64,000 nucleotides of DNA, from NCBI RefSeq assembly GCF_003171675.1, contig NZ_QFZQ01000003.1, positions 186,001-250,000 of the forward strand. Reading direction: 5' to 3'. The stretch is from Reichenbachiella versicolor (GTDB taxonomy: Bacteria > Bacteroidota > Bacteroidia > Cytophagales > Cyclobacteriaceae). Positions 1-64,000 of the stretch are shown here, piece by piece. The notes beneath the pieces were generated by a model. The model did no database searches and was not told the DNA's origin. It saw only the letters and a program-made list of their open reading frames with translations. Positions within the stretch are counted from its first letter, which is position 1. Every line of letters starts with the position of its first letter. A program made the position numbers and the translations under genes.

Positions 1-689
1 AAGCAGACTTGGTCAAGCCTCCCTATTTGATTCTTGGAGGTATTCTAGTAGTGATTGCTTTGGTAGTTGTTTTCATTCAGTTACCCAAAATAGAGGATGA
101 ACAAGGAGGAGATAAGAAACGCCTGGTTGATATATTCAAGTTTAAACACACATTGTACGGAGTAGGAGCTGAGTTCTTTTATGTAGGTGCGGAAGTAGGT
201 ATTGTCAGCTTCATTATACGATATGCGAAGTGGTTCAATATACCTGAACTCACCGAACAAAAGTCAGCACAGTTCATTACTGCTTTCATGGGATTGGTGT
301 TATTGGGTAGACTGTTAGGAGTTTATATTTTGAAAAGATTCAAGCCACAAAACGTATTGGCATTCTGTAGTATCAGTGCTTTTGTGATGGTGACTTTGGC
401 AATACTCACCAATGGTTATTTCTCTTTAGCCTGTTTGTCAGTAGTAGGATTCTTTACTTCGATCATCTATCCGATTATATTTAGTTTGAGTATGGCTGAC
501 CTTAAGGAATATACCAAGACAGGATCGTCAGTATTTTTGTTAGGAATAGTTGGGGGAGCCATAGTACCGCCAATGATGGGCTATATCTCCGATACGATTG
601 GAATTAAATTCTCCTTTATCATTCCATTGATCTGCTATGTTTACTTGCTGTTTTTCGCCGTGAAGGGGCACAAGGTTAAAATAAGTTAG
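1..689 (+). CDS. fucP: FucP/FHS-family sugar:H+ symporter, 3' part
   Basis: The reading frame is open from the left edge of the window (frame starts at base 3), so the N-terminal half is missing; the TTG at 9 is internal. About 226 residues remain, with roughly six hydrophobic helices, a GRLLGVYILKRF loop and a conserved SLSMADLKEYTKTGSSVFLLG stretch. This matches the C-terminal half of the FucP/GluP major-facilitator group, which moves L-fucose, glucose or galactose with protons across the inner membrane. The next gene resembles L-fucose/L-rhamnose mutarotases, which favours fucose as substrate, but that is inference. The stop is at 687-689. Confidence 0.8.
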   Translation, partial: ADLVKPPYLILGGILVVIALVVVFIQLPKIEDEQGGDKKRLVDIFKFKHTLYGVGAEFFYVGAEVGIVSFIIRYAKWFNIPELTEQKSAQFITAFMGLVLLGRLLGVYILKRFKPQNVLAFCSISAFVMVTLAILTNGYFSLACLSVVGFFTSIIYPIIFSLSMADLKEYTKTGSSVFLLGIVGGAIVPPMMGYISDTIGIKFSFIIPLICYVYLLFFAVKGHKVKIS

Positions 690-824
690 AACGTTAGTAT
701 ATTTTCAAGGTAGTTCAAGGATACAGCTGAGTTCTATTGTCTCAAGTGCAATAAGAATGAATATTTGAAATTAAGTACTCAATCATTTTGTAACAATAGA
801 GGGAATTTCATAATCAGTACGACA

Positions 825-1526
825 ATGGATAATACACACTCTAACTTTCATAGATTCACTTATTTCTTCCAGTCAGATAGTACAGAAGTGAAAAGCTTTT
901 TCACTTCTGAAAAGTGGAAAAATAGCAGAGAGACTAAAACTGATGGAGTATGGTCTCTGAAAGCATACAATATCGAGAATGATTACTTTCTAATTATAGA
1001 TGCTTCATCTGATCTTAATAGTCAGCAGTTATTCGCTGTACTAGAAAAGAATGCGCAGTTTGGTTCGGTTCAGAAGCAATTAAAAGCAAGTGGACTCGAA
1101 GTATTGAAACATGATCAAGCATTAGAAAGAATTTATGAGTTTAATCAGAAGCATGTTCACTCATCTAAAGAAGGACAGCTCAAAACTGATGTTGGAGATC
1201 ATAAACGGTTTGTATGGACATTGCTTTTGGAACAAGAACCAGAGCTTATGGCAGAGTACAAGCGTGTGCACAGTATTGGGATGGCTTGGCCTGAAATTAC
1301 CAATAACATGAAGACTATTGGTGTCAAGGATATGGAGATATATCTATATGAAAGTCAGGCGATTTTAATCATGGATACTATTCCCAATTTTGATCTTGAA
1401 GAAGTAGGTCCAAGATGGCAAGCAATGCCTCGCGAAAGCGAATGGCAAGAGTTCGTTGCTAAGTTTCAGCGAACAGATCCGAATAGCTCCATCCAAGAGA
1501 AGTGGAAAACTATGAACGAAGTTTGA
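825..1526 (+). CDS. L-rhamnose/L-fucose mutarotase-like protein with extra N-terminal domain
   Basis: I take the ATG at 825 (233 aa); a TTG at 765 would add 20 residues of low-complexity leader. Residues about 125-215 match the L-rhamnose mutarotase family (COG3254, dimeric ferredoxin-like fold): an RFVWTLLL opening strand, the EYKRVHS helix, then WPEI, an IYLYES strand and a C-terminal WQEFVAKFQ. Family members interconvert sugar anomers; in fucose clusters the type-2 fucose mutarotase belongs here. The family is usually about 105 residues, so the first 110 residues are additional. They have the same beta-alpha-beta flavour (FTYFFQS, YFLIIDAS) and may be a diverged second copy. The upstream FucP-type symporter supports a fucose role. 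Confidence 0.65.
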   Translation: MDNTHSNFHRFTYFFQSDSTEVKSFFTSEKWKNSRETKTDGVWSLKAYNIENDYFLIIDASSDLNSQQLFAVLEKNAQFGSVQKQLKASGLEVLKHDQALERIYEFNQKHVHSSKEGQLKTDVGDHKRFVWTLLLEQEPELMAEYKRVHSIGMAWPEITNNMKTIGVKDMEIYLYESQAILIMDTIPNFDLEEVGPRWQAMPRESEWQEFVAKFQRTDPNSSIQEKWKTMNEV

Positions 1527-1619
1527 AATCAATTCAATTTTTTTCTAATACCACTGTTACCTTTTCCGAACGCTCCATGTCAAAGAAGATGAATCAATAA
1601 TTCATTAACTTTTACAGTC

Positions 1620-2015
1620 ATGGAAAACGCAGAACATTTAATCCCCTTCGTTGGAATATTTGCCATTTTTATCTTGCCAGCGATAGTGCTGGGCATCATT
1701 TTCTTTAACTATCATAAGAACAAGTCTCGTGAGAGAATGGCGATGATAGAGAAAGGAATGGATCTTACAGAAATCTATAGACTAGAAGCAGAGTCTAAGA
1801 ATAGAAAAGTAGATAGAACTGACGGCTTACAAAAAGGGATGATCGCTGCTGGAGTAGGGCTGGGACTTTTTGTAGGTAACTTATTCAAAAATATTCATGG
1901 TTTCAATTCAGGCGTTACAATGGGAGCATCCATTGCCTTTTTTGTAGGTATGGCTTTTATATTACACTACATCATCGTAGGTCGTAAGAAGCAGAAAGAA
2001 GAGCAGGATCAATAA
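1620..2015 (+). CDS. DUF6249-type small membrane protein
   Basis: 131 residues with an N-terminal membrane helix (about 8-30), a basic cytoplasmic stretch containing the RMAMIEKGMD motif, and two further helices (about 72-90 and 98-120). The MIEKGMDLTEIY segment is typical of the DUF6249 proteins that accompany ECF sigma factors in Bacteroidota. It ends 3 bp before the sigma-factor start, so the two are very probably co-transcribed. Function unknown; a membrane input or partner for the sigma factor is a guess from context. Confidence 0.7.
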   Translation: MENAEHLIPFVGIFAIFILPAIVLGIIFFNYHKNKSRERMAMIEKGMDLTEIYRLEAESKNRKVDRTDGLQKGMIAAGVGLGLFVGNLFKNIHGFNSGVTMGASIAFFVGMAFILHYIIVGRKKQKEEQDQ

Positions 2016-2018
2016 GAG

Positions 2019-2579
2019 ATGGAAGATCGTCATCTCATTACGCAAGTATTAAGAGGCAATCATCAGGCGTTTGCAGCTTTGATCGATCGACACAAGGGCC
2101 TTGTCTATTCGATCTGTCTCAAAGTCTGTAAAAACGCAGAGACAGCGGAGGAAATCGCTCAAGATACTTTCTTGAAGGCTTTTCAGAAGCTGGACACGTT
2201 CAAATCTGAATCAAAGTTCTCGACTTGGTTGTATCGCATAGCGTACAACCTTTCGTTGAATACGATAAAAAAAAGTAGAATTCAGACGGACGATATTGAC
2301 GAACATCAGTCAGTAGGAGAGAGTGATTTACCAGATGGATTCTTTGCACTAAAGCAAGAAGAACAACGAGGGTATTTGCGACAAGCCCTAGATAGACTCA
2401 ACGAAAGATATGCACTAGTACTGTCTTTATATTATCTTGAAGAAATGTCTGTCAAGGAAGTAGCCGTAATCATGACGGAAAAAGAAAGTAACGTGAAAGT
2501 ACACTTAAACAGAGCTCGTAAGGCGCTCAATAAAGTGTTGGAAGATTTATTGAAAGACGAACTAAAGAGTATTCTATAA
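2019..2579 (+). CDS. ECF-type RNA polymerase sigma factor
   Basis: 186 residues. Region 2 (residues about 12-80) carries the DRHKGLVYSICLKVCKNAETAEEIAQDTFLKA pattern in pieces, including the AEEIAQDTFL -10 recognition helix and FSTWLYRIAYN. Region 4 (about 125-175) has RLNERYALVLSLYYLEEMSVKEVA with a helix-turn-helix and the RARKAL end. This is a classic group-4 (ECF) sigma factor. Its stop codon overlaps the next ATG (TAATG), so the downstream membrane protein is translationally coupled and is the natural anti-sigma candidate. Regulon unknown. Confidence 0.93.
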   Translation: MEDRHLITQVLRGNHQAFAALIDRHKGLVYSICLKVCKNAETAEEIAQDTFLKAFQKLDTFKSESKFSTWLYRIAYNLSLNTIKKSRIQTDDIDEHQSVGESDLPDGFFALKQEEQRGYLRQALDRLNERYALVLSLYYLEEMSVKEVAVIMTEKESNVKVHLNRARKALNKVLEDLLKDELKSIL

Positions 2580-2929
2580 TGGATGAGAAATTAATATCAA
2601 TGCTTAAGGGAATGAAGTCTGATGATTCACCAAGTGAAGACTTCACTCAAAAGGTCATGCATAGAATAGAAATACAAAAAGCAGGGTGGCATATACTCCG
2701 CGAAAAGAATATCTTCCAGTCTGTACTGTCACTGGTGGTATCGATCGGAATAGTAGGCATACTTTTTACTCTGACATCTATCGCTGGAGCTCGATTGGGA
2801 GAGGAGATGCCTTCTCTAGGTACTGAAGAACTGATATCTTCTATCTATGGATTACTGATAGGTCTAGGAGCTGTATCAATATTTTATCAATCTGGCAAAG
2901 TCATACGACTCTTAGCGAGTAAGAAATAG
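2579..2929 (+). CDS. Small membrane protein coupled to ECF sigma factor (candidate anti-sigma)
   Basis: 116 residues. A soluble N-terminal part with SPSEDFTQKVMHRIE resembles the start of many Bacteroidota anti-sigma or DUF-type partners; two hydrophobic helices follow at about 50-70 and 88-105. The start ATG overlaps the sigma stop codon by one base. I see no zinc-finger HxxxCxxC motif, so it is not a standard zf-HC2 anti-sigma. The role as sigma-factor antagonist is inferred from coupling and membrane topology only. Confidence 0.7.
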   Translation: MDEKLISMLKGMKSDDSPSEDFTQKVMHRIEIQKAGWHILREKNIFQSVLSLVVSIGIVGILFTLTSIAGARLGEEMPSLGTEELISSIYGLLIGLGAVSIFYQSGKVIRLLASKK

Positions 2930-3012
2930 GTGTTGAGAGTTTTGTGTTTTCTGGAGCTATCAAAGAATTGTGCTAAAATCTTTCCAGATTAGCATCTCCA
3001 AAATATAAGACT

Positions 3013-3933
3013 ATGAAAAACACCATCTATGCAGGCATATTCCTATTGCTTGTTGCTTGCTCAGGAAAGAAGCAGGCTGATAAAAAGCCAGAGGTAAAAG
3101 AACAAAAAGAAGTAACTACTAAGACCGTAGACAAAGCTCTCAACACAGAAGTAGACAAGTCTGGCATGGTTTACTTTGAAGGAGGAAAAATCACTATTGG
3201 ATCTGATAACGGACAACCACTAGAGTCTCCTATGTTCGAAATGGAAATAGCTCCATTCTACTTGGATATCAACTTAGTGACAGTGGCACAATTCAGAAAG
3301 TTCATTCAAGCGACTGGTCACAAGACCGATGCGGAGAAGTATGGTGACTCAGGAGTCTTTGATTTTCAAATTGGTAATTGGCAGTTGCTCAAGGGTACGA
3401 CTTGGGAATTCCCTTTAGGCCCAGATCAGCCCAAAGCAGAAGATAATCACCCCGTAACTCACGTTTCATGGAATGATGCTATGGCATACGCAAAGTGGGT
3501 AGGAAAGAGGTTGCCAACAGAATTTGAATGGGAGTACGCCGCCAAGAATGGAGGCAAACAGACGGGCAAATATGCTTGGGGAGATGAAGTGATCATGGGA
3601 GGAACTTATATGGCAAATACCTATCAAGGAGAGCCGGGGCCGAATCCAGAGGCATTGGATGGTTACTTGAGAACCTCACCAGTAGGTGCATTTGGAAAAC
3701 ACCCCTCAGGTCTAACCGATATGGGAGGTAATGTTTGGCAGTGGTGTGCCAACGTGTTTGAACCATATCCTGGAAATACAGCTTCACCACCAGCTCAGCA
3801 GAATGTGAAAAGCACCAGAGGAGGTTCATTTATGTTCGATCAAGCTAGGGATCTAAGTTTCACGACTACTTTCAGAGCTCAAAACTCAGACGATACTTCT
3901 TTGTTTAATACAGGGTTTAGATGTGCCCTTTAG
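3013..3933 (+). CDS. SUMF1/FGE-fold lipoprotein, probably non-catalytic
   Basis: 306 residues. The N-terminus is a lipoprotein signal with a LLVAC lipobox (Cys16), followed by a Lys/Glu-rich linker. From about residue 55 the formylglycine-generating-enzyme fold is clear: MVYFEGG, PVTHVSWNDAMAYAKWVGKRL, PTEFEWEYAA, YAWGDE, LTDMGGNVWQW, TRGGSF and the terminal GFRCA. True FGE enzymes carry two copper-binding cysteines just after RGGS; here that stretch is RGGSFMFDQ with no cysteine, so sulfatase activation is unlikely. GldJ/GldK-like gliding lipoproteins use the same fold, but these genes are not in a gld context. A structural or binding role at the envelope is more likely. Confidence 0.85.
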   Translation: MKNTIYAGIFLLLVACSGKKQADKKPEVKEQKEVTTKTVDKALNTEVDKSGMVYFEGGKITIGSDNGQPLESPMFEMEIAPFYLDINLVTVAQFRKFIQATGHKTDAEKYGDSGVFDFQIGNWQLLKGTTWEFPLGPDQPKAEDNHPVTHVSWNDAMAYAKWVGKRLPTEFEWEYAAKNGGKQTGKYAWGDEVIMGGTYMANTYQGEPGPNPEALDGYLRTSPVGAFGKHPSGLTDMGGNVWQWCANVFEPYPGNTASPPAQQNVKSTRGGSFMFDQARDLSFTTTFRAQNSDDTSLFNTGFRCAL

Positions 3934-4046
3934 TCAAGAGGTTAATCTATTGGGATAATTCTCAGACTCAAGAAAGTAGAGAAATCTTTTATTTTGAGCA
4001 TGGGTGAGTTTCTCAATAAGCCCTAATTAAGGAAAATTCTTGTCCA

Positions 4047-4082
4047 GCTTTAGCTATTGTAATCTTGAATAATAGCTAAAGC
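4047..4082. terminator. Perfect 12-bp stem-loop between SUMF1 lipoprotein and GNAT genes
   Basis: GCTTTAGCTATT at 4047-4058 is the exact reverse complement of 4071-4082, with a 12-base loop. It lies 115 bp after the SUMF1-type stop and 30 bp before the GNAT start. No long T-run follows, so it is either a terminator-like element or structured leader of the GNAT transcript. Confidence 0.5.
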
Positions 4083-4112
4083 CTTCAAGACTTTTCTTGT
4101 CAATCACTAATC

Positions 4113-4517
4113 ATGAATAGTATACAAGGCATTTCACCAGAAGAGACTTGGCCCATTCGTCACAAGGTCATGTGGTCAGATAAGCCATTTGACTATGTCA
4201 AGGTGCCGAATGATCAAATAGGAGAACACTTTGGATTGTTTCGAGAGTCTAAGTTGGTATCTATTATTTCATTGTTCTTTGTCGGCAATGAAATGCAATT
4301 CAGAAAGTTTGCCACTTTAGTAGAGTGCCAAGGTCAGGGCTTTGGAACAGAACTGTTGAATTATGTTTTTGAGATGGCTGAGAGCAGAAATGTACGTAGA
4401 GTCTGGTGTAATGCCAGAGTAGATAAAACTGAATACTACAAAAGATTTGGGATGCAGGAGACCGAAGAAACCTTTGAAAAAGGAGGAATTGGTTATGTAG
4501 TCATGGAGAAAATATAG
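4113..4517 (+). CDS. GNAT-family N-acetyltransferase
   Basis: 134 residues with the GNAT core. It has PIRHKVMW at the start, IGEHFGLF and LVSIISLFF strands, then the acetyl-CoA-binding segment ECQGQGFGTELLNYVFEMAE, which is the Q/RxxGxG/A motif with the following helix. The end, VWCNARVDKTEYYKRFGMQE, is the usual C-terminal beta-bulge. Family members move an acetyl group from acetyl-CoA to an amine; the substrate cannot be read from sequence. It is flanked by hairpins on both sides and looks monocistronic. Confidence 0.88.
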   Translation: MNSIQGISPEETWPIRHKVMWSDKPFDYVKVPNDQIGEHFGLFRESKLVSIISLFFVGNEMQFRKFATLVECQGQGFGTELLNYVFEMAESRNVRRVWCNARVDKTEYYKRFGMQETEETFEKGGIGYVVMEKI

Positions 4518-4558
4518 TACAGTAACTAGGTTGCTTCAAGTGACCTAGTTACTGTACT
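4516..4558. terminator. Bidirectional terminator, 16-bp perfect arms
   Basis: Arms 4516-4531 and 4543-4558 are exact reverse complements with an 11-base loop, and the stem includes the last two bases of the GNAT stop codon. It lies between convergent genes and can end both transcripts. Confidence 0.8.
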
Positions 4559-4577
4559 TTGTAGTTTAAGCTAAGGC

Positions 4578-6260
4578 TTAAAGAGGGATACTCACTCCGA
4601 AGAATGGAGATACATATCTCGTAGCTTTGTACCCATCATCAGTAGGAGTAAATGTCCAGAAGTAATCTACTCCCATGACCATAAACTTGTTCATGTGGTA
4701 AGCAAACCTCACTTTAGCCAGTGAATTATCATCAAGCTTGAAAGCATCATTTAAATCTGTCAATCCACCCTTGAAATAGTTAGCATGGATAGAAAACTTG
4801 TTAGCAAGTCTATCCACGTCAGCATGAAGAGTTACTGTCGCCGGTGAAGATTCGCTGATGTCATCAGGTAACATCAAGCTTCCCCCTAGGCTTACGATTT
4901 TGAGGATATGCCCTGTCAAACTTCCATAGATACCTTGTTGTTTTTCGGCTAAAGTAGAAGTCAAAATCTTATTGTCCTTGTTGAGTTCATAGGATGCATC
5001 GAAAAACTGAGGCATGTAGAAGTCACTATAAGTTAGCCTTTCGATTCGTACATCTGTACTTAGTAGATCTGCAATGAAATGAAATCTAAAGTTCATGCCT
5101 ACACTGGCGCCTGTTCCTTTCTTGAATTCATTAGGAGAAGGGAATGAAGAATCATCGACACTAACTAAACTCAAAGTTTCTTCTAACGCTTGGGTTTCAA
5201 GGTTCAACATGGAATAGTTCGCAAATAAATCTACCTGCATGAAAGGTATTCTGAAAAGAGTCATGCCAGCGTCAAAACCTAAAGCTCCGACACCATCTTT
5301 AGTCAAAACATATTTCTGCGGATCATCTGAAGAACTGCCAGGTAGAGTAGTTTGATCTCTATCTTGAATGTATGTAGCACCTACTTCGAGTGTACGTATG
5401 ATGGGAGTAGGAAGCCATCTGAGAGGTTTGACATAAGGTCTAATCGCCAACAAGTTCATAGACGATGCATCAAAATCAGAATACATACCTTCTATACCTC
5501 CCCAGCCTTTGTAATTAACATCATAATGAAGACCTATTTTCCTTTTCTCATAGCTGGTGCTATTGGAGTAATTATTGACTAGGCCTCCATAGCCAATAGA
5601 TAGACCTGTGAGCTCTCCTACTTTGACATATACTGGGTCGATTTTCTGTTGACCGTATCTCACATATCTTATGACCCTTAAGACACCCACTCCGTCGGTG
5701 AACATTTCTGTTCGGACTTTGTTGTCATCGAGTCCATAAAGAATAGGTACATCCAAGCCGACACCTACTTTGCCTATGCTGAACTCAGGAGCGATATTCA
5801 TACCTACATAAGCTTTGCCATCGATAGTAGAGTAAGTGACGCCACCGTTGATAGAGCCACTAGAATTAAGCGGAGGAAGACCAGCTCTAAAGTCCTCTGG
5901 ATCCTTTTTGCCACTCACTTTCTCTTGGCGTTCGGCACGCTTTTCATCTTTAGCGATTTGATTAAGAGAATCTTGAGCAGCCTGATCAGCCGCTAATGTA
6001 GCCATGTCCTGAGTCAAACTATCAGCTACCGACTCAGTGATAGTTTCAAATTGAGTAGAATCAGCACCAGCCTCACTCACCAAGCTATCAATAGCAACAG
6101 GCTCAGTTTTAGACTTTTTCTTTTTCTTCTTTTTCTTTTCAGGTTTCTCCCAGAGATAAGAGTAATCAGCGAAGGGATCTTCTTCTACTGTATCTTGAGC
6201 TTGCAGATGATTTAGTCCTGTTACTGTCAATAATGAAAGCAGCACACATATCTTTTTCAT
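4578..6260 (-). CDS. Exported outer-membrane beta-barrel protein of unknown function
   Basis: 560 residues. A signal peptide ends near LQAQ (about residue 22). A striking run of lysines (residues about 42-50), then a Ser/Asp/Ala-rich low-complexity stretch and a charged segment lead to about residue 125. The rest (NGGVTYSTIDGKAYVGMNIAPEF onward in pieces) shows alternating amphipathic strands with aromatic ends, typical of an outer-membrane barrel, and ends in FGVSIPL. I recognise no named family. The charged N-terminal linker could span the periplasm or bind peptidoglycan, which is inference. It is convergent with the GNAT gene and divergent from the next lipoprotein. Confidence 0.75.
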   Translation of the reverse strand: MKKICVLLSLLTVTGLNHLQAQDTVEEDPFADYSYLWEKPEKKKKKKKKSKTEPVAIDSLVSEAGADSTQFETITESVADSLTQDMATLAADQAAQDSLNQIAKDEKRAERQEKVSGKKDPEDFRAGLPPLNSSGSINGGVTYSTIDGKAYVGMNIAPEFSIGKVGVGLDVPILYGLDDNKVRTEMFTDGVGVLRVIRYVRYGQQKIDPVYVKVGELTGLSIGYGGLVNNYSNSTSYEKRKIGLHYDVNYKGWGGIEGMYSDFDASSMNLLAIRPYVKPLRWLPTPIIRTLEVGATYIQDRDQTTLPGSSSDDPQKYVLTKDGVGALGFDAGMTLFRIPFMQVDLFANYSMLNLETQALEETLSLVSVDDSSFPSPNEFKKGTGASVGMNFRFHFIADLLSTDVRIERLTYSDFYMPQFFDASYELNKDNKILTSTLAEKQQGIYGSLTGHILKIVSLGGSLMLPDDISESSPATVTLHADVDRLANKFSIHANYFKGGLTDLNDAFKLDDNSLAKVRFAYHMNKFMVMGVDYFWTFTPTDDGYKATRYVSPFFGVSIPL

Positions 6261-6369
6261 AGTACTAGTTTAGTTCAATACCGTTTGTTTAAGGATAAAA
6301 TACAGATTCAGTGTAAAGACCCGAAAATATTATATTACCCTCATAAAAAAACAGAATCATAATTTTTAT

Positions 6370-6390
6370 AATGAAGCATTATGTTTCATT
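6370..6390. promoter_or_regulatory. Short dyad in divergent intergenic region
   Basis: AATGAA (6370-6375) and TTCATT (6385-6390) flank GCATTATG in the 172-bp gap between two divergent envelope genes. It may be an operator, but no regulator is suggested by the sequence. Confidence 0.25.
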
Positions 6391-6432
6391 ATTGCGACTT
6401 TAGTCATTGTGAAACCTACTTTAGATTAACCG

Positions 6433-7236
6433 ATGTTGAGACAAATAATTGCCTTACTGTCTGTATTCATTATAATATTTTTTAGTAGCTGTGTTAGTAC
6501 CCATTATGGAGTAGGTAACTTTTCACATGATACTGATGTCCTCCAAAAACCAGTTGATAAAGAAGGGGAGAAGGAAAGAGTTCAATATATCACAGGGAAG
6601 TATAATCACTCTCAGCAACCCGTCTCAAACAAATTCAAGTCGCAGCAGATGGGGTCGATGACTTATCATCTGGCAGAAAATCATAGATGGTATAAGATCG
6701 CTGGAGGTGGATTCCTTCATGGAGGGAGTATCGATGCAATATCGCGAAATCAAGTTCCAGGAGGGCACAAGTACTTTTTAGGAGGAGGACTTACAGGTGA
6801 ATTTGCTGTTAACATCCCCGCAGGGATGTTTGAGTGGAGGATAATTGGAGTTAAGATGACCGCTCTTTACGAAAATGGAAAGTATAACCAGTTTAGAAAG
6901 GATGTAGTAGATTATCCTGAAAATGGTCAACTCGTAACTGATGATGATGAGATCTATTTTGAGTTCGAAACTGATTTAAACCCTAGGGGGTATAATTATA
7001 ATATTGGGTTCACTTCAGAAATGGTTTTACAATTTGACAAAGTAGGAATAGCCTGGGCAGTAATATTAGGAGGAGGTACTGGAGGATCAATTACTGCTGG
7101 TTCGAGATGGTTACTTACTTATGACAAGTTCACATTCTCTTTCAATAATCAGCATAGAGGAGCTCTTTTCGAAACGGATACTGATACTTATTATGGCTTT
7201 GGTCTAACCTATGCATTCTCTCGAAAAAAGCTATAG
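6433..7236 (+). CDS. Predicted outer-membrane lipoprotein, unknown function
   Basis: 267 residues. The N-terminus is a hydrophobic signal with lipobox FFSSC (Cys20). The mature part begins with a polar stretch and continues in Gly-rich, aromatic beta segments (KIAGGGFLHGG, KYFLGGGLTGEF, VGIAWAVILGGGTGG) ending in YGFGLTYAFSRKKL, which suggests a small barrel with a C-terminal aromatic strand. No conserved enzyme motif is visible. It stands alone, divergent from the 560-aa barrel gene, so a shared regulatory region is possible. Confidence 0.65.
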   Translation: MLRQIIALLSVFIIIFFSSCVSTHYGVGNFSHDTDVLQKPVDKEGEKERVQYITGKYNHSQQPVSNKFKSQQMGSMTYHLAENHRWYKIAGGGFLHGGSIDAISRNQVPGGHKYFLGGGLTGEFAVNIPAGMFEWRIIGVKMTALYENGKYNQFRKDVVDYPENGQLVTDDDEIYFEFETDLNPRGYNYNIGFTSEMVLQFDKVGIAWAVILGGGTGGSITAGSRWLLTYDKFTFSFNNQHRGALFETDTDTYYGFGLTYAFSRKKL

Positions 7237-7276
7237 TATACGTAATGCTATAATTGACTTCGGAGAGAAGAGAGAG

Positions 7277-7948
7277 TTAGTCAACCCTCTCTATATATTC
7301 TAATTTCATAGTCTCAAGATCAAGGCAGGTGAGGTGTCCCATAGATACACCACCTTTCACATCAAATACGCATCCAGCATCTATACAGATATTGTCAAGG
7401 TCGAGTCTGATATCATCAATGATCTGCATTACTTGCTTGGGAGTATGACCATGAATGACTTTTTTGCCATTGGTCTGTTGTAGATCTACATGTTCATCCC
7501 TCGTCCATAGCATTGCAGTTTCGTCTTCTCTGAACGGTATGTCGAAGTTAAACCCTGCATGTACCAAGAATGCGTTTTCCGTTTCGTAGAATAGATCTAG
7601 GGATTTGAAGAATTCCCAATAGGAATCAGGGATTTTATTAATGTCATCAGTACCAAAACTGGCTAAGGATTCTTTTCCTCCATTTTTAAACCAGTGATCA
7701 TATTTACTCTTGTTCTCAAGAGCCTCTAGCATCATTAGATCATGATTGCCCATGAGAGCTTTGATATTGAAATGACGACGAAGCTCTTCGATATAGTCGA
7801 TTGTACCCTTGGAATCAGGTCCACGATCCACATAGTCTCCCAAAAGGTAGAGCGTATCATCAGATTGAAGTTGCATCACTTCTTCGACTAAGCGGCGAAA
7901 AGACTTTGTGCAGCCATGCACATCACAAATAGCTAATTGTCTAGACAT
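7277..7948 (-). CDS. PrpA-like serine/threonine protein phosphatase (metallophosphatase)
   Basis: 223 residues with the complete calcineurin-type metal-binding set. CDVHG near residue 8 replaces the usual GDxHG. GDYVDRG and GNHD follow at about 37 and 67, then HAGF at about 130 and HGHTP at about 167. These residues bind the dinuclear metal centre that removes phosphate from proteins or small substrates such as bis(5'-nucleosyl) tetraphosphates. Size and motif order fit the bacteriophage-lambda/PrpA group. It is monocistronic; the 41-bp repeat array lies 80 bp before its start and may be in its leader. Confidence 0.92.
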   Translation of the reverse strand: MSRQLAICDVHGCTKSFRRLVEEVMQLQSDDTLYLLGDYVDRGPDSKGTIDYIEELRRHFNIKALMGNHDLMMLEALENKSKYDHWFKNGGKESLASFGTDDINKIPDSYWEFFKSLDLFYETENAFLVHAGFNFDIPFREDETAMLWTRDEHVDLQQTNGKKVIHGHTPKQVMQIIDDIRLDLDNICIDAGCVFDVKGGVSMGHLTCLDLETMKLEYIERVD

Positions 7949-8028
7949 AAATTTTTCTAAATACTGTGTAATCGCAAAAGTACAATGAAGTGTAAAGAAT
8001 CAAATAGATAATTGATCAGATGAAATGT

Positions 8029-8233
8029 GAAATAACCTCCTCCGCAGCGGAGCGACCAATTGTTCAGCGTAAAAACGTTCCTCCGCCGCGGAGCAACGTT
8101 TTGTTTGGCGTAAAAAGCTTCCTCCGCCGCGGAGCATGCTTCTGTCACGCGTAAAAAGCTTCCTCCGCTGCGGAGCGAGCTTTTGTCACCAGTAAAAACC
8201 TTCCTCCGCCGCGGAGGAGATTATTTATGGTGA
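8029..8233. repeat. Five exact 41-bp tandem units with GC-rich palindrome core
   Basis: The core CTCCGCNGCGGAG occurs at 8040, 8081, 8122, 8163 and 8204, exactly every 41 bp. The central base varies (A, C, C, T, C). Each core after the first is preceded by TAAAAANNTTC-like sequence. In units 2-4 the flanks also pair: CGTT left with AACG right in unit 2, GCTT left with A(T/A/G)GC-type sequence right in units 3 and 4, so the outer arms change together. The array is far richer in G+C than its surroundings. No cas gene is present and there are no unique spacers. Confidence 0.9.
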
Positions 8234-8249
8234 GGGGGCCTGAAAAAAG

Positions 8250-8277
8250 TTGACAGGTTTTACACTAATACTAATAT
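8250..8277 (+). promoter_or_regulatory. Isolated TTGACA-N16-TAATAT promoter-like match
   Basis: A perfect -35 hexamer and a one-mismatch -10 hexamer of the proteobacterial type stand just after the palindrome array. Bacteroidota housekeeping promoters use a different consensus, so this may be chance or imported DNA. No gene starts close downstream on the same strand. Confidence 0.25.
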
Positions 8278-8385
8278 GAGTTTACATTCTTACTCGTTAA
8301 TCCTAATTGTACTTTACAAGGATGTACATAATCCTATGTGCAGTAGACAGGCTAGGATTTAGTCCTGCTTTGGGTTGACTTCCCT

Positions 8386-8502
8386 AGCTAGTCAGAACAT
8401 ACTGTGTAAAGCAATGGCAGGTCGAAATTGTCCCTCGGGCTTTACGTGCTGTAAGGAGTGCGGTGAAGAAGAAAAAACTTGTTGATCGGTTTTTTTCTTT
8501 CC
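8386..8502 (+). repeat. Direct repeat copy 1 flanking the toxin-antitoxin pair
   Basis: This 117-bp copy matches 9237-9355 over its whole length with scattered changes. Long identical blocks include GAACATACTGTGTAAAGCAA and TGTCCCTCGGGCTTTACGTG with its continuation through GTAAGGAGTGCGGT. It contains GTAAAGC/GCTTTAC inverted segments and ends in a hairpin-like A-rich/T-rich pair (GAAGAAAAAAC ... GTTTTTTTCTTTC) that resembles a terminator. Confidence 0.85.
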
Positions 8503-8636
8503 ATCAGTTTGCTTCAATGGCGCGTTTAGCGATAAGGCAATGCGTGACTAAGGAATTAGCTGCTACAACATACTAGCAGAAAGTTATTTAAAAAGGCCAT
8601 TGCAACGTTAGTGAATCAAAAAAGTAGTTAAATCGC

Positions 8637-8644
8637 TATCTTTG
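8637..8644 (+). promoter_or_regulatory. Bacteroidota -7 box TATCTTTG before antitoxin
   Basis: TATCTTTG matches the TAnnTTTG consensus exactly. No convincing -33 TTG lies at the normal spacing. The box overlaps the TTG at 8642, which argues against that codon as the antitoxin start and for the ATG at 8669. Confidence 0.5.
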
Positions 8645-8668
8645 AATTCGGATAAAATGGTAGTCATT

Positions 8669-8908
8669 ATGAGTTTACAAACAGCGAAATGGGATTTGAT
8701 GCAAAAAATAATGAATGTAACTAAAGAATCATTAATCGAAAAAATAGATCAGATATTAGACCAAGAAATGATAGTTGGCTATACAGTATCAGGTAAGCCA
8801 TTGACTAAACAAATGTATAATGATCGCCTAGAAGAGGCAGAAAAGCAGTTGTCTTCAGGGTCATATACTACACAAGAAGACCTAGAGCGAGAGTCAGAAA
8901 ATTGGTAA
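8669..8908 (+). CDS. Antitoxin of a ParE/RelE-type toxin-antitoxin pair
   Basis: I choose the ATG at 8669 (79 aa, MSLQTAKWDLMQ...), because the earlier in-frame TTG at 8642 sits inside the -7 promoter box; the ATG at 8657 is the alternative. The protein is small, acidic and helical, with SLIEKIDQILDQE, then VGYTVSGKPLTKQMYNDRLEEAE, close to the DUF2683/addiction-module component type common in Bacteroidota. Its stop overlaps the toxin start (TAATG). Such antitoxins bind and neutralise the toxin and repress their own promoter. The N-terminal segment probably dimerises or binds DNA, which is inferred. Confidence 0.82.
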   Translation: MSLQTAKWDLMQKIMNVTKESLIEKIDQILDQEMIVGYTVSGKPLTKQMYNDRLEEAEKQLSSGSYTTQEDLERESENW

Positions 8909-9201
8909 TGGATAAGTTCAAAATCGTTTGGGCGGATCAAGCCAAATTAGCTTTAAAAGACATCTACAATTATTATAAAGAGAAGTCCTTACAAGTAGCG
9001 AAAAACATAAAATCAGATTTACTTCAAAGTCCTAAAACGATTCATTTTAGTAAACAATATCAGTTAGATGAGATCAACCCCAAGTATCGAAGAATAGTAG
9101 TTCGTCATTATAAAGTTCTCTATAAACAAAAAGGAGATACTATCAGTGTAGTAGACATAGTAAGTACAAGGCAGTCCCCAGAAGTTTTGGAAAGTAAATA
9201 G
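8908..9201 (+). CDS. ParE/RelE-family toxin
   Basis: I place the start at the ATG at 8908, which overlaps the antitoxin stop (97 aa); a TTG at 8902 would add two residues. The RelE/ParE fold is recognisable from KIVWADQAKLALKDIYNYYKEKS at the start, the central LDEINPKYRRIVVRHYKVLYKQKGD beta segments, and VVDIVSTRQSP at the end. ParE members poison gyrase and RelE members cut ribosome-bound mRNA; this sequence cannot be assigned to one with confidence. The pair sits between two direct repeats. Confidence 0.88.
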   Translation: MDKFKIVWADQAKLALKDIYNYYKEKSLQVAKNIKSDLLQSPKTIHFSKQYQLDEINPKYRRIVVRHYKVLYKQKGDTISVVDIVSTRQSPEVLESK

Positions 9202-9236
9202 TCACTCGAAAACCATGAAGATATCCTAATAATACC

Positions 9237-9355
9237 AGCTAGTAAGAACATACTGTGTAAAGCAATCGCTAGTTCGAGTTTGTCCCTCGGGCTTTACGTG
9301 CTGTAAGGAGTGCGGTAAAGAAGAAAAAACTTGTTAGCTCTGTTTTTTTCTTTCC
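9237..9355 (+). repeat. Direct repeat copy 2 flanking the toxin-antitoxin pair
   Basis: 119-bp partner of 8386-8502, displaced by 851-853 bp. The inner variable stretch (ATCGCTAGTTCGAG against ATGGCAGGTCGAAA) and the loop of the terminal hairpin are the main differences. It begins 35 bp after the toxin stop, so the toxin-antitoxin pair is bracketed exactly and may have moved or duplicated as one unit. Confidence 0.85.
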
Positions 9356-9403
9356 GTAAGTCCTATGTATTAATTGTCTCATTGAAACCACAGCATTCAA
9401 TTC

Positions 9404-9432
9404 TTGGATTCAGAGGTTATTTCCCATCTTTG
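9404..9432 (+). promoter_or_regulatory. Predicted promoter of the MDR-coaX operon
   Basis: TTG at 9404-9406 and CATCTTTG at 9425-9432 are separated by 18 bp, close to the Bacteroidota TTG-N19-21-TAnnTTTG pattern. Transcription would start near 9438, giving a very short leader before the ATG at 9454. Confidence 0.55.
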
Positions 9433-9453
9433 CAGCCTAAAATCTGAATAACT

Positions 9454-10485
9454 ATGCAGCGTAAAGCGTATCGAATGAATAAGGCGGGGTCTACAGAAGA
9501 TCTCAAAATCGTCCAAGAAGAAATTTTAACTCCAGAAGGGAACAATATACAAGTCAAAGTTCATGCTATTGGGCTCAACTTCGCGGATGTTTTTGCTATT
9601 CATGGCCTCTATTCAGCTACTCCCAAGGGAAGTTTTGTGCCCGGATTAGAGTTTGCAGGTGAAGTAGCTGCTGTAGGAGAGGATGTCTCTAAGTTCAAAG
9701 TAGGAGATAGAGTGATGGCAGTCACTAGATTCGGAGGCTATGCAGACTATGTCAATATTGATGAGCCACATGTCGTAGCTCTACCCGACAGTTGGACTTA
9801 TGAAGAAGGCGCTTCATTTCTAGTGCAGGGAATGACAGCTTACTACGCATTGGTATATTTAGGAGCTATGCAAAAAGGATCCAATGTACTGATCCATAGT
9901 GGTGCAGGAGGAGTGGGTATTTTGGCCAATAGAATCGCCAAAAATTACGGTGCTTTTACCATTGGCACAGTAGGTAGTGAGCGTAAATTGGAAGTACTAG
10001 AGAGAGAAGGATTCGACGCCAAGATCGTCCGCAGTGATAAATTTGGAGAGGATTTGAAAGATGCCTTAGGAGATCGTGAGCTGAATCTGATCGTAGAGAC
10101 CATAGGAGGTAAAATCTTCAAAGCAGGATATGATCAATTGGCACCACAAGGTAGAATGGTAGTTGTAGGAGCGTCACAATTTGCATCTCCAGGAAAGAAG
10201 CCAAATGTTTTGAAATTGCTTTGGAAGTTTTTGACCAGACCTAAATTAGACCCACAGCAGATGATCCAAGAAAACCGCTCTGTGATGGGATTTAACCTGA
10301 TTTGGTTGTATGAAAAAGTAGATGTGATGGCTGAGATGCTTCAAGAAATGGCTAAGCTGGATTTGGGTAAACCTTATGTAGGGCAGACCTATGAATTTGA
10401 TCAGATGCACGACGCCATCAAAATATTCCAAACAGGGCAGTCGGTAGGTAAAGTAGTGGTCAAGACTGAACACGCTGCGAAGTAA
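9454..10485 (+). CDS. Zinc-free medium-chain dehydrogenase/quinone-oxidoreductase-like protein
   Basis: 343 residues. The GroES-like N-terminal domain contains GLNFADVFAIHGLY and PGLEFAGEVAAVG; the Rossmann domain has the nucleotide-binding VLIHSGAGGVGILANRIAK around residues 145-165. The catalytic and structural zinc cysteines of alcohol dehydrogenases are absent, placing it with the quinone oxidoreductase/VAT-1 branch that reduces quinones or enones with NADPH. Its actual substrate is unknown. coaX follows after 4 bp, so both are in one transcript; no metabolic link between the two is evident. Confidence 0.9.
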   Translation: MQRKAYRMNKAGSTEDLKIVQEEILTPEGNNIQVKVHAIGLNFADVFAIHGLYSATPKGSFVPGLEFAGEVAAVGEDVSKFKVGDRVMAVTRFGGYADYVNIDEPHVVALPDSWTYEEGASFLVQGMTAYYALVYLGAMQKGSNVLIHSGAGGVGILANRIAKNYGAFTIGTVGSERKLEVLEREGFDAKIVRSDKFGEDLKDALGDRELNLIVETIGGKIFKAGYDQLAPQGRMVVVGASQFASPGKKPNVLKLLWKFLTRPKLDPQQMIQENRSVMGFNLIWLYEKVDVMAEMLQEMAKLDLGKPYVGQTYEFDQMHDAIKIFQTGQSVGKVVVKTEHAAK

Positions 10486-10489
10486 GGCG

Positions 10490-11257
10490 ATGAGAATAGG
10501 AATAGACATTGGTAATACCGACATCGTCATAGGTGTCTATGATGGAGAATCTTGGATTCATCACTGGCGTACGCCTTCTCAAAGAAATCGTCCAGAGGCA
10601 GCTTTCAATGAAATAGTAAAGAATCTTTTTCTTGAAAATGCTTTTGAGATCGAGTCGGTAGAATCCATCGCTTTGAGTAGTGTAGTGCCAGATTTAACTC
10701 AGATTATCCAAAATGTTTTTGAGAGCCTTGTCGGGCTTTCAGTAGTTGTCATCCATCCAGAGAATATCGAAAAGCTAGCTTTGGGAGATGTTATCAACCC
10801 ATATCAAATAGGATCGGATTTGGTTTGTAATGCGGTGGGAGCGTTTGATCGTTTTGGTCAAAACACAATAGTAGTGGATTTTGGTACGGCACTAACATTT
10901 ACAAGCATTAATGATCAAGGAAATATGATGGGCGTAGCCATCGCTCCCGGTGTAAGGACAGCTATGAAATCGTTGTCCGCTAATACTGCCAAGCTTCCAG
11001 AGATACCGCTTGAGATTCCAAATAGCGTAGTAGGCACAGATACGATCAGTGCCATGCAATCTGGTATCATGCAAGGGTATGTAGGATTGGTCAGACATAT
11101 GGTCAATGAAACAAAGAAGCATCATGCTCATCCACCTAAAGTAATTGCTACTGGTGGGCTGTCGTTTGTCTTCGAACCACTGCACGATGTATTTGATGAA
11201 ATCGATGTTCATTTGACTCTGAATGGACTGCTAGTGGCTGCTGAAAAGCTTAGGTAA
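10490..11257 (+). CDS. coaX: Type III pantothenate kinase
   Basis: 255 residues, normal for CoaX. It begins with the phosphate-1 motif MRIGIDIGNTDIVIGVYDG. The catalytic VVDFGTALTFT stretch is at about residue 127, then GVAIAPGVRTAMKSLSANTAKLP, and a closing ATGGLSFVF adenosine motif. It phosphorylates pantothenate in the first step of coenzyme A synthesis in the cytoplasm, using the ASKHA fold and a monovalent cation. It is the second gene of a two-gene operon and ends at a strong hairpin. Confidence 0.96.
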   Translation: MRIGIDIGNTDIVIGVYDGESWIHHWRTPSQRNRPEAAFNEIVKNLFLENAFEIESVESIALSSVVPDLTQIIQNVFESLVGLSVVVIHPENIEKLALGDVINPYQIGSDLVCNAVGAFDRFGQNTIVVDFGTALTFTSINDQGNMMGVAIAPGVRTAMKSLSANTAKLPEIPLEIPNSVVGTDTISAMQSGIMQGYVGLVRHMVNETKKHHAHPPKVIATGGLSFVFEPLHDVFDEIDVHLTLNGLLVAAEKLR

Positions 11258-11271
11258 GATTTTCAGCAGCC
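11236..11271. terminator. Stem-loop overlapping the coaX stop
   Basis: GGCTGCTGAAAA at 11236-11247 is the exact reverse complement of 11260-11271, with a 12-base loop holding the coaX stop codon (11255-11257). It lies between convergent genes. No T-run follows on the plus strand. Confidence 0.6.
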
Positions 11272-11276
11272 GAGGC

Positions 11277-12680
11277 TTATTCATTGTAAGGAGTCCAAGT
11301 CAAATCATCCAAGATTACCAAGCCACTTTTGGCTTCTGATGTGCTGACATTCTTTATAGCTAAATCAAAGTTGCCCTCTACATTGATGTCGTCTACTGAG
11401 AATACATAAGTTTCATTAGAAGTTTTCTTGATAGCTCCTACTACTTCTCCATTGATCAATAGTTGAATTTCTCGCTCTATCTTAGGATTCCATAGGTTCT
11501 TGACTTTGACATTAAAGCTCTTGATTCCATTAGGGATTTGAGAAGCCTGAAGTCCAGTGATGCCTTTATTGAATAGAATAGCACCATTGCCATTTATTTG
11601 AGAAGCCTCTTTTGCCTGCAATATCCACGCAAATCCGTTGTCACCAGAATATACTTTACTGGACATATCGATAGATTGAAAGTCATCAAAGGTTTCGATG
11701 TATTTTCCTACCTCCACCAGAGTCGAAGCTTGAATGGAATTGTTTTCTACAGAAGTCGCAGTTATGGTTGCTTTGCCATTCGATACCCCAGTAATTTTTC
11801 CCTTCTTATTCACTTTGACCACATCTTCATTACTCGATTTCCAAGTCAACGATTTATTCTTAGCAGTAGAAGGAATAACTTCAAAGTCGAGTGACTTGCT
11901 TTCACCTATTTTGCTCAAGAAAGTAGCACTTTTGTTGATTTTGATTTTACCAACAAGTTGAGCGTATTTTACTATGCCTCCAGGCCTGTATAGCGGGGGA
12001 TTGACTTTGGCAAGATCTTCATTATTAGCCTTCAAGTCCAATTGAGGATCAAATAAAATGATATAATCGATGCTTGTACCTTGAGCTCGACCAGACATGG
12101 TAAATGTATATTGTTCACCCTTAGTCAAGTGATAAATCACTTGGGTTTTGACATGTTTCTGTTCACCAATATTCGATTCCAAGTAATAACAAGTGCCCCA
12201 TTCTCGTACACCTCGTCCCCAAAACTTCCTATCCTGTTCTAGTACCTCCTTTGTGTATGCACAAGCAGAGGTATAGTTTCCTTCAAGTCTTACCCAAACA
12301 TCATTTCGTTTATCATCATGCTCCTTGTCAGATAGAGGCTGGTACATCCTCATGGCCAAACGATAGTCTCCTGTTTGATGACATGTGAAGGTATACTGTA
12401 GAGGTGATTTAGCTGGCCCACTATTCATGTTGTTCCCAGTAAATTCTAGGTAATCACCACCGACAGGTTCGATTTCCTTACCCGCATAATATTTAGAGTC
12501 ATCTTTTTTTCTAAGCACCCAAGGGTGATTCTCGTCGCTGCCAAGGTCAGAAAGCGTAATGTCAGCATCAAATACTATAAATCGATCCCCATATTCAATA
12601 CCCGGAGTGTCTTGAGAGAGAGTTTGAAAATTGAAAAGAAGCAGGACAAACGATAATAGAGTAGATGAAAATCGTATCAT
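11277..12680 (-). CDS. Exported protein with N-terminal jelly-roll-like region and BIG2 domain
   Basis: 467 residues. A signal peptide (residues 1-22, ending near TLSQ) directs export. Residues about 30-215 form an all-beta region with YLEFTGNN, GDYRLAMRMYQPLS and GTSIDYIILFDP, resembling carbohydrate-binding or ligand-binding modules attached to Bacteroidota glycosidases. Residues about 245-325 are a bacterial Ig-like group-2 domain (LTWKSSNEDVVKVNKKGKITG, then GKATITATS). The last 140 residues are another beta domain ending in VILDDLTW. No catalytic residues or T9SS tail are evident. A sugar-binding or adhesive role is likely but unproven. Confidence 0.7.
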   Translation of the reverse strand: MIRFSSTLLSFVLLLFNFQTLSQDTPGIEYGDRFIVFDADITLSDLGSDENHPWVLRKKDDSKYYAGKEIEPVGGDYLEFTGNNMNSGPAKSPLQYTFTCHQTGDYRLAMRMYQPLSDKEHDDKRNDVWVRLEGNYTSACAYTKEVLEQDRKFWGRGVREWGTCYYLESNIGEQKHVKTQVIYHLTKGEQYTFTMSGRAQGTSIDYIILFDPQLDLKANNEDLAKVNPPLYRPGGIVKYAQLVGKIKINKSATFLSKIGESKSLDFEVIPSTAKNKSLTWKSSNEDVVKVNKKGKITGVSNGKATITATSVENNSIQASTLVEVGKYIETFDDFQSIDMSSKVYSGDNGFAWILQAKEASQINGNGAILFNKGITGLQASQIPNGIKSFNVKVKNLWNPKIEREIQLLINGEVVGAIKKTSNETYVFSVDDINVEGNFDLAIKNVSTSEAKSGLVILDDLTWTPYNE

Positions 12681-12938
12681 GATTATTAGTCTTAGTTCTG
12701 AAGTGGATTAGACTGTAAATCAAGATAAGAGTAGGTATATGAGCAGGAAGATTATCTATTATTAATAGGGTGTATTTGATTTTTGAATTCAAAAAATACC
12801 TTGCTTAGATGTTTTTTAAAGAGAGTCTCAGGATGGAATTGAAAAATCAATTATACTTTGATTTGGGCTTTACAGTTATCTTGCAGAGCTTTCAAAAAAG
12901 AAGGTGATTTCGGAGCTATAGAATCATAAACTACACGA

Positions 12939-13910
12939 ATGATTACTTTAACACAATACGACTCTAAGGAATACAGTTTTCAAGATCATATTTCGCCAGA
13001 TGAAATCAAAGACCTAACACAGAATCCACAAGTGTCTTGGGTGGATATTGAAGGTTTTGATAATGAGGTGGTCAAAGCACTCACTGAAAATTACGGAATC
13101 CACCCTTTGATACTTGAAGATATACTTTCCGTCGAGCAGTTACCAAAATTCGAGTTGTTCAAAAACTATGTATTCTTTTCCGCCAACATGCTCACTCAGG
13201 CCGATGAAGGAAAGATAGTCGAAGAGAAGATTAGTATCGTATTAGGAGAGCACGTGTTAATTACATTTCAAGAAGGACTACCAGGAGATGTATTCGATGA
13301 ACTAAGAAATAGAATAAGATATGCCAGAGGTCTAATCAGGGGAAATGCAGTAGATTATCTCTTTTATCAAATCCTCAATGCTGTTATTTCCAACTATACC
13401 AGAATATGCGAAAAGCTAAGGTCTACAATAGACGATATGGAAGACCGTTTGCTACAGAATACATCCTTTGATGTCATGAAAGAAGTTATCTCTGTCAAAC
13501 GCGATGTCAACCTCATTAGAAGAATTACCATACCCCTATGGGAGGCCATCAATACCATGAAGGCAGAAGGAAAGCAGTTTTTACCAGCTAAAAATCAGCC
13601 ATACTTGCATGATTTAGAAGACTCTGTGAAGTACATTCTATCCTTTTGTGATACTTCACGAGACATGTTGCGAGACTTGATGGACATGCACAATACCAAT
13701 CAAAACAATGAAATGAATCAAATCATGAAAGCACTGACGATTCTTTCAGCCATTTTTATCCCTGTCACATTTATCGCAGGAGTATATGGAATGAATTTCG
13801 ACGAGATGCCAGAGCTTCATTGGAGATATGGATACTTTACCATTCTAGCTACTATGTCCGTGACAGCTATAGCTATATATGCAGTGTTGAAGAAAAAAGG
13901 TTGGATGTAA
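12939..13910 (+). CDS. corA: CorA-type magnesium/cobalt channel
   Basis: 323 residues with the canonical CorA architecture. A cytoplasmic alpha/beta domain contains HPLILEDILSVEQLPKFE, and a long stalk helix spans about residues 150-250. The two C-terminal membrane helices are joined by the signature YGMN loop (GVYGMNFDEMPE). CorA pentamers carry Mg2+ passively and are gated by intracellular Mg2+. The gene is monocistronic and convergent with the SGNH gene only 3 bp away. I see no magnesium riboswitch in the 258-bp leader region. Confidence 0.95.
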   Translation: MITLTQYDSKEYSFQDHISPDEIKDLTQNPQVSWVDIEGFDNEVVKALTENYGIHPLILEDILSVEQLPKFELFKNYVFFSANMLTQADEGKIVEEKISIVLGEHVLITFQEGLPGDVFDELRNRIRYARGLIRGNAVDYLFYQILNAVISNYTRICEKLRSTIDDMEDRLLQNTSFDVMKEVISVKRDVNLIRRITIPLWEAINTMKAEGKQFLPAKNQPYLHDLEDSVKYILSFCDTSRDMLRDLMDMHNTNQNNEMNQIMKALTILSAIFIPVTFIAGVYGMNFDEMPELHWRYGYFTILATMSVTAIAIYAVLKKKGWM

Positions 13911-13913
13911 AAG

Positions 13914-14708
13914 CTAGAAAGGGACAGTCTCAAGAACTTCATCTACCCAAAGTCCATATACATATCCATTAGGATGTAACCCATCACTTGTGAATTGGTC
14001 ATCAGACATAATATTTGATACCGTAGTAATATTCACAAATTCAATTCCATTGGAAGAGCAAGTTTCTTTGATATGATTATTATAAGTCATTAACTCAGAG
14101 GTAATAGTAGATCCTCCAAATGATTGTCCCAAGCTAGTGACGCCATAGTCGGGTATCGACAGCACGAATACATTATCTTTATTATTTCCACTTAGCGTAA
14201 TAGCTCTATCAAGAAGCTCCTGAAACTCATCCTCCATCAGAGAGAAGGATAAGCCTTGAAACTGATTATTGACACCAATGAGAAGTGATACATAAGTGAA
14301 AGTCGTATCGGAGAGGTCTTGTTCTTGATTCATTGCAAAAATGAGATCGCTTGTTGTCCAACCAGTTTGAGCCAGTATCTTGGTTTTGATCGTTGTATTC
14401 AGCTTGATTTCTAGATCAGAGGTAAGTTGGATTGGCCACCTTTCAGATTCAATTACTCCTTCACCTATTGTGTAAGAATCTCCCAGTGCTAAATAGGTAG
14501 TGATTTCATTACTCTCTGGATTAGCATTGTCGTCATCACTGGTTTCGCGTTCTTCGTCTGTATCAGGTTCCGTCTGTATGCTAGTATCGGTATAAGTAGA
14601 AGTACCGACAGGTGAGGAGTCAACATCAGAGTCACACCCTATCATCACGGCAAGTACGCAAAAGGCTAGAAGATTTGAAGATAGTCTGTATATCAATTCA
14701 TCACTCAT
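13914..14708 (-). CDS. SGNH/GDSL-family hydrolase lipoprotein
   Basis: 264 residues. The signal ends in the lipobox VMIGC (Cys25), followed by an Asp/Ser/Thr-rich linker. Block I YLALGDSYTIGEG holds the catalytic serine, block III is IGVNNQ (GxN), and block V SDGLHPNG provides the catalytic Asp and His. Members cleave esters such as acylated sugars or lipids; the outward-facing lipoprotein form would act on the cell envelope or extracellular polymers. The gene stands alone and leftward. Confidence 0.9.
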   Translation of the reverse strand: MSDELIYRLSSNLLAFCVLAVMIGCDSDVDSSPVGTSTYTDTSIQTEPDTDEERETSDDDNANPESNEITTYLALGDSYTIGEGVIESERWPIQLTSDLEIKLNTTIKTKILAQTGWTTSDLIFAMNQEQDLSDTTFTYVSLLIGVNNQFQGLSFSLMEDEFQELLDRAITLSGNNKDNVFVLSIPDYGVTSLGQSFGGSTITSELMTYNNHIKETCSSNGIEFVNITTVSNIMSDDQFTSDGLHPNGYVYGLWVDEVLETVPF

Positions 14709-14807
14709 GATTAATAGGACGGGTATCGCTATTGTTGGGTTGTCAATAATAGATTGCCAATTAGGGAATTAGAGTATGCTTCACAGCACTACTTGGTTAA
14801 GGAAGCT

Positions 14808-14845
14808 AAAAACAAAAACGCCCATTCATCAACGACGAATGAGCG
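14808..14845 (-). terminator. Intrinsic terminator of the OFA transporter gene
   Basis: GCCCATTC (14820-14827) pairs with GAATGAGC (14837-14844) with one mismatch. On the minus strand this is followed by a U-rich run from the A-rich bases 14808-14819. It lies 55 bp after the transporter stop. Confidence 0.75.
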
Positions 14846-14899
14846 CTACTTTAATTCACAATTGTTATTAAGCCCTATGCAATAAGTATGAATGTTTCT

Positions 14900-16186
14900 T
14901 TAGCTGACCGCCAGCTTTGGGGTCCCAGTAGTGATTTTTCCTGATTCATTTTGTTTCTTGATCGCCTTGATATTGAACTGGATGACCACGGATACTGCCA
15001 AAGCAATTACAAACAGTCCAGCAAATATGTATAGTGTACCAGCATAGCTACCTGATGCCTCTCTAGCATATGCAGCCAATTGAGGTCCTACCAATCCAGC
15101 AGCAGCCCAAGCGGTCAAAATATTACCATGAATTGCTGATAAGTTTTTAGTACCAAAGACGTCACCTATATAAGCTGGAATCGAAGAAAAACCACCTCCA
15201 TAGCATGTCAATATCAAGAATACGATGGCTTGGAATGCCAAGGCATTGGTGGTCTGAGGAAGCAAGAAGAATAGAATAATTTGGATCACAAAGAAGGCTG
15301 TATAAGTCATGGGGCGTCCTATGACATCAGAGAAACTTGCCCAGCCGATTCGGCCTAGTCCATTAAATAATCCCATTGCACCTACCATCGCTGCTGCTGC
15401 CATAGGTGTCAATCCAGCGATTTCTTGCGATAGTGGGGAGGCTACAGAGATCACAGCTATACCACAAGTAATATTGATGAACAGCATAGTCCATAGGAAA
15501 TAGAACCTTGGCGTTCTCAGTGCCTCGATAGAAGTTAACTGAGCCAGATCAGTTTTGATCTTCTTTTTACCGCTATCTGTACCATTCTCTTCAAAGCCCT
15601 TAGGAACCCAGCCTTCTGGAGGTGGAGAAAGGTATTGTGCAGAACTCATCATGATTATAAAGTAAGATATTCCTAGTACCAAGAACATTGACGAAATACC
15701 AACTGTGCTAATCAGATATTGGATAATACTACTAGCTATCAGTGCACCAAAACCGAATCCCATGATAGCAAGTCCTGTCGCCAATCCTCGTCTGTCGGGG
15801 AACCATTTTACTAATGTAGAAACTGGACAGATATAGCCGACTCCGAGACCAATACCGCCGATTACACCATACCCAAGATAGAATACATAGACATTTTGTA
15901 GCATCACAGCTAATCCTGCTATGAGTAGACCTGTACCATAGAATGATGCCGAAAGCATACCACTTTTTCTAGGTCCCATTCTTTCGACTTTACGTCCCAA
16001 AAAGGCTGCCGACAATCCCAAGAATAATATAGCAATGCTAAATGCCCATGCCGTCTCTTTGAACTCCCAGCCTACTTCTTCCAAAAGGGGCTTTTTCAGT
16101 ACGCTATATGCATAAACTGCTCCGATAGACATGTGAATGCCGACTGCCGATGCGGCGATGAGCCAACGGTTTTTTATTTTATTCAT
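14900..16186 (-). CDS. OFA-family MFS transporter, probable formate/oxalate or monocarboxylate antiporter
   Basis: 428 residues and about twelve helices. The opening WLIAASAVGIHMSIGAVYAYSVL, ERMGPRKSGM and the central GGIGLGVGYICPVSTLVKWFPDRRG are characteristic of the oxalate:formate antiporter (OFA) branch of the major facilitator superfamily. It sits head-to-head with pyruvate formate-lyase, so export or exchange of formate produced by that enzyme is the best reading. OFA members also move lactate or pyruvate, and FocA itself is a different family. Start at 16186; the divergent region to pflB is about 300 bp. Confidence 0.9.
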   Translation of the reverse strand: MNKIKNRWLIAASAVGIHMSIGAVYAYSVLKKPLLEEVGWEFKETAWAFSIAILFLGLSAAFLGRKVERMGPRKSGMLSASFYGTGLLIAGLAVMLQNVYVFYLGYGVIGGIGLGVGYICPVSTLVKWFPDRRGLATGLAIMGFGFGALIASSIIQYLISTVGISSMFLVLGISYFIIMMSSAQYLSPPPEGWVPKGFEENGTDSGKKKIKTDLAQLTSIEALRTPRFYFLWTMLFINITCGIAVISVASPLSQEIAGLTPMAAAAMVGAMGLFNGLGRIGWASFSDVIGRPMTYTAFFVIQIILFFLLPQTTNALAFQAIVFLILTCYGGGFSSIPAYIGDVFGTKNLSAIHGNILTAWAAAGLVGPQLAAYAREASGSYAGTLYIFAGLFVIALAVSVVIQFNIKAIKKQNESGKITTGTPKLAVS

Positions 16187-16485
16187 ATCAGTATGGTTTG
16201 ATATTTAATGATTGATTGAGTTCAGAAAAACTGGCGTCATCAGCGAGTACAATCTGGCAATCTGCTAGTGTCGAAGTGTCCAAATTACAGCTTGCGTTAG
16301 TCGTGCCTCCTTCGCTATGATCTCTTTTTGAATCATTGTCGAAGCAGTTCTCATTCCGATCCCAAAAGACTCGTAAAACCATAAAAGTGAGAATGATGCC
16401 AATCATGATTCACTATGATACCCGTCCTACAGATCGTCGTGATGCTAGACGAATTTGCAATCAGAAATCAAAATTATTTGACAAC
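16187..16485. promoter_or_regulatory. Divergent control region between OFA transporter and pflB
   Basis: About 299 bp separate the two likely starts. The DNA is open in overlapping small frames on both strands that I do not consider genes. I looked for an FNR-type TTGAT-N4-ATCAA site and found no convincing match; a short palindrome AATCATGATT lies at about 16403-16412. Oxygen control is expected from the encoded functions but is not visible. Confidence 0.4.
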
Positions 16486-18726
16486 ATGATTACTGATATT
16501 GAAAACGACGTAGAACCTTTCGTCGCAGGTGTTTGGAATGACACCATAGACGTTAGAGATTTTGTAATGAAGAACATGACTCCATATGACGGGGACGCAT
16601 CGTTTCTTCAACCAGCCACTGAAGACACTGAGCTTCTTTTTGACATCTGTAAGCAGGCCGTTAAAGAAGAATTGGCCAACAATGGTGTAAGGTCCATCGA
16701 TCCATCCACTATATCACGAATCAACTCACATGCTGCTGGCTACATCAGCGAACCACATGAAAAAATTGTAGGTCTACAAACAGACGAATTGCTGAAAAGA
16801 GCAATTAAACCATACGGAGGACCGAGAGTAGTAGAGAAAGCATGTAATGAACACGGAATAGAGCTAGATCCTAAGGTGAAAGAGATATTCCAATATACTA
16901 AATCTCACAACGATGGAGTCTTCTCAGCTTATACTTCTGAGATTAGAAAATACAGATCATTAGGTTTTCTTACAGGACTTCCTGATAACTATGCCAGAGG
17001 TAGAATCATTGGAGACTATAGAAGATTAGCGCTGTATGGTGCGGATAAATTGATCGAGTTTAAGAAGGCTGATCTTGAAAACATGGATAGCCCTATGGAC
17101 GATTACAAGATTCGCCTAAGAGAAGAAATCTCTGATCAAATTATCGCACTAAAAGAAATGATCAATCTTGGTGAGCGATATGGTCTTGATCTAAAGCGTC
17201 CTGCTGCAAACGCCAGAGAGGCCGTGCAGTGGGTATACATGGCTTACTTAGCCGCAGTAAAGGAGCAAGATGGTGCTGCCATGTCTCTAGGTAATACTTC
17301 GACTTTCTTGGATATTTACATCGAGAGAGATATCAAAGCTGGTATTATTACAGAGTCTGAGGCTCAAGAGTACATTGATCAGCTAGTGATGAAACTAAGA
17401 ATGGTTCGTCACTTGAGAATGGCTGCTTATGAAGAGATATTCGCTGGTGATCCTACTTGGGTGACTGAAGCCATAGGCGGAATGGATCACTGTGGAGGAC
17501 ACAAAGTCACCAAAACTTCATTCAGATACTTACAGACTTTATACAACTTAGGGCCATCTCCAGAGCCAAACTTGACGGTTCTTTGGTCACCAAGCTTACC
17601 CGAAGGATTTAAGAAGTTTTGTGCTAAGGTCTCGGTCGACACTTCTTCTATTCAGTATGAGAATGATGATCTAATGAGAAAAGTTCGTGGATCAGATGAC
17701 TATGGTATCGCTTGCTGTGTATCTTATCAGGAAATAGGTAAGCAAATACAATTCTTCGGAGCGAGATGCAATCTGGCTAAGACTCTGCTGTTAGCCATCA
17801 ATGCGGGTAAATGTGAAAACACAGGTACTGAAGTTGTAGCAGGTATTCCTGCGTTGAAAAACGAAGTCTTGGATTTCGAAGAAGTCATGGGCAACTTCAA
17901 AATAGCAATGAAGGAAATTGCAAGAGTGTACGTAGACTCGATGAATATCATTCATTTCATGCATGATAAATACTACTATGAAAGAGCTCAGTTGGCGCTG
18001 GTAGATACAGATCCCAAAATCAACGTTGCCTATGGCATAGCAGGGCTGTCTATTGTAGCAGATTCACTATCTGCCATCAAGCATGCTAAAGTGACTCCAA
18101 TACGAAATGAAGATGGATTGGCTGTAGACTTTAAGATAGAAGGGGAGTTCCCATGCTATGGAAATGATGACGATCGAGTAGATGAATTAGCTACTGGTAT
18201 CACTTCTCATTTCAATGACCAGTTAGCAGAGTATCCTACTTATAAAAATGCTGAACCAACCATGTCAGTATTGACCATCACATCTAATGTGTCATACGGT
18301 AAGAAAACGGGTGCTACTCCAGATGGTAGAGCTAAAGGCGTAGCATTTGCACCAGGAGCTAACCCTATGCACGGACGTGATACTCACGGTGCGATTGCTT
18401 CTCTGAACTCTGTGGCTAAGTTGAAATATGAATCTGCGCAGGATGGTATCTCAAATACAATGTCTCTGATACCAAAAACACTCGGAAACGATGATCAGAC
18501 TCGTGTCAATAACTTAACGGCAGTCATGGATGGATACTTCACTAGAGGAGCACATCACTTGAATGTCAATGTGCTAAGTCGAGAGACACTTTACAAAGCA
18601 ATGGAGCATCCAGAGGAATATCCACAGTTGACCATCCGAGTTTCAGGCTATGCTGTGAACTTTGTAAGACTGACCAGAGACCAGCAGTTAGAAGTTATTT
18701 CTAGAAGCTTCTTTGACAAGATGTGA
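16486..18726 (+). CDS. pflB: Pyruvate formate-lyase
   Basis: I choose the ATG at 16486 (746 aa): it is followed by [21 protein letters not shown], which aligns with the usual PFL N-terminus, while a frame open from 16336 would add 50 basic residues not found in the family. The adjacent active-site cysteines are Cys410-Cys411 in ACCVS. The glycyl radical is predicted at Gly721 in [11 protein letters not shown] splits pyruvate with CoA into acetyl-CoA and formate under anoxic conditions. The activase gene follows 197 bp downstream and an OFA transporter is divergent, forming a complete fermentation block. Confidence 0.95.
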
Positions 18727-18790
18727 TGTAGAAAATTCCTAGTCGCTTTTCTGTACCAAAAGCGATTTCAAATTAATATCAGTAGTAATC

Positions 18791-18826
18791 AAGGGCTGGT
18801 GAGCGGACGGCTTGTCAGCCTTTTTT
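18791..18826 (+). terminator. Stem-loop with T-run between pflB and pflA
   Basis: AAGGGCTGGTGAGC pairs imperfectly with GGCTTGTCAGCC and is followed by TTTTTT (18821-18826). It may end or attenuate the pflB message and so separate pflA expression from it. Confidence 0.65.
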
Positions 18827-18923
18827 AATTACCTAGTAATTAGTCGAAAGTCCATCGATAAAAACTTATAGACCAAAGCAAGATCACTATCGACTATCAA
18901 TCATCAACTATTCCCCAATCAAC

Positions 18924-19673
18924 ATGCAAACATTACAAGACACAAAGACACTCAATGTACACAGTATTGAGTCTTTCGGTACCTATGATGGGCCAGGGAT
19001 TCGGATGGTAGTCTTTCTTCAAGGTTGTGAATTTCGATGCCTCTATTGTGGTAATGCAGATACATTCGACTGTGATGCAGGAGATAAAACACACATTGAT
19101 GATCTCTTCAAAGAAGCTACTCACATGAAATCCTATTTCTCTAATGGAGGAGGAATCACTTTTTCAGGAGGTGAACCATGTCTACAAGCCAAAAAACTTA
19201 TTCCTCTCATGAAGAGACTCAAAGAGGAGGGGATGCACATTTGTCTTGATACTAACGGGCATATTCTCAATCATTACGTAGAAGAAATGCTACAGTACGT
19301 TGACTTAGTGCTCTTAGATGTCAAGCACATTGATTCTGATCAGCATGAGAAGATTACAGGCAGAACCAATGAAAATACGTTGAAGTTTGCGGAATACTTG
19401 GAAGCCAATCAAAAGCAATTTTGGTTGAGATATGTATTAGTACCAGACTTGTCAGACCAACTAGAAGCGCTTCATAGACTGGGGCAGCATTTTCAAGACT
19501 ATACACAGCTTCAAAAAGTAGAGATACAGCCATATCACAAGCTCGGTGTACACAAATGGGAACTCATGGGAATGGAGTATCAATTACCCAACACTCCACA
19601 AAATACCCCTGAGCAAATAGCTTTCGCCAAGGATATATACGAACAGTATTTTAGGGATGTGGTGGTGAATTAA
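18924..19673 (+). CDS. pflA: Pyruvate formate-lyase-activating enzyme (radical SAM)
   Basis: 249 residues. The radical-SAM cluster motif is Cys35-x3-Cys39-x2-Cys42 (GCEFRCLYCGNADT), preceded by the activase-specific SIESFGTYDGPGIRMVVFLQG. It also has the FSGGEPCLQ SAM-binding stretch and the QPYHKLGVHKWE C-terminal motif. The enzyme uses S-adenosylmethionine and a [4Fe-4S] cluster to place the glycyl radical on PFL. A short predicted terminator and nearly 200 bp separate it from pflB, so it may have its own promoter. Confidence 0.95.
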   Translation: MQTLQDTKTLNVHSIESFGTYDGPGIRMVVFLQGCEFRCLYCGNADTFDCDAGDKTHIDDLFKEATHMKSYFSNGGGITFSGGEPCLQAKKLIPLMKRLKEEGMHICLDTNGHILNHYVEEMLQYVDLVLLDVKHIDSDQHEKITGRTNENTLKFAEYLEANQKQFWLRYVLVPDLSDQLEALHRLGQHFQDYTQLQKVEIQPYHKLGVHKWELMGMEYQLPNTPQNTPEQIAFAKDIYEQYFRDVVVN

Positions 19674-20903
19674 TTAGCCTTTATTCTTAGCATTCAACTC
19701 ATTAATCATCTTTATAGAGACTCTAATCAAAACTCCGCCAACTAATAATATGATAGCCCAAATGAGATAAACCTGATTCTTGTTGTCACTGTCAGTAGAT
19801 TGAGGTTTTGGATTATTATTTAGAGTTAGCTCCCCGTGAACAAGAGTACTGATAGGCTTAGGTAGGTTATTTTTAAATTGCTCGATATCATACTGAGGCT
19901 TGTACAATTCGTTGTTTCCTACTTTGATGGAATAGGATGATCGCGGATCAAGTTTCACAATAAGGAATTGCTTGAAATAAGAAGCATCTATACCTGTAAT
20001 GGATAGCGGTTGGTTATCCTTGTTGTAAACCCTAATTCTTAAGTTTTTGGTTTTGATAGCCCCGATGTTGAATTCATTTTTTTTATCAGATGACACCGTA
20101 CTATTTACAATAGTACTAAAGTATGATTCTGAAGTCGACACTAATTGTTCAGCAGAAATAGATACGTCTCTTTGGTAAAATTCAGGCCCATCTATCTTTA
20201 AACGTAGATTCTCAAAATAAACGGTGTCATCGAATGATACATTAAAATAAGAAGACTTAAGCGAGTCTTTGCTATTGACTACTTTCTCAGAAATGAATGA
20301 TACCTCTCCATCTCTTTCAAAACTTTCATAAAAACCTATTTTCTGAATATCAATTGGAAGACTATTTTCATCATCTATTTCAAGCTTGAAATATTTGTAG
20401 TTACTGAGTGGGAAGCTAATTGTATATAGTTGTGTAGTTGAATAGCGGTTTTTTAGATTATTCAGCCAATAATCGTTTTTGATGACATACCAATCCGACT
20501 GGTTATCACTTCCACTTAATCTAGCCCGTTTCTTTACATCAGTGTTTCTGACTTTGAAGCTGATTTTGTCAATTTTATTCTTCCCCTTGTTGAGTACTAT
20601 GTATTGGCTACTTACCTCAGGAGTATTTTTTTTACTAATTATTTTATACTCTATAAATCTCGAATCGCTCACCTTATTGGATTCTCGATCCCTGACAAAG
20701 GGAATCTCCTCTCCACCTTCTTTATAAATTCTTACATCCGAAAGCATTTCGCTACTGATACCAATTAATTCAGGTGATAGTTCGATTTTATAATAACCGG
20801 TCGAATCTACAGATGGAATATCTGCACTATATCTGAATGATTGAGCATAAGATATGGCACTTATAGATAGGAGAACAGAAAGATTAATTATTGTCTTCAT
20901 CAT
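19674..20903 (-). CDS. DUF3999-like exported membrane-anchored protein
   Basis: 409 residues. Signal peptide (about 1-20, ending SYAQ), then a long beta-rich extracytoplasmic domain opening with FRYSADIPSVDSTGYYKIELSPEL and SDVRIYKEGGEEIPFV, and a single C-terminal helix (about 380-398) followed by a basic tail. This arrangement and the N-terminal strand pattern match DUF3999 proteins, which are regularly encoded next to DUF2339 membrane proteins. Its start lies inside the 3' end of the DUF2339 gene (20-bp overlap), so the two are translationally coupled. Function unknown. Confidence 0.78.
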   Translation of the reverse strand: MMKTIINLSVLLSISAISYAQSFRYSADIPSVDSTGYYKIELSPELIGISSEMLSDVRIYKEGGEEIPFVRDRESNKVSDSRFIEYKIISKKNTPEVSSQYIVLNKGKNKIDKISFKVRNTDVKKRARLSGSDNQSDWYVIKNDYWLNNLKNRYSTTQLYTISFPLSNYKYFKLEIDDENSLPIDIQKIGFYESFERDGEVSFISEKVVNSKDSLKSSYFNVSFDDTVYFENLRLKIDGPEFYQRDVSISAEQLVSTSESYFSTIVNSTVSSDKKNEFNIGAIKTKNLRIRVYNKDNQPLSITGIDASYFKQFLIVKLDPRSSYSIKVGNNELYKPQYDIEQFKNNLPKPISTLVHGELTLNNNPKPQSTDSDNKNQVYLIWAIILLVGGVLIRVSIKMINELNAKNKG

Positions 20904-23244
20904 CTGTTATTAGGAATTTAAGTTTTTGATATAAAAATGATACTGTCAAAAGAATGGCTCCAAGGAAAATAAATGAAATGATTTTTCCTGTAGAATTCCC
21001 ATTGAGATCAAAGAAGAAAAGTTTCAATGTAGTAATGCCAAACAATACAAGTGAAGCTATACGCAATGCCTTGAGTTTATATTTCATACCTACAATAATC
21101 AATGCCGTAGCTATTATTCCCCAGACGACAGGGAATACCGATCTCATAATGGTATCAAACACCAGGTATTCTTCATTACCAGAGTTTTGCTGTGTAATCA
21201 TTGCTAAATGTGTGATTTCTGCAGTTCCGATCAATACTGCTAGAAAAGACAAGATGTAAAGGTATTTTGCTCCGTTTTTAGAAGATAATTTGTAGGCCTT
21301 GTGTACTTCTTGCGTAATGAATACTACCAAATAAATAACTGACGCAAGTAAAACATAATGCCAGTAGAAACCTGTGGCTATGTCCTGATTTAGCAAATTA
21401 AAGTCTCTTGAGGCAATAGTTCTTTCCAGATAGTAAGTAGGATACAATAGTATTCCGACGATGGCTGCGATACCTGCGGAATTGCGACTCACCAGTTTGT
21501 CAGATTTTTTATGGACTAGTATAATTGCAGTAATGAATGCATAATTATACACACCAAGCAATATTGAGGCTAATGTTTCTGAAAATCCGAATGCTTTAAA
21601 TTGATAATCAAACTCTAAAAGAAATCCGAAATAAAATATAACAACTGCTGCAATCCTGTTTATAATGGATTTCCATGTGAGAGGATAGCCCTTTAATTCG
21701 GTTTCAAAATCTTTATTAGATATAGAAACACCAATGATCAATGAGGCCAAGCAAACTAGAGTAGTCAAGAAGCCTTTGTTAATGACTGGAGCTAACTCAT
21801 TGTAATCCGATATATCTATGTAATAGATGTTCCAGTCCATGAGTAAACTAATGGCCATAAGGATGGATATGATTATAGACGATACTCTTATCAGTTTAAT
21901 ACCAGACTTCTCTGACAGCCAAAGTAAGAGACAAGATTCAACAGCCCAGAAAAGAGTAATGTAGTTACCTTCCAATTGTATAGGAGCAATCAAACTCACA
22001 AAGGAAAGAACAAGCCCGATCAACATAAATACCAAGTTTCGATCTACATCCTTGCGTGAATAGAGCCTGTAAGCAAATCCAAAGTTGAGAATCGCTAGTA
22101 GAAGAGTAAAAAGTCCATTGTACATTCCATGTTGTAGACCATTTAATATTTGAATTCCAAACCCGAAATAAAAAGCAGTATTGGCAAACAGCATGCTGAT
22201 TTCAGGGAATTTGAAAGTTTTTTTGTTTCGGACATTGTAAACAATGCTCATCAAAAAGAAGATGATGTAGTAACAAGTAAGGTTAGCAAACATCGTAATT
22301 CGAAGCTCTTCCTCATTACCCAAAAACTTTGAATAGAAGACTCCGATGAATAGAATAAAAGTAAAACAAAAAGCAATGTAATTAATGATATTCCATTTCT
22401 TGAAATACACTAAGATTAGCATTCCGATATCTAAAATCAAAATGTAAGCAAAAAACGCACTAATATTTCCAGACCCATTACTCACAAAGAAAGGAGTTCC
22501 AAACCCTCCAATAATGGCTAACACAGCCAATGTAGATCGATTATAAGCTAATGAAAGTAGCACCCCAAATGAGGTGATGAATACCATGATAAGGAATGCA
22601 GCAGTTTGATTGATTAGATGATACTGGTGAAAGGCTAGCGCTATACTAAAATAAAGTACGGCTAATGCTCCTCCTATGAGAACAGAACTGAATTTGGCAA
22701 AAGATTTACGCATATAGTGGGCCAGGGTAATCATCCCTCCACCAATAGCTACACCGATGGCTACTCTCATTCCTTCAGTGATCACGTTACTATCTATTCC
22801 TAGTTTCACTAGGAACCCCATGCCAATTACGAAGATTACTATTCCGATTTTACTCAGTAGATTTTCTCCTATGAATTTTTCAAGATCTGGATTCTTAGCT
22901 AAGAACTTACTCCAAGAAAAATTAAAACCTAGACTTGGATTAGAAACTGCAGGCTTTCTTTTCTTAGGTACAGCTTTTTGAGGGGTAGATTTAGCTTCTT
23001 GTATTTCTACAGCTTTTGGTTCAAGAGCAGGCGAAACGATTTCTGGTATAGGTTTTTGTTCTGTTTTTTGATGCTCTATCTCGGTCTGTTTCGAGCTTTC
23101 AGAGCTAGAAGAGACGTTGATTTCTTTTGTAGACTTCTGAGTTTTTAAGTCGGAGAGTTCACTAGAAATTTTCCTTATTTTATTCTTTAAGTCACCTACT
23201 AGAATCAAGATGACAACCAATAATAGGATAATAATAAAATCCAT
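20884..23244 (-). CDS. DUF2339 polytopic membrane protein
   Basis: 786 residues. It starts with a short hydrophobic anchor (3-19), then a coiled coil (about 22-40) and a Lys/Pro/Glu-rich linker to about residue 105. NPDLEKFIGENLLSKIGIVIFVIGMGFLVKLGID, in pieces, is the DUF2339 signature leading into about two dozen membrane helices. FGTPFFVSNGSG is another conserved loop. It is encoded upstream of and overlapping the DUF3999-like partner. The family occurs widely in bacteria, with suggestions of envelope or transport roles, but no activity is established to my knowledge. Confidence 0.88.
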   Translation of the reverse strand: MDFIIILLLVVILILVGDLKNKIRKISSELSDLKTQKSTKEINVSSSSESSKQTEIEHQKTEQKPIPEIVSPALEPKAVEIQEAKSTPQKAVPKKRKPAVSNPSLGFNFSWSKFLAKNPDLEKFIGENLLSKIGIVIFVIGMGFLVKLGIDSNVITEGMRVAIGVAIGGGMITLAHYMRKSFAKFSSVLIGGALAVLYFSIALAFHQYHLINQTAAFLIMVFITSFGVLLSLAYNRSTLAVLAIIGGFGTPFFVSNGSGNISAFFAYILILDIGMLILVYFKKWNIINYIAFCFTFILFIGVFYSKFLGNEEELRITMFANLTCYYIIFFLMSIVYNVRNKKTFKFPEISMLFANTAFYFGFGIQILNGLQHGMYNGLFTLLLAILNFGFAYRLYSRKDVDRNLVFMLIGLVLSFVSLIAPIQLEGNYITLFWAVESCLLLWLSEKSGIKLIRVSSIIISILMAISLLMDWNIYYIDISDYNELAPVINKGFLTTLVCLASLIIGVSISNKDFETELKGYPLTWKSIINRIAAVVIFYFGFLLEFDYQFKAFGFSETLASILLGVYNYAFITAIILVHKKSDKLVSRNSAGIAAIVGILLYPTYYLERTIASRDFNLLNQDIATGFYWHYVLLASVIYLVVFITQEVHKAYKLSSKNGAKYLYILSFLAVLIGTAEITHLAMITQQNSGNEEYLVFDTIMRSVFPVVWGIIATALIIVGMKYKLKALRIASLVLFGITTLKLFFFDLNGNSTGKIISFIFLGAILLTVSFLYQKLKFLITDDEDNN

Positions 23245-23652
23245 GATGCGACTACATTGTTATGTTAACTGATTTGGTTGGCTCATCAAGCTAACCACAA
23301 AATCATTGTAATGATAATGACTTTCAATCCTCAAGTGTAGACACTACTGTACATAGCTCCTAATTATACACTGAAAAAACAAATAGTACTTGATAGATTA
23401 GATTATTGAAATAACTCTCTGAGCACTAGGTAGTGCGTAGCTGAATACAAAATAAGAAATACGTAAATTGAAGCTAATCTTGATTTTATACACAAATGAG
23501 CAACAGTTTGTAGCTCAGTGAATTCAAAAAGAACCCGCAATCAAGAAAGGAAAATGAGCGATCTGTTTCATTAAGATTATTCTTGACGAAACAGATCGCT
23601 GTAATTGATATAAAGATACTTTAAACCATCTCTGGTTTGAATGAGCAACTAA
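23245..23652. other. 408-bp gap, AT-rich, one hairpin
   Basis: No gene is evident. The only clear structure is the perfect 13-bp stem-loop at 23557-23600. The rest is AT-rich leader sequence of the DUF2339 gene. Confidence 0.7.
23557..23600 (-). terminator. Perfect 13-bp stem-loop after the GloVer-repeat gene
   Basis: AGCGATCTGTTTC at 23557-23569 is the exact reverse complement of 23588-23600, with an 18-base loop, 53 bp past the stop of the leftward GloVer-repeat gene. There is no strong T-run. Confidence 0.55.
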
Positions 23653-26600
23653 CTATTCTTTGATCAGTCGAGTATATCTGCCATCATGCATAATCAGGTA
23701 GACACCATTAGATAAGGCACTGATATCTATCGTCTTTTTATAAGTTGACAATTGTACCACTCCATCTAGACTTAGTATTTTGATTAATTGATGGCTCGTA
23801 CTTTTGATAGTTATATGACCAGAAGCAGGATTAGGATATACTATGAAATCATTTCCTTCCTCATCCTTAACGGATAGTACATCATTTTCATCTGATGAAA
23901 TAGGTTCAGGGTTGGGTTCTGGCTCTGGAGTTGGTTCCGGATCAGGTTCCGGACTTGGCTCTGGTTCAGGCTCGGGTGTCGGTTCAGGTTTTGGACTTGG
24001 TTTAGGTTTCGGTTCAGGGGTAGGTGTTGGTTTAGGGTTTGGAGATAGTTGAATGGTTACATTCTGAGTTTGTGAGGATCTGTTACCATGATTGTCATCA
24101 AAAGTCCAGTTAATCTTAACGCTTTCTGTGATCGGGAATTCTATATCGTGAGTGACCGTGATATTGGAACTACAATCATCAGTAGCAGTCGGTATAGTTA
24201 TGTCCGACTCTAATACGTCAGTACCTGATACTATTTGAGGTAACTCTTTTAGTGTAGGAACTGGTGCTTTCACATCATCAAACGTTATGGACTGAGTTGC
24301 TTGGATGTTATACCCGGACACATCGTTATAAGTCCAAATAATATCCTTACTAACCCCTTCTTCAAAAATCCATTCATTAGCTTCAGGATTGGTCAACTTT
24401 CCTAAGCAGTCATCATTCAGTGTTGGGCCTTCGAAATTACAATCTACAGTTTGATCAGGTAGACTACGCATATCGAGCTCAGGTTCACACTTTATGACTC
24501 TAAGCAAGGTTCCTAACGAGTTTACACTATTGGGGTATTTATTTTCTTTAAAATCATGAACTTTAGTGAGGCTATTGTCAGAGGTATTAAATCTAAATAT
24601 TACTCCAGAATCATAAGCACCTCCTCTTTTGGTCATGCCATATAGGATACCTTCTTGATCTTCTTGTAATTTTCCATTGGGACCTTCTCCATTGACTCCA
24701 TTAAAGTCATAGAGTTTAGTATACTTATGATTGACTGGATTATAGCTAAATATGACTCCTTTATCTTTGCTTCCGCCTCTCATTGTGGTACCGTATAACT
24801 TTCCATCTTTAGCTTTGAGCAATGTAGTGACAGGAGTATTTTCGCCATCATCCTTATGGCTAAATTCATGACGCTTGATTAGTTCATTTGTCATTGGGTT
24901 GAAGCTGAACAAATCGGCGAATACAGCTGTTGTTCCATATAACAAATGATCATCCCCTTCTACCAAGGCACTTAATCCTACAGAACTTCTTATTGTATTG
25001 AAGTCGGCTAACTTGCTATAGCCTGCTCCATTGAGGTCATAACTATATATAACACCCATCTCAATTTCACCTCCGCGAGTTGTAGTTCCATAAAGCTTAC
25101 CATCACTTGCCTTAATAAGAGAACCAACGGGCACTTCCCCAATAGACTTATCAAAATGGTGAAGAACAGTATAGCTATTGTCGTTCAAATTATATTCGAA
25201 AATTACTCCTCCTCCTTCTTCTCTATCACTATTGTTTCCATTGCCTCCAGTTCTGGTAATACCATACAGAGAGCCATTATTCCCTTCTAATAGTGATCCA
25301 CTAGGAAGTTTTCCTGTTTTAGACTCAAAATCATAAAGCTTTGTATAGCTATTGTCGGAAGGGTTAATTCTAAAGATTACACCACAATGATTCGCTCCGC
25401 CATTACTTGTTACCCCATAGAGCATACCATCTTTTGCTTGGATTAAATATCCTGTAGGGCCATTACCCCAAGGGCTAGATAGTTTATACAAGGATGTGTA
25501 ATGCGAAGTAGATGGATCATAGCTGTAAATCATTCCGAAACCCGATTCGTCACTTTTAGAGGTGATTGCATATAGCTTGCCATTTTTACCTTTAGTGAAA
25601 GAGCCTTGAGACAATTCTCGTTCTGAAAGAAAAGAATATTCGACTTTAAATTTGGCTTCGTTCAGGTCATAGCTAAACAAAACACCTCTGTATCCCCGTT
25701 TATAAGTTGATCCGTTTGAAGTAAGGCCATATAATTTGCCATTGGCTCTTTCTATCAAAGACCCAATAGGAGTCTTTCCATTAACATATCTTTCAAAGTG
25801 ATGTATAGCTGTGAAAATTTCTGAAGAAAGGTCGTATTTGAATAATACACCATCTCCATTTTCGCCTCCAGCGTAGGCCGCTCCGTATAGATTCCCATCA
25901 GTCGCCAATGTAAGTGCTCCTGTCGGATTACTACCGTCTGTTTCATTTAGATCATGAAGTTTTGTGTAGGTGCCATCAGATATTTTTAAACTGAATATTA
26001 CCCCATTATCAGAGTTGCCACCAGAAAATGTCGTTCCATATAGTAAACCGTCACTTCCTTCTATTAATGCTCCAGATGGGTCTTCACCATCCTTGCCTGT
26101 AAGTCTATATAGTTGAGTAAGGGATTTAGTCGTAGGGTCAAAGCTGAAAATGGATCCTTGGCTAAAAGCATCTACATAGTAAGACTGGGTAGTGCCATAC
26201 AGCTTTCTATCTCTTCCTTCTAGCAATGTTCCCGCAGGGTAGGGTATGTCAACAGTACAGTGGTATAGCACTTGATAAATATTTTCTTCTGTATCATATG
26301 AGAAAATAACACCTGCACCATGGGCTCCCCCTCTAGAAGTAACACCGTATAGCAATCCATCACTAGCATAAGTCAAAGAACCGTAGGGCTCCTGGCCATC
26401 TGACCCATTAAAACTATAGAGTACTTCGTACTTTGAGTCAGTCTCATTGTAGCTAAAGATGACTCCTTTGTTCGAGCTACCACCTTGTCTCGTCATCCCG
26501 TAGAATATACCTTCGCTGACCTCAGTCAAACTGCTCGATGAACTATTTCCTTCATTAGGTATATTTATGATGTGTTGGAAATCCTTTTTAGTATCGAGCT

Positions 26601-26715
26601 TGAATACTGCTCCTTGGGTATAACCTGAATGGAAAGTTCCCCATAGTTCAGTCACTTGGGCATTAAGCCCATATGCTAGTATGGTTAAAGCTGCTAAAAG
26701 TATTATTTTCTTCAT
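23653..26715 (-). CDS. Secreted GloVer-repeat beta-propeller protein with T9SS C-terminal domain
   Basis: 1020 residues. A signal peptide (1-19) is followed by one degenerate and about thirteen clear repeats of 45-60 residues built on GxLYGTTxxGG...GVIFSYD (TIGR03803, Gloeo_Verruco repeat) to about residue 745. Two HYR-like Ig domains follow (each with VDCNF or DDCSS-type cysteines), then a Pro/Glu/Lys-rich linker of about 60 residues. The tail FIVYPNPASGHITIKS...LSNGVYLI...YTRLIKE is a type A type IX secretion sorting domain. The protein should be secreted across the outer membrane and kept on the surface. Ligand unknown. Confidence 0.92.
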   Translation of the reverse strand: MKKIILLAALTILAYGLNAQVTELWGTFHSGYTQGAVFKLDTKKDFQHIINIPNEGNSSSSSLTEVSEGIFYGMTRQGGSSNKGVIFSYNETDSKYEVLYSFNGSDGQEPYGSLTYASDGLLYGVTSRGGAHGAGVIFSYDTEENIYQVLYHCTVDIPYPAGTLLEGRDRKLYGTTQSYYVDAFSQGSIFSFDPTTKSLTQLYRLTGKDGEDPSGALIEGSDGLLYGTTFSGGNSDNGVIFSLKISDGTYTKLHDLNETDGSNPTGALTLATDGNLYGAAYAGGENGDGVLFKYDLSSEIFTAIHHFERYVNGKTPIGSLIERANGKLYGLTSNGSTYKRGYRGVLFSYDLNEAKFKVEYSFLSERELSQGSFTKGKNGKLYAITSKSDESGFGMIYSYDPSTSHYTSLYKLSSPWGNGPTGYLIQAKDGMLYGVTSNGGANHCGVIFRINPSDNSYTKLYDFESKTGKLPSGSLLEGNNGSLYGITRTGGNGNNSDREEGGGVIFEYNLNDNSYTVLHHFDKSIGEVPVGSLIKASDGKLYGTTTRGGEIEMGVIYSYDLNGAGYSKLADFNTIRSSVGLSALVEGDDHLLYGTTAVFADLFSFNPMTNELIKRHEFSHKDDGENTPVTTLLKAKDGKLYGTTMRGGSKDKGVIFSYNPVNHKYTKLYDFNGVNGEGPNGKLQEDQEGILYGMTKRGGAYDSGVIFRFNTSDNSLTKVHDFKENKYPNSVNSLGTLLRVIKCEPELDMRSLPDQTVDCNFEGPTLNDDCLGKLTNPEANEWIFEEGVSKDIIWTYNDVSGYNIQATQSITFDDVKAPVPTLKELPQIVSGTDVLESDITIPTATDDCSSNITVTHDIEFPITESVKINWTFDDNHGNRSSQTQNVTIQLSPNPKPTPTPEPKPKPSPKPEPTPEPEPEPSPEPDPEPTPEPEPNPEPISSDENDVLSVKDEEGNDFIVYPNPASGHITIKSTSHQLIKILSLDGVVQLSTYKKTIDISALSNGVYLIMHDGRYTRLIKE
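23905..24040. repeat. Low-complexity hexanucleotide-like repeat encoding the P/E/K linker
   Basis: Repeated GGTTCAGG/GGCTCTGG-type units encode alternating Pro-Glu, Pro-Lys and Thr-Pro-Glu residues on the minus strand. Length variation by slippage would change linker length without a frameshift if it occurs in multiples of three. Confidence 0.7.
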
Positions 26716-27111
26716 TTAACTAGATCTTTAAATCGTTGTGAAAGTGTTAGAGGGATATAGAGGATCAAGTTTATCTGTATCAGCGTCATTGTAATGACTG
26801 TATTGGCATTTAGTTCTTTATATAAGAACAGATCACTTCATACTTTTTTACTGCCAAGTTTGAAGTAATTGAGAATTTTAAAGGGCTTTATTCTTATATA
26901 GTTTTAGCCCTGTTTTTACGTTTATGTAGGTTATAGCTCAGTGTCATTTTTGATTTTTTATTTGTGTAAAAATCTTTTTAGTAAAAGATGGCTAAGCTTT
27001 GATGATCAGATACTTTATGTTGTATGCTAATCGTCAAAATTTATCTCCATTATTAAATCGACACAAAGCTATACTATGGATTCGCCAAAAAATTGTAGAT
27101 TTCTTACAGGT
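26716..27111. other. 396-bp AT-rich gap without recognisable elements
   Basis: Leader of the GloVer-repeat gene and trailer of the AraC regulator, both leftward. I see no gene, strong hairpin or TAnnTTTG promoter with proper spacing. Confidence 0.6.
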
Positions 27112-27912
27112 CTAAAAAAGTAAGGAGAAATTAGAGAAAGAAGAGGAAGAATAGATCTGACTTTGCTTAATAGTCTGGGTATACTCTTTTGGTGTGAAGC
27201 CAACAAAATGCTTGAATTCCTTAACAAAATGAGGTTGGTCGTAGTACCCTGAATGATGGCCTATATCAGTAAGGTTATTGCAAGTATGAAAAATGTGATA
27301 ATTAGCCACTCTAAACTTGCAGAGTCTAAAGAACTTTATAGGACTCGTATTTAGTTTGTCTTTAATCAAACGATAAAGTGACATGTAGCTTATTTTTCTA
27401 TCGTCACAAAAAGTTTCTAGTGTAGACTCTGTAGGAGTGTTAAGCACGTAATGATAGAGGTCTTTTATTATGCTTATTTTTTCTGCTCTTCCCTGAGAGA
27501 AATTCGTTTCTAGATAATCATAAACTTGGGATGAGGATACCTCTAGATATTTAGGGTCGTCGCAGTTCATTTGATCAGGAAAAAAATCAAGGACCGATCT
27601 GTAGTTTTTGATGTTAAACCTCCAAAATGGGTAATAGCAAGATGCAAAGAATCTAATAATTAGCATTTCAGTGCCTTTTAACATCTTATAGTTGGAAGAA
27701 GATAGACTTACATTTTGAATAATCGGTTTGTCGAAAAAATGATCATCGCAGTAGAATCCCAATTTATTCAAAGGGATAATCCACGCATGAAAAGGTAAAG
27801 GAGCAATGAGCAAGCTATTAACATCGTAATTCTTTACTTGTACAAGCGTAAAACGTTCTATGTATCTATTGAACTTTTTAGGTTTCAGGTGCTTGATGAT
27901 CATGTTTTCCAT
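27112..27912 (-). CDS. AraC-family transcriptional regulator
   Basis: 266 residues. The N-terminal two thirds (about 1-165) is the DUF6597-like cupin region typical of Bacteroidota AraC proteins, with FNRYIERFTLV and LIAPLPFHAWIIPL. The C-terminal 95 residues contain the two helix-turn-helices: SYMSLYRLIKDKLNTSP, then NLTDIGHHSGYYDQPHFVKEFKHFVGFTPKEY, the classic second AraC motif. It binds DNA; no target is evident. The next leftward gene is the GloVer-repeat protein 396 bp away, and a palindrome-rich gene-free region lies upstream. Confidence 0.88.
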   Translation of the reverse strand: MENMIIKHLKPKKFNRYIERFTLVQVKNYDVNSLLIAPLPFHAWIIPLNKLGFYCDDHFFDKPIIQNVSLSSSNYKMLKGTEMLIIRFFASCYYPFWRFNIKNYRSVLDFFPDQMNCDDPKYLEVSSSQVYDYLETNFSQGRAEKISIIKDLYHYVLNTPTESTLETFCDDRKISYMSLYRLIKDKLNTSPIKFFRLCKFRVANYHIFHTCNNLTDIGHHSGYYDQPHFVKEFKHFVGFTPKEYTQTIKQSQIYSSSSFSNFSLLF

Positions 27913-28350
27913 AGCTGCTGATTTAGGGTTTAGTTATTAGCCGACCTTCTGTATTAGAAATCCTAATTAATCTAAAATCGCTTTGAATAAGAATAGTGAC
28001 TTCAGCATACTAACTACAGTATGCTAAAACCACCAATGGTTTCCGCTTCATTGCTTATTAGATATTCAAAAAGAAAATCTAATCCAGAATTTGGGTTTAA
28101 TGAAATTGATCGCGTGATGGGGAGAGGAAAAACTCACGCTGGTTAACTAAGACTGCAAACATGCAATCTTGTGATGAGAAAAAGAAAGCGATATCTATCA
28201 AATTTTAGAATTTCAGTGAGAGTCTATAAGTTGAAAAATGAGCTAATAAAGTATGTTGATACTGCAATTAGATAATTATTGAATTGTAAGTAGTAAAGCA
28301 AATGGTTGTGTTAACCCGATTTATGTTTTGAAACTTTGTAATGAATGTAA

Positions 28351-28510
28351 TTTATGCGTGCTATCAAGGGGTCGCATATATGCGAGGTGTTTAGGGTACG
28401 CATATATGCGAGGTCAATAGGGGTCGCATAATTTAAAAAGCTCAAATTTATTTTATGCGCACTGTGAAGGGGTCGCATATATGCGAGGTAGGTAGGGGTC
28501 GCATATTTTT
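28351..28510. repeat. Cluster of TCGCATATATGCGA palindromes in a 101-bp duplication
   Basis: Complete palindromes lie at 28372-28385, 28399-28410 (first base changed) and 28473-28486. Half sites TCGCATA and TCGCATAT are at 28424-28430 and 28499-28506, each inside an AGGGGTCGCATA context. Sequence from TTATGCGTGC at 28352 recurs as TTATGCGCAC 101 bp later, so the cluster arose by tandem duplication; the first unit carries an extra inner copy. Possible operator array or RNA hairpins. Confidence 0.85.
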
Positions 28511-28945
28511 TTCTGATGGATAGTGTGCCATAAAACGATTTACACTTTTTACTTTTTGTTCGGAGGTTTTATTTAGGTAAATGATTATTCATCTTTAGAC
28601 CTACTTAGGTGTCGTAACTATATAGTGACCATTCAACAATACTGAATAAAGGAGTTTATTTAGTGTATGTAGAAGAAGAATCACTTCTCAGAAGTGATAT
28701 GAGCTATTATCAACTAATACTGTCATTAGTAGTCGAGTGTTTGATTATGAATTTAGTACTGAATATGGAATTTTCTTGAGTTTGATATTGTTTATTTAGA
28801 ATAATTCTATGAAACTTCTAAAACTGCCTTCATTTTATTAAATCAATCATAATAACATATTTCTATGTTTTATAACATATTTTGTTATGTTTGAAAAACA
28901 ACTATCTCTCTGAAAAATACTCTATTTCTTAGGTGGTAGGTAATC

Positions 28946-28953
28946 TACTTTTG
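28946..28953 (+). promoter_or_regulatory. Predicted -7 box TACTTTTG of hemA
   Basis: Exact match to TAnnTTTG about 90 bp before the hemA ATG. The -33 element is weak at normal spacing. Confidence 0.4.
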
Positions 28954-29040
28954 TATTGCACCCATAGATAACTGTTTGAATAAAAGCTAGTAAGAGGACT
29001 CTCTTATTGGTTTGTTACTAAATCAAAAACGCAGTAATCA

Positions 29041-30297
29041 ATGGAGAAAAAATTCAGAGCAATTTCGATTACTCATGAGCTGGCAGGAGTAAGTATCCGC
29101 GAAAAGTTCAGCTTATCAGCAATAGAAGTTGAAGGTTTATACATTAAACTAAGCGAAGTACTCAGTATCAATGAGTCAATGATCTTGGTCACATGTAATC
29201 GTGCAGAAATTTATTATTTCCACGAGAATGATCTCAATGAAGCTCTGATCAAGCTTTGGGCTAGTTTCAAAGCACTCTCAGCAAAAGATTTTCGTTCATC
29301 TTTTTATACATATTACGATAGAGATGCCATAGAGCACCTCTATCGTGTGTCTATAGGTCTCAAATCTCAAATCCTTGGTGATATTCAAATCTTTGGGCAG
29401 GTAAAACAAGCCTATCAATCATCATTAGATGCGGGAATGGCGGCTACCTTACTCAATAGGCTTATGCACAAGGTGTTTTTCTGTCATAAAGCCGTCAACC
29501 AAGAAACTGCCTTTAAAAGTGGTGCAGCCTCAGTGTCGTATAATGCAGTTAACGTACTAGAAAAGGATGATTTGGCCCCACTGGATGCTAAAATACTAGT
29601 GGTAGGTGCAGGACAAATGGGCAGTGATATTTGCCGTCACTTACACAAAAAGGGATACTCAAACATATTCATTACTAACAGAACTATGTCTAAGGCTGAA
29701 AAGCTAGCGGAGGAGTGTGATATGTCTGTAATTCCATTCGATATGCACAGGTCTATGATAGACGAGTTTGATGTGGTCTATTCGACTGTGACATGCGAAT
29801 CCCCAGTATACTACCCATCACATTTTGAAGATACTGCAGTGAAGGCAGTAATAGACGTATCATCACCTAGGTCAGTAGATCCAAAAGTCGAACAATTAGA
29901 AATAGCTCTCTACAACGTAGACAAACTAGGAAAACTGATCGATCATGTAATGAGAAGACGAGAAGAAGAAATTCCTAAAGTTGAAGAATTGATCCGAGAG
30001 TCTATTTCTGAATATATGACATGGACAGAAGATTTAATATTCAGTGATAGTGTCAAAAGGTTTAAGACTACTCTTGAAGAATTGAGGACACAGACGATGG
30101 CATCTATGCTGAAGAAAATGAATGAGGAGGAAAAAGGTTTGGTAGAAGAAGTGACCAAAAGGATGCTACAGAAAATTGTAGACCTCCCTGTAATGAGTAT
30201 GAAAACCGCTTGTCTAAGAGATCAAGAACCATCCGAGCTCAGTGAAACCCTCAATGAGCTTTTTAATATCGAATATAAAAAACAAGTTAAATCATAA
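29041..30297 (+). CDS. hemA: Glutamyl-tRNA reductase
   Basis: 418 residues. The catalytic-domain motif LVTCNRAEIYYF holds the active-site Cys near residue 51. IGLKSQILGDIQIFGQVKQAYQ and the NADPH-binding ILVVGAGQMGSDICRHL (about 186-203) follow, with a C-terminal dimerisation helix. The enzyme reduces Glu-tRNA to glutamate-1-semialdehyde, the first committed step of heme synthesis by the C5 path. The globin gene starts 12 bp later. Placing hemA at the head of a run of heme-protein genes suggests coordinated heme supply. Confidence 0.96.
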   Translation: MEKKFRAISITHELAGVSIREKFSLSAIEVEGLYIKLSEVLSINESMILVTCNRAEIYYFHENDLNEALIKLWASFKALSAKDFRSSFYTYYDRDAIEHLYRVSIGLKSQILGDIQIFGQVKQAYQSSLDAGMAATLLNRLMHKVFFCHKAVNQETAFKSGAASVSYNAVNVLEKDDLAPLDAKILVVGAGQMGSDICRHLHKKGYSNIFITNRTMSKAEKLAEECDMSVIPFDMHRSMIDEFDVVYSTVTCESPVYYPSHFEDTAVKAVIDVSSPRSVDPKVEQLEIALYNVDKLGKLIDHVMRRREEEIPKVEELIRESISEYMTWTEDLIFSDSVKRFKTTLEELRTQTMASMLKKMNEEEKGLVEEVTKRMLQKIVDLPVMSMKTACLRDQEPSELSETLNELFNIEYKKQVKS

Positions 30298-30309
30298 ATC
30301 AAAATTGAA

Positions 30310-30783
30310 ATGAGTCTATTGAGTTCACTATTCGGAAAGAAAAAAGAGAAAGTAGAAGAAGGTCCAATCACTGCCAAGCAAAAAGAATTGGTACAAAGTA
30401 CGTTTGCCTTAGTAGCACCTATTGCGCCTCAGGCTGCAGAGATTTTTTATAATAAGTTGTTTGAGTTGGATCCTGAATTGAAACCACTTTTCAAAGGTGA
30501 TATCAAGGAGCAGGGTAACAAGCTGATGACCATGTTAGCTGCTGCTGTCAAAGGGCTTGATGATTTAGGAGCTTTGGTTCCAGTGGTTCAAGATCTAGGA
30601 AAGAGACACGTAGGATATGGGGTGACTGATTCGATGTACGACACAGTTGCTGCTGCTCTATTAGCTACTTTAGAAGGCGGTCTTGGAGATGCGTGGAATG
30701 ACGAAGTAAAAGATGCTTGGGTAGCTGTATATACTGTATTGGCTACTACAATGAAAGATGCAGCTGCTACTGTAGAGGCGTAA
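30310..30783 (+). CDS. Single-domain bacterial globin
   Basis: 157 residues. A Lys-rich leader (1-20) precedes a full globin fold. FALVAPIAPQAAEIFYNKLFELDPELKPLF covers helices A to C, IKEQGNKLMTML is helix E with Gln68 near the distal position, and LGKRHVGYGV carries the proximal His100. It resembles flavohemoglobin or cytoglobin-like single-domain globins without the reductase domain. These bind O2 or NO in the cytoplasm. The flavin reductase encoded four genes later is a possible electron donor, but this is inference. It is tightly linked to hemA and followed by two hairpins. Confidence 0.93.
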   Translation: MSLLSSLFGKKKEKVEEGPITAKQKELVQSTFALVAPIAPQAAEIFYNKLFELDPELKPLFKGDIKEQGNKLMTMLAAAVKGLDDLGALVPVVQDLGKRHVGYGVTDSMYDTVAAALLATLEGGLGDAWNDEVKDAWVAVYTVLATTMKDAAATVEA

Positions 30784-30787
30784 TGAA

Positions 30788-30856
30788 CTGAGTCTACGAC
30801 TCAGAAAGATCTTGTGAATAGTGGACGAGCTGAGTATTCATCTTTTCACTATTCAC
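30788..30856 (+). terminator. Two stem-loops after the globin gene
   Basis: CTGAGTC (30788-30794) pairs with GACTCAG (30798-30804) around TAC. GTGAATAGTG (30814-30823) pairs exactly with CACTATTCAC (30847-30856). Together they probably end or process the hemA-globin message. Confidence 0.6.
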
Positions 30857-30979
30857 TTATAGGATAACTAACACAACTAAGCCAAAAACATTTATGGAAA
30901 GGAAGGCCTTTACCTTACCTATGATATCAGGAACACCGCTCCATAATACTATTGTTCAAATTCTAACAAACACTGTACT

Positions 30980-31810
30980 ATGCAAACTAAACATGCAAAA
31001 TTCATCATTACCTCGGTAATTTACGCTGTTATGATGGTCGCGTTGCTTCAAGCGTGTGCCCCTTTACCAGAAGAGACTTCAGAGGCAGCTGCACCTGGTA
31101 AGTCTTATTCAATCAACGAAGCCTTCGAAATCGTAGCGAAAGAAAATGACGTTGCAAGAACGTTATATACTAAAGCCATCGTCGGAGCGGGAAAGAAAAA
31201 CGGTCTTAAGTTTCATGAAGACTGGGAAAAAGACGAAATGGAAGCAGGTCCATTACCTGCATTGTTCTTAAGAGGAATTGCAGGTGATATCCGTAAGAAA
31301 GGTGAAGTTCCGTTAGGTCTATACCTAGGATCAGATTTCCCTATTAGAAAATCAAATAAGTTCACAGGTAAGCAAGCAGAACTATTCGCTGAGATGAGAA
31401 AAGATTCTCTACCTAAGTTCTTCTATGATGAAGAAGCTCAGTTATATACAGCGATGTTCCCTGATTTTGCCTCAGCTGCTCCATGTGTAAATTGTCACAA
31501 TGATCACCCAGAGACTATGAAAACTGATTGGGTATTAGGAGATATTCAAGGTGCTACCACATGGACTTATCCGTCTGATTCAGTTTCATTCGAAGAACTA
31601 CAAGGTATGATCATGGCCTATAGAGATGGAGCTGCGGCTACATTAGATACATATATCGGTAAGTCTAAGTCATTTACTGAAGGTGGTGTGCCAGCAGTGG
31701 GAGAGTTTCCTGCTAAGGCTGGATACTCTATCCCTGCACCGGAGGTGTTCTTAGATAGTGTGAATGAACTAGCTGCAGAGCAGACATTGAAAGGAATCTT
31801 GAAGATCTAA
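30980..31810 (+). CDS. Tll0287-like (DUF3365) c-type heme lipoprotein
   Basis: 276 residues. A signal with lipobox LLQAC (Cys26) predicts a lipoprotein. Residues about 45-225 match the Tll0287-like/DUF3365 fold: ALFLRGIAGDI, PLGLYLGSDFPIR, then a single c-type heme site CVNCH at 169-173 followed by NDHPETMKTDW and LGDIQGA. Family members bind one covalent heme outside the cytoplasm and often act as redox or gas sensors, usually fused to signalling domains; here it stands alone. Covalent heme attachment would need the CcmF-type machinery encoded downstream. Confidence 0.85.
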   Translation: MQTKHAKFIITSVIYAVMMVALLQACAPLPEETSEAAAPGKSYSINEAFEIVAKENDVARTLYTKAIVGAGKKNGLKFHEDWEKDEMEAGPLPALFLRGIAGDIRKKGEVPLGLYLGSDFPIRKSNKFTGKQAELFAEMRKDSLPKFFYDEEAQLYTAMFPDFASAAPCVNCHNDHPETMKTDWVLGDIQGATTWTYPSDSVSFEELQGMIMAYRDGAAATLDTYIGKSKSFTEGGVPAVGEFPAKAGYSIPAPEVFLDSVNELAAEQTLKGILKI

Positions 31811-31937
31811 AGTTTTGATTTAGTAACAGGCGTGCGCTCGCGAGAGGGTACGCCTAATTTACACACGTTGTGTACTTCAAAACTCTGATAGGTTCGTGGT
31901 CTTTTGACCTTATTTATTGGCTTTATAAATCAAAACT
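31811..31937. repeat. 12-bp inverted repeat and inner hairpin between two heme-cluster genes
   Basis: AGTTTTGATTTA (31811-31822) is the exact reverse complement of TAAATCAAAACT (31926-31937), 103 bp apart. Inside lies a GC-rich stem-loop AGGCGT (31828-31833) with ACGCCT (31850-31855), a likely terminator of the lipoprotein gene. Confidence 0.6.
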
Positions 31938-31981
31938 CTAAAGTCTAATGACTCATGTTGTTGGGCTGCTAAATCGGCAAA

Positions 31982-32458
31982 ATGGGAAAGTATAAGTTTT
32001 TAATCATTGGCTTTGTGTTATTTGCTGCTTACGTCCTACAGGAGGTATTGGACTTAAGATGGTTAATGTTGCATGAGCTACAGGAAGATCAGATGTACAG
32101 ACGATGGTCCGGTCTAGGGCTTTCTATTGTCATCTTGTTTCAATGGCTGCTAAGTCTAGTAAGGGTAGTGCCAAAATGGGAGGAGCTGTCATATATTTTT
32201 AAGAATATTCACAATTGGTTGGGAGCCTTTACACCACTACTTTTTTATATCCATTCTATGGAACTGGGGTATGCTTACCTATTTCTATTGAGTATTACTT
32301 TTTTTGGTAATTTCCTTCTAGGGTTAGTCAATCTGGACTTGCTTCAAAGTACCTCTCAATTAGTATTCAAAGGCTGGATGATCCTGCACGTAGCTTTTTC
32401 ATTCTTCGTGACGTTCGTGACAGTTTACCATGTATGGGTAGTCTTCTACTACGAATAA
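31982..32458 (+). CDS. Five-helix membrane protein with two H-x13-H pairs, candidate diheme b cytochrome
   Basis: 158 residues and about five hydrophobic helices (7-24, 43-60, 78-95, 98-118, 133-155). His77/His91 and His136/His150 are each spaced H-x13-H within a helix, the arrangement that holds two stacked b hemes in ferric reductase, YedZ and NADPH-oxidase membrane domains. I recognise no named family. The FAD/[2Fe-2S] reductase gene starts 32 bp downstream, so the two probably work as membrane and cytoplasmic parts of one electron-transfer complex. Heme binding is predicted, not shown. Confidence 0.72.
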   Translation: MGKYKFLIIGFVLFAAYVLQEVLDLRWLMLHELQEDQMYRRWSGLGLSIVILFQWLLSLVRVVPKWEELSYIFKNIHNWLGAFTPLLFYIHSMELGYAYLFLLSITFFGNFLLGLVNLDLLQSTSQLVFKGWMILHVAFSFFVTFVTVYHVWVVFYYE

Positions 32459-32490
32459 TTCAATTCTATTACTGCTAAATCAAAAACTAA

Positions 32491-33552
32491 ATGGAAAGAG
32501 TATCAACACTGAAAGTCGTAGACGTCATCAAAGAGACCGAAGACGCTGTCAGTATACATTTTAAACAACCGTTTTTCGGTAAACTGAAATACATATCAGG
32601 TCAGTTTCTAACCATCCTTGTAGATGTAGAGGGTGAAGTAGAGCGCCGATGTTATTCTCTGAATAGTGCTCCTAAGGTCGATAAAACCATCAGTATTACC
32701 GTTAAAAGAATTAAAGACGGAAAAGTATCAAATCACGTATTTAATACCGTCAAAGTTGGGGACAAGATGAAAGTCTTACACCCTATGGGAGAATTTAAAT
32801 TGGCTCCCGACCCTAAAATCAAAAGACATGTTGTGTTGTTCGGCGCAGGGAGTGGCATCACCCCATTGATGTCCATTCTCAAGTCGATCATTTACAAGGA
32901 ACCTAAAAGTACGGTATCACTTTTCTATGGAAATAGAGACGTAGAGTCAATTATTTTTAATGAAGAGTTGAATGCGATCGCTGAGGAATATAAAGAAAGA
33001 CTTAATCTCATTCATATTCTAGAAGAGCCTGGAGACTTTGAAGACTGCTACAAAGGTCGAGTGGAAAGATCTCAAGTGCCTGAGCTTTTAAATAAAGTTC
33101 CAAAGTTCCCATTTGGACAAACTGAGTGCTTCATCTGTGGACCATCAGGTATGATGGTAGAGGCGGAAGAAGGTTTGAAAATGGCAGGAGTGCCTGAAGA
33201 AAATATCAATATAGAAAAATTCTCTGCTCCACCAGTGCCGTCTGCTCAAGAGATGCAGGCAGTAGGTGCGTTTTTGGAGAATCGAGAAGTCGTCATTGAA
33301 TTGAAAGGAAAGAAATACCCAGTTCCCGTCAAAGCAAACAAATATATACTTGACGCTGCATTGGATGAGAAAATCAAGCTTCCCTACGTCTGTATGGACG
33401 GTATCTGTGGAAGCTGCAAAGCAGAGAAAGTATCAGGGGAGGTATTCATGAGAAAGGGACACGTCTTGACAAAAAAAGAGGTGGAAAACAATATCATACT
33501 TCCATGTATTTGTAAACCCATTACAAATGGAGTGGTGATAAAGTATGCTTGA
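32491..33552 (+). CDS. FAD/NAD(P)H reductase with C-terminal [2Fe-2S] ferredoxin domain (PaaE-like)
   Basis: 353 residues. The FAD-binding barrel has RCYSLNSAP (about 51-60); the nucleotide domain has GAGSGITPLMSIL (about 117) and CGPSGMM near 213. The C-terminal plant-type ferredoxin domain binds its cluster through Cys301, Cys306, Cys309 and Cys339. The order FAD-NAD-2Fe2S equals PaaE and related oxygenase reductases. No oxygenase is nearby; instead it follows the predicted diheme membrane protein, which makes a NAD(P)H-to-membrane electron path likely. The globin of the same cluster is an alternative acceptor. Confidence 0.9.
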   Translation: MERVSTLKVVDVIKETEDAVSIHFKQPFFGKLKYISGQFLTILVDVEGEVERRCYSLNSAPKVDKTISITVKRIKDGKVSNHVFNTVKVGDKMKVLHPMGEFKLAPDPKIKRHVVLFGAGSGITPLMSILKSIIYKEPKSTVSLFYGNRDVESIIFNEELNAIAEEYKERLNLIHILEEPGDFEDCYKGRVERSQVPELLNKVPKFPFGQTECFICGPSGMMVEAEEGLKMAGVPEENINIEKFSAPPVPSAQEMQAVGAFLENREVVIELKGKKYPVPVKANKYILDAALDEKIKLPYVCMDGICGSCKAEKVSGEVFMRKGHVLTKKEVENNIILPCICKPITNGVVIKYA

Positions 33553-33586
33553 GTAATAAGCCTTAAAAACAGACGCGTCACTTTGG

Positions 33587-33631
33587 GTGATAGCGAAAGT
33601 CTACCAAAAGAAAAAGATGTTTCGCTATCAC
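33587..33631 (+). terminator. Perfect 12-bp stem-loop between reductase and CcmF genes
   Basis: GTGATAGCGAAA (33587-33598) is the exact reverse complement of 33620-33631, with a 21-base loop. It may partly separate the reductase transcript from the cytochrome-maturation genes. Confidence 0.55.
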
Positions 33632-33693
33632 TCTAGATGACAGACTTCAAAGAAAATTAGTCGCTTTCGAGATTTCAAATCTCAAAAAAAAAA

Positions 33694-36288
33694 ATGCCTT
33701 TAGGAGAACTCGGACATATATCAATACTCATTGCTTGGGTAGGAGCGCTAGTAGCTGGTATTAGTTATTATGCTTCGCTACGCTCGTCCACCGATGAATC
33801 CGTTCATTGGGAGAGGATGGCTAGATATGCATATGGAGTACATGTATTGACGGTACTGGGAGCAGCTATATCCTTATTTCTCATTATATACAATCATCAT
33901 TTTGAGTATCACTATGCTTGGAAACACTCTTCCAGATCGCTTCCTGTTTATTATGTGATTTCATGCTTCTGGGAAGGGCAGGAAGGTAGCTTTTTAGTTT
34001 GGATATTTTGGAATTCCTTATTGGGCCTTGCTGTTATTCAAACAGCAAGAATTCGAGAAGCAGGAGTGATGATAGTATTGACTATTGTACAGGGTTTCTT
34101 GCTCACGATGATATTAGGCATCTATGTAGATGATATTAAAATAGGCAGTTCGGCATTTTCATTACTCAAAGACCTAATAGATGATCCCATATATCAGATC
34201 GATCCAAACTATGTTCCTGAAGATGGAACTGGTCTCAATCCATTATTACAAAATATATGGATGGTGATTCACCCTCCAATAATTTTTCTTGGATTTGGAT
34301 TATCACTTATACCTTTTGCTTTCGCTATGGCGGGATTGTCTCAGAGAGATTATACAGGATGGCTGCCCAAAGCTAGTATATGGACAGGGTTAAGTGTAGC
34401 CGTATTGGGACTTGGTATTATGATGGGAGCCTATTGGGCTTATGAAACCCTCAATTTTGGAGGCTATTGGAATTGGGACCCTGTTGAAAATGCTATTCTT
34501 ATTCCATGGCTTGTGCTCTTGGGCGCATTACACGGTATGACCATATTCAAGAAAAAAGGACAAGGTCTATATTATACAACCATCCTCACGATTACAGGAT
34601 TTGTTTTGGTTGTTTATTCTACATTTCTCACCAGAAGTGGAATCTTAGGAGATAGTAGCGTACACTCTTTTACTGATTTAGGTTTGTCTGGACAGTTGTT
34701 AATTTTCTTGTTAGCAACTATTGGTATTTCAGTTTTTGTTCTAGCCAAAAGGTATAAAGTTTATCAAGTTCAAAAAGATGAAAATGTAGATCCCAAAACC
34801 GTAAAGTTCTGGATAGTTGCAGGTATATCCGTTATGTGTTTGTCGGCATTTCAAGTATTAATTCCTACTTCAATCCCCGTTTTCTCCGCTATATCAGAAA
34901 CGCTAGGGTTTGATCTCAACATGGCTCCTCCAGCTGATCCAGTAGCTTTCTATAACAAATTCCAACTTTGGTTCGCAGTAGCCTTTGGGCTAGTGATGGG
35001 GACTGCTCAAATTGTTTATTGGGGTAAAGTGGAGCAAGGTAAATCCTTAGAAAACGCTTTGTTTATTCCATTAACAATTACACTTGTCTTAAGCTCTATA
35101 GTTATAGCCTTGACCATGGTGCACGGTTGGCAGTTTATTATTCTTGTAATATCTGCTATTTATGGTTTGAGCGTATGTGGATACATTATTTATCAAGAGT
35201 TTAAGCGATCTGACTGGAGTTTAGGAGGCTCATATGCGCATTTGGGGTTTTCGTTGATGATCTTGGGTTTTGTGTTCTCCGGAGCATATTCAAAGATGAT
35301 CTCTCAAAATCTTACTATTAATGCTCCGGATAGTTCGTTACCCATTCATACCATTCAGCAGAATGCTCTTTTGAATAGAAATCAAACCAAAGTTTTAGGA
35401 GATTGTAAAGTCACCTATTTGGCATCCAAAGTAGAAACAGCTGATCGCAAATATAGAATCGATCGAGATGCTCTTTTCTCTACTAACTATGATGATATTA
35501 AAGTTCTAAAACGTAATTACCGACCTTTTCTGAAAGGAGATACCATTAAAGTAAATACGGAGAATATCTACTATGCTATAGAGATCGATAAGAATGGAGA
35601 CAAGACAGTATTAGAGCCAAGAATGCAGAACAACCCTACAATGGGTGTAATTGCATCTCCTGATGTGAACTCTTATTGGAACAAGGATATTTATTTACAT
35701 GTTACGAATTTCCCTGATAAACAAAAGGTAGAATGGTCACAGCCCGAGGCAAGACAATGGCAGATAGGTGATACTGTAGAGTACATGGGTGTGAAGATAG
35801 CCTATCAAGGAACAGAGCCAATAAAAGACGTCCTAGGTGTACCTACAGATGACAAGAATTTTGCCTTAGCATCTACTTTTTCTCTGATAGATGGAAACCA
35901 CCAATACGAACTAAATCCAATCTATCTCATCACCCAACAGGGGGCTAGAATCTATCCTGAGCAAAATACAACTTTAGGAATTGAAATGGTAGTAGACAGA
36001 ATTGATGTCGCTACAGGTACTGTAACTGGGTTATTGAGAGCTTCACAGAGAGATTGGATAACGATCAAGGCAAAGGAAATGCCTTTCATAGGGTTGGTAT
36101 GGATGGGAACCGTCATTATGGTAATGGGTGTAATGATAGCAGTAGTGAGAAGGGTGAAACAAGCTGCTGTAGAGGAAGAACTAGTACCGATGATTGTCGA
36201 GCATGAGAATAGTCGAAAAACAAAAATATCAGAGATGCATCCTCATATTGCTGCAAGTATGAGAGTGAATAGAGAAATGTTGAATTAG
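33694..36288 (+). CDS. ccmF: CcmF-type heme lyase, cytochrome c biogenesis
   Basis: 864 residues and about fifteen membrane helices. The N-terminal half contains SCFWEGQEGSFLVWIFWNSLLG and the heme-handling WWD-type segment GGYWNWDPVENAILIPWL (about residues 256-273), followed by FLTRSGILGDSSVHSF. A large periplasmic domain lies near residues 540-790, before a final helix. CcmF joins heme to CxxCH cysteines of exported apocytochromes. It is followed after 14 bp by a pentaheme cytochrome and lies in the same run as the CVNCH lipoprotein, both plausible substrates. Other Ccm genes are not in the window. Confidence 0.93.
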   Translation: MPLGELGHISILIAWVGALVAGISYYASLRSSTDESVHWERMARYAYGVHVLTVLGAAISLFLIIYNHHFEYHYAWKHSSRSLPVYYVISCFWEGQEGSFLVWIFWNSLLGLAVIQTARIREAGVMIVLTIVQGFLLTMILGIYVDDIKIGSSAFSLLKDLIDDPIYQIDPNYVPEDGTGLNPLLQNIWMVIHPPIIFLGFGLSLIPFAFAMAGLSQRDYTGWLPKASIWTGLSVAVLGLGIMMGAYWAYETLNFGGYWNWDPVENAILIPWLVLLGALHGMTIFKKKGQGLYYTTILTITGFVLVVYSTFLTRSGILGDSSVHSFTDLGLSGQLLIFLLATIGISVFVLAKRYKVYQVQKDENVDPKTVKFWIVAGISVMCLSAFQVLIPTSIPVFSAISETLGFDLNMAPPADPVAFYNKFQLWFAVAFGLVMGTAQIVYWGKVEQGKSLENALFIPLTITLVLSSIVIALTMVHGWQFIILVISAIYGLSVCGYIIYQEFKRSDWSLGGSYAHLGFSLMILGFVFSGAYSKMISQNLTINAPDSSLPIHTIQQNALLNRNQTKVLGDCKVTYLASKVETADRKYRIDRDALFSTNYDDIKVLKRNYRPFLKGDTIKVNTENIYYAIEIDKNGDKTVLEPRMQNNPTMGVIASPDVNSYWNKDIYLHVTNFPDKQKVEWSQPEARQWQIGDTVEYMGVKIAYQGTEPIKDVLGVPTDDKNFALASTFSLIDGNHQYELNPIYLITQQGARIYPEQNTTLGIEMVVDRIDVATGTVTGLLRASQRDWITIKAKEMPFIGLVWMGTVIMVMGVMIAVVRRVKQAAVEEELVPMIVEHENSRKTKISEMHPHIAASMRVNREMLN

Positions 36289-36302
36289 CAAATTCAGAAA
36301 AT

Positions 36303-37022
36303 ATGGGATTTAGTATCAGTAGAAGAAGACAAAGACAATGGATTGGGTTTGGAGTTGGTATATTGGCCACTGTAGTAGCCTGGGTAGTATTATCTGTTCC
36401 GTCAGGAGAAGACTTTCTATCCAAAGGACCTCTTAACACAGGACACGAGGACTTAAGTTGCGAATCATGCCATACACCTGCTAAGGGTACTACCATGCAG
36501 CAGCTTACAGCCAATGTAATGTTTACGTTTGGGATGCGTAAGTCTAAGGCAGATTTTGGTACAGAGAATGTAGACAATACCAAATGCCTTGATTGTCACG
36601 ATCGCCCTAATGACCGTCATCCCCTGCATAGATTTGAGGAGACAAGGTTCTCTGAAGCTAGAAAAGAAATAGGCGTGACGGAGTGTGAATCATGTCACAA
36701 TGAACACAATGGTGTTCGCATCACTCAGACTAACATTGGTTATTGTCAGAGCTGTCATAGTGAAACATCTCTCAGTGATGATCCTCTGGAAATTTCCCAT
36801 GCTCAGCTTATCAAAGAGGAAAAATGGAGTACCTGTTTACAATGCCATGATTTTCATGGAAACCATATTATGCATGTGGCAGAAAGCATGAAAGATACGA
36901 TACCATTAACTGTGGTCCGAGAGTATTTTGATGGTGGTGAAACACCATACTCCGATAAGAAAAAGTACAAACCGCTCACTGAGGAAGAATATTGGGAAAT
37001 GAAGAAGAAAAAGAAGAAATAA
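36303..37022 (+). CDS. Membrane-anchored pentaheme cytochrome c
   Basis: 239 residues. One N-terminal helix (about 13-31) anchors the protein, and five CxxCH heme sites begin at residues 53, 95, 128, 148 and 178 (CESCH, CLDCH, CESCH, CQSCH, CLQCH). Several additional His residues (for example in HPLH and HEHN-like contexts) could be distal ligands. The end is very Lys-rich. It resembles cytochrome c3/NapC-like periplasmic electron carriers, without a recognisable catalytic heme. Probable role: taking electrons from the membrane part of this cluster to a periplasmic acceptor. Confidence 0.9.
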   Translation: MGFSISRRRQRQWIGFGVGILATVVAWVVLSVPSGEDFLSKGPLNTGHEDLSCESCHTPAKGTTMQQLTANVMFTFGMRKSKADFGTENVDNTKCLDCHDRPNDRHPLHRFEETRFSEARKEIGVTECESCHNEHNGVRITQTNIGYCQSCHSETSLSDDPLEISHAQLIKEEKWSTCLQCHDFHGNHIMHVAESMKDTIPLTVVREYFDGGETPYSDKKKYKPLTEEEYWEMKKKKKK

Positions 37023-37490
37023 CTAACTAAGCGATTGCTACTGTAACGTCCGTAGGGTTTTACCTTGCGGGCGTTTACAACTTGGGTCATTTGGAAATCT
37101 TCACTGAAGCTCGATTTGACAATTATTCGTCTTCAAAATCCTGATTTTGTCTCTTTTTTCTTCTGTTTATCAATAAAATGCTGACTGTGACACTGTTTTA
37201 AAGTAAAACACTTCCAAAATCTTGATTTCACTTTCTTTAAAGGAATATGGCTTCAGTGTTTACTCTACTCATACGTAGAGAATTATTCAATATTAAAGCT
37301 TATTACTTTTTGTTTTCTTTTGTTAGTAAAAGTTGAGTTTTAGAGTGGTATTTCTAGTTTTGCTGCTTCAATTAAAAATCAGTTTGAGAGAAATGATTTA
37401 CTAGTTGTGGATTAATATTTCTATTAAAACTAAATGGGGGTATCGATCATGTTAAAATCATTAATTATTCAACAGTTAGCTTAATCAATT
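37023..37490. other. 468-bp AT-rich gap
   Basis: Apart from the hairpin at 37045-37075 just after the cytochrome stop, I see no gene or repeat. The second half is very AT-rich and presumably carries the promoter of the following barrel gene. Confidence 0.65.
37045..37075 (+). terminator. Terminator-like hairpin ending the heme cluster
   Basis: AACGTCCGTAGG pairs with CCTTGCGGGCGTT allowing G-T pairs and one bulge, around a six-base loop, 22 bp after the pentaheme stop codon. No long T-run. Confidence 0.55.
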
Positions 37491-38741
37491 ATGAAAAAAA
37501 GTCTAATACTAATCCTACTTATTGCCCTTTCTACTACAAATCTATATTCACAAGTTTCTTTTGTAAATGGATATTTTATTGATAATTCTGGTACTAAAGT
37601 AGAATGCCTTATTAAAGATAAAGGATGGGAGAGAAACCCTGAATTATTTGAGTACAGAGAAACTATTAAGGGAGATGTACTAAAGAAAAGGATTAGTGAA
37701 ATTCAAAGCTTTGCGATTTTAGACGGTGTGAAATTTGTACGTGCTTCAGTTGAAATGGACATGTCAAGTGATTATCTAGAAAAGTTGAGTAAGGTTAAAG
37801 AGCCTGAGTTTGAAAATAAAACGGTTTTACTAAGAGTTTTGGTCGAAGGTAGTGGATCATTGTATCAGTATTATGGAGAAGGAGTAAATAGATTTTTTTA
37901 TAAAAAGGGAGATGAGTACATTCAGCTTATTCATAAGCGATATAAGATAGAAAAAACCCTTCATGGCTTTAAGTATGAATATTCTATTGGAGTAAATAAT
38001 TATTTTCATTCACAGCTATTTGTCAATTTTAATTGCTTGAATAAAGAAGTCACGTCCTTCACTCGTATAGATTATACTAGAAAAAAATTAGAGAAATTTT
38101 TTGAGGAGTTTAATGTTTGTTATGATCCGAATTATCAAATAAAAACTAAAAAAAAGAACAATTCTGCTGATCTTAATTTGGTGCTTACACCTGGTATAAG
38201 TTTAAATTCTTTTAAAATCAGCAGTAGTGTTGATAATTTATTTGATCATGAATTTGGATCTACAGCCAATTTTAGGGTAGGACTTGAAGGGGGGCTAGTT
38301 ATGCCTTTTAACAATAAAAAATGGAGTGTGTTGATAGAACCAACATATAGATACTACGGTGCCGATGTATATGAAGAGACAAATAGAGTTACTGGAGGGT
38401 CTTATTTATTAGATGTTAATTATTCTTCTTTAGAGGTACCAGTTGGTTTTAGATATAGGATGTTTCTTTCTGAAAAGAATAGTCTTTTTGTTAATGCTCT
38501 GTATGTAATGGATTTTCACCTAGATTCTTCAGTGGATATTGTAAGGTCTGACGGATCTACTTTTAAATCTTTCAATCTACTGTCTCAACCTAACCTAGCT
38601 TTAGGTGTTGGAGGGCAAATAAAAAAGAAGTTTTCCGTTGAATTGCGTTATCAGTCAACAAGGCAAATTTTGAAAGATGATTCTTCTTGGTCAGGTGAAT
38701 ACAGTTCTACATCAATCATTTTTGGATGGAAATTGTTTTGA
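37491..38741 (+). CDS. Predicted outer-membrane beta-barrel protein, PorT-like C-terminus
   Basis: 416 residues. A signal peptide (1-20, ending LYSQ) precedes a globular part of about 200 residues (FVNGYFIDNSGTKVECLIKDKGW...), then a Lys/Asn linker and a C-terminal region from about 225 of alternating strands (LNLVLTPGISLNSFKIS, FRVGLEGGLVMPF, SLEVPVGFRYRMF, LALGVGGQIKKKFSVELRYQ) ending in IIFGWKLF. The barrel half resembles outer-membrane beta-barrel (OMP_b-brl_2/PorT-like) domains. No function can be named. Single gene between two AT-rich gaps. Confidence 0.7.
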   Translation: MKKSLILILLIALSTTNLYSQVSFVNGYFIDNSGTKVECLIKDKGWERNPELFEYRETIKGDVLKKRISEIQSFAILDGVKFVRASVEMDMSSDYLEKLSKVKEPEFENKTVLLRVLVEGSGSLYQYYGEGVNRFFYKKGDEYIQLIHKRYKIEKTLHGFKYEYSIGVNNYFHSQLFVNFNCLNKEVTSFTRIDYTRKKLEKFFEEFNVCYDPNYQIKTKKKNNSADLNLVLTPGISLNSFKISSSVDNLFDHEFGSTANFRVGLEGGLVMPFNNKKWSVLIEPTYRYYGADVYEETNRVTGGSYLLDVNYSSLEVPVGFRYRMFLSEKNSLFVNALYVMDFHLDSSVDIVRSDGSTFKSFNLLSQPNLALGVGGQIKKKFSVELRYQSTRQILKDDSSWSGEYSSTSIIFGWKLF

Positions 38742-39046
38742 TTATTACCAATTGGATTTAGATATCTACTCTTGATTTAAGCATAATTATAGAAAGCATT
38801 GAATTTTAGGGAGTGAGTACAATTTGCTCTAGCTTGTTTTATCTTAAAAAGAAGTAGTAGACATAGGCTATATTTTATTAGAATAATATATCAAAAACAC
38901 TTCAAATTTATAATAATTACCTATAAGCTATTCTGTGACTATAGTATTACAGATAGACATTTAGTGTAACGAGATACCAGATAATGTGATTTCCACAAAA
39001 GTGTATTTCGAGCTATAATTACATTTCTAATTAATCAAACAAAAGT
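38742..39046. other. 305-bp AT-rich gap
   Basis: No gene, strong hairpin or repeat is seen; presumably trailer and promoter sequence between two co-directional envelope genes. Confidence 0.6.
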
Positions 39047-41563
39047 ATGTCTGCACGCACATTTTCGAATATTTCTCTTTTTTACTTACTATTGGCTTTT
39101 TACTCATCTCTTGGAAGTGATAAAGTTAAAATAGCTAAAATACCAAATTGGGTAAATGATCTTGAGTTTATTGATCACCAGCCTGAAGAAGGTGTAGGAG
39201 GATACCAATACTTGTTAGTAGATCAGCAATATTATTTATCAGAAGAAGAAGATTTTATTGAATATCGAATTAAGCTTTTGAGTTCTGAAGGAGTTCAAGA
39301 AATGTCAACTATCAACATCAGTTTTGATCCTACCTATGAACAGCTAACATTACACAAAATTAGAGTTTATAGAGAGGGGAAATGGATAGATAAAACGCGC
39401 AGCTCTAAGGTAGAAGTATTGCAAAGAGAGAAAAGTTTAGAAAGGTCCCTATATGACGGTTCTCTATCAGCTGTTGTTAATTTAACAGATGTCAGAGTAG
39501 GCGATATTCTGGATTATTCTTATTCCTTAAGAGGGTACAATCCTATCAAAAATGGTATTTACTCTACTGATTTATATTTTCAATTCAATGTTCCAGTTAG
39601 TAGAATATATAAGCGAATAATTACAAAGGATAAGAAAGACTTGAAGTATGTTTTAAATGAAGGAATGTCAAAACCTGAGCTTAAAATATCCAATCTTGGA
39701 TATGAGTATATCTGGGATATAGCAGCTTTGGAGACATTAATTTACGATAACAATGTACCTGCATGGTATGACGAACAAAAACATGTCTCAATATCGAATG
39801 TCAGATCTTGGAAAGATATAGTCAATTGGGCATTGCCTCTATATGAATACCCTGTTTCCAGTTTGTCAAATATTTCCATCGACTATGTTGAAGGTTCAAA
39901 TAGGAAAGATAGGTTACTAACAATCATTCGTAAGGTTCAGGATGATATTAGATATCTTGGTTTTGAAGGTGGTATTGGAGCTTACAAGCCAAACTCACCA
40001 GATAAAGTATACAAACAAAAGTATGGTGATTGCAAAGACAAGAGTCTGTTGCTAGTGGCTTTATTGAGAAAGGAAGGAGTAGAAGCTTATCCATTATTAG
40101 TGAATACAACAGCTAAACATTCAATGAATAGTAAGCTGCCGGGTATTTCAGTTTTTGATCACTGTGTCGTGACTTTTAGTTTTCAAGATAAGGAGTATTT
40201 CGTCGATCCAACGATATCTAGTCAAGGAGGGTCAATCGATGAAATTTGGTTCCCCAATTATACTTACGGTTTAAAAGTTAAACGTGGAGAGAAAGGACTG
40301 ACTTTGTTACCTCAGTATATGAAAAATGAGGTAATTATTAATGAAACTATTACATTAGAGGAGATTGGAGGTAGTGCCGAATTGGCTATTAGGTCTGAGT
40401 ATTATGGGGCTAAAGCCGATAACATGAGGTCCTATTTTGCTAATAACTCTTTAGAGTCCATTCAGAAAGAATACCTCAATTACTACAGCAATCTATATTC
40501 TTCTATAAAAACAAGAGATGAAATAAGGTTTGAAGATTTTTCACGTGGTTTAGATAACAAGTTCCAAATAATAGAAAGCTATCATATTCCAGAATACTGG
40601 AAACCCAATGCTGACAGTTCTTCAATTTATGGAGAGGTGTATCCATTGGTTCTGAAGACTGAATTAAATTATCCCAAGACCTCTGATAGGAGTATGCCAT
40701 ATTACTTAGGGACTCCTTTTCGATTTGTACAAAACTCGTATGTCCAACTGCCTGAACAATGGAATGTTACTGTAGATAAGAAGACAGTAATTGGAGATGG
40801 TTTTGAGTATAAATATGAGGTTAGTGATTTTGGAGATGCCTTTAATGTGAAGAACGAATATATTTTGACTAAGGAATACATTGAGGCAGATTCAGTTGCC
40901 GACTTTCTTGCTAAACATGAAAGTATCAAGAATGAACTTTCGTTCTACGTAACTCAATCAACAGCAGTTACTGAAGATTCAGTAGATAAGATCAGTTGGA
41001 TATCTATTATTTTAGTAGTAGTCACCCTCATTTTTGGAGTCTACGGAGCTCTAAAGTTAAACCGAACATATAATCCTGAAAAGTGGGAGTTTGCAGAGAA
41101 TAAAGCTATTGGAGGTTGGTTGGTATTTCCAGCGATTGGAGTGACTTTGAGTCCTTTTATTTTATTTAAAGATTTATATACAGGAGAGTATTATAGGCAG
41201 TCAACTTGGATAGCATTTTATAATAATGAAGATTATGATAAAGTAAGCTCTTTAGTGTTTTTAGGAGCTGAGATTATCTACAACCATCTATTACTCATAT
41301 TTAGTGTACTTGTGCTGATTCAGTATTATCGAAGGAGAACAAGCTTACCACGTCTTATTACTATATTTTACACATTAAGTCTATTTGGACCAATCGTTGA
41401 TGCGCTATTCGCTCAGATGATATTTACGGATCAATCATTCTTTGATGATTCTGAATTAATAAAGACGATTTTTAAATCCTTTATAGCCGCAGTTATTTGG
41501 ATACCATATTTCAATATTTCAGAAAGAGTGAAGAGTACTTTTTGTAAAATGGTAACACCTTAA
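39047..41563 (+). CDS. DUF3857-transglutaminase protein with C-terminal DUF2569 membrane domain
   Basis: 838 residues. After a signal segment, residues about 60-230 form a DUF3857 beta domain (EDFIEYRIKLLSSEGVQEMS). A transglutaminase-like domain follows at about 285-395 with the triad Cys329 (KYGDCKDKS), His372 (FDHCV) and Asp387 (FVDPT). A further beta domain runs to about 650. The last 180 residues hold a single helix followed by a DUF2569 region (AIGGWLVFPAIGVTLSPFIL) with about four helices. DUF3857-transglutaminase proteins are exported in Bacteroidota and of unknown substrate; carrying DUF2569 at the end would fix the enzyme to a membrane. Confidence 0.85.
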   Translation: MSARTFSNISLFYLLLAFYSSLGSDKVKIAKIPNWVNDLEFIDHQPEEGVGGYQYLLVDQQYYLSEEEDFIEYRIKLLSSEGVQEMSTINISFDPTYEQLTLHKIRVYREGKWIDKTRSSKVEVLQREKSLERSLYDGSLSAVVNLTDVRVGDILDYSYSLRGYNPIKNGIYSTDLYFQFNVPVSRIYKRIITKDKKDLKYVLNEGMSKPELKISNLGYEYIWDIAALETLIYDNNVPAWYDEQKHVSISNVRSWKDIVNWALPLYEYPVSSLSNISIDYVEGSNRKDRLLTIIRKVQDDIRYLGFEGGIGAYKPNSPDKVYKQKYGDCKDKSLLLVALLRKEGVEAYPLLVNTTAKHSMNSKLPGISVFDHCVVTFSFQDKEYFVDPTISSQGGSIDEIWFPNYTYGLKVKRGEKGLTLLPQYMKNEVIINETITLEEIGGSAELAIRSEYYGAKADNMRSYFANNSLESIQKEYLNYYSNLYSSIKTRDEIRFEDFSRGLDNKFQIIESYHIPEYWKPNADSSSIYGEVYPLVLKTELNYPKTSDRSMPYYLGTPFRFVQNSYVQLPEQWNVTVDKKTVIGDGFEYKYEVSDFGDAFNVKNEYILTKEYIEADSVADFLAKHESIKNELSFYVTQSTAVTEDSVDKISWISIILVVVTLIFGVYGALKLNRTYNPEKWEFAENKAIGGWLVFPAIGVTLSPFILFKDLYTGEYYRQSTWIAFYNNEDYDKVSSLVFLGAEIIYNHLLLIFSVLVLIQYYRRRTSLPRLITIFYTLSLFGPIVDALFAQMIFTDQSFFDDSELIKTIFKSFIAAVIWIPYFNISERVKSTFCKMVTP

Positions 41564-41618
41564 ATTTTGATCTAAATAATAGCTGTAAAAATTAGGTTAG
41601 ATTTTTTTAACGTATAGC

Positions 41619-41646
41619 AAAAAAACGCCCCGTGGTAGGGGGCGTT
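41619..41646 (-). terminator. Leftward intrinsic terminator
   Basis: AACGCCCC (41624-41631) pairs exactly with GGGGCGTT (41639-41646), followed on the minus strand by seven U. It lies 175 bp beyond the first terminator of the sodium-symporter gene, so something short may be transcribed leftward between the two. Confidence 0.8.
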
Positions 41647-41820
41647 AGCAGAAACACTTTCACTAGTTCGGAGATCTTTTAAAAAATCCTTCTCACCAGT
41701 GAGAAGTTGTACGAAGTAATTTTGTAAGCTACTTAGATTAACTCTTTTAAAGTTAATGTATTTTGAATTCAAAAATATAGAATAATATTTCTGTACAAAG
41801 CGTTGATGAATATTTATTTT

Positions 41821-41858
41821 AAAAGACCTTCAGTAGTTACAGGACTGAAGGTCTTTTT
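41821..41858. terminator. Bidirectional terminator, 14-bp arms
   Basis: AAAAGACCTTCAGT (41821-41834) is the exact reverse complement of ACTGAAGGTCTTTT (41844-41857), with T-runs on both strands. It serves the convergent DUF3857 and sodium-symporter genes. Confidence 0.85.
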
Positions 41859-41898
41859 GTCTACAAGCACTGTAGCCTATAGTAATGGTCATTGGAAT

Positions 41899-43287
41899 TT
41901 ATACGATATGAATTCCGAAAAATTTACTGAGGACGATAAGAATGAAAAGACCACTAAGTACCACAGGACATATGTATACTATCGCTGTATCTATAAGCTT
42001 CATTAGTAGCGATCCATTATACTTGGAGTTACCCTGAGCTATTTCTTCAGATAGATTTTTAGTTTTCCACACATAGGCGGTAAAAATCGAAGTCAATAAA
42101 CCTCCCAATGGAAGGAAAGTATTAATTCCAATGTCTTCAACGAGGGTTAAGAAGTCTTTAGCCTTGTCAGCGCCTCCATACCAAATAAACGAGGTAAAGA
42201 AGTTAGATGCTCCTTGAGAGAGAAGTGAAGGTATTCCAATAATAAAAATGACTAAAGAAGTAAGCCACACAGCTTTAGTTCTATTCATTTTGTGTTCATC
42301 CACTACATAAGAAACAGGCACTTCTAGAAGAGAAACTGTAGAAGTAAGTGCTGCGAAAGAAAGTAATAAGAAAAATAATGAACCGATAGCTTGTCCCCAA
42401 AACGCTCCTAACGAAGCAAAAACTTTAGGTAGCGCTACGAATACTAAGCCAGGTCCCTCTTGAGGATCGATATTTTGAGAAAATACAAAAGGGAATATCA
42501 TTAATCCAGCAATAAATGCAATGCCTACGTCTGCCAATGTAATTAATGCAGCAGAAGAAAGAATGTTGTCTTGTTTAGAGACGTAGCTACCGTATGTAAT
42601 TAGTGCACCCATTCCTAGAGAAAGAGAGAAAAACGCATGACTTAATGCTGTGTAAACTACTTCGAAATTGATCTTACTAAAGTCCGGAACAAGGTAGAAC
42701 TCGATACCTTTCATAGCATTAGGTAGTGTAAGAGAATACAAGATCAATGAAACTATGATGATTACCAGTAACGGCATCAAGGTTCGAGCCGCTTTTTCAA
42801 TTCCTCCTGAAATACCTTTGGATACGATCATGGAAGTAGAAATCATAAAGATAATAGTGTAGCCTACCACTTTAATGGCATGTGTACCTTCTAAACCTAT
42901 ATACTCTCCGAAATGGTTACTAATATCAAAATTACCAAAAAGCATTTCTATGAAATATCCAAACGCCCAGCCAGCTACTACATTGTAAAAGGATAAAATG
43001 AGTACCCCACTAGCCACTCCCATTTTGCCAATAATAGACCATTTGGCAAAACCTAAGGCCCTGAAGGCTCCCACAGCGTTTCGTTGGGTTTTTCTACCAA
43101 TGGAGATTTCAGCTACCATTACAGGGAAACATAGAATGAAACAGAAAGCCAAGTACATCAAAAGGAACGCAGCACCACCGCCTATACCGACTTCATATGG
43201 AAACTTCCAAATGTTTCCCAGTCCAACTGCGGAACCCGCAGCTGCCATGATAAAGCCTAGTTTATTGCTGAAATTACCTCTTGACAT
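41899..43287 (-). CDS. Sodium-dependent NSS/SNF-family symporter
   Basis: 462 residues and about twelve helices. The N-terminal signature GFIMAAAGSAVGLGNIWKFPYEVGIGGGAAFLLMY contains the unwound helix-1 sodium site typical of neurotransmitter:sodium symporters; AEISIGRKTQRN follows helix 2. Bacterial members take up amino acids such as tryptophan, tyrosine or leucine with Na+. The substrate is not predictable here. A marine habitat would fit a sodium-driven carrier. The gene is leftward, single, and ends at a strong terminator. Confidence 0.93.
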   Translation of the reverse strand: MSRGNFSNKLGFIMAAAGSAVGLGNIWKFPYEVGIGGGAAFLLMYLAFCFILCFPVMVAEISIGRKTQRNAVGAFRALGFAKWSIIGKMGVASGVLILSFYNVVAGWAFGYFIEMLFGNFDISNHFGEYIGLEGTHAIKVVGYTIIFMISTSMIVSKGISGGIEKAARTLMPLLVIIIVSLILYSLTLPNAMKGIEFYLVPDFSKINFEVVYTALSHAFFSLSLGMGALITYGSYVSKQDNILSSAALITLADVGIAFIAGLMIFPFVFSQNIDPQEGPGLVFVALPKVFASLGAFWGQAIGSLFFLLLSFAALTSTVSLLEVPVSYVVDEHKMNRTKAVWLTSLVIFIIGIPSLLSQGASNFFTSFIWYGGADKAKDFLTLVEDIGINTFLPLGGLLTSIFTAYVWKTKNLSEEIAQGNSKYNGSLLMKLIDTAIVYICPVVLSGLFILIVLSKFFGIHIV

Positions 43288-43366
43288 AATATTTTTTTTG
43301 ATTCAAACCGCTAAGATAGGTTAGGAGGATAAAATACCAAGTGCTTCAATAAAGGGTATATGACAG

Positions 43367-43852
43367 CTATTCTACTGTATTTTCTCCTTTTTGAGGTTTT
43401 GTAAGGTGTTTTAGCGAGTATGCTAGGGTTCGATGGTCTATAAAGCCTTCATATTGAAAGATGATTTTCATTGATGAATCAAAGATTAAGAAGGTAGGGT
43501 AGGGGTAATTTTTACTAATTGAGGTCAGTACTTTATTGAGTTGATAAACTTCCGCTTCTCTACCAGTAGGTATATAGTCTGAATAAAAGCCATTGAAGTG
43601 AATATCTCTATCATCTTCGACGTTTAGAAACGAGAAATAGTATTTTTCATTTAGTAGCCTGATTACTTCTTCGTCTCTTAAAGTTGTAGTCTTCATGTAA
43701 TGACAATACTTACACCAATCAGAATAAAGAAAGACTGCAATAGGTCTTGATTCATTTGATCTCAAAAGCTCTATTTCTTCAAAAGTGAGGTCTTTGAGCT
43801 GAGCAACCAAACCGAAGGGAAAGCAGATCAATATAAATATAAACTTCTTCAT
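43367..43852 (-). CDS. Exported thioredoxin-fold protein
   Basis: 161 residues. A signal peptide (1-18, ending LVAQ) is followed by a thioredoxin-like domain with the redox pair Cys47-x2-Cys50 in FLYSDWCKYCHYMKTTTL. The context (ENTYFS-like strand, YPYPTFLIFDSSMKII with the cis-proline loop) is that of DUF255/thioredoxin_7-type periplasmic proteins. It probably reduces or isomerises disulfides in the periplasm. The sodium-symporter gene follows on the same strand after 79 bp, without evident functional link. Confidence 0.85.
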   Translation of the reverse strand: MKKFIFILICFPFGLVAQLKDLTFEEIELLRSNESRPIAVFLYSDWCKYCHYMKTTTLRDEEVIRLLNEKYYFSFLNVEDDRDIHFNGFYSDYIPTGREAEVYQLNKVLTSISKNYPYPTFLIFDSSMKIIFQYEGFIDHRTLAYSLKHLTKPQKGENTVE

Positions 43853-43998
43853 CTATGGCAATTAGTCAAGAACATCAACTTTACTATTTCCTTACAATCG
43901 TATAGTACGACTTACATAAATATGACTTTTTTTGATTCAGTTCTTACTTGTTTTCTCTTCTACTAAATTTTTGAACTTATAAATGTCTTAACGAGACT

Positions 43999-44006
43999 TA
44001 TATTTG
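43999..44006 (+). promoter_or_regulatory. Predicted -7 box TATATTTG of the glutathione peroxidase gene
   Basis: Exact TAnnTTTG match 56 bp before the ATG. The nearest TTTG (43970-43973) is 25 bp upstream, longer than the usual 19-21 spacing. Confidence 0.4.
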
Positions 44007-44062
44007 TTGCGATAGAACTAAAGTGCTGACAGTAACGTTGCACTCTTGAAAACAAACTTAAT

Positions 44063-44593
44063 ATGATGAAAACTTTACTAGCGTCTCTCGCAATACTATT
44101 AGCCGCGTTGTACGGGTCAGGAGATAATTTTCACAGTTTCTCAATTGAAGCTTTAAATAGTGATCAGAAGATCAACTTCAATGATTTTAAAGGTAAGAAA
44201 ATTCTTGTAGTCAATGTAGCATCTAAATGTGGATATACTAAACAGTATTCAGATCTTCAGAAGTTATATGAGCAGTATGGAGATAAATTAATTGTTGTTG
44301 GGTTTCCTTGTGATCAGTTTGCGGGGCAGGAGCTTGATAGTGAGAATCTGATTCAAGATTTTTGTAAGAAAAATTACGGTGTCACTTTTCCTATGACTCA
44401 AATAATAGAGGTAAAAGGAGAGGGACAACATCCAATTTATTCTTTCTTGACTTCTAAGACTCAAAATGGAATAGGTGATTATCAAGTGAAGTGGAATTTC
44501 AATAAGTTTTTGATTGACGAGAATGGTGATCTCATCAAATACTTTCCTTCTGGAGTAAAGCCATTGGATGAAGAGATTGTATCTCTTTTGTAA
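44063..44593 (+). CDS. Glutathione-peroxidase family thiol peroxidase, probably exported
   Basis: 176 residues. The peroxidatic cysteine is in NVASKCGYTKQY, followed by VGFPCDQFAGQE with Gln in the catalytic tetrad and WNFNKFLID near the end. It uses Cys instead of selenocysteine. FCKKNYGVTF carries a possible resolving cysteine, so thioredoxin rather than glutathione is the likely reductant. A hydrophobic N-terminus (4-19) suggests export to the periplasm, where the divergently encoded thioredoxin-fold protein could reduce it. This pairing is inference. Confidence 0.92.
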   Translation: MMKTLLASLAILLAALYGSGDNFHSFSIEALNSDQKINFNDFKGKKILVVNVASKCGYTKQYSDLQKLYEQYGDKLIVVGFPCDQFAGQELDSENLIQDFCKKNYGVTFPMTQIIEVKGEGQHPIYSFLTSKTQNGIGDYQVKWNFNKFLIDENGDLIKYFPSGVKPLDEEIVSLL

Positions 44594-44610
44594 TCATTAG
44601 GAATCAGCTT

Positions 44611-44657
44611 AAACAAAAAGAGCTACTCTGGCATGACCAGAGTAGCTCTTTTTGTTT
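44611..44657. terminator. Bidirectional terminator, 20-bp perfect arms
   Basis: 44611-44630 is the exact reverse complement of 44638-44657 with a 7-base loop, and both ends carry A/T runs. It separates the convergent glutathione peroxidase and M13 peptidase genes. Confidence 0.92.
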
Positions 44658-44671
44658 GTGGAAGGATACTC

Positions 44672-46696
44672 TTACCATATTTTTACTCTATCCTCAGGAG
44701 CTAAATATAGGCTGTCAGTTTCTTTTATGTTAAATGCTTCATAAAAAGCTGGAACGTTTTTAACGATACCATTCACTCGGAAGTCTCTTGGTGAATGAGG
44801 GTCAGTAGCTACTTGAGTTCTTAGAGCCTCATCTCTAGATTTTCCTCTCCAAGCTTGAGCATATCCAATGAATAGTCTTTGATCTGCAGTGAATCCATCC
44901 ATTACTTTGCCTTCAGCGCCATTTAAACTAGCCTTATAAGCTTTGTAAGTAATAGTCAAACCTCCAAGGTCACCAATGTTTTCACCCAGTGTAAATTCAC
45001 CGTTAACATTAACACCTGGCAATACTTCATAGTCATTGTATTGACCAACAAGCTTTCCAGTTCTAGCTTCAAACTCTGCTCTGTCTTCTTCTGTCCACCA
45101 GTTATTCAAAGCTCCATCACCGTCAAACGTACTACCTTTGTCATCAAATCCATGACCAATCTCGTGACCAATTATCGCTCCAATTGCTCCGTAATTAACC
45201 GCGTCATCAGCTTCCATATCAAAGAATGGTGGCTGTAAAATAGCTGCAGGGAATACAATCTCGTTTTTGCTAGGACTGTAGTATGCATTTACGGTTTGAG
45301 GAGTCATACCCCATTCTTCACGATCTACAGGTTTACCTAATTTATCGAGTTGTTCATCATAGTCGAAAAGAGATACTCTCATTCTATTGCCAAAAAAGTC
45401 TTCAGCATCTATGTCCATTTTTGAATAATCTTTCCATTTGTTTGGATAGCCGATCTTGTACGTGAACTTGCTGAGTTTATCCAAAGCTTTAGCTTTCGTA
45501 GAATCACTCATCCAGTCCAAGTCATTGATACTTAATTCATAGGCTTTAAGTAAGTTTTTAACTAACTCTTCCATGCGACTCTTAGCTGCAGGAGGGAAAT
45601 ATCTGTCCACATATACTTTCCCGATAACTTCTCCTAAAGATCCATTGACTACACCAACACCTCTTCGCCACATAGGTTTTTGCTCCTCTACTCCCCTTAG
45701 TTCTTTACTGTAGAAACTAAAGTTTTGTTCGTCTAACGCAGTAGTGAGTCTAGAAGCAGTCTCGTTTAAAGCACTCCACTTCAAATAAGTTTTCCATGAC
45801 TCAATATCAGTACTAAAAATGATGTTGTCTAAAGCTTGGATATAGTCTAACATCAATACCACTAATTCTTTTTGGTCAGGAATTCCGACTTCTGTGAAAT
45901 ATGCCTTCCAGTTGAATTTTGACATGATAGTATCTAAAGCTGATACATCTACTTTATTGTATAGTCCGACGTAGTCTCGAGAAGCTTCCTTAGTGTAGTG
46001 TTTTTCTGCAAGAGCAGTTTCGATACCCATAATCTTCTCTGCAGATTCAGTTGGGGATGGAAGTTCAGCCAACTCCAACATTTTGGCTATATGCTCAACA
46101 TACTTTTCTTTGATTTCAATTGATCTATCATCTTCTTTCAGATAATATTCTCTATCAGGAAGACCTAGCCCTCCTTGATAAGTATAGATCGCATGTTCTG
46201 TAGGGATTTTGAAATCTTGGTATATGAATACGTGAAATGGGACAGAAAAACCATATTTATTCGCGTATGCCATATAAACCGCCAAGTCGTCATAATTTGA
46301 GATTTGATCAATTTTTTCGAACAAAGGCTTTATCGGAGCCAATCCAAGTTTGTTTCTCAGATCTACATTCATATAGGAGTTATATAAGTCTCCCACTTTT
46401 TGTTCATCTGATCCTTTTTCGAAATCTCCCTTTGAAGATTCTTCAATGATTGTTTTAACATTTTCCTCGGATTCATCTCTCAAAATATTGAATATGCCAA
46501 ATGAAGATTTGTCTGCGGGAATTTTAGTTTCTTTTACCCAAGAACCATTTACATATGCCGTGAAGTTATCTCCAGGGCGTACAGTAGTATCCATATACTG
46601 CAATAAAATACCGGATTTTAGCGTGGGGACATTTTCCTTTGTAGAGGAGCATGCTGCAGCTCCGATACAAAGAATAATAAGAAGGAAATTTTTCAT
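44672..46696 (-). CDS. M13-family (neprilysin/PepO-like) zinc metallopeptidase lipoprotein
   Basis: I choose the ATG at 46696 (674 aa), because MKNFLLIILCIGAAAC gives a proper lipoprotein signal with lipobox GAAAC; a frame opening at 46750 would put 18 polar residues in front of it. The peptidase unit has MDTTVRPGDNFTAYVNGSW near the start, NAYYSPSKNEIVFPAAILQPPFF, the zinc motif GHEIGHGFDD and the third ligand in GENIGDLGG. M13 enzymes cut small peptides outside the cytoplasm. Length is normal for the family. Single gene, leftward. Confidence 0.95.
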   Translation of the reverse strand: MKNFLLIILCIGAAACSSTKENVPTLKSGILLQYMDTTVRPGDNFTAYVNGSWVKETKIPADKSSFGIFNILRDESEENVKTIIEESSKGDFEKGSDEQKVGDLYNSYMNVDLRNKLGLAPIKPLFEKIDQISNYDDLAVYMAYANKYGFSVPFHVFIYQDFKIPTEHAIYTYQGGLGLPDREYYLKEDDRSIEIKEKYVEHIAKMLELAELPSPTESAEKIMGIETALAEKHYTKEASRDYVGLYNKVDVSALDTIMSKFNWKAYFTEVGIPDQKELVVLMLDYIQALDNIIFSTDIESWKTYLKWSALNETASRLTTALDEQNFSFYSKELRGVEEQKPMWRRGVGVVNGSLGEVIGKVYVDRYFPPAAKSRMEELVKNLLKAYELSINDLDWMSDSTKAKALDKLSKFTYKIGYPNKWKDYSKMDIDAEDFFGNRMRVSLFDYDEQLDKLGKPVDREEWGMTPQTVNAYYSPSKNEIVFPAAILQPPFFDMEADDAVNYGAIGAIIGHEIGHGFDDKGSTFDGDGALNNWWTEEDRAEFEARTGKLVGQYNDYEVLPGVNVNGEFTLGENIGDLGGLTITYKAYKASLNGAEGKVMDGFTADQRLFIGYAQAWRGKSRDEALRTQVATDPHSPRDFRVNGIVKNVPAFYEAFNIKETDSLYLAPEDRVKIW

Positions 46697-46785
46697 TTTA
46701 TATAAGTTGCATTGTTGTTCAAGACCGTAATTTAGTGAATGATATATCATTCTTTGAAATGGATAGATTTAGTTAATCGAATAGT

Positions 46786-47661
46786 ATGAAAAAACTAGTT
46801 TTTATACTGACAATATTCATGTCAGTACATGCATATGGACAGGATACTTTAATAATGAAGGATGGGCGCCGAATAGCATTCATGAAAATGTGGCAATATA
46901 CTGATGGGATAGAATTGAAAATGGCCGATGATTCTGATAATATTTTGGTGCACCCAGATTCTATTTTAGGATATTGGAATAACTCTAAGGAATTGAGCTA
47001 TTTCATGGTTAAAGACCCTGATGCAAAGGAAGGTTATGAATACATATTTACAGAAAGAGAACAGGTAGGGGCAGTGAGTCTTTTCACTACTCACACTACG
47101 GATAAAATGTTTGCTCTGAAAGGAGGGCAGATGGTTAAAATCTGGGATTCGTATGATAGAAAAGATATGATGGACGCTCGCGGAGCGAGTTTTAGATTGT
47201 TGTTTTCTGAGGATTCGGAGTCAATGGCCTATCTAAATGATCCTAAGTATAAACATAGCCCTAAAGAAATATCGCACGTTGTTCGTTACTATAACCTGAG
47301 AAATTATCAAGACCCGGATCCAGTATTATCAAGAGTGAAAGGTAAAGTTTTGATTTATAGAACTCGATTTCAAAAAACTAAGGATGTAATTAAAATCAAT
47401 AATAGAGGAAAGATAGGCGAGCTGCATATAAATGATTTTAATGTTTTTGAAGTTCCTATTTTGCAGCCATTGAAGTTGACCTTTTATGATGGTGTAAGTA
47501 GGACGGACATTCTTATTTCTGCAGAAATGTCTGAGCAGTACTTTGAAGTGTTGTATGATAAGAAAACGAATGGTTTTAGGTTAGATGAAAAGACAGGTAC
47601 AGAGCTTCAATATGAATTCTTCGGAATAAGAGATAAGGTTCAAAAGAAGATGAAAAATTAG
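46786..47661 (+). CDS. Exported protein of unknown function
   Basis: 291 residues with a signal peptide (1-18, ending AYGQ). The mature start DTLIMKDGRRIAFMKMWQYTDGIELK resembles the short beta domain that opens many Bacteroidota exported proteins, including the N-terminal part of the barrel protein at 37.5 kb in general style. Further beta segments follow, with charged clusters, and no enzyme motif or T9SS tail. It is divergent from the M13 peptidase and ends at a terminator shared with the tRNA-Asp genes. I cannot name a family. Confidence 0.7.
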   Translation: MKKLVFILTIFMSVHAYGQDTLIMKDGRRIAFMKMWQYTDGIELKMADDSDNILVHPDSILGYWNNSKELSYFMVKDPDAKEGYEYIFTEREQVGAVSLFTTHTTDKMFALKGGQMVKIWDSYDRKDMMDARGASFRLLFSEDSESMAYLNDPKYKHSPKEISHVVRYYNLRNYQDPDPVLSRVKGKVLIYRTRFQKTKDVIKINNRGKIGELHINDFNVFEVPILQPLKLTFYDGVSRTDILISAEMSEQYFEVLYDKKTNGFRLDEKTGTELQYEFFGIRDKVQKKMKN

Positions 47662-47666
47662 ATAAA

Positions 47667-47701
47667 AAAAGCCCTTTTAAACTTTATTTAAAAGGGCTTT
47701 T
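47667..47701. terminator. Shared terminator, 15-bp perfect arms
   Basis: AAAAGCCCTTTTAAA (47667-47681) is the exact reverse complement of 47687-47701, with A/T runs at both ends. It ends the rightward exported-protein gene and the leftward tRNA transcript. Confidence 0.85.
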
Positions 47702-47702
47702 G

Positions 47703-47776
47703 CGGAATGGACGGGATTCGAACCCGCGACCTTCTGCGTGACAGGCAGACATTCTAACCAGCTGAACTACCACTCC
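47703..47776 (-). tRNA. tRNA-Asp (GUC), copy 2
   Basis: Read on the minus strand the 74-nt sequence starts GGAGTGG, pairs with CCATTCC at the end, has a D-arm GTTCAGCTGGTTAGAAT, anticodon loop CTGTCAC (anticodon GTC) and a T-arm with GGTTCGAACC. Discriminator base G fits aspartate. No encoded CCA. It is identical to the copy at 47825-47898. Confidence 0.96.
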
Positions 47777-47793
47777 AGATTGCAATTGAGAAT

Positions 47794-47823
47794 AAAAAAG
47801 CCCTTCATTTTTTAAAGGGCTTT
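47794..47823 (-). terminator. Terminator between the two tRNA-Asp genes
   Basis: AAAGCCCTT (47797-47805) pairs with AAGGGCTTT (47815-47823), and the minus strand continues in T-rich sequence. It directly follows the first transcribed tRNA, so read-through is needed to express the second from the same promoter. Confidence 0.75.
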
Positions 47824-47824
47824 G

Positions 47825-47898
47825 CGGAATGGACGGGATTCGAACCCGCGACCTTCTGCGTGACAGGCAGACATTCTAACCAGCTGAACTACCACTCC
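47825..47898 (-). tRNA. tRNA-Asp (GUC), copy 1
   Basis: 74-nt sequence identical to 47703-47776, shifted by 122 bp. Anticodon GTC in loop CTGTCAC, discriminator G, no encoded CCA. It is first behind the predicted promoter at 47916-47945. Confidence 0.96.
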
Positions 47899-47915
47899 GT
47901 TGCTCAATTGCGATG

Positions 47916-47945
47916 CAAAAGTAGTAGTCTTGATCTTAAATGCAA
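47916..47945 (-). promoter_or_regulatory. Promoter of the tRNA-Asp pair
   Basis: On the minus strand TTG is followed after exactly 19 bp by TACTTTTG, a full match to the Bacteroidota TTG-N19-21-TAnnTTTG promoter. The tRNA begins 18 bp after the box. Confidence 0.75.
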
Positions 47946-47992
47946 TACCTACGTTAGGATATTTTTATTGAAAAATATAAGTTGATGTCATT

Positions 47993-49903
47993 CTATCTCT
48001 GTGTCAGAGATTTACCTTCTATAAATGCATAGCTTTTTATTAGACCTATAAATTCTTGTCTATAGCCTAATTCATCATGCCCCTTTGAATTCATAGCTAA
48101 TTTTAGTGCTTCTGACAACTCGGCTGTTTGTTTATACTCTGAGTTTCTCAAAATCATTCCAAATTCAGCGACGCTCGCTGAGAACCTAAAATTATTTGAG
48201 GTCTCTATCAGAGGGATGATGTGATTAACAACTGCTTTTGAGATTAGCTTGCTTTTATCTGAATTTATTGGTTTATACCTTAATTTGACAGTCAATATTT
48301 CGTTACTATCAGTGGAGATAGTCTTAGTGTTTTGGTATTTAAGCTTATCTACGTTTTTAATGAATGTTGACTCTATACCTGCTGGGATGATTTCATAGAG
48401 TGCTGTTACAGAGTGTCCAGCACCAAGTTCGCCAGCATCAATATTGTCGTTATTAAAATCTTCATCGTTTAACTTACGATTTTCGTATCCAATTAGTCTG
48501 TATGCTTGGACTACGTTAGGGTTGAACTCCACTTGAATCTTGACATCTTTGGCGATAGTGAATAGAGTAGCTTGCATCTCTTCTCCGAATACCTTTGTAG
48601 CTTCTTTATAACTATCTATATAGAAGTAATTCCCATTGCCAGCATTGCTTATTTGCTCCATTTTAGAGTCTTTGTAATTGCCCATTCCAAACCCAGTAAT
48701 AGTCAAGTAGATGCCTGTGTTGCGCTTTTCTTCAATTAATCTGACCATTTCTGAATTGGATGATGAACCAGTATTGAAGTCTCCATCAGTCGCTAGAATT
48801 ACTCTGTTATTGCCGCCTTTTATTAGGTTTTCATTGGCTACTTTATACGCTAATTCGATGCCTGCCCCACCAGCTGTAGAACCTCCTGCAGATAGTTTGT
48901 CTAAAGCACTGAATATAATTTCTTTCCGATCAGCTGGAGTAGATGGAAGTGCAAGACCTGCAGCTCCTGCATATACCACTATAGCTACTCGGTCATTAGA
49001 AGAAAGATTATTGACTAAAGTCTTCATAGATGATTTTAAGAGAGGTAGTTTGTTTTGACTACTCATAGATCCTGATACATCTATTAAGAATACTAGATTT
49101 GAATTGACCTTTGTGTTGATGTCTAGTTTTTTACCTTGGATACCAATATGAACCAGTCGATGTTTTGAATTCCAAGGTGCTGTAGATACCTCTGTGTTAA
49201 CTGAAAAAGGTGTGGTTCCAGTAGGGTCTTCATAATCATAACTGAAGTAATTGATCATTTCTTCTATTCTAACAGCATCAATGTATGGCTTTTGCCCATT
49301 TTCAATCATTCTACGAACATTTGAATAAGAAGCATTGTCAACATCTATACTAAAAGTGGATAGCGGAGCTGATTCTGGTGATTTGAATCCGTTTTCTTTT
49401 ATGAGATCATATTCTTCGGTATTGAAATCAATGATATCGGATTCGTACTCATAATATGAAGGTGCAGATATAGTAAAACTCATCTTCTCTGCTTTATTAA
49501 CCATTAATTTTCTAGCCTGTTTTGGAGAGCTTCTCAAAACAGCTCCAGTTATTTCTTTTGTTTGCTGATTTGTTTCGTCTAGTATAACAACCTCTTCAAG
49601 TTCTTCTTGGATGAGGCATCTCATTGAGACGTCGATTTTAGACCGTTTTTTTACCTTGATTTCTTGAGTGTCAAAACCTATAAATTCAAACCTAAGTAAA
49701 TCATCAGGTTGAACCTTAATGTTATATTTTCCATTCAATCCAGATATTGTTTTATTGCGAGCTTTTTTAGCGGAAACAGTTACTCCCACAAGTGGAGTAT
49801 TGTTTTCGTCTGTGATTGTACCTGTGATTGTAATTAGACTAGTGTTACTTTGAAGTACAACTGACATTACAAATAGTGTAAGAATTGTGATTTTGGCATT
49901 CAT
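47993..49903 (-). CDS. YfbK-like von Willebrand A-domain protein with CarboxypepD-regulatory-like domain
   Basis: I choose the ATG at 49903 (636 aa), which starts a signal peptide MNAKITILTLFVMSVVL; an in-frame ATG at 49933 is upstream. Residues about 20-90 are a carboxypeptidase-regulatory-like Ig domain (ITGTITDENNTPLVGVTVSAK). Then comes the vWF_A/DUF3520 arrangement of YfbK: PLSTFSIDVDNASYSNVRRMI, the VWA domain with its MIDAS site DVSGSMSS, and a C-terminal DUF3520 part. Such proteins bind partners through a metal site at the cell surface. It is divergent from a sigma/anti-sigma pair and is a candidate member of that regulon. Confidence 0.88.
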   Translation of the reverse strand: MNAKITILTLFVMSVVLQSNTSLITITGTITDENNTPLVGVTVSAKKARNKTISGLNGKYNIKVQPDDLLRFEFIGFDTQEIKVKKRSKIDVSMRCLIQEELEEVVILDETNQQTKEITGAVLRSSPKQARKLMVNKAEKMSFTISAPSYYEYESDIIDFNTEEYDLIKENGFKSPESAPLSTFSIDVDNASYSNVRRMIENGQKPYIDAVRIEEMINYFSYDYEDPTGTTPFSVNTEVSTAPWNSKHRLVHIGIQGKKLDINTKVNSNLVFLIDVSGSMSSQNKLPLLKSSMKTLVNNLSSNDRVAIVVYAGAAGLALPSTPADRKEIIFSALDKLSAGGSTAGGAGIELAYKVANENLIKGGNNRVILATDGDFNTGSSSNSEMVRLIEEKRNTGIYLTITGFGMGNYKDSKMEQISNAGNGNYFYIDSYKEATKVFGEEMQATLFTIAKDVKIQVEFNPNVVQAYRLIGYENRKLNDEDFNNDNIDAGELGAGHSVTALYEIIPAGIESTFIKNVDKLKYQNTKTISTDSNEILTVKLRYKPINSDKSKLISKAVVNHIIPLIETSNNFRFSASVAEFGMILRNSEYKQTAELSEALKLAMNSKGHDELGYRQEFIGLIKSYAFIEGKSLTQR

Positions 49904-50004
49904 GATTTCTAAAGTTTTTTCTTCATGATGCAACCAGTGCTAGAATTCCATAAATTATTTTTCTTTTTTTTCATAAATTCCATTTCGCATCTACATTTCT
50001 CTAT

Positions 50005-50553
50005 TTGGAAAACTTATCTGATCAAGACTTAATAGAAAAATACAAAGCTTCTTCTTCATTAGAGGTCTTAGGTGTTTTATATCAACGATATATGCATCTA
50101 GTCTACGGTGTATGTCTTAAATACCTTAAGCATCGTGAAGCAAGTAGAGATGCGGTCAGTCAGATATTTGAAAAACTAATAGTGGAATTGTTAAAACATG
50201 AAGTTTCCAACTTTAAGAGTTGGCTTCATGTGTTGACTAGAAATTATTGTTTGATGCAGATACGCACTCAGAAACATCAAAGGGTGGAAGATTCTTTAGT
50301 TGAGAATATGGAATATTCGCTTCTTCCGCATCATGAATATAAAGACGATAGTGAAGTAACTTATTCTAAACTGGATAAGTGTTTAGAAGAACTAAATCAT
50401 GAACAAAAACAGTGTATAAAGGCGTTTTACTTAGAGGAAAAGTCATACGCTCAAGTTGTTGCTATTTCGGGTTATGAAATAAAAAAGGTAAAAAGCTATA
50501 TACAAAATGGAAAGAGGAATTTGAAAAATTGCATGGAGCAGAATGTCAATTGA
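50005..50553 (+). CDS. RNA polymerase sigma-70 family (ECF-like) sigma factor
   Basis: 182 residues starting at a TTG; no in-frame ATG occurs before about residue 30, inside region 2. Region 2 has LYQRYMHLVYGVCLKYLKH and DAVSQIFEKLIVEL; region 4 has LNHEQKQCIKAFYLEEKSYAQVVAISGYEIKKVKSYIQNGKRNLK. It overlaps the downstream zf-HC2/TonB gene by 11 bp and is divergent from the YfbK-like gene by about 100 bp. The TTG start and the overlap suggest that sigma and antagonist are made in a set ratio. Confidence 0.88.
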   Translation: MENLSDQDLIEKYKASSSLEVLGVLYQRYMHLVYGVCLKYLKHREASRDAVSQIFEKLIVELLKHEVSNFKSWLHVLTRNYCLMQIRTQKHQRVEDSLVENMEYSLLPHHEYKDDSEVTYSKLDKCLEELNHEQKQCIKAFYLEEKSYAQVVAISGYEIKKVKSYIQNGKRNLKNCMEQNVN

Positions 50554-51658
50554 TCAGGATAAATATCGAAATACTCATTTGAACGCAGATTTAATTCAGG
50601 CATATTTGAATGGTGATCTGTCGGATAAAGAATGTCATTATATAGAAAAGCATTTGCTAGAGTGTGAGTTTTGTCAAGATGCGATGGATGGGTTTGAGCA
50701 GGTAGGTGCAGAGAATCTTATTGAAGATATAAACGATCTTCGTCACACCCTTTTAAAAAGAACAACACCAGAATCTTTAGGTATCGTTCGAAAAATAGTT
50801 ATTGCTGCCGGTATTTCCTTATTAATTACATCCGTTTATTTAGCTTACTATTTTTCACCACTGTTAGTTTCCAATGAATTAGCTCAAGAGAATAGAGTTG
50901 AAGTAGAAAAAGAGAAACCACTTGCATTGGATGACTCTATTTCTGATGTGTCTCAATATAAAAATACACAGCAGGACCCTTTGAGGATTGATGAGAAACC
51001 CTCCAACCCGAAACAAAAAAAGAGTCAAGATGTTAGTAGCGAAAGAAGAAAAGAATTCACAAAAGAGGAAAGTAAAGTGATAGATTTTACTTCAGGTCAA
51101 CCTGTTGCGAAGAGAGAGGTACAAGAATTGCAGTTAGAAGAACCTGTAATAGAGCAAGAAACTCCTTCTTTTACTGTTTTAGATGAGTCTGAGTATATCG
51201 ATACAGGTTTTGAAGAGGATGTACTTGAAGAAGTTGTTGTGGTTGACTTTACGGATCAGCAAAAGAAAGAGGAGATAGTTGCAGTATCATCATTAGACCA
51301 ATCAAGTAATAAAAGTAGAAAGGTAAGTACTGTCAAATTGCGTCAAGCTCAGATCGAATTAAAAACGGAATCACCAACTCCTATTTCTAATAATTATATA
51401 AAGCGCATTGCTAAGGAAATGAACTACCCCGAAGAGGCCTTAAAAAACAACATAGAAGGGACTGTTGTGTTAGGATTTGTCGTTAAAAAGAATGGAAAGA
51501 TTAAATCTATTGAAGTGATTTCAGGAATAGGTTATGGTTGTGACGAAGAAGCAATAAGGGTTGTGAAAAAGCTAGAAGGTTGGAAGTCAGGTACTGTTAA
51601 TGGAGATCCAATAGATATGACTGTTCAATATTCTATAGTGTTTACACTTCCAGATTAG
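50543..51658 (+). CDS. zf-HC2 anti-sigma-like protein fused to TonB C-terminal domain
   Basis: 371 residues. The N-terminus has a zinc-binding His37-x3-Cys41-x2-Cys44 (KHLLECEFCQ), the anti-sigma zf-HC2 pattern. A helix at about 83-103 crosses the inner membrane. A charged periplasmic linker of about 170 residues (rich in Glu, Lys, Val) leads to a TonB C-terminal domain (about 285-370) with MNYPEEALKNNIEGTVVLGFVV and IEVISGIGYGCDEEAIRVVKKL. TonB domains contact outer-membrane receptors, so the protein could pass an outer-membrane signal directly to the sigma factor. It overlaps the sigma gene by 11 bp. Confidence 0.88.
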   Translation: MSIDQDKYRNTHLNADLIQAYLNGDLSDKECHYIEKHLLECEFCQDAMDGFEQVGAENLIEDINDLRHTLLKRTTPESLGIVRKIVIAAGISLLITSVYLAYYFSPLLVSNELAQENRVEVEKEKPLALDDSISDVSQYKNTQQDPLRIDEKPSNPKQKKSQDVSSERRKEFTKEESKVIDFTSGQPVAKREVQELQLEEPVIEQETPSFTVLDESEYIDTGFEEDVLEEVVVVDFTDQQKKEEIVAVSSLDQSSNKSRKVSTVKLRQAQIELKTESPTPISNNYIKRIAKEMNYPEEALKNNIEGTVVLGFVVKKNGKIKSIEVISGIGYGCDEEAIRVVKKLEGWKSGTVNGDPIDMTVQYSIVFTLPD

Positions 51659-51764
51659 AGTTTTCCGTTTCTATATTTGAATAGCATTTATCATCATTCT
51701 ATTATTGTCTTATTATTCCTGATCATTAATATACTTCCAATATATTCTTAAAACTGACAGACCT

Positions 51765-53564
51765 ATGTCCCAATACCATTCACGCAAAAATCTGGATTTT
51801 CTACTCAAAGAAGTCTTTGACTTTAGTTCATTGTTAGATCTGGAGCTTTATCGAAAGCATAACAAAGAAAGTGTGAAAAAATTATTAGATATAGCCGAAG
51901 ATTTTGCTGATGAGGAACTTAGACCTTATATGGTCGAGATGGATCAACAAGAGCCCATTATTGAGAATGGTTCTGTAAAGGTGCATCCCCAAGTTTCAAA
52001 AATTATGAAAAGTTTTGGTGATGGAGGATGGATATCAGCTACAGGGTCTGAATTGAATGGAGGGCAACAGTTGCCGATGATGGTTTCAAGTATTAATCAA
52101 TTCGTATTTGGGGCTGCAAATTATAGTGCTAGCGTGTATCCATATTTGTCAGCTGGAGTTGTACGTATCATTGAAGATCATGGTACCGAATATCTCAAAA
52201 AACAGATCATACCTAAACTTCATAGCGGTGAGTGGCAAGGTGCTATGGCTATTACAGAACCAGAAGTAGGTAACTCTCTAGCAGGTGTTGAGACATTGGC
52301 AGAACCTTTGGACGATGAGGGGCAGGTTTTTTCCTTAAAAGGAGAGAAGGTATACATTTCAGCAGGTGATCATGATGGCGTAAAGAATGTTATTCATTTG
52401 GTTTTGGCAAGAATCAAAGGCTTAGACGAGGGAGAAAAAGGACTTTCTTTGTTCTTAGTACCTCAAAACAGGTTGGACTCTGAAGAATTGAATAATGCAA
52501 ATGGTGTCCAAGTTAGTTCGCTCTCTAAGAAAATGGGGAGCAAAGGGCTTCCTATGGTGTCTATTATATTTGGTCATCAAAAAGAATGTTTTGGTTATCT
52601 GATAGGTGAACAAGGAAAAGGCTTAAAGGTTATTCTTCAACACATGAATGTGGCTAGGATTGGAGTGGGGCTAGGAGCAACATCTATTGCGTCAGCGGCA
52701 TATTACTCGTCTCTTCAATATGCGCAAGAAAGACTTCAAGTGACTTTGCCTGATGATAAGAATAAAGACTCTTCACAAAGAAAGTTAATTGAGCATTCTG
52801 ATGTAAAACGTATGCTCTTGTCTCAAAAAGCTATGATGGAAGGTTCTTTATCTTTGTTGATGCAATGTGCCTATTATTATGATATGGCCAAAGCGGGACG
52901 AGAGGAGATAAAAGAAATATATAGATTAACCCTAGATTTATTGACTCCAGTAGCAAAGACTTTTCCAAGTGAGGCTGGTGTGAAATCAACTTCGGAAGCT
53001 ATGCAAATATCAGGTTTTGCCGGCTATTGTAAAGATCACCCACTAGAGCAATTTTATAGAGAAATGAAAATTCATTCTATTCATGAAGGGGCCACAGGAA
53101 TTCATGCTTTGGATTTATTGGGACGTAAAATTGTAATGGGAGGAGGAATTGCGTTTCGTGCTTTTACTGAAGAGGTATCTAAAACCATTAAGAAAACTAA
53201 GCTAGAAGTGATTGAACTTTCCAAGTATGGAGAAAGACTTAATGATGTTCTTTTTAGGTTACAGAATACCACCATGAAACTTTCTACTATGGCAATGAAA
53301 GAAAAAAAGGAGGTGTTTTTAATGGATGCTACTCTCTATTTAGAATTGTTTGGAATTGTAGCAATTGGGTGGCAATGGTTACTACAGGCTATTCCTGCAC
53401 AAATAGCTGTTAATGAGAATAGGCAAGATACTTTTTACGAGAGTAAACTCTATACTATGCGTTTCTATTTTGAATATGAATTGCCAAAAGCAGAATCAAT
53501 TATCGCAAGATTAAACAGCTCGGATAAATTGTTGTTAGATCTGAATGAAGATCATATTATTTGA
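51765..53564 (+). CDS. Acyl-CoA dehydrogenase
   Basis: 599 residues, the long form of the family with an extended C-terminus. FAD/substrate motifs include AMAITEPEVGNSLAGVETLAEPL and GEKVYISAGDHDG. The dehydrogenase core helix has MNVARIGVGLGATSIASAAYYSSLQYAQER. The MQISGFAGYCKDHPLEQFYREMKIHSIHEGATGIHALDLLGRK stretch, in pieces, carries the catalytic Glu before GATGI. It oxidises acyl-CoA to enoyl-CoA in beta-oxidation or amino-acid breakdown. No other beta-oxidation gene is adjacent. It is convergent with the small lipoprotein gene, sharing no gap. Confidence 0.94.
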   Translation: MSQYHSRKNLDFLLKEVFDFSSLLDLELYRKHNKESVKKLLDIAEDFADEELRPYMVEMDQQEPIIENGSVKVHPQVSKIMKSFGDGGWISATGSELNGGQQLPMMVSSINQFVFGAANYSASVYPYLSAGVVRIIEDHGTEYLKKQIIPKLHSGEWQGAMAITEPEVGNSLAGVETLAEPLDDEGQVFSLKGEKVYISAGDHDGVKNVIHLVLARIKGLDEGEKGLSLFLVPQNRLDSEELNNANGVQVSSLSKKMGSKGLPMVSIIFGHQKECFGYLIGEQGKGLKVILQHMNVARIGVGLGATSIASAAYYSSLQYAQERLQVTLPDDKNKDSSQRKLIEHSDVKRMLLSQKAMMEGSLSLLMQCAYYYDMAKAGREEIKEIYRLTLDLLTPVAKTFPSEAGVKSTSEAMQISGFAGYCKDHPLEQFYREMKIHSIHEGATGIHALDLLGRKIVMGGGIAFRAFTEEVSKTIKKTKLEVIELSKYGERLNDVLFRLQNTTMKLSTMAMKEKKEVFLMDATLYLELFGIVAIGWQWLLQAIPAQIAVNENRQDTFYESKLYTMRFYFEYELPKAESIIARLNSSDKLLLDLNEDHII

Positions 53565-53747
53565 TCAATGAAGAGAATACCTTGCTGTTTTAGTGTTTTT
53601 CTTAAACCGATCCCTAGAATGTTTATAAGGAAAAAACCTTTTCTTGGGTTTTGCCACTTTAGTCTTATGAGAAAATAAAGAGCTCTGACAACTAGTAACA
53701 ATACTAGTGAATGCAATTAAAAGGTAAATAGTTAGGAATCGTTTCAT
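53565..53747 (-). CDS. Small basic lipoprotein, unknown function
   Basis: I choose the ATG at 53747 (60 aa). MKRFLTIYLLIAFTSIVTSC is a lipoprotein signal with lipobox IVTSC (Cys20). The 40-residue mature part is strongly basic (Lys/Arg in TKVAKPKKRFFPYKHSRDRFKKN) and may bind nucleic acid, LPS or peptidoglycan; this is only a charge argument. Its stop abuts the acyl-CoA dehydrogenase stop. Could be a chance frame, but the good lipobox argues for a gene. Confidence 0.5.
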   Translation of the reverse strand: MKRFLTIYLLIAFTSIVTSCQSSLFSHKTKVAKPKKRFFPYKHSRDRFKKNTKTARYSLH

Positions 53748-53774
53748 AAAAGAAAAACCTTGAAAGCTCAAGGT

Positions 53775-54014
53775 TTAAATGTTTTCAATTTCTTCTTTAG
53801 GGAATGTTATTTGATAAACGGAACTTAAAGTCTCTGAAAAGAGCTTAAATTCTTCTTCATCAAAATATCTATTAGGGTCAGGGTTTTCCAATTCTTCTAA
53901 TTCAAATCCCTTTTCTCTTAATGAAGGTAGTACTTTGATGACAATGCGTTGCCATGCTAATGGTGTAATATTTTTGTTACACCAGGCTTGTAATGTCACT
54001 ATCTTGATCTTCAT
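53775..54014 (-). CDS. Small conserved-type hypothetical protein
   Basis: 79 residues with LQAWCNKNITPLAWQRIVIKVLPSLREKGFELEELENPDPNRYFDEEEF in pieces: an amphipathic helix followed by an acidic segment. It lies 33 bp after the receiver-SpoIIE phosphatase on the same strand and 27 bp before the small lipoprotein, so it is probably the fifth gene of the signalling operon. I do not recognise the family. It is not SiaC-like (DUF1987 is longer). Confidence 0.6.
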   Translation of the reverse strand: MKIKIVTLQAWCNKNITPLAWQRIVIKVLPSLREKGFELEELENPDPNRYFDEEEFKLFSETLSSVYQITFPKEEIENI

Positions 54015-54047
54015 GCTGCCTCCTCGTATTTAATGCAAAATTAGCAT

Positions 54048-55325
54048 TTATAATTTAATGCCCATGACCATAATGTCGTCGGTCTGTTTTTCGCTACCCT
54101 TCCACTCGTCAAACGCCTGCTCTAGTAATTCCTGCTGCTCATTAAATGGTTTGTCCAAATTGCCTTCCAAAGTCTTAACAAGTCTTGCCATTGTGTATTT
54201 TTTAACGTCAGGGCCTCCAAACTGATCAGGAAATCCGTCAGATGTCATGTAAAATTGAGTTTCTCCAGATTTATATTCTAGTACATGTTTTTTGTAAATT
54301 CTTTTTTGCTCTGCAAAACCACCAATTGAAACTCTCTCTCCTTTAATTGACTTAAGTTCACTCCCATGAGAATACATTAAATTTTGTCGAGCTCCAGAAA
54401 ATAGAACTTCTTCATTTTCATGATCTACAACTATAATGCTGGCATCCATTCCATGATGATTGTTACCTTCAGATTGGTTCAACATTTCTTGAACACCTAT
54501 ATCAAGATTTTCAATAATTTCAGCTGGATCAGAAACTTGGTATTCATATACAATTTGGTTGAGTAATGATTCCCCAATCATACTCATCAAAGCACCCGCT
54601 ACACCATGTCCAGTACAATCTACACATGCCATTACCGATAGAGGTTTATCTCCATCATACATTTGCGCAAACCAATAGAAGTCTCCACTTACAATATCTA
54701 GAGGCTTGAACATAACAAAATAGTCTGAAAAAGCTTCCTTAATGGTGTCAGGAGAAATAAGCATAGCACTTTGGATAGTCATGGCATACTTAATACTATC
54801 CATCAAGCGTTTGTTTACCTCTGCTAGCTCTTTAGTTCTAAGAGCCACCTTTTCTTCTAGTCCACTATTGGCAAGTTCTAGTTCTTTAATTAGATTGACT
54901 TTATCACTCTTTAATTCGTATGCTTCCAGAGCCTTGTCAATAGTTAATTTCATTTCACCTTTATCCCAAGGCTTAGTAATGTATTTGTATATTCCACATT
55001 TGTTTACAGCTTTTACTATTGCCTCAATATCGGCAAAGCCTGTAAGAATCATTCTGATTACATCTGGAAACTCAGGAAGGACTCGCTCTAGCAACTCTGT
55101 ACCAGTCATTTCAGGCATTTTCTGGTCAGTAATTAGGCACTGAACATCATTTTGCCTGAGTATTTCTATTGCCTCTTTACCACCCATGGCAGTCAAGACA
55201 TGATATTCTCTCTTGAAAGCCATTCGGAAAATTCTCAAGTTACTTTCCTCATCATCCACATATAGAATGGTATATTTCTTTTTGTCCTTTACAGGCGCTG
55301 CCGCCACTGTTTGGTTCTGCTCCAT
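54048..55325 (-). CDS. Response regulator with SpoIIE/PP2C phosphatase output
   Basis: 425 residues. The receiver domain (about 18-132) has YVDDEES and the phospho-acceptor Asp67 in ITDQKMPEMTG, with KPW at its end. A coiled coil (about 135-170) follows. The SpoIIE domain (about 180-425) has metal-binding VSGDFYW, VDCTGHGVAGALMSM, TSDGFPDQFGG and TDDIMVMGI. Phosphorylation of the receiver by the adjacent histidine kinase would switch on dephosphorylation of an anti-sigma-antagonist-type protein. It resembles SiaA/RsbU in output. It is 23 bp from the histidine-kinase gene. Confidence 0.95.
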   Translation of the reverse strand: MEQNQTVAAAPVKDKKKYTILYVDDEESNLRIFRMAFKREYHVLTAMGGKEAIEILRQNDVQCLITDQKMPEMTGTELLERVLPEFPDVIRMILTGFADIEAIVKAVNKCGIYKYITKPWDKGEMKLTIDKALEAYELKSDKVNLIKELELANSGLEEKVALRTKELAEVNKRLMDSIKYAMTIQSAMLISPDTIKEAFSDYFVMFKPLDIVSGDFYWFAQMYDGDKPLSVMACVDCTGHGVAGALMSMIGESLLNQIVYEYQVSDPAEIIENLDIGVQEMLNQSEGNNHHGMDASIIVVDHENEEVLFSGARQNLMYSHGSELKSIKGERVSIGGFAEQKRIYKKHVLEYKSGETQFYMTSDGFPDQFGGPDVKKYTMARLVKTLEGNLDKPFNEQQELLEQAFDEWKGSEKQTDDIMVMGIKL

Positions 55326-55348
55326 CGATTGTTAATCCTAGCGGTTAG

Positions 55349-57253
55349 TTATGCTTGTTGTTTTGACCCTTGCGCATCTGGAGCTGTAGGTTTGTCTGCC
55401 AAATGCTTAGGTATCAAAATTGAGAACTCTGTTCCTTTTCCTTCTTCACTATTTACAAAAATATTACCACCATGTTTTTCGATAATACCAAATGAAATAG
55501 ACATTCCAAGACCTGTACCTATACCAACCGGTTTAGTAGTAAAGAATGGTTCGAAAATTCGTCGTTTGACTTGCTCTGACATTCCTTTACCGTTGTCTTT
55601 TATTTTTATAAGTACATGTTGCTCTTGGCTTTCAGTATATAACTGGATTTCCTTATCCTTTTTCTCCTCAGGCATAGCTTGAATAGCATTACTTAAAATA
55701 TTCATAAATACTTGATTAAGCTGTCCTGGGAAACAGTTTATTTCTTTTAAATCATTATCATAGAATTTTTTAATTTCTACAATGTTTTTCGTCTTGTTTT
55801 TCAATAGAATGAGAGTAGCATCAAGAGCATCATTCATATTGGCTGGCTTCATTTCTTCCTCATCCAGTCTAGAGAATACTCTTAAACCTTTTACGATTTC
55901 TATAGTTCTTACGGCTCCTTTTTTGATGTCAGTTACAAGTTCTTTGACATCACCAACTAGGTCTTCATAACCAAGTTCCTCTTTTAAGTCTTCAATTTCT
56001 CTTCTTGCCTCTGCTAAATTTTCGGCAGCGTCAAGAGAGTCATATTTTAATATGATTTCCATTAAATCGTCAAGAGATACCTTTAAGGTATCGATACCAT
56101 TATAAACGAAGTTAATAGGATTATTGATTTCATGCGCAATACCTGCCGTTAACTGGCCAAGCGAGGCCATTTTTTCGGATTGCACTAACTGTGATTGAGT
56201 ACTTTTAAGGTTCTCGAGTGTGTTGTGAAGTTCATCTTTACTGCTACGCTCATGTTCAAGGGCTTGTTTTAGTTGATTCTCAGTGATCATTAGCTTTTCC
56301 GTAGCCTCAAGTTGCTCTTCTGCAATCCCTCTCATTCGTTCTTCTGAATACTTTACTTTTTCGTAAGCTTTTCTCAATTCATCCTGTACTCGAATCAGCT
56401 TTTCGTTAACTTCAATTTGCTTTCTCGAACTTTTAAGAATTTGTTGCTCAGATAATTTCAGTTTTTTATTTCTCTGCTCAAGTGCCCTTTGAGACATAAT
56501 GAGTTTTTCATTTACCTCTAGTTGTTTCTCAGCACTTTTTCTAAGACCTTCCTCAGACTTTTTTAATTTCATAAAGGCTTCATTAGCAGTCATGAAGTTT
56601 TTGTAAGCAAGATTTATAGATGGTCTGAATATAAATGCAGCCTGTAACAGTAATATCCCAATAATACTTGCAGTAATAAAATATCCCGCAAAGGATGATC
56701 CAGCTTTTCTTTCATGAGTCTCTTCTTCGAAAGTATCTGCAATTTCACTCATTACTCTACTAAAATGTCTTTCTTGACCTATGATACTAGCAATAGCTTG
56801 TGAAATATTCTCATTTTTAATTTCAATCGGGTCATCAAAAGAAACTTTTAAAAGTTCCTTCGAAGCGTTTAATATCTCCTTGTAAGGAATTTCAGCTTCA
56901 TCTAGTAGAAGTAAAATGTCTTCAGAGTTTTGAACTTTCGTAATGCCATAAGTTGGATCGCCTTTTTTAAGAGCCCGTTGAATTTTTTCAAATTCCGTTA
57001 AATGGCTTTTGATTCGCTTTTTAACAAGGTTAAAATTTCTCTCACTAGCGGCTATTCTTTTGGTGTTTATAAGAAGGGCATTCTTAGAAAGTTGTTCACT
57101 TATAGTAGATTGACGCTGAGAAAGTTTGACAAGTCTGGAGTCATTTTTATTCACTCCTATAGTGTCCTGAACTAAGAACTGACCGATAATTAGGGCAATT
57201 ATGATCAATATTACTGCCAGAGTATATGATCGTATAAGGTTGTCCTTTTTCAT
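55349..57253 (-). CDS. Membrane sensor histidine kinase with PilJ-like sensor and triple coiled-coil repeat
   Basis: 634 residues. Helix 1 (about 11-28) and helix 2 (about 189-208) enclose a PilJ/NarX-type four-helix sensor with QRQSTISEQLSKNALLIN. Residues 230-264, 265-299 and 300-334 are three repeats of exactly 35 residues (K-S-E-x5...QLEVNEKLIxxQ), five heptads each, forming a long coiled coil. Then HisKA with His374 in GIAHEINNP and a HATPase domain with NAIQAMP, DNGKGM and GTGLGMSISFGI. It should phosphorylate the receiver-SpoIIE protein encoded next. Confidence 0.95.
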   Translation of the reverse strand: MKKDNLIRSYTLAVILIIIALIIGQFLVQDTIGVNKNDSRLVKLSQRQSTISEQLSKNALLINTKRIAASERNFNLVKKRIKSHLTEFEKIQRALKKGDPTYGITKVQNSEDILLLLDEAEIPYKEILNASKELLKVSFDDPIEIKNENISQAIASIIGQERHFSRVMSEIADTFEEETHERKAGSSFAGYFITASIIGILLLQAAFIFRPSINLAYKNFMTANEAFMKLKKSEEGLRKSAEKQLEVNEKLIMSQRALEQRNKKLKLSEQQILKSSRKQIEVNEKLIRVQDELRKAYEKVKYSEERMRGIAEEQLEATEKLMITENQLKQALEHERSSKDELHNTLENLKSTQSQLVQSEKMASLGQLTAGIAHEINNPINFVYNGIDTLKVSLDDLMEIILKYDSLDAAENLAEARREIEDLKEELGYEDLVGDVKELVTDIKKGAVRTIEIVKGLRVFSRLDEEEMKPANMNDALDATLILLKNKTKNIVEIKKFYDNDLKEINCFPGQLNQVFMNILSNAIQAMPEEKKDKEIQLYTESQEQHVLIKIKDNGKGMSEQVKRRIFEPFFTTKPVGIGTGLGMSISFGIIEKHGGNIFVNSEEGKGTEFSILIPKHLADKPTAPDAQGSKQQA

Positions 57254-57287
57254 GACGCAATATTTTTAGATTGGAGTACTACTATTA

Positions 57288-57860
57288 CTATGCCTTGGCT
57301 TTAGATATTGGTGAAACTACTTTATCCTTTACTCCCATTTGTGAGCTAGAGATGGGGTTTGGGTTTAAAATTTTCTTTTTAATCTGCTTTAAGAAGTGCT
57401 TTTCAATACTAGATTCAAAAAACTTCAATAAAAGGGCTAACAAAAGTAAGATACCTATGCCAAAATATTTACCCATTTCTTCACTAAGATGAAGACTACT
57501 GACATCTTCAATAATTGGTTCAATGAAAAGTTGTTCTGTGATGAAAAGAACAATAAATACTACAAACAAGAGTCTAGAAGCTTTTTTGCCCACAGTCATT
57601 TTGTCGAGCTTATTAATGGTAACTTCTAGTTCAGAGTTTTTCTTTTGAATTTCAGAATTCTGATTTTTAATTTTTTGGTTAGCGTGGTCTAGTTTTTTCT
57701 GTAGTCGATCACTGATTCTTGTTATTACTTTACTCTGATCCAGCAAGTCTTTATAATTGACAGCAATATTTACTGCATCGTCCATGCTTAGATCTTTATT
57801 CTTCACCTTTCCTACATAATCAGAAAGTATCTTTTGCTCCTCGTGGTAAAGTTCCTTCAT
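57288..57860 (-). CDS. Coiled-coil protein with two membrane helices in the SiaB/histidine-kinase operon
   Basis: 190 residues. An N-terminal helical domain (1-50) is followed by a coiled coil (about 50-90, QKKLDHANQKIKNQNSEIQKKNSELE). Two membrane helices (about 97-113 and 128-146) precede a basic tail. No catalytic motif is present. It is encoded between the SiaB-like kinase and the histidine kinase on the same strand, suggesting a scaffold or membrane partner of this signalling set. I do not recognise a named family. Confidence 0.7.
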   Translation of the reverse strand: MKELYHEEQKILSDYVGKVKNKDLSMDDAVNIAVNYKDLLDQSKVITRISDRLQKKLDHANQKIKNQNSEIQKKNSELEVTINKLDKMTVGKKASRLLFVVFIVLFITEQLFIEPIIEDVSSLHLSEEMGKYFGIGILLLLALLLKFFESSIEKHFLKQIKKKILNPNPISSSQMGVKDKVVSPISKAKA

Positions 57861-57955
57861 CCTATCTTAAAATTAGACAACACTTAGATTTCTCAAAAGT
57901 ATGTTGTGTTCTTTCTTTCCTTTCATGGATAGCCAATCCTGTTTTCGTTATACAG

Positions 57956-58534
57956 CTACGCTGCAAGCTCCTTGTCTGTTTTTCTTTGACGAGGTACTCT
58001 GATTTGAAGTGTGAAATAAGAGTATTCATCATTAATCGTATGGAATTCATAAGCTAGCTTTTGGCTGGTTTTTCTTGCAATCTCTACAAAGCCTAATCCA
58101 GCAGTACCTTTATCAGAGAATTCACCATTATAAAGTATCTCTTTGTATAATTTTTTTAATCCTTCTTTATCTAACGAATTAATATTATCGATCTTTCCTT
58201 TGATTATGTTGATTTTGTTGTTGGGGATGAAATTTCCCGTCATTATGTTAAAGAAATTTTTTCTTGCCGTTACCATCAAAAGTCCAGCCTTTGAATCATA
58301 AGTACTTATTTTTTGATCTTCAGAAACCTCATCCATATGATGATAAAGGTTTTGAATGCATTCAGTCGCGGCACCATAGAATTTTTTCTTTATAATTCTG
58401 TCTTGCTCTATCTCTCCGATTCTTTCTTCTAGCGTCTCGATGATAGAAGTAACCAAGTCAAATGTTACTTCCCCTTTGTACATCAATACAATGTTAGAAT
58501 CATATACGTTTTTGTATTTTTTCAGTAAATCCAT
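57956..58534 (-). CDS. SiaB-family (DUF6272) GHKL-type protein kinase
   Basis: 192 residues. The N-box is FYGAATECIQNLYHH (Glu58, Asn62) and the G-box is KGTAGLGFVEIARK; the fold is the anti-sigma/GHKL ATPase as in SiaB, the kinase that phosphorylates SiaC and opposes SiaA phosphatase. The SpoIIE phosphatase encoded three genes downstream would be the SiaA-type antagonist. No SiaC (DUF1987) gene is in the operon, so the shared substrate must be elsewhere. Probably the first gene of the leftward operon. Confidence 0.85.
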   Translation of the reverse strand: MDLLKKYKNVYDSNIVLMYKGEVTFDLVTSIIETLEERIGEIEQDRIIKKKFYGAATECIQNLYHHMDEVSEDQKISTYDSKAGLLMVTARKNFFNIMTGNFIPNNKINIIKGKIDNINSLDKEGLKKLYKEILYNGEFSDKGTAGLGFVEIARKTSQKLAYEFHTINDEYSYFTLQIRVPRQRKTDKELAA

Positions 58535-58930
58535 TTTGATCCTCTACTTGGTGAACCGAATTGTAATATTATACTATCTGTTGTTTCTAACCGAGTAATT
58601 TATGCTTAATCAATTGTTTTTCTTTGAGTAAAAATAAATTGTACTTTTCAAAGATGGTCGAATAAAGAGTATTCTAGGGTGGTTTATGGGACTATCTTAG
58701 GACTAAGACAAGTGAATATTCTTCAAATTAACCTATAAACACGAGCGAACTCTATCAATTCGTGTTTAATTGCGAATTTTACCAATAATTACCTACACTT
58801 CCAAGTTTTAGTGTTTGTTTTGGGTATTATTTACTGTTTAGGGCGAGGTTCTAAGTGATTTACCTACACTTTTGGAGTTTTGGATTTTACTGATGGAAGC
58901 TCGTAAATTTCTAATAGTTGATATTCTTAT
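58535..58930. other. 396-bp divergent region with a 12-bp repeat and hairpin
   Basis: TTACCTACACTT occurs at 58789-58800 and again at 58860-58871, 71 bp apart. TAAACACG (58736-58743) pairs with CGTGTTTA (58761-58768) with flanking GAA/TTC. It lies between the SiaB operon and the TPR-thrS genes and probably holds both promoters; no gene is evident. Confidence 0.65.
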
Positions 58931-60013
58931 ATGTCTTTTTTAAATAGTTTAACAAGGTTATTTTTTGGATTATTTATATGTGTATTCCTTTTCCTAAGTT
59001 CATGCGGTATTAAAAGGTCTCAGTATGAGGTTTCGGATGTAAAATTAGATGGTTCTAAATATGGTAATAAGCCAATTGTTAGTGAAAATGAATTTGAAAC
59101 CGTAAGACAATTAGGCTCCTTGGCTATTGAAAAGCTTACTTTAGAGTATTTAGAGAATGTTTTTGTCAGGAATAAAAATTCAACTACTGTTTTAAAAGTA
59201 GTTGGTGAACGATTGTTGGAGAAGAAAGAATATTTGAAAGCTGAAAGAGTTTTCAAATCAATATCAGATTTTGAAGAGTATCCGCAAGTACTAGCTTATT
59301 TAGCTCTCATTTTTGCTAATACTAACAGAAACGAGTTGGCTATGGATTATATGAACCGTTGTATTTATTTAGATCCAGAGAATAAGGATATAACTTCCCA
59401 GAAGGCAAAGGTTTATTTAGCGTTAAAAGATTCACTATCGGCACTGAAGTATTATGAATTGTCATTTGAAGAAGATTCTTTGGACATGAGATCTATAAAG
59501 GAATTAGTATATCTGTACCTTCATAAGGGGGATTTGGATAGGGCCGTAGAATTATATGATAGATTAGATAAGCAATATTTGTCTAAGGACTATTTTTATT
59601 CCTTGGGTTCAAAAATTATCGGTACAAAAGAGAATAGTTTGGGGGTGAGACTTTTAGAAGATGGTTTAGTGAATGGAGATGTCAGGTCAGGTATGAAATT
59701 GATTAAACATTATAAAGGTCTTAATAATCTTGACTCTGTATATTTTTATTCAGACATGTTATTACAAGTGGATTCTATGAATTTATATGGGCTGTGTAGT
59801 AAGGCAGACTACTTTAATGATAAAGGGTATTTTAGTAGTAGTGTACAGTATTATGAGAAGGTTTTATCAATAGATTCCTTGAATGAAGAAGCTCGGTTAG
59901 GACTTTCTAAAGTCTACGGAAAAATTGCATATTTGCGCAAAATTAAAGAACAGAAAGAGTCCCTTCAGTTGTTGGAAGTGCCGTCTCTCGATGTTAGAGA
60001 AATTTCAAATTAA
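58931..60013 (+). CDS. TPR-repeat lipoprotein
   Basis: 360 residues. A lipoprotein signal ends in FLSSC (Cys25). From about residue 90 at least six tetratricopeptide repeats follow, for example [33 protein letters not shown] and [28 protein letters not shown] in pieces, with the usual Ala/Gly/Tyr spacing. TPR lipoproteins usually scaffold envelope protein complexes. The stop overlaps the thrS start codon (TAATG), which couples an envelope protein to a synthetase gene; a functional reason is not apparent. Confidence 0.82.
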
Positions 60014-61953
60014 TGAGTGAGTCAAATATCAAAGTCACATTGCCAGATGGTAGTGTGAAAGAATTGCCAAAAGGATCGTCTGGAATGGATGTGGCATTGT
60101 CTATCAGTGAGGGTTTAGCAAGAAATGTACTGGCGGCAGAGGTCAATGGAGAAGTTTGGGATGCTTCAAGAGCTATCGATACAGATGCAGAAGTGAAATT
60201 ACTTACCTGGAATGATGCTGATGGTAAATCTACCTATTGGCACTCTTCTGCACACTTAATGGCAGAAGCTTTAGAAGCTTTATATCCAGGGATTAAATTA
60301 GGTATCGGTCCGGCTATTGATGCTGGGTTTTACTACGATATTGATTTTGGCGATCACGATTTTGATACCGAAAACCTTGATATAATAGAAAAGAAGATGC
60401 TCGAATTGGCCAAGCAAAAGAATGTTTACGAACGTTCGGAAGTGTCCAAGGCTGATGCTATAAAATACTTCACGGAGAAGGGCGATGAGTATAAATTAGA
60501 TCTGATTGATAGGCTCGAAGACGGAGATATCACGTTTTATAAACAAGGTGAATTCACAGACCTGTGTAAAGGCCCTCATATTCCTCATACAGGTTTCATT
60601 AAGGCGGCTAAAATCCTAAATGTAGCTGGAGCTTATTGGAAAGGTGATGAGAATAACAAACAATTGACTCGTTTATATGCGATCACTTTTCCTAAAGCGA
60701 AGGAACTTAAAGAATATTTAGAATTATTAGAAGAGGCTAAAAAAAGGGATCATAGAAAACTAGGAAAGGAGCTAGAGCTTTTTACTTTTTCTGAAAAAGT
60801 AGGGCATGGTCTGCCACTTTGGATGCCTAAAGGAGCGATGCTCAAAGATAGGCTTGAGACTTTCTTGAAAAAAGTTCAGCTTAAAGCAGGGTATAAACCT
60901 GTAGTGACACCACATATTGGTCACAAGGATTTGTATGTCACGTCAGGACATTACGAAAAATATGGTGAGGATTCTTTTCAGCCTATTAGTACGCCTCACG
61001 AAGGAGAGGAGTTCATTCTAAAACCAATGAATTGTCCTCATCACTGTGAAATTTACAATAGTACTCCAAAGTCTTACAAAGATTTGCCTTTGAGGCTTAC
61101 AGAGTTCGGTACAGTATATAGGTACGAACAAAGTGGTGAATTACATGGGTTAACTCGTGTAAGAGGATTTACTCAGGATGATGCTCACATCTTCTGTATG
61201 CCAGAGCAAGTGAAAGATGAGTTTTTGAAAGTGATTGATCTTGTTCTTTATGTTTTTGGAGCTCTGGGCTTTGATGATTTTACGGCTCAGATTTCGTTGC
61301 GAGACCCTGAAAATACTCAAAAATATATTGGTACTGATGAGAATTGGGCTAAAGCCGAAAAAGCTATTATTGAAGCGACAGAGGAAAAAGGTCTTAATAC
61401 TGTGACGGAGCTTGGTGAAGCTGCTTTCTATGGTCCTAAGTTGGATTTTATGGTTAAAGATGCCTTAGGTAGAAGCTGGCAACTAGGTACCATTCAAGTT
61501 GATTACAATCTTCCTGAACGTTTTGAGTTAGAATACACAGGGTCAGATAATCAAAAGCACAGACCTGTAATGATTCATAGAGCACCTTTCGGATCTTTAG
61601 AGAGATTTGTAGCCGTGTTGACTGAACATTGTGGCGGTAATTTCCCTCTTTGGTTGACTCCTGATCAGATTGCTATTCTTCCTATCTCAGAGAAATATGC
61701 AGACTATGCTAATGAAGTATATGCGAAAATGGAAGATTATGACATTAGAGGTTTTATTGATCATAGAGATGAAAAAATTGGTCGTAAGATTAGAGATGCA
61801 GAAACAGGTAAAATTCCTTACATGTTAATTGTGGGAGAGAAAGAAGCGGCAGAAGGTAAGGTAAGTGCCCGAAAGCATGGAGAAGGTGATTTAGGTAGTT
61901 TTACTCAAGATGAGTTTATAAAACTATTTAAAGAAGCTGCCTCAGTAGGTTAA
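60013..61953 (+). CDS. thrS: Threonyl-tRNA synthetase
   Basis: 646 residues. TGS domain (1-62), the editing domain with [11 protein letters not shown], and class-II catalytic core follow: motif 1 region [10 protein letters not shown], zinc site with [10 protein letters not shown], motif 2 [30 protein letters not shown], motif 3 [11 protein letters not shown]. The C-terminal anticodon-binding domain has [16 protein letters not shown]. It charges tRNA-Thr. It is coupled to the TPR lipoprotein gene and ends before an intrinsic terminator at 61977. Confidence 0.97.
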
Positions 61954-61976
61954 AGTAAATGCTAAAATATTAAATG

Positions 61977-62008
61977 AATAGCGAGGAGAATACTTCTCGC
62001 TATTTTTG
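61977..62008 (+). terminator. Intrinsic terminator between thrS and mnmE
   Basis: AATAGCGAG (61977-61985) pairs exactly with CTCGCTATT (61996-62004), followed by TTTTTG. It lies inside the sequence that an upstream in-frame ATG at 61974 would translate, so the mnmE start is placed downstream at 62019. Confidence 0.85.
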
Positions 62009-62018
62009 TTTCCGATAT

Positions 62019-63386
62019 ATGATAGAAAGGAATTTAGATACAATAATAGCCTTAGCCACTGCTCCAGGAGTTGGAGCGATAGCTGTAATTAGACTGTCAG
62101 GTCCAGATAGCTATAATTTGACGAATAAGGTTTTTGATGGAAAGGACTTAGCTGAGCAGAAATCGCATACTGTTCATTTTGGTAATATTGTAGATGATGA
62201 AGAGATTATTGATGAAGTATTAGTAACCTTATTTAAAAACCCACATTCATTTACCAAAGAAGATAGTATCGAAATATCTTGTCATGGTTCTCAGTACATC
62301 ATAAATCGAATACTCCAACTATTTGTTAAGAATGGAGCTAGGTTGGCAGGTCCAGGTGAGTTTACACAGAGGGCTTACATAAATGGTCGTTTTGATCTAG
62401 CTCAAGCGGAGGCCGTAGCTGATTTAATAGCATCTGAAAATGAGTCCGCGCATGCCGCTGCGTTGAACCAAATGAGAGGAGGTATCTCGGGGGAAATAAA
62501 GGTTCTTCGAGAGAAGCTAGTTCACTTTGCATCTATGATTGAGTTAGAGCTTGATTTCTCTGAAGAGGATGTAGAATTCGCTAGTCGTGATGAGTTAAAG
62601 GAGTTGATAAAGAATATCGATATAGTCTTAGTAAAGCTCATTGATAGTTTTCAGTTGGGTAATGTTATCAAGAATGGGGTGCCGGTTGTGATTGTGGGGA
62701 AGCCTAATGCTGGAAAGTCTACACTGCTCAACGCTTTACTTGAAGAAGAAAAAGCTATTGTTTCGGATATAGCAGGTACAACTCGTGATATCATAGAAGA
62801 TGAATTAAATATACGTGGTGTAAAATTTAGATTTATAGATACCGCGGGTCTGCGTGAAACAGCTGATCATATAGAAGCCATAGGAGTAGAACGCGCTGAA
62901 CAAAAGATGGACGAAGCTGCGTTAATCATGTACTTGTTCGATTTGTCTACTGAAGCAATTGAGGAGATTAAGGAAACCGAACAAAAACTAATAGACCGTA
63001 ATAAGCCCTACATCCTAGTTGGAAATAAATCTGATAAAGTAGATTCAATTCCAAATTCGTTGATTGAGGACGATGAATTTATTTCTATAGCTGCAAAGCA
63101 TAACAAACAAGTTGAAGTTTTAAAAGATCGTATTTGGCAGAAGAGCCAAATGGACAATTTCAAAGCAGGAAATGTAGTTGTTACTAATGCTAGGCATTAC
63201 CAGAGTCTGGTAAATACTCAGAATGCGCTACATGATGTTTTGAAAGGAATTGATTTGCAGGTGTCCAACGACTTCCTTGCTCAGGATATACGCCATTCCT
63301 TACATTATTTAGGAGAGATTACGGGAGAGATTACAACAGATGATTTGCTGGACAACATATTTAGTAAGTTTTGTATCGGGAAGTAA
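62019..63386 (+). CDS. mnmE: tRNA modification GTPase MnmE
   Basis: I choose the ATG at 62019 (455 aa), because MIERNLDTIIALATAPGVGAIAVIRLSG is the canonical start and the earlier ATG at 61974 lies within a terminator. The folate-binding N-terminal domain, a helical domain and the G domain follow. The G domain has GKPNAGKSTLLNALL (G1), AGTTRD (G2), DTAG (G3) and NKSD (G4), and the protein ends in the MnmE signature FCIGK. With MnmG it puts cmnm5 groups on wobble uridine of several tRNAs. Length is normal. Confidence 0.97.
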   Translation: MIERNLDTIIALATAPGVGAIAVIRLSGPDSYNLTNKVFDGKDLAEQKSHTVHFGNIVDDEEIIDEVLVTLFKNPHSFTKEDSIEISCHGSQYIINRILQLFVKNGARLAGPGEFTQRAYINGRFDLAQAEAVADLIASENESAHAAALNQMRGGISGEIKVLREKLVHFASMIELELDFSEEDVEFASRDELKELIKNIDIVLVKLIDSFQLGNVIKNGVPVVIVGKPNAGKSTLLNALLEEEKAIVSDIAGTTRDIIEDELNIRGVKFRFIDTAGLRETADHIEAIGVERAEQKMDEAALIMYLFDLSTEAIEEIKETEQKLIDRNKPYILVGNKSDKVDSIPNSLIEDDEFISIAAKHNKQVEVLKDRIWQKSQMDNFKAGNVVVTNARHYQSLVNTQNALHDVLKGIDLQVSNDFLAQDIRHSLHYLGEITGEITTDDLLDNIFSKFCIGK

Positions 63387-63526
63387 TAACTCTTCTGTTT
63401 TTGTATTTCTTACACCACTTTTTTAACTGAAAGGATAAAGAGCGTTGCGATATGTTTTTCACGCTATGAGTTGGTCTATATCATAAACTGATTTAATTTG
63501 AATTAATCAAATCAAAAATAAACCTT

Positions 63527-64000
63527 ATGAAAGCCGCAGTAATTCTAGCAGGAAGTGGAGTATACGATGGATCAGAAATCCATGAATCAGTTTTTGCATT
63601 ATTAGCACTTGAAGAGAATGGAGTAGATTATCAATGTTATGCTCCTAACAAAAGCCAGTATCACGTGGTGAACCATATTACTGGTGAAGAAATGGACGAA
63701 ACACGTAACGTCTTGGTGGAATCTGCTCGAATTGCGCGAGGGTCTGTTGTTGATCTTAAAGAGTTGACTGCTGATGGAGCCGACTTATTAGTGATTCCAG
63801 GAGGGTTTGGGGTAGCTAAGAATTTAAATCAATGGGCAATTTCTGGATCTGATGGTGAATTGGATTCTGAGGTCAAAAGAGTGATCAATGATTTTACCAA
63901 AGCTAAAAAACCAATCTGTGGACTTTGTATGGGACCAACAGTCATAGCTCAAGCTTTATCAGGAAGCGGTATTGAAGCTTCCTTGACAGTTGGTACATCT
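63527..64000 (+). CDS. elbB: ElbB-type isoprenoid biosynthesis glyoxalase, 5' part
   Basis: The gene begins at the ATG at 63527 and is still open at the right edge, giving 158 residues (family length about 217). MKAAVILAGSGVYDGSEIHESV, then YAPNKSQYHVVNH and VIPGGFGVAKNLN match ElbB/YhbL of the DJ-1/PfpI superfamily. The nucleophile elbow is GLCMGPT with the catalytic cysteine. E. coli ElbB has glyoxalase activity. It is preceded by an A-rich leader AAATCAAAAAT. Confidence 0.9.
   Translation, partial: MKAAVILAGSGVYDGSEIHESVFALLALEENGVDYQCYAPNKSQYHVVNHITGEEMDETRNVLVESARIARGSVVDLKELTADGADLLVIPGGFGVAKNLNQWAISGSDGELDSEVKRVINDFTKAKKPICGLCMGPTVIAQALSGSGIEASLTVGTS

Follow-up and report, generated by a model that had tools for sequence, protein, structure and literature searches.

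In Bradyrhizobium, the narK-bjgb-flp-nasC operon places genes for a single-domain globin, Bjgb, and for Flp, a flavin reductase that depends on NAD(P)H, among nitrate uptake and reduction genes; globin and reductase, encoded with nasC, protect against nitric oxide (NO) (PMC4724949). In the MsrQ-Fre, NOX and ferric reductase systems, a flavin reductase and a transmembrane protein with four conserved His residues pass NAD(P)H electrons outward (PMC5676040). Membrane cytochromes of the DUF4405, FezC and PepSY groups show low sequence similarity, conserved paired His residues and a context of extracytosolic electron transfer, and are tied to flavinylated proteins (PMC11334425). Stand-alone Tll0287/sCache_heme proteins consist of a PF11845 domain with a conserved CXXCH and are proposed redox proteins, and a sensor-type sCache_heme protein in which the axial Cys is missing holds NO and shows NO-sensor properties (PMC12889525). 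Doubled CXXCH motifs occur in DmsE, MtrC/OmcA and cytochrome c3-type cytochromes.

Here we examined a 64,000-nucleotide stretch of the Reichenbachiella versicolor genome (the window), which carries a gene module that resembles each of these systems and departs from each. The module shares with the Bradyrhizobium operon the globin, the reductase and, in relatives, the nitrate genes, but genes for a membrane heme protein, a multiheme c cytochrome or an sCache_heme lipoprotein are absent from the operon as named in PMC4724949, and so are hemA and ccmF. Compared with the MsrQ-Fre, NOX and ferric reductase proteins, the four-His membrane protein is only 158 residues long, has five helices in place of six and scores weakly in Pfam; the reductase has an extra [2Fe-2S] domain, and the neighbours are a pentaheme c-type cytochrome and a c-heme lipoprotein, not MsrP. 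No molybdenum domain indicating an MsrP-type acceptor was observed in ten window proteins scanned (27112-41563). Paired His residues are likewise common to the module and the DUF4405, FezC and PepSY cytochromes, whereas the outer partners of the module are c-type hemes. The lipoprotein differs from Tll0287 in the absent axial Cys, an apparent lipid anchor and fixed neighbours, and this gene context is not described for sCache_heme proteins in the accessible part of PMC12889525. The doubled CXXCH motifs of the cytochrome amount to five hemes behind one membrane anchor. Our searches of an open-access literature library turned up no published description of the module.

The original prediction, made from the window alone, had placed seven heme-related genes between 29041 and 37022, and all seven were recovered as intact ORFs on the forward strand at those coordinates (Table 1). 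Its names for six of the seven agreed with family searches, while the membrane protein had no PF01794 match and no significant Pfam match at all. A terminal reductase was absent among the seven genes, as the prediction had also stated. Five CXXCH motifs were counted in the cytochrome and one in the lipoprotein.

Table 1. Features of the gene cluster, with positions in the window.
Feature	Position	Strand	Evidence
hemA2, second glutamyl-tRNA reductase	29041..30297	+	TIGR01035, 301.8 bits (cut-off 209.55); accessory
Single-domain globin, flavohemoglobin type, core gene 1	30310..30783	+	Globin, 2.8e-18; flavohemoprotein model, 5.2e-23, below that model's cut-off
Tll0287-like (sCache_heme) lipoprotein, core gene 2	30980..31810	+	PF11845, 26.6 bits (cut-off 24.1)
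Five-helix membrane protein, bis-heme-b candidate, core gene 3	31982..32458	+	H77/H91 and H136/H150; helices of predicted model
NAD(P)H reductase with FAD, NAD and plant-type [2Fe-2S] domains, core gene 4	32491..33552	+	PF00970, PF00175 and PF00111 (FAD_binding_6, NAD_binding_1, Fer2), above cut-off
ccmF2, extra CcmF/NrfE-like heme lyase	33694..36288	+	Cytochrom_C_asm, 1.5e-29; accessory
Membrane-anchored pentaheme cytochrome c, core gene 5	36303..37022	+	Paired_CXXCH_1, 2.2e-8; five CXXCH follow a hydrophobic segment at the N-terminus
N-terminal membrane anchor of the pentaheme cytochrome	36336..36395	+	Read from the sequence

Five of the seven genes, namely the globin, the Tll0287-like lipoprotein, the five-helix membrane protein, the FAD/[2Fe-2S] reductase and the pentaheme cytochrome, formed a conserved core. 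The membrane protein gene was present in 6 of 295 genomes of the window's family (Cyclobacteriaceae) and, in a second family that record labels give as Flavobacteriaceae, in 31 of 397; both counts include the query genomes. The order globin, lipoprotein, membrane protein, reductase, pentaheme cytochrome was kept in all six carriers found in the window's family, in 29 of the 30 loci fetched from the second family, and also in the second-family locus L008. Gaps between core genes were mostly short, with medians of 20, 56, 8 and 12 bp and a largest gap of 333 bp across 29 second-family loci. Whether the genes separate in relatives, and whether their order recurs in other Bacteroidota, had been raised with the original prediction; the carriers kept the set together, and because the identical order recurs in other genera and another family, we do not regard the core arrangement as chance. 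One of the 30 second-family loci (L130) encoded a single 571-aa protein comprising reductase, membrane segment and pentaheme domain, in which a segment matching the pentaheme anchor joins the reductase to the pentaheme part. This fusion, which was entered in our residue counts with the pentaheme proteins and not with the reductases, adjoins genes for the lipoprotein and the membrane protein, and the globin is absent.

Carriage was sparse, with the membrane protein gene observed in only 2 of 8 genomes of the window's genus. Among 395 genomes drawn evenly from the phylum, only the window genome scored strongly with the pentaheme profile; nine other genomes had matches (E 9.5e-12 to 7.8e-9) of 35-45 bits against 477 for the window, which look like general multiheme similarity. 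A weak membrane-protein match in G012 (E 2.7e-4) falls across a long ORF that appears to encode CTP synthase and was put down to chance. Between the window genome (G000) and a carrier in the same genus (G005), core-gene identity was 70-80%, a level that does not exceed the one seen across genera, while nirB (84% within the genus vs 67-70% between) and nasC (78% vs 66-69%) were closer within the genus; nrtA identity did not separate the two levels (88% vs 81-88%). Horizontal transfer is a likely reason for this pattern of identities. G005 also carries an additional globin-reductase pair without the membrane parts.

The seven genes were not supported as a unit. Both hemA2 and ccmF2 were found in carriers of the window's family only, and neither was found in the 30 fetched second-family regions; they are fast-evolving extra copies to which the original prediction had given too much weight. 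Two hemA matches above cut-off were observed in each of G000, G005, G422 and G423, compared with one in each of six cluster-less genus members tested. Identity of hemA2 between six clusters was only 38-49%, and that of ccmF2 between five clusters was 45-50% (G995 was left out, its copy being split). The Cytochrom_C_asm domain of ccmF2 scored 103.6 bits against a cut-off of 29.9, and its CcmF_C domain fell below cut-off (23.0 vs 28.7 bits). Other genes for cytochrome c assembly, whose sizes fit CcmF, CcmC and CcsBA, were observed elsewhere in the window genome. We dropped the idea that ccmF2 is a lyase acting on some unusual heme motif, the motifs counted in the cluster being standard CXXCH. 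Together the two genes may serve as a local supply kit for six c hemes plus the b hemes.

Residues Y47, F61, Q68 and H100 of the globin were invariant in 8 globins, with Y47 and H100 invariant in 36, and in PDB 3s1i their aligned counterparts are Y29, F43, Q50 and the corresponding His. We take these positions to be Tyr B10, Phe CD1, Gln E7 and His F8, the set of flavohemoglobin-type NO dioxygenases, and on this residue pattern the globin likely removes nitric oxide. In the reductase, C301, C306, C309 and C339 were invariant in 36 sequences.

Four His of the membrane protein (H77, H91, H136 and H150), forming two H-x13-H pairs, were invariant in 37 sequences. We scanned 33 of these 37 proteins (L104, L108, L117 and L126 were left out for over-long ORFs) and found matches to PF01794 (Ferric_reduct) at E <= 1 in 28, all weak, the best at 4e-5; DUF4405 was matched by only 2 of the 33 (best E 0.45). 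In G423 the protein scored 21.8 bits against PF01794, under the cut-off of 28, the sole such match in 15 genomes. A predicted model built from 5 sequences had a mean pLDDT of 72.4 and five helices of at least 19 residues. A Foldseek search with this model (pLDDT 72) gave no match at E <= 0.001, and NOX5 and NOX2 chains appeared only at E 2.2-8.0 among the 33 matches listed. PDB sequence searches with the membrane and pentaheme profiles gave no match. From its residues, the protein is a candidate for a minimal ferric-reductase-like bis-heme-b protein, with heme b predicted from the His pairs.

The pentaheme cytochrome had five CXXCH motifs in all 37 sequences, and H48, H106, H135, H166, H185 and H188 were invariant; these residues suffice for five bis-His hemes. 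No match to PF03264 (NapC/NrfH) was observed at E <= 1, while an NrfH-like protein of L108 did match it. A generic doubled-CXXCH domain model scored just above cut-off (25.7 vs 25.2 bits), and the DmsE, GSU2203 and OmcA/MtrC models were far under theirs. The lipoprotein has its heme motif (CVNCH) at residues 169-173, a lipobox Cys26 read by eye, and no other Cys. Its CXXCH was present in 37 of 37 proteins, and PF11845 was matched by all 19 lipoproteins scanned (18 of the 37 were left out for brevity), none of which had a signalling domain. No Cys after residue 45 outside the CXXCH was found in 34 of the 37, so the axial Cys is absent; the other three (L110, L116 and L126) have one Cys at 50-52 in ORFs that start early, likely the lipobox Cys. 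The AlphaFold model of the lipoprotein (7 sequences, pLDDT 41.5) was unusable, and PDB sequence profile searches found no Tll0287 relative.

The original prediction saw a heme electron-transfer set; the electron route was supported, but the prediction had missed a connection, seen in relatives, with genes for nitrate uptake and reduction. Nitrate genes were observed within the fetched region at 26 of 30 second-family loci (nrtA/nrtB, nasC, napA, nrfA or nirB) and in 4 of the 6 carriers of the window's family. None were found in the fetched regions of L105, L110 (a 7.7-kb contig), L124 and L130, and no nirB, nrtA or nitrate-reductase-like match lay near the window copy or the G005 copy. The four window-family carriers examined (G000, G005, G422 and G423) each have a NasC-NirB-type fusion and nirB, and nrtD lies 10-21 bp ahead of hemA2 in three genomes. 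Across the window's family, nrtA was present at E <= 1e-100 in 40 of 295 genomes, including all six carriers (hypergeometric 4.4e-6 by genome and 1.4e-4 by genus, with kinship ignored). The module is dispensable for nitrate use, since 34 of the 40 nrtA genomes are without it. The gene link in relatives narrows the likely chemistry to nitrogen oxides. A gene for a Crp/Fnr-type regulator was observed at 28 of the 30 second-family loci.

A palindrome, TAMGTA-N4-TACKTA, was observed within 300 bp upstream of the globin at 24 of 29 second-family loci against a shuffle maximum of 1, numbers that overstate independence because the 29 loci are related and the shuffles keep base composition only. The form TACGTA-N4-TACGTA precedes nirB, hemA2 and porin-nrt in L007, and in relatives the palindrome is common to nitrate promoters and the module. 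No such palindrome was found upstream of the window copy or the G005 copy (best site, 3 mismatches), and an operon under the nitrate palindrome was dropped for the window. The palindromes TCGCATATATGCGA before hemA (28372-28486) were also considered as an operator; the genome has comparable arrays at three further places, plus one single site, so we read them as a repeat element and not as evidence.

We propose that the five-gene core is an NAD(P)H-driven module for handling nitrogen oxides, with two branches from one reductase, a reading for which we judge the chances to be about even. The cytoplasmic FAD/[2Fe-2S] reductase would draw electrons from NAD(P)H and supply both branches. In the first, electrons would pass to the cytoplasmic globin, which would convert NO to nitrate as an NO dioxygenase or, without O2, slowly reduce NO. 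In the second, the bis-heme-b membrane protein would take up the electrons and hand them to the anchored pentaheme cytochrome, from which they would reach the single-heme lipoprotein in the periplasm. This lipoprotein is likely where the chain ends and a ligand binds, the ligand being most probably NO or a nitrogen oxide related to it. A transmembrane route from NAD(P)H reductase to periplasmic c hemes had been suggested in the original prediction, and the H-x13-H pairs, the weak ferric-reductase-like matches, the L130 fusion and the gene order all speak for it. The wiring of this route is well supported, and the module probably carries electrons from the cell inside through the membrane to outer heme proteins. 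The separate globin-reductase pair of G005, the distal residues of the globin, the Bradyrhizobium globin and reductase, and the nitrate genes and palindrome of relatives also favour the two-branch reading. Weighing on the other side are the lack of nitrate neighbours and palindrome at the window and G005 copies, the four second-family loci with no nitrate genes in the fetched region, the many nrtA genomes that do without the module, its rarity across the phylum draw, and the absence of a significant Pfam or Foldseek match for the window membrane protein. Gene set, gene order, cofactor motifs, the fusion and, in relatives, the nitrate context and palindrome come directly from sequence, whereas the direction of electron flow, the heme b content, NO as substrate and the lipoprotein as end point are inferred. 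The L130 chain may serve another purpose because the globin and nitrate neighbours are both absent there. A more specific form of the proposal, that NO or nitrite is turned over by the lipoprotein itself, as the end of a new reductase system for nitrogen oxides in the periplasm, with the NO-to-nitrate globin supplied by the same reductase, we offer tentatively, as possible rather than probable. If so, NO would be detoxified on both sides of the membrane and nitrogen partly recovered.

Alternatively, the wire could feed periplasmic nitrate or nitrite reductases (Nap, Nrf), with the globin merely protecting against side products. Adjacency to either enzyme fits this reading, with napA at 10 and nrfA at 3 of the 30 fetched second-family loci; the one NapA (L107) and one NrfA (L108) tested both scored above model cut-offs, and G005 has further PF00384 proteins (786 and 748 residues; 235 and 166 bits). 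However, 17 of the 30 loci have neither gene in the fetched region, and the window-family carriers examined have the NasC-NirB-type fusion with nirB; in G000 the PF00384 matches were the NasC fusion (238 bits) and two others at 74 and 26 bits. Each of the two loci examined also brings subunits of its own, DsrO/DsrP-like ones for Nap and one of NapC/NrfH type for Nrf, and we consider this reading unlikely. A split NOX or ferric reductase, reducing O2 or Fe(III) at the cell surface and supplying iron for heme and nitrate enzymes, would accommodate the 28 weak Ferric_reduct matches and the heme demand that hemA2 suggests, but the observed linkage is to nitrate genes and, to our knowledge, NOX and FRE proteins require no pentaheme partner, which makes it improbable. 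We also doubt that the lipoprotein senses NO or redox state in the periplasm, with the wire setting its heme state and with regulation, not catalysis, as the output: the NO-sensor properties reported in PMC12889525 for the protein without axial Cys and the Crp/Fnr-type regulator gene would suit such a role, but no lipoprotein scanned carried a signalling domain and a five-heme wire is, in our judgement, expensive for sensing. A mere grouping of seven unrelated heme genes, through chance or a common need for heme, fits the variable hemA2 and ccmF2 and a ccsBA-like cytochrome assembly gene near 6 of 30 second-family loci, but for the five-gene core it is already contradicted by one order over two families, the fusion and the common palindrome, and is very improbable.

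As an NAD(P)H-driven nitrogen-oxide module, the core would supply stand-alone Tll0287/sCache_heme proteins with natural partners and with a role that can be tested, and its ferric-reductase-like membrane protein, very small and paired with a multiheme protein on the outer side, would be an added way of transferring NAD(P)H electrons across the membrane. The module is frequent enough in the two families to merit testing for a part in Bacteroidota nitrogen cycling.

The seven genes reported as a one-direction set were all intact and in the same direction in the window (contig C16 of a 5.25 Mb genome), and the reported identities of six of the seven agreed with the family search. As a single query, the membrane protein (158 residues, five long helices predicted) matched 3 of 29 relatives, one of these by chance; across 395 genomes of the class it matched that of the window alone. 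With a profile it was observed in 6 of the 295 genomes of the window's family, and in 2 of the 8 of the genus. Among named organisms, Marinoscillum sp. MHG1-6 (Bacteroidota, Cytophagales, Reichenbachiellaceae per NCBI) has this gene set too. Genomes G807 and G854 were taken as those of loci L006 and L007 (G422 and G423), since their contig numbers and coordinates match. A second family, named Flavobacteriaceae from the label of a MAG (Flavobacterium; L008, G424) that has the five core genes but neither hemA2 nor ccmF2, contained the membrane protein in 31 of 397 genomes, and the regions compared were those of the 30 carriers other than this MAG. The original prediction proposed a search for the same gene order in other Bacteroidota genomes. 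The order hemA2-globin-Tll0287-membrane protein-reductase-ccmF2-pentaheme was kept in all six carriers of the window's family, and the five core genes were adjacent and in order in 29 of the 30 second-family regions.

As a unit, the predicted seven genes thus stood for the five-gene core, while hemA2 and ccmF2, which had no best match in the 30 fetched regions, did not hold; a ccsBA-like assembly gene was present in 6 of these. Since the core is kept there without them, five genes constitute the core of the unit, and hemA2 and ccmF2 accompany it as extras in the window's family. Both are second copies. Two hemA genes per genome were over the cut-off in the carriers tested (G000, the window genome; G005, the other carrier of its genus; G422; G423) and one in each of six cluster-less genomes of the genus, and CcmF-, CcmC- or CcsBA-sized genes exist outside the cluster. 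Within the window's family, identity between clusters was 38-50% for hemA2 and ccmF2 versus 63-85% for the core genes.

Nitrate genes accompany the cluster in many carriers. In L006 (Marinoscillum), G995 and G766 the order was crp-porin-nrtA-B-C-D-hemA2 onward, with 10-21 bp between nrtD and hemA2. In G423, nirB, nirD, a NarX/NarL-like pair and crp were upstream of hemA2, and porin-nrtA-B-C ran downstream of the pentaheme gene to the end of the sequenced stretch examined; nasC was within ~15 kb of the cluster in G422 and G423. All six window-family carriers had nrtA, versus 40 of 295 family genomes overall (chance of co-occurrence 4.4e-6 by genome and 1.4e-4 by genus, kinship not corrected for). 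The 30 second-family loci contained a crp homologue in 28, nrtA in 24, napA in 10, nasC in 5, nirB in 3 and nrfA in 3, and 26 had at least one of nrtA/nrtB, napA, nrfA, nasC and nirB, as counted by hand from the per-locus list. In the window genome nirBD, nasC and nrtABCD were on contigs other than that of the cluster, and in G005 they were >200 kb from it. The nasC fusion of the window genome may be a self-sufficient nitrate reductase using NAD(P)H; in several loci nasC adjoins homologues of the half-domain/rubredoxin protein. In the Nap locus of L107 the DsrO/DsrP-like subunits are the apparent electron entry, an unusual arrangement.

In L007 the palindrome TACGTA-N4-TACGTA precedes nirB, hemA2 and the porin-nrt genes (5 sites with ≤2 mismatches, 0.27 expected), and it also precedes nitrate genes in other loci. 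A variant, TAMGTA-N4-TACKTA, was observed ≤300 bp upstream of the globin in 24 of 29 second-family loci (composition shuffles: mean 0.015, maximum 1). The palindrome is likely bound by the co-encoded Crp/Fnr-type regulator, which scored 67.7 bits against the FnrL model (cut-off 300). It was not found at the window or G005 copies, and its absence at the window copy is the main evidence against an unreserved nitrate reading there. Arrays like the TCGCATATATGCGA array upstream of the window's hemA were seen at three further genomic locations, along with one single site, and the array is therefore probably an intergenic repeat element.

Coordinates of features in the window and in fetched loci
Location	Coordinates	Feature	Remark
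Window	14900-16186	MFS-like transporter, adjoining the next entry	Named from reading the sequence, no family search
Window	16336-19673	Pyruvate formate-lyase-like and activating-enzyme-like genes	Named from reading the sequence, no family search
Window	28344-28506	Array of TCGCATATATGCGA palindromes	Upstream of hemA
Window	47702-47898	Two tandem tRNA-Asp genes	
L004 (G005)	4151-5893	Additional, adjacent globin and reductase genes	Directly behind the full seven-gene cluster
L064 (G000, contig C13)	7207-10752	nasC, 1181-residue fusion	NasC-type molybdenum protein with NirB-like FAD/NAD and BFD part
L064	10935-12356	473-residue protein	Nitrite/sulfite reductase half domain, C-terminal rubredoxin domain; has homologues
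L070 (G995)	1621-4211	ccmF2 as two ORFs (264 and 593 aa)	Split gene, frameshift or sequencing error
L107	12663-18723	NapA-type nitrate reductase	Two multiheme proteins and DsrO/DsrP-like subunits in the same region
L130 (G1256)	11214-12929	571-residue fusion	FAD/NAD/[2Fe-2S] reductase, membrane segment and pentaheme part

The closest solved relative of the globin was 3s1i ('hemoglobin-like flavoprotein', 2e-37). Residues Y47, F61, Q68 and H100, invariant in eight globins, align with its Y29, F43, Q50 and matching His, the residue set known for NO dioxygenases. According to PMC4724949, a nitrate assimilation operon of Bradyrhizobium encodes a globin together with a distinct NAD(P)H flavoprotein, and both proteins protect against NO.

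In the membrane protein, two of the helices each bear two histidines 14 positions apart (H77, H91, H136 and H150, invariant in 37 proteins). These pairs resemble those of ferric reductase/NOX-type membrane proteins with two hemes b, in which the histidines are spaced by 14 positions. PF01794 (Ferric_reduct) matched 28 of 33 scanned membrane proteins at E ≤ 1 (best 4e-5) and did not match that of the window at this threshold; among 15 genomes, the sole match was the membrane protein gene of G423, below the cut-off. Four conserved histidines are described for this kind in PMC5676040. All 37 pentaheme proteins have five CXXCH, and another six His are invariant, which would allow five bis-His electron-transfer hemes. 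In L130 a single fusion protein physically joins reductase and pentaheme, followed by the Tll0287-like and membrane protein genes; this region lacked the globin and all of the nitrate genes looked for. The topology of the fusion would have the reductase facing inward from the membrane anchor and the hemes facing outward. The extra pair in G005 is the opposite reduction, with globin and reductase kept, and together the two arrangements make the reductase the point at which two separable branches meet.

The window lipoprotein was over the PF11845 cut-off, and all 19 lipoproteins scanned, out of 37, matched this family. In preprint PMC12889525 on the sCache_heme family, the heme of the stand-alone type tested has Cys/His ligation and releases NO quickly, and the protein is proposed to be redox-active, whereas a sensor protein without the axial Cys holds NO firmly. 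Apart from the lipobox Cys and the two Cys of the CXXCH, the module lipoproteins contain none, which makes a ligand-accessible heme plausible. Of the steps in the model, this one is the weakest.

All the parts are of known kinds or similar to them, and their combination was not found described in the open-access literature searched. In our judgement, the lipoprotein is unlikely to be the catalytic end, the chance that NO is the main substrate is about even, and a route from NAD(P)H through the reductase, a bis-heme-b membrane protein and the pentaheme cytochrome to the lipoprotein is probable. A nitrate-linked function is evenly balanced for the window copy itself and very likely for the family.
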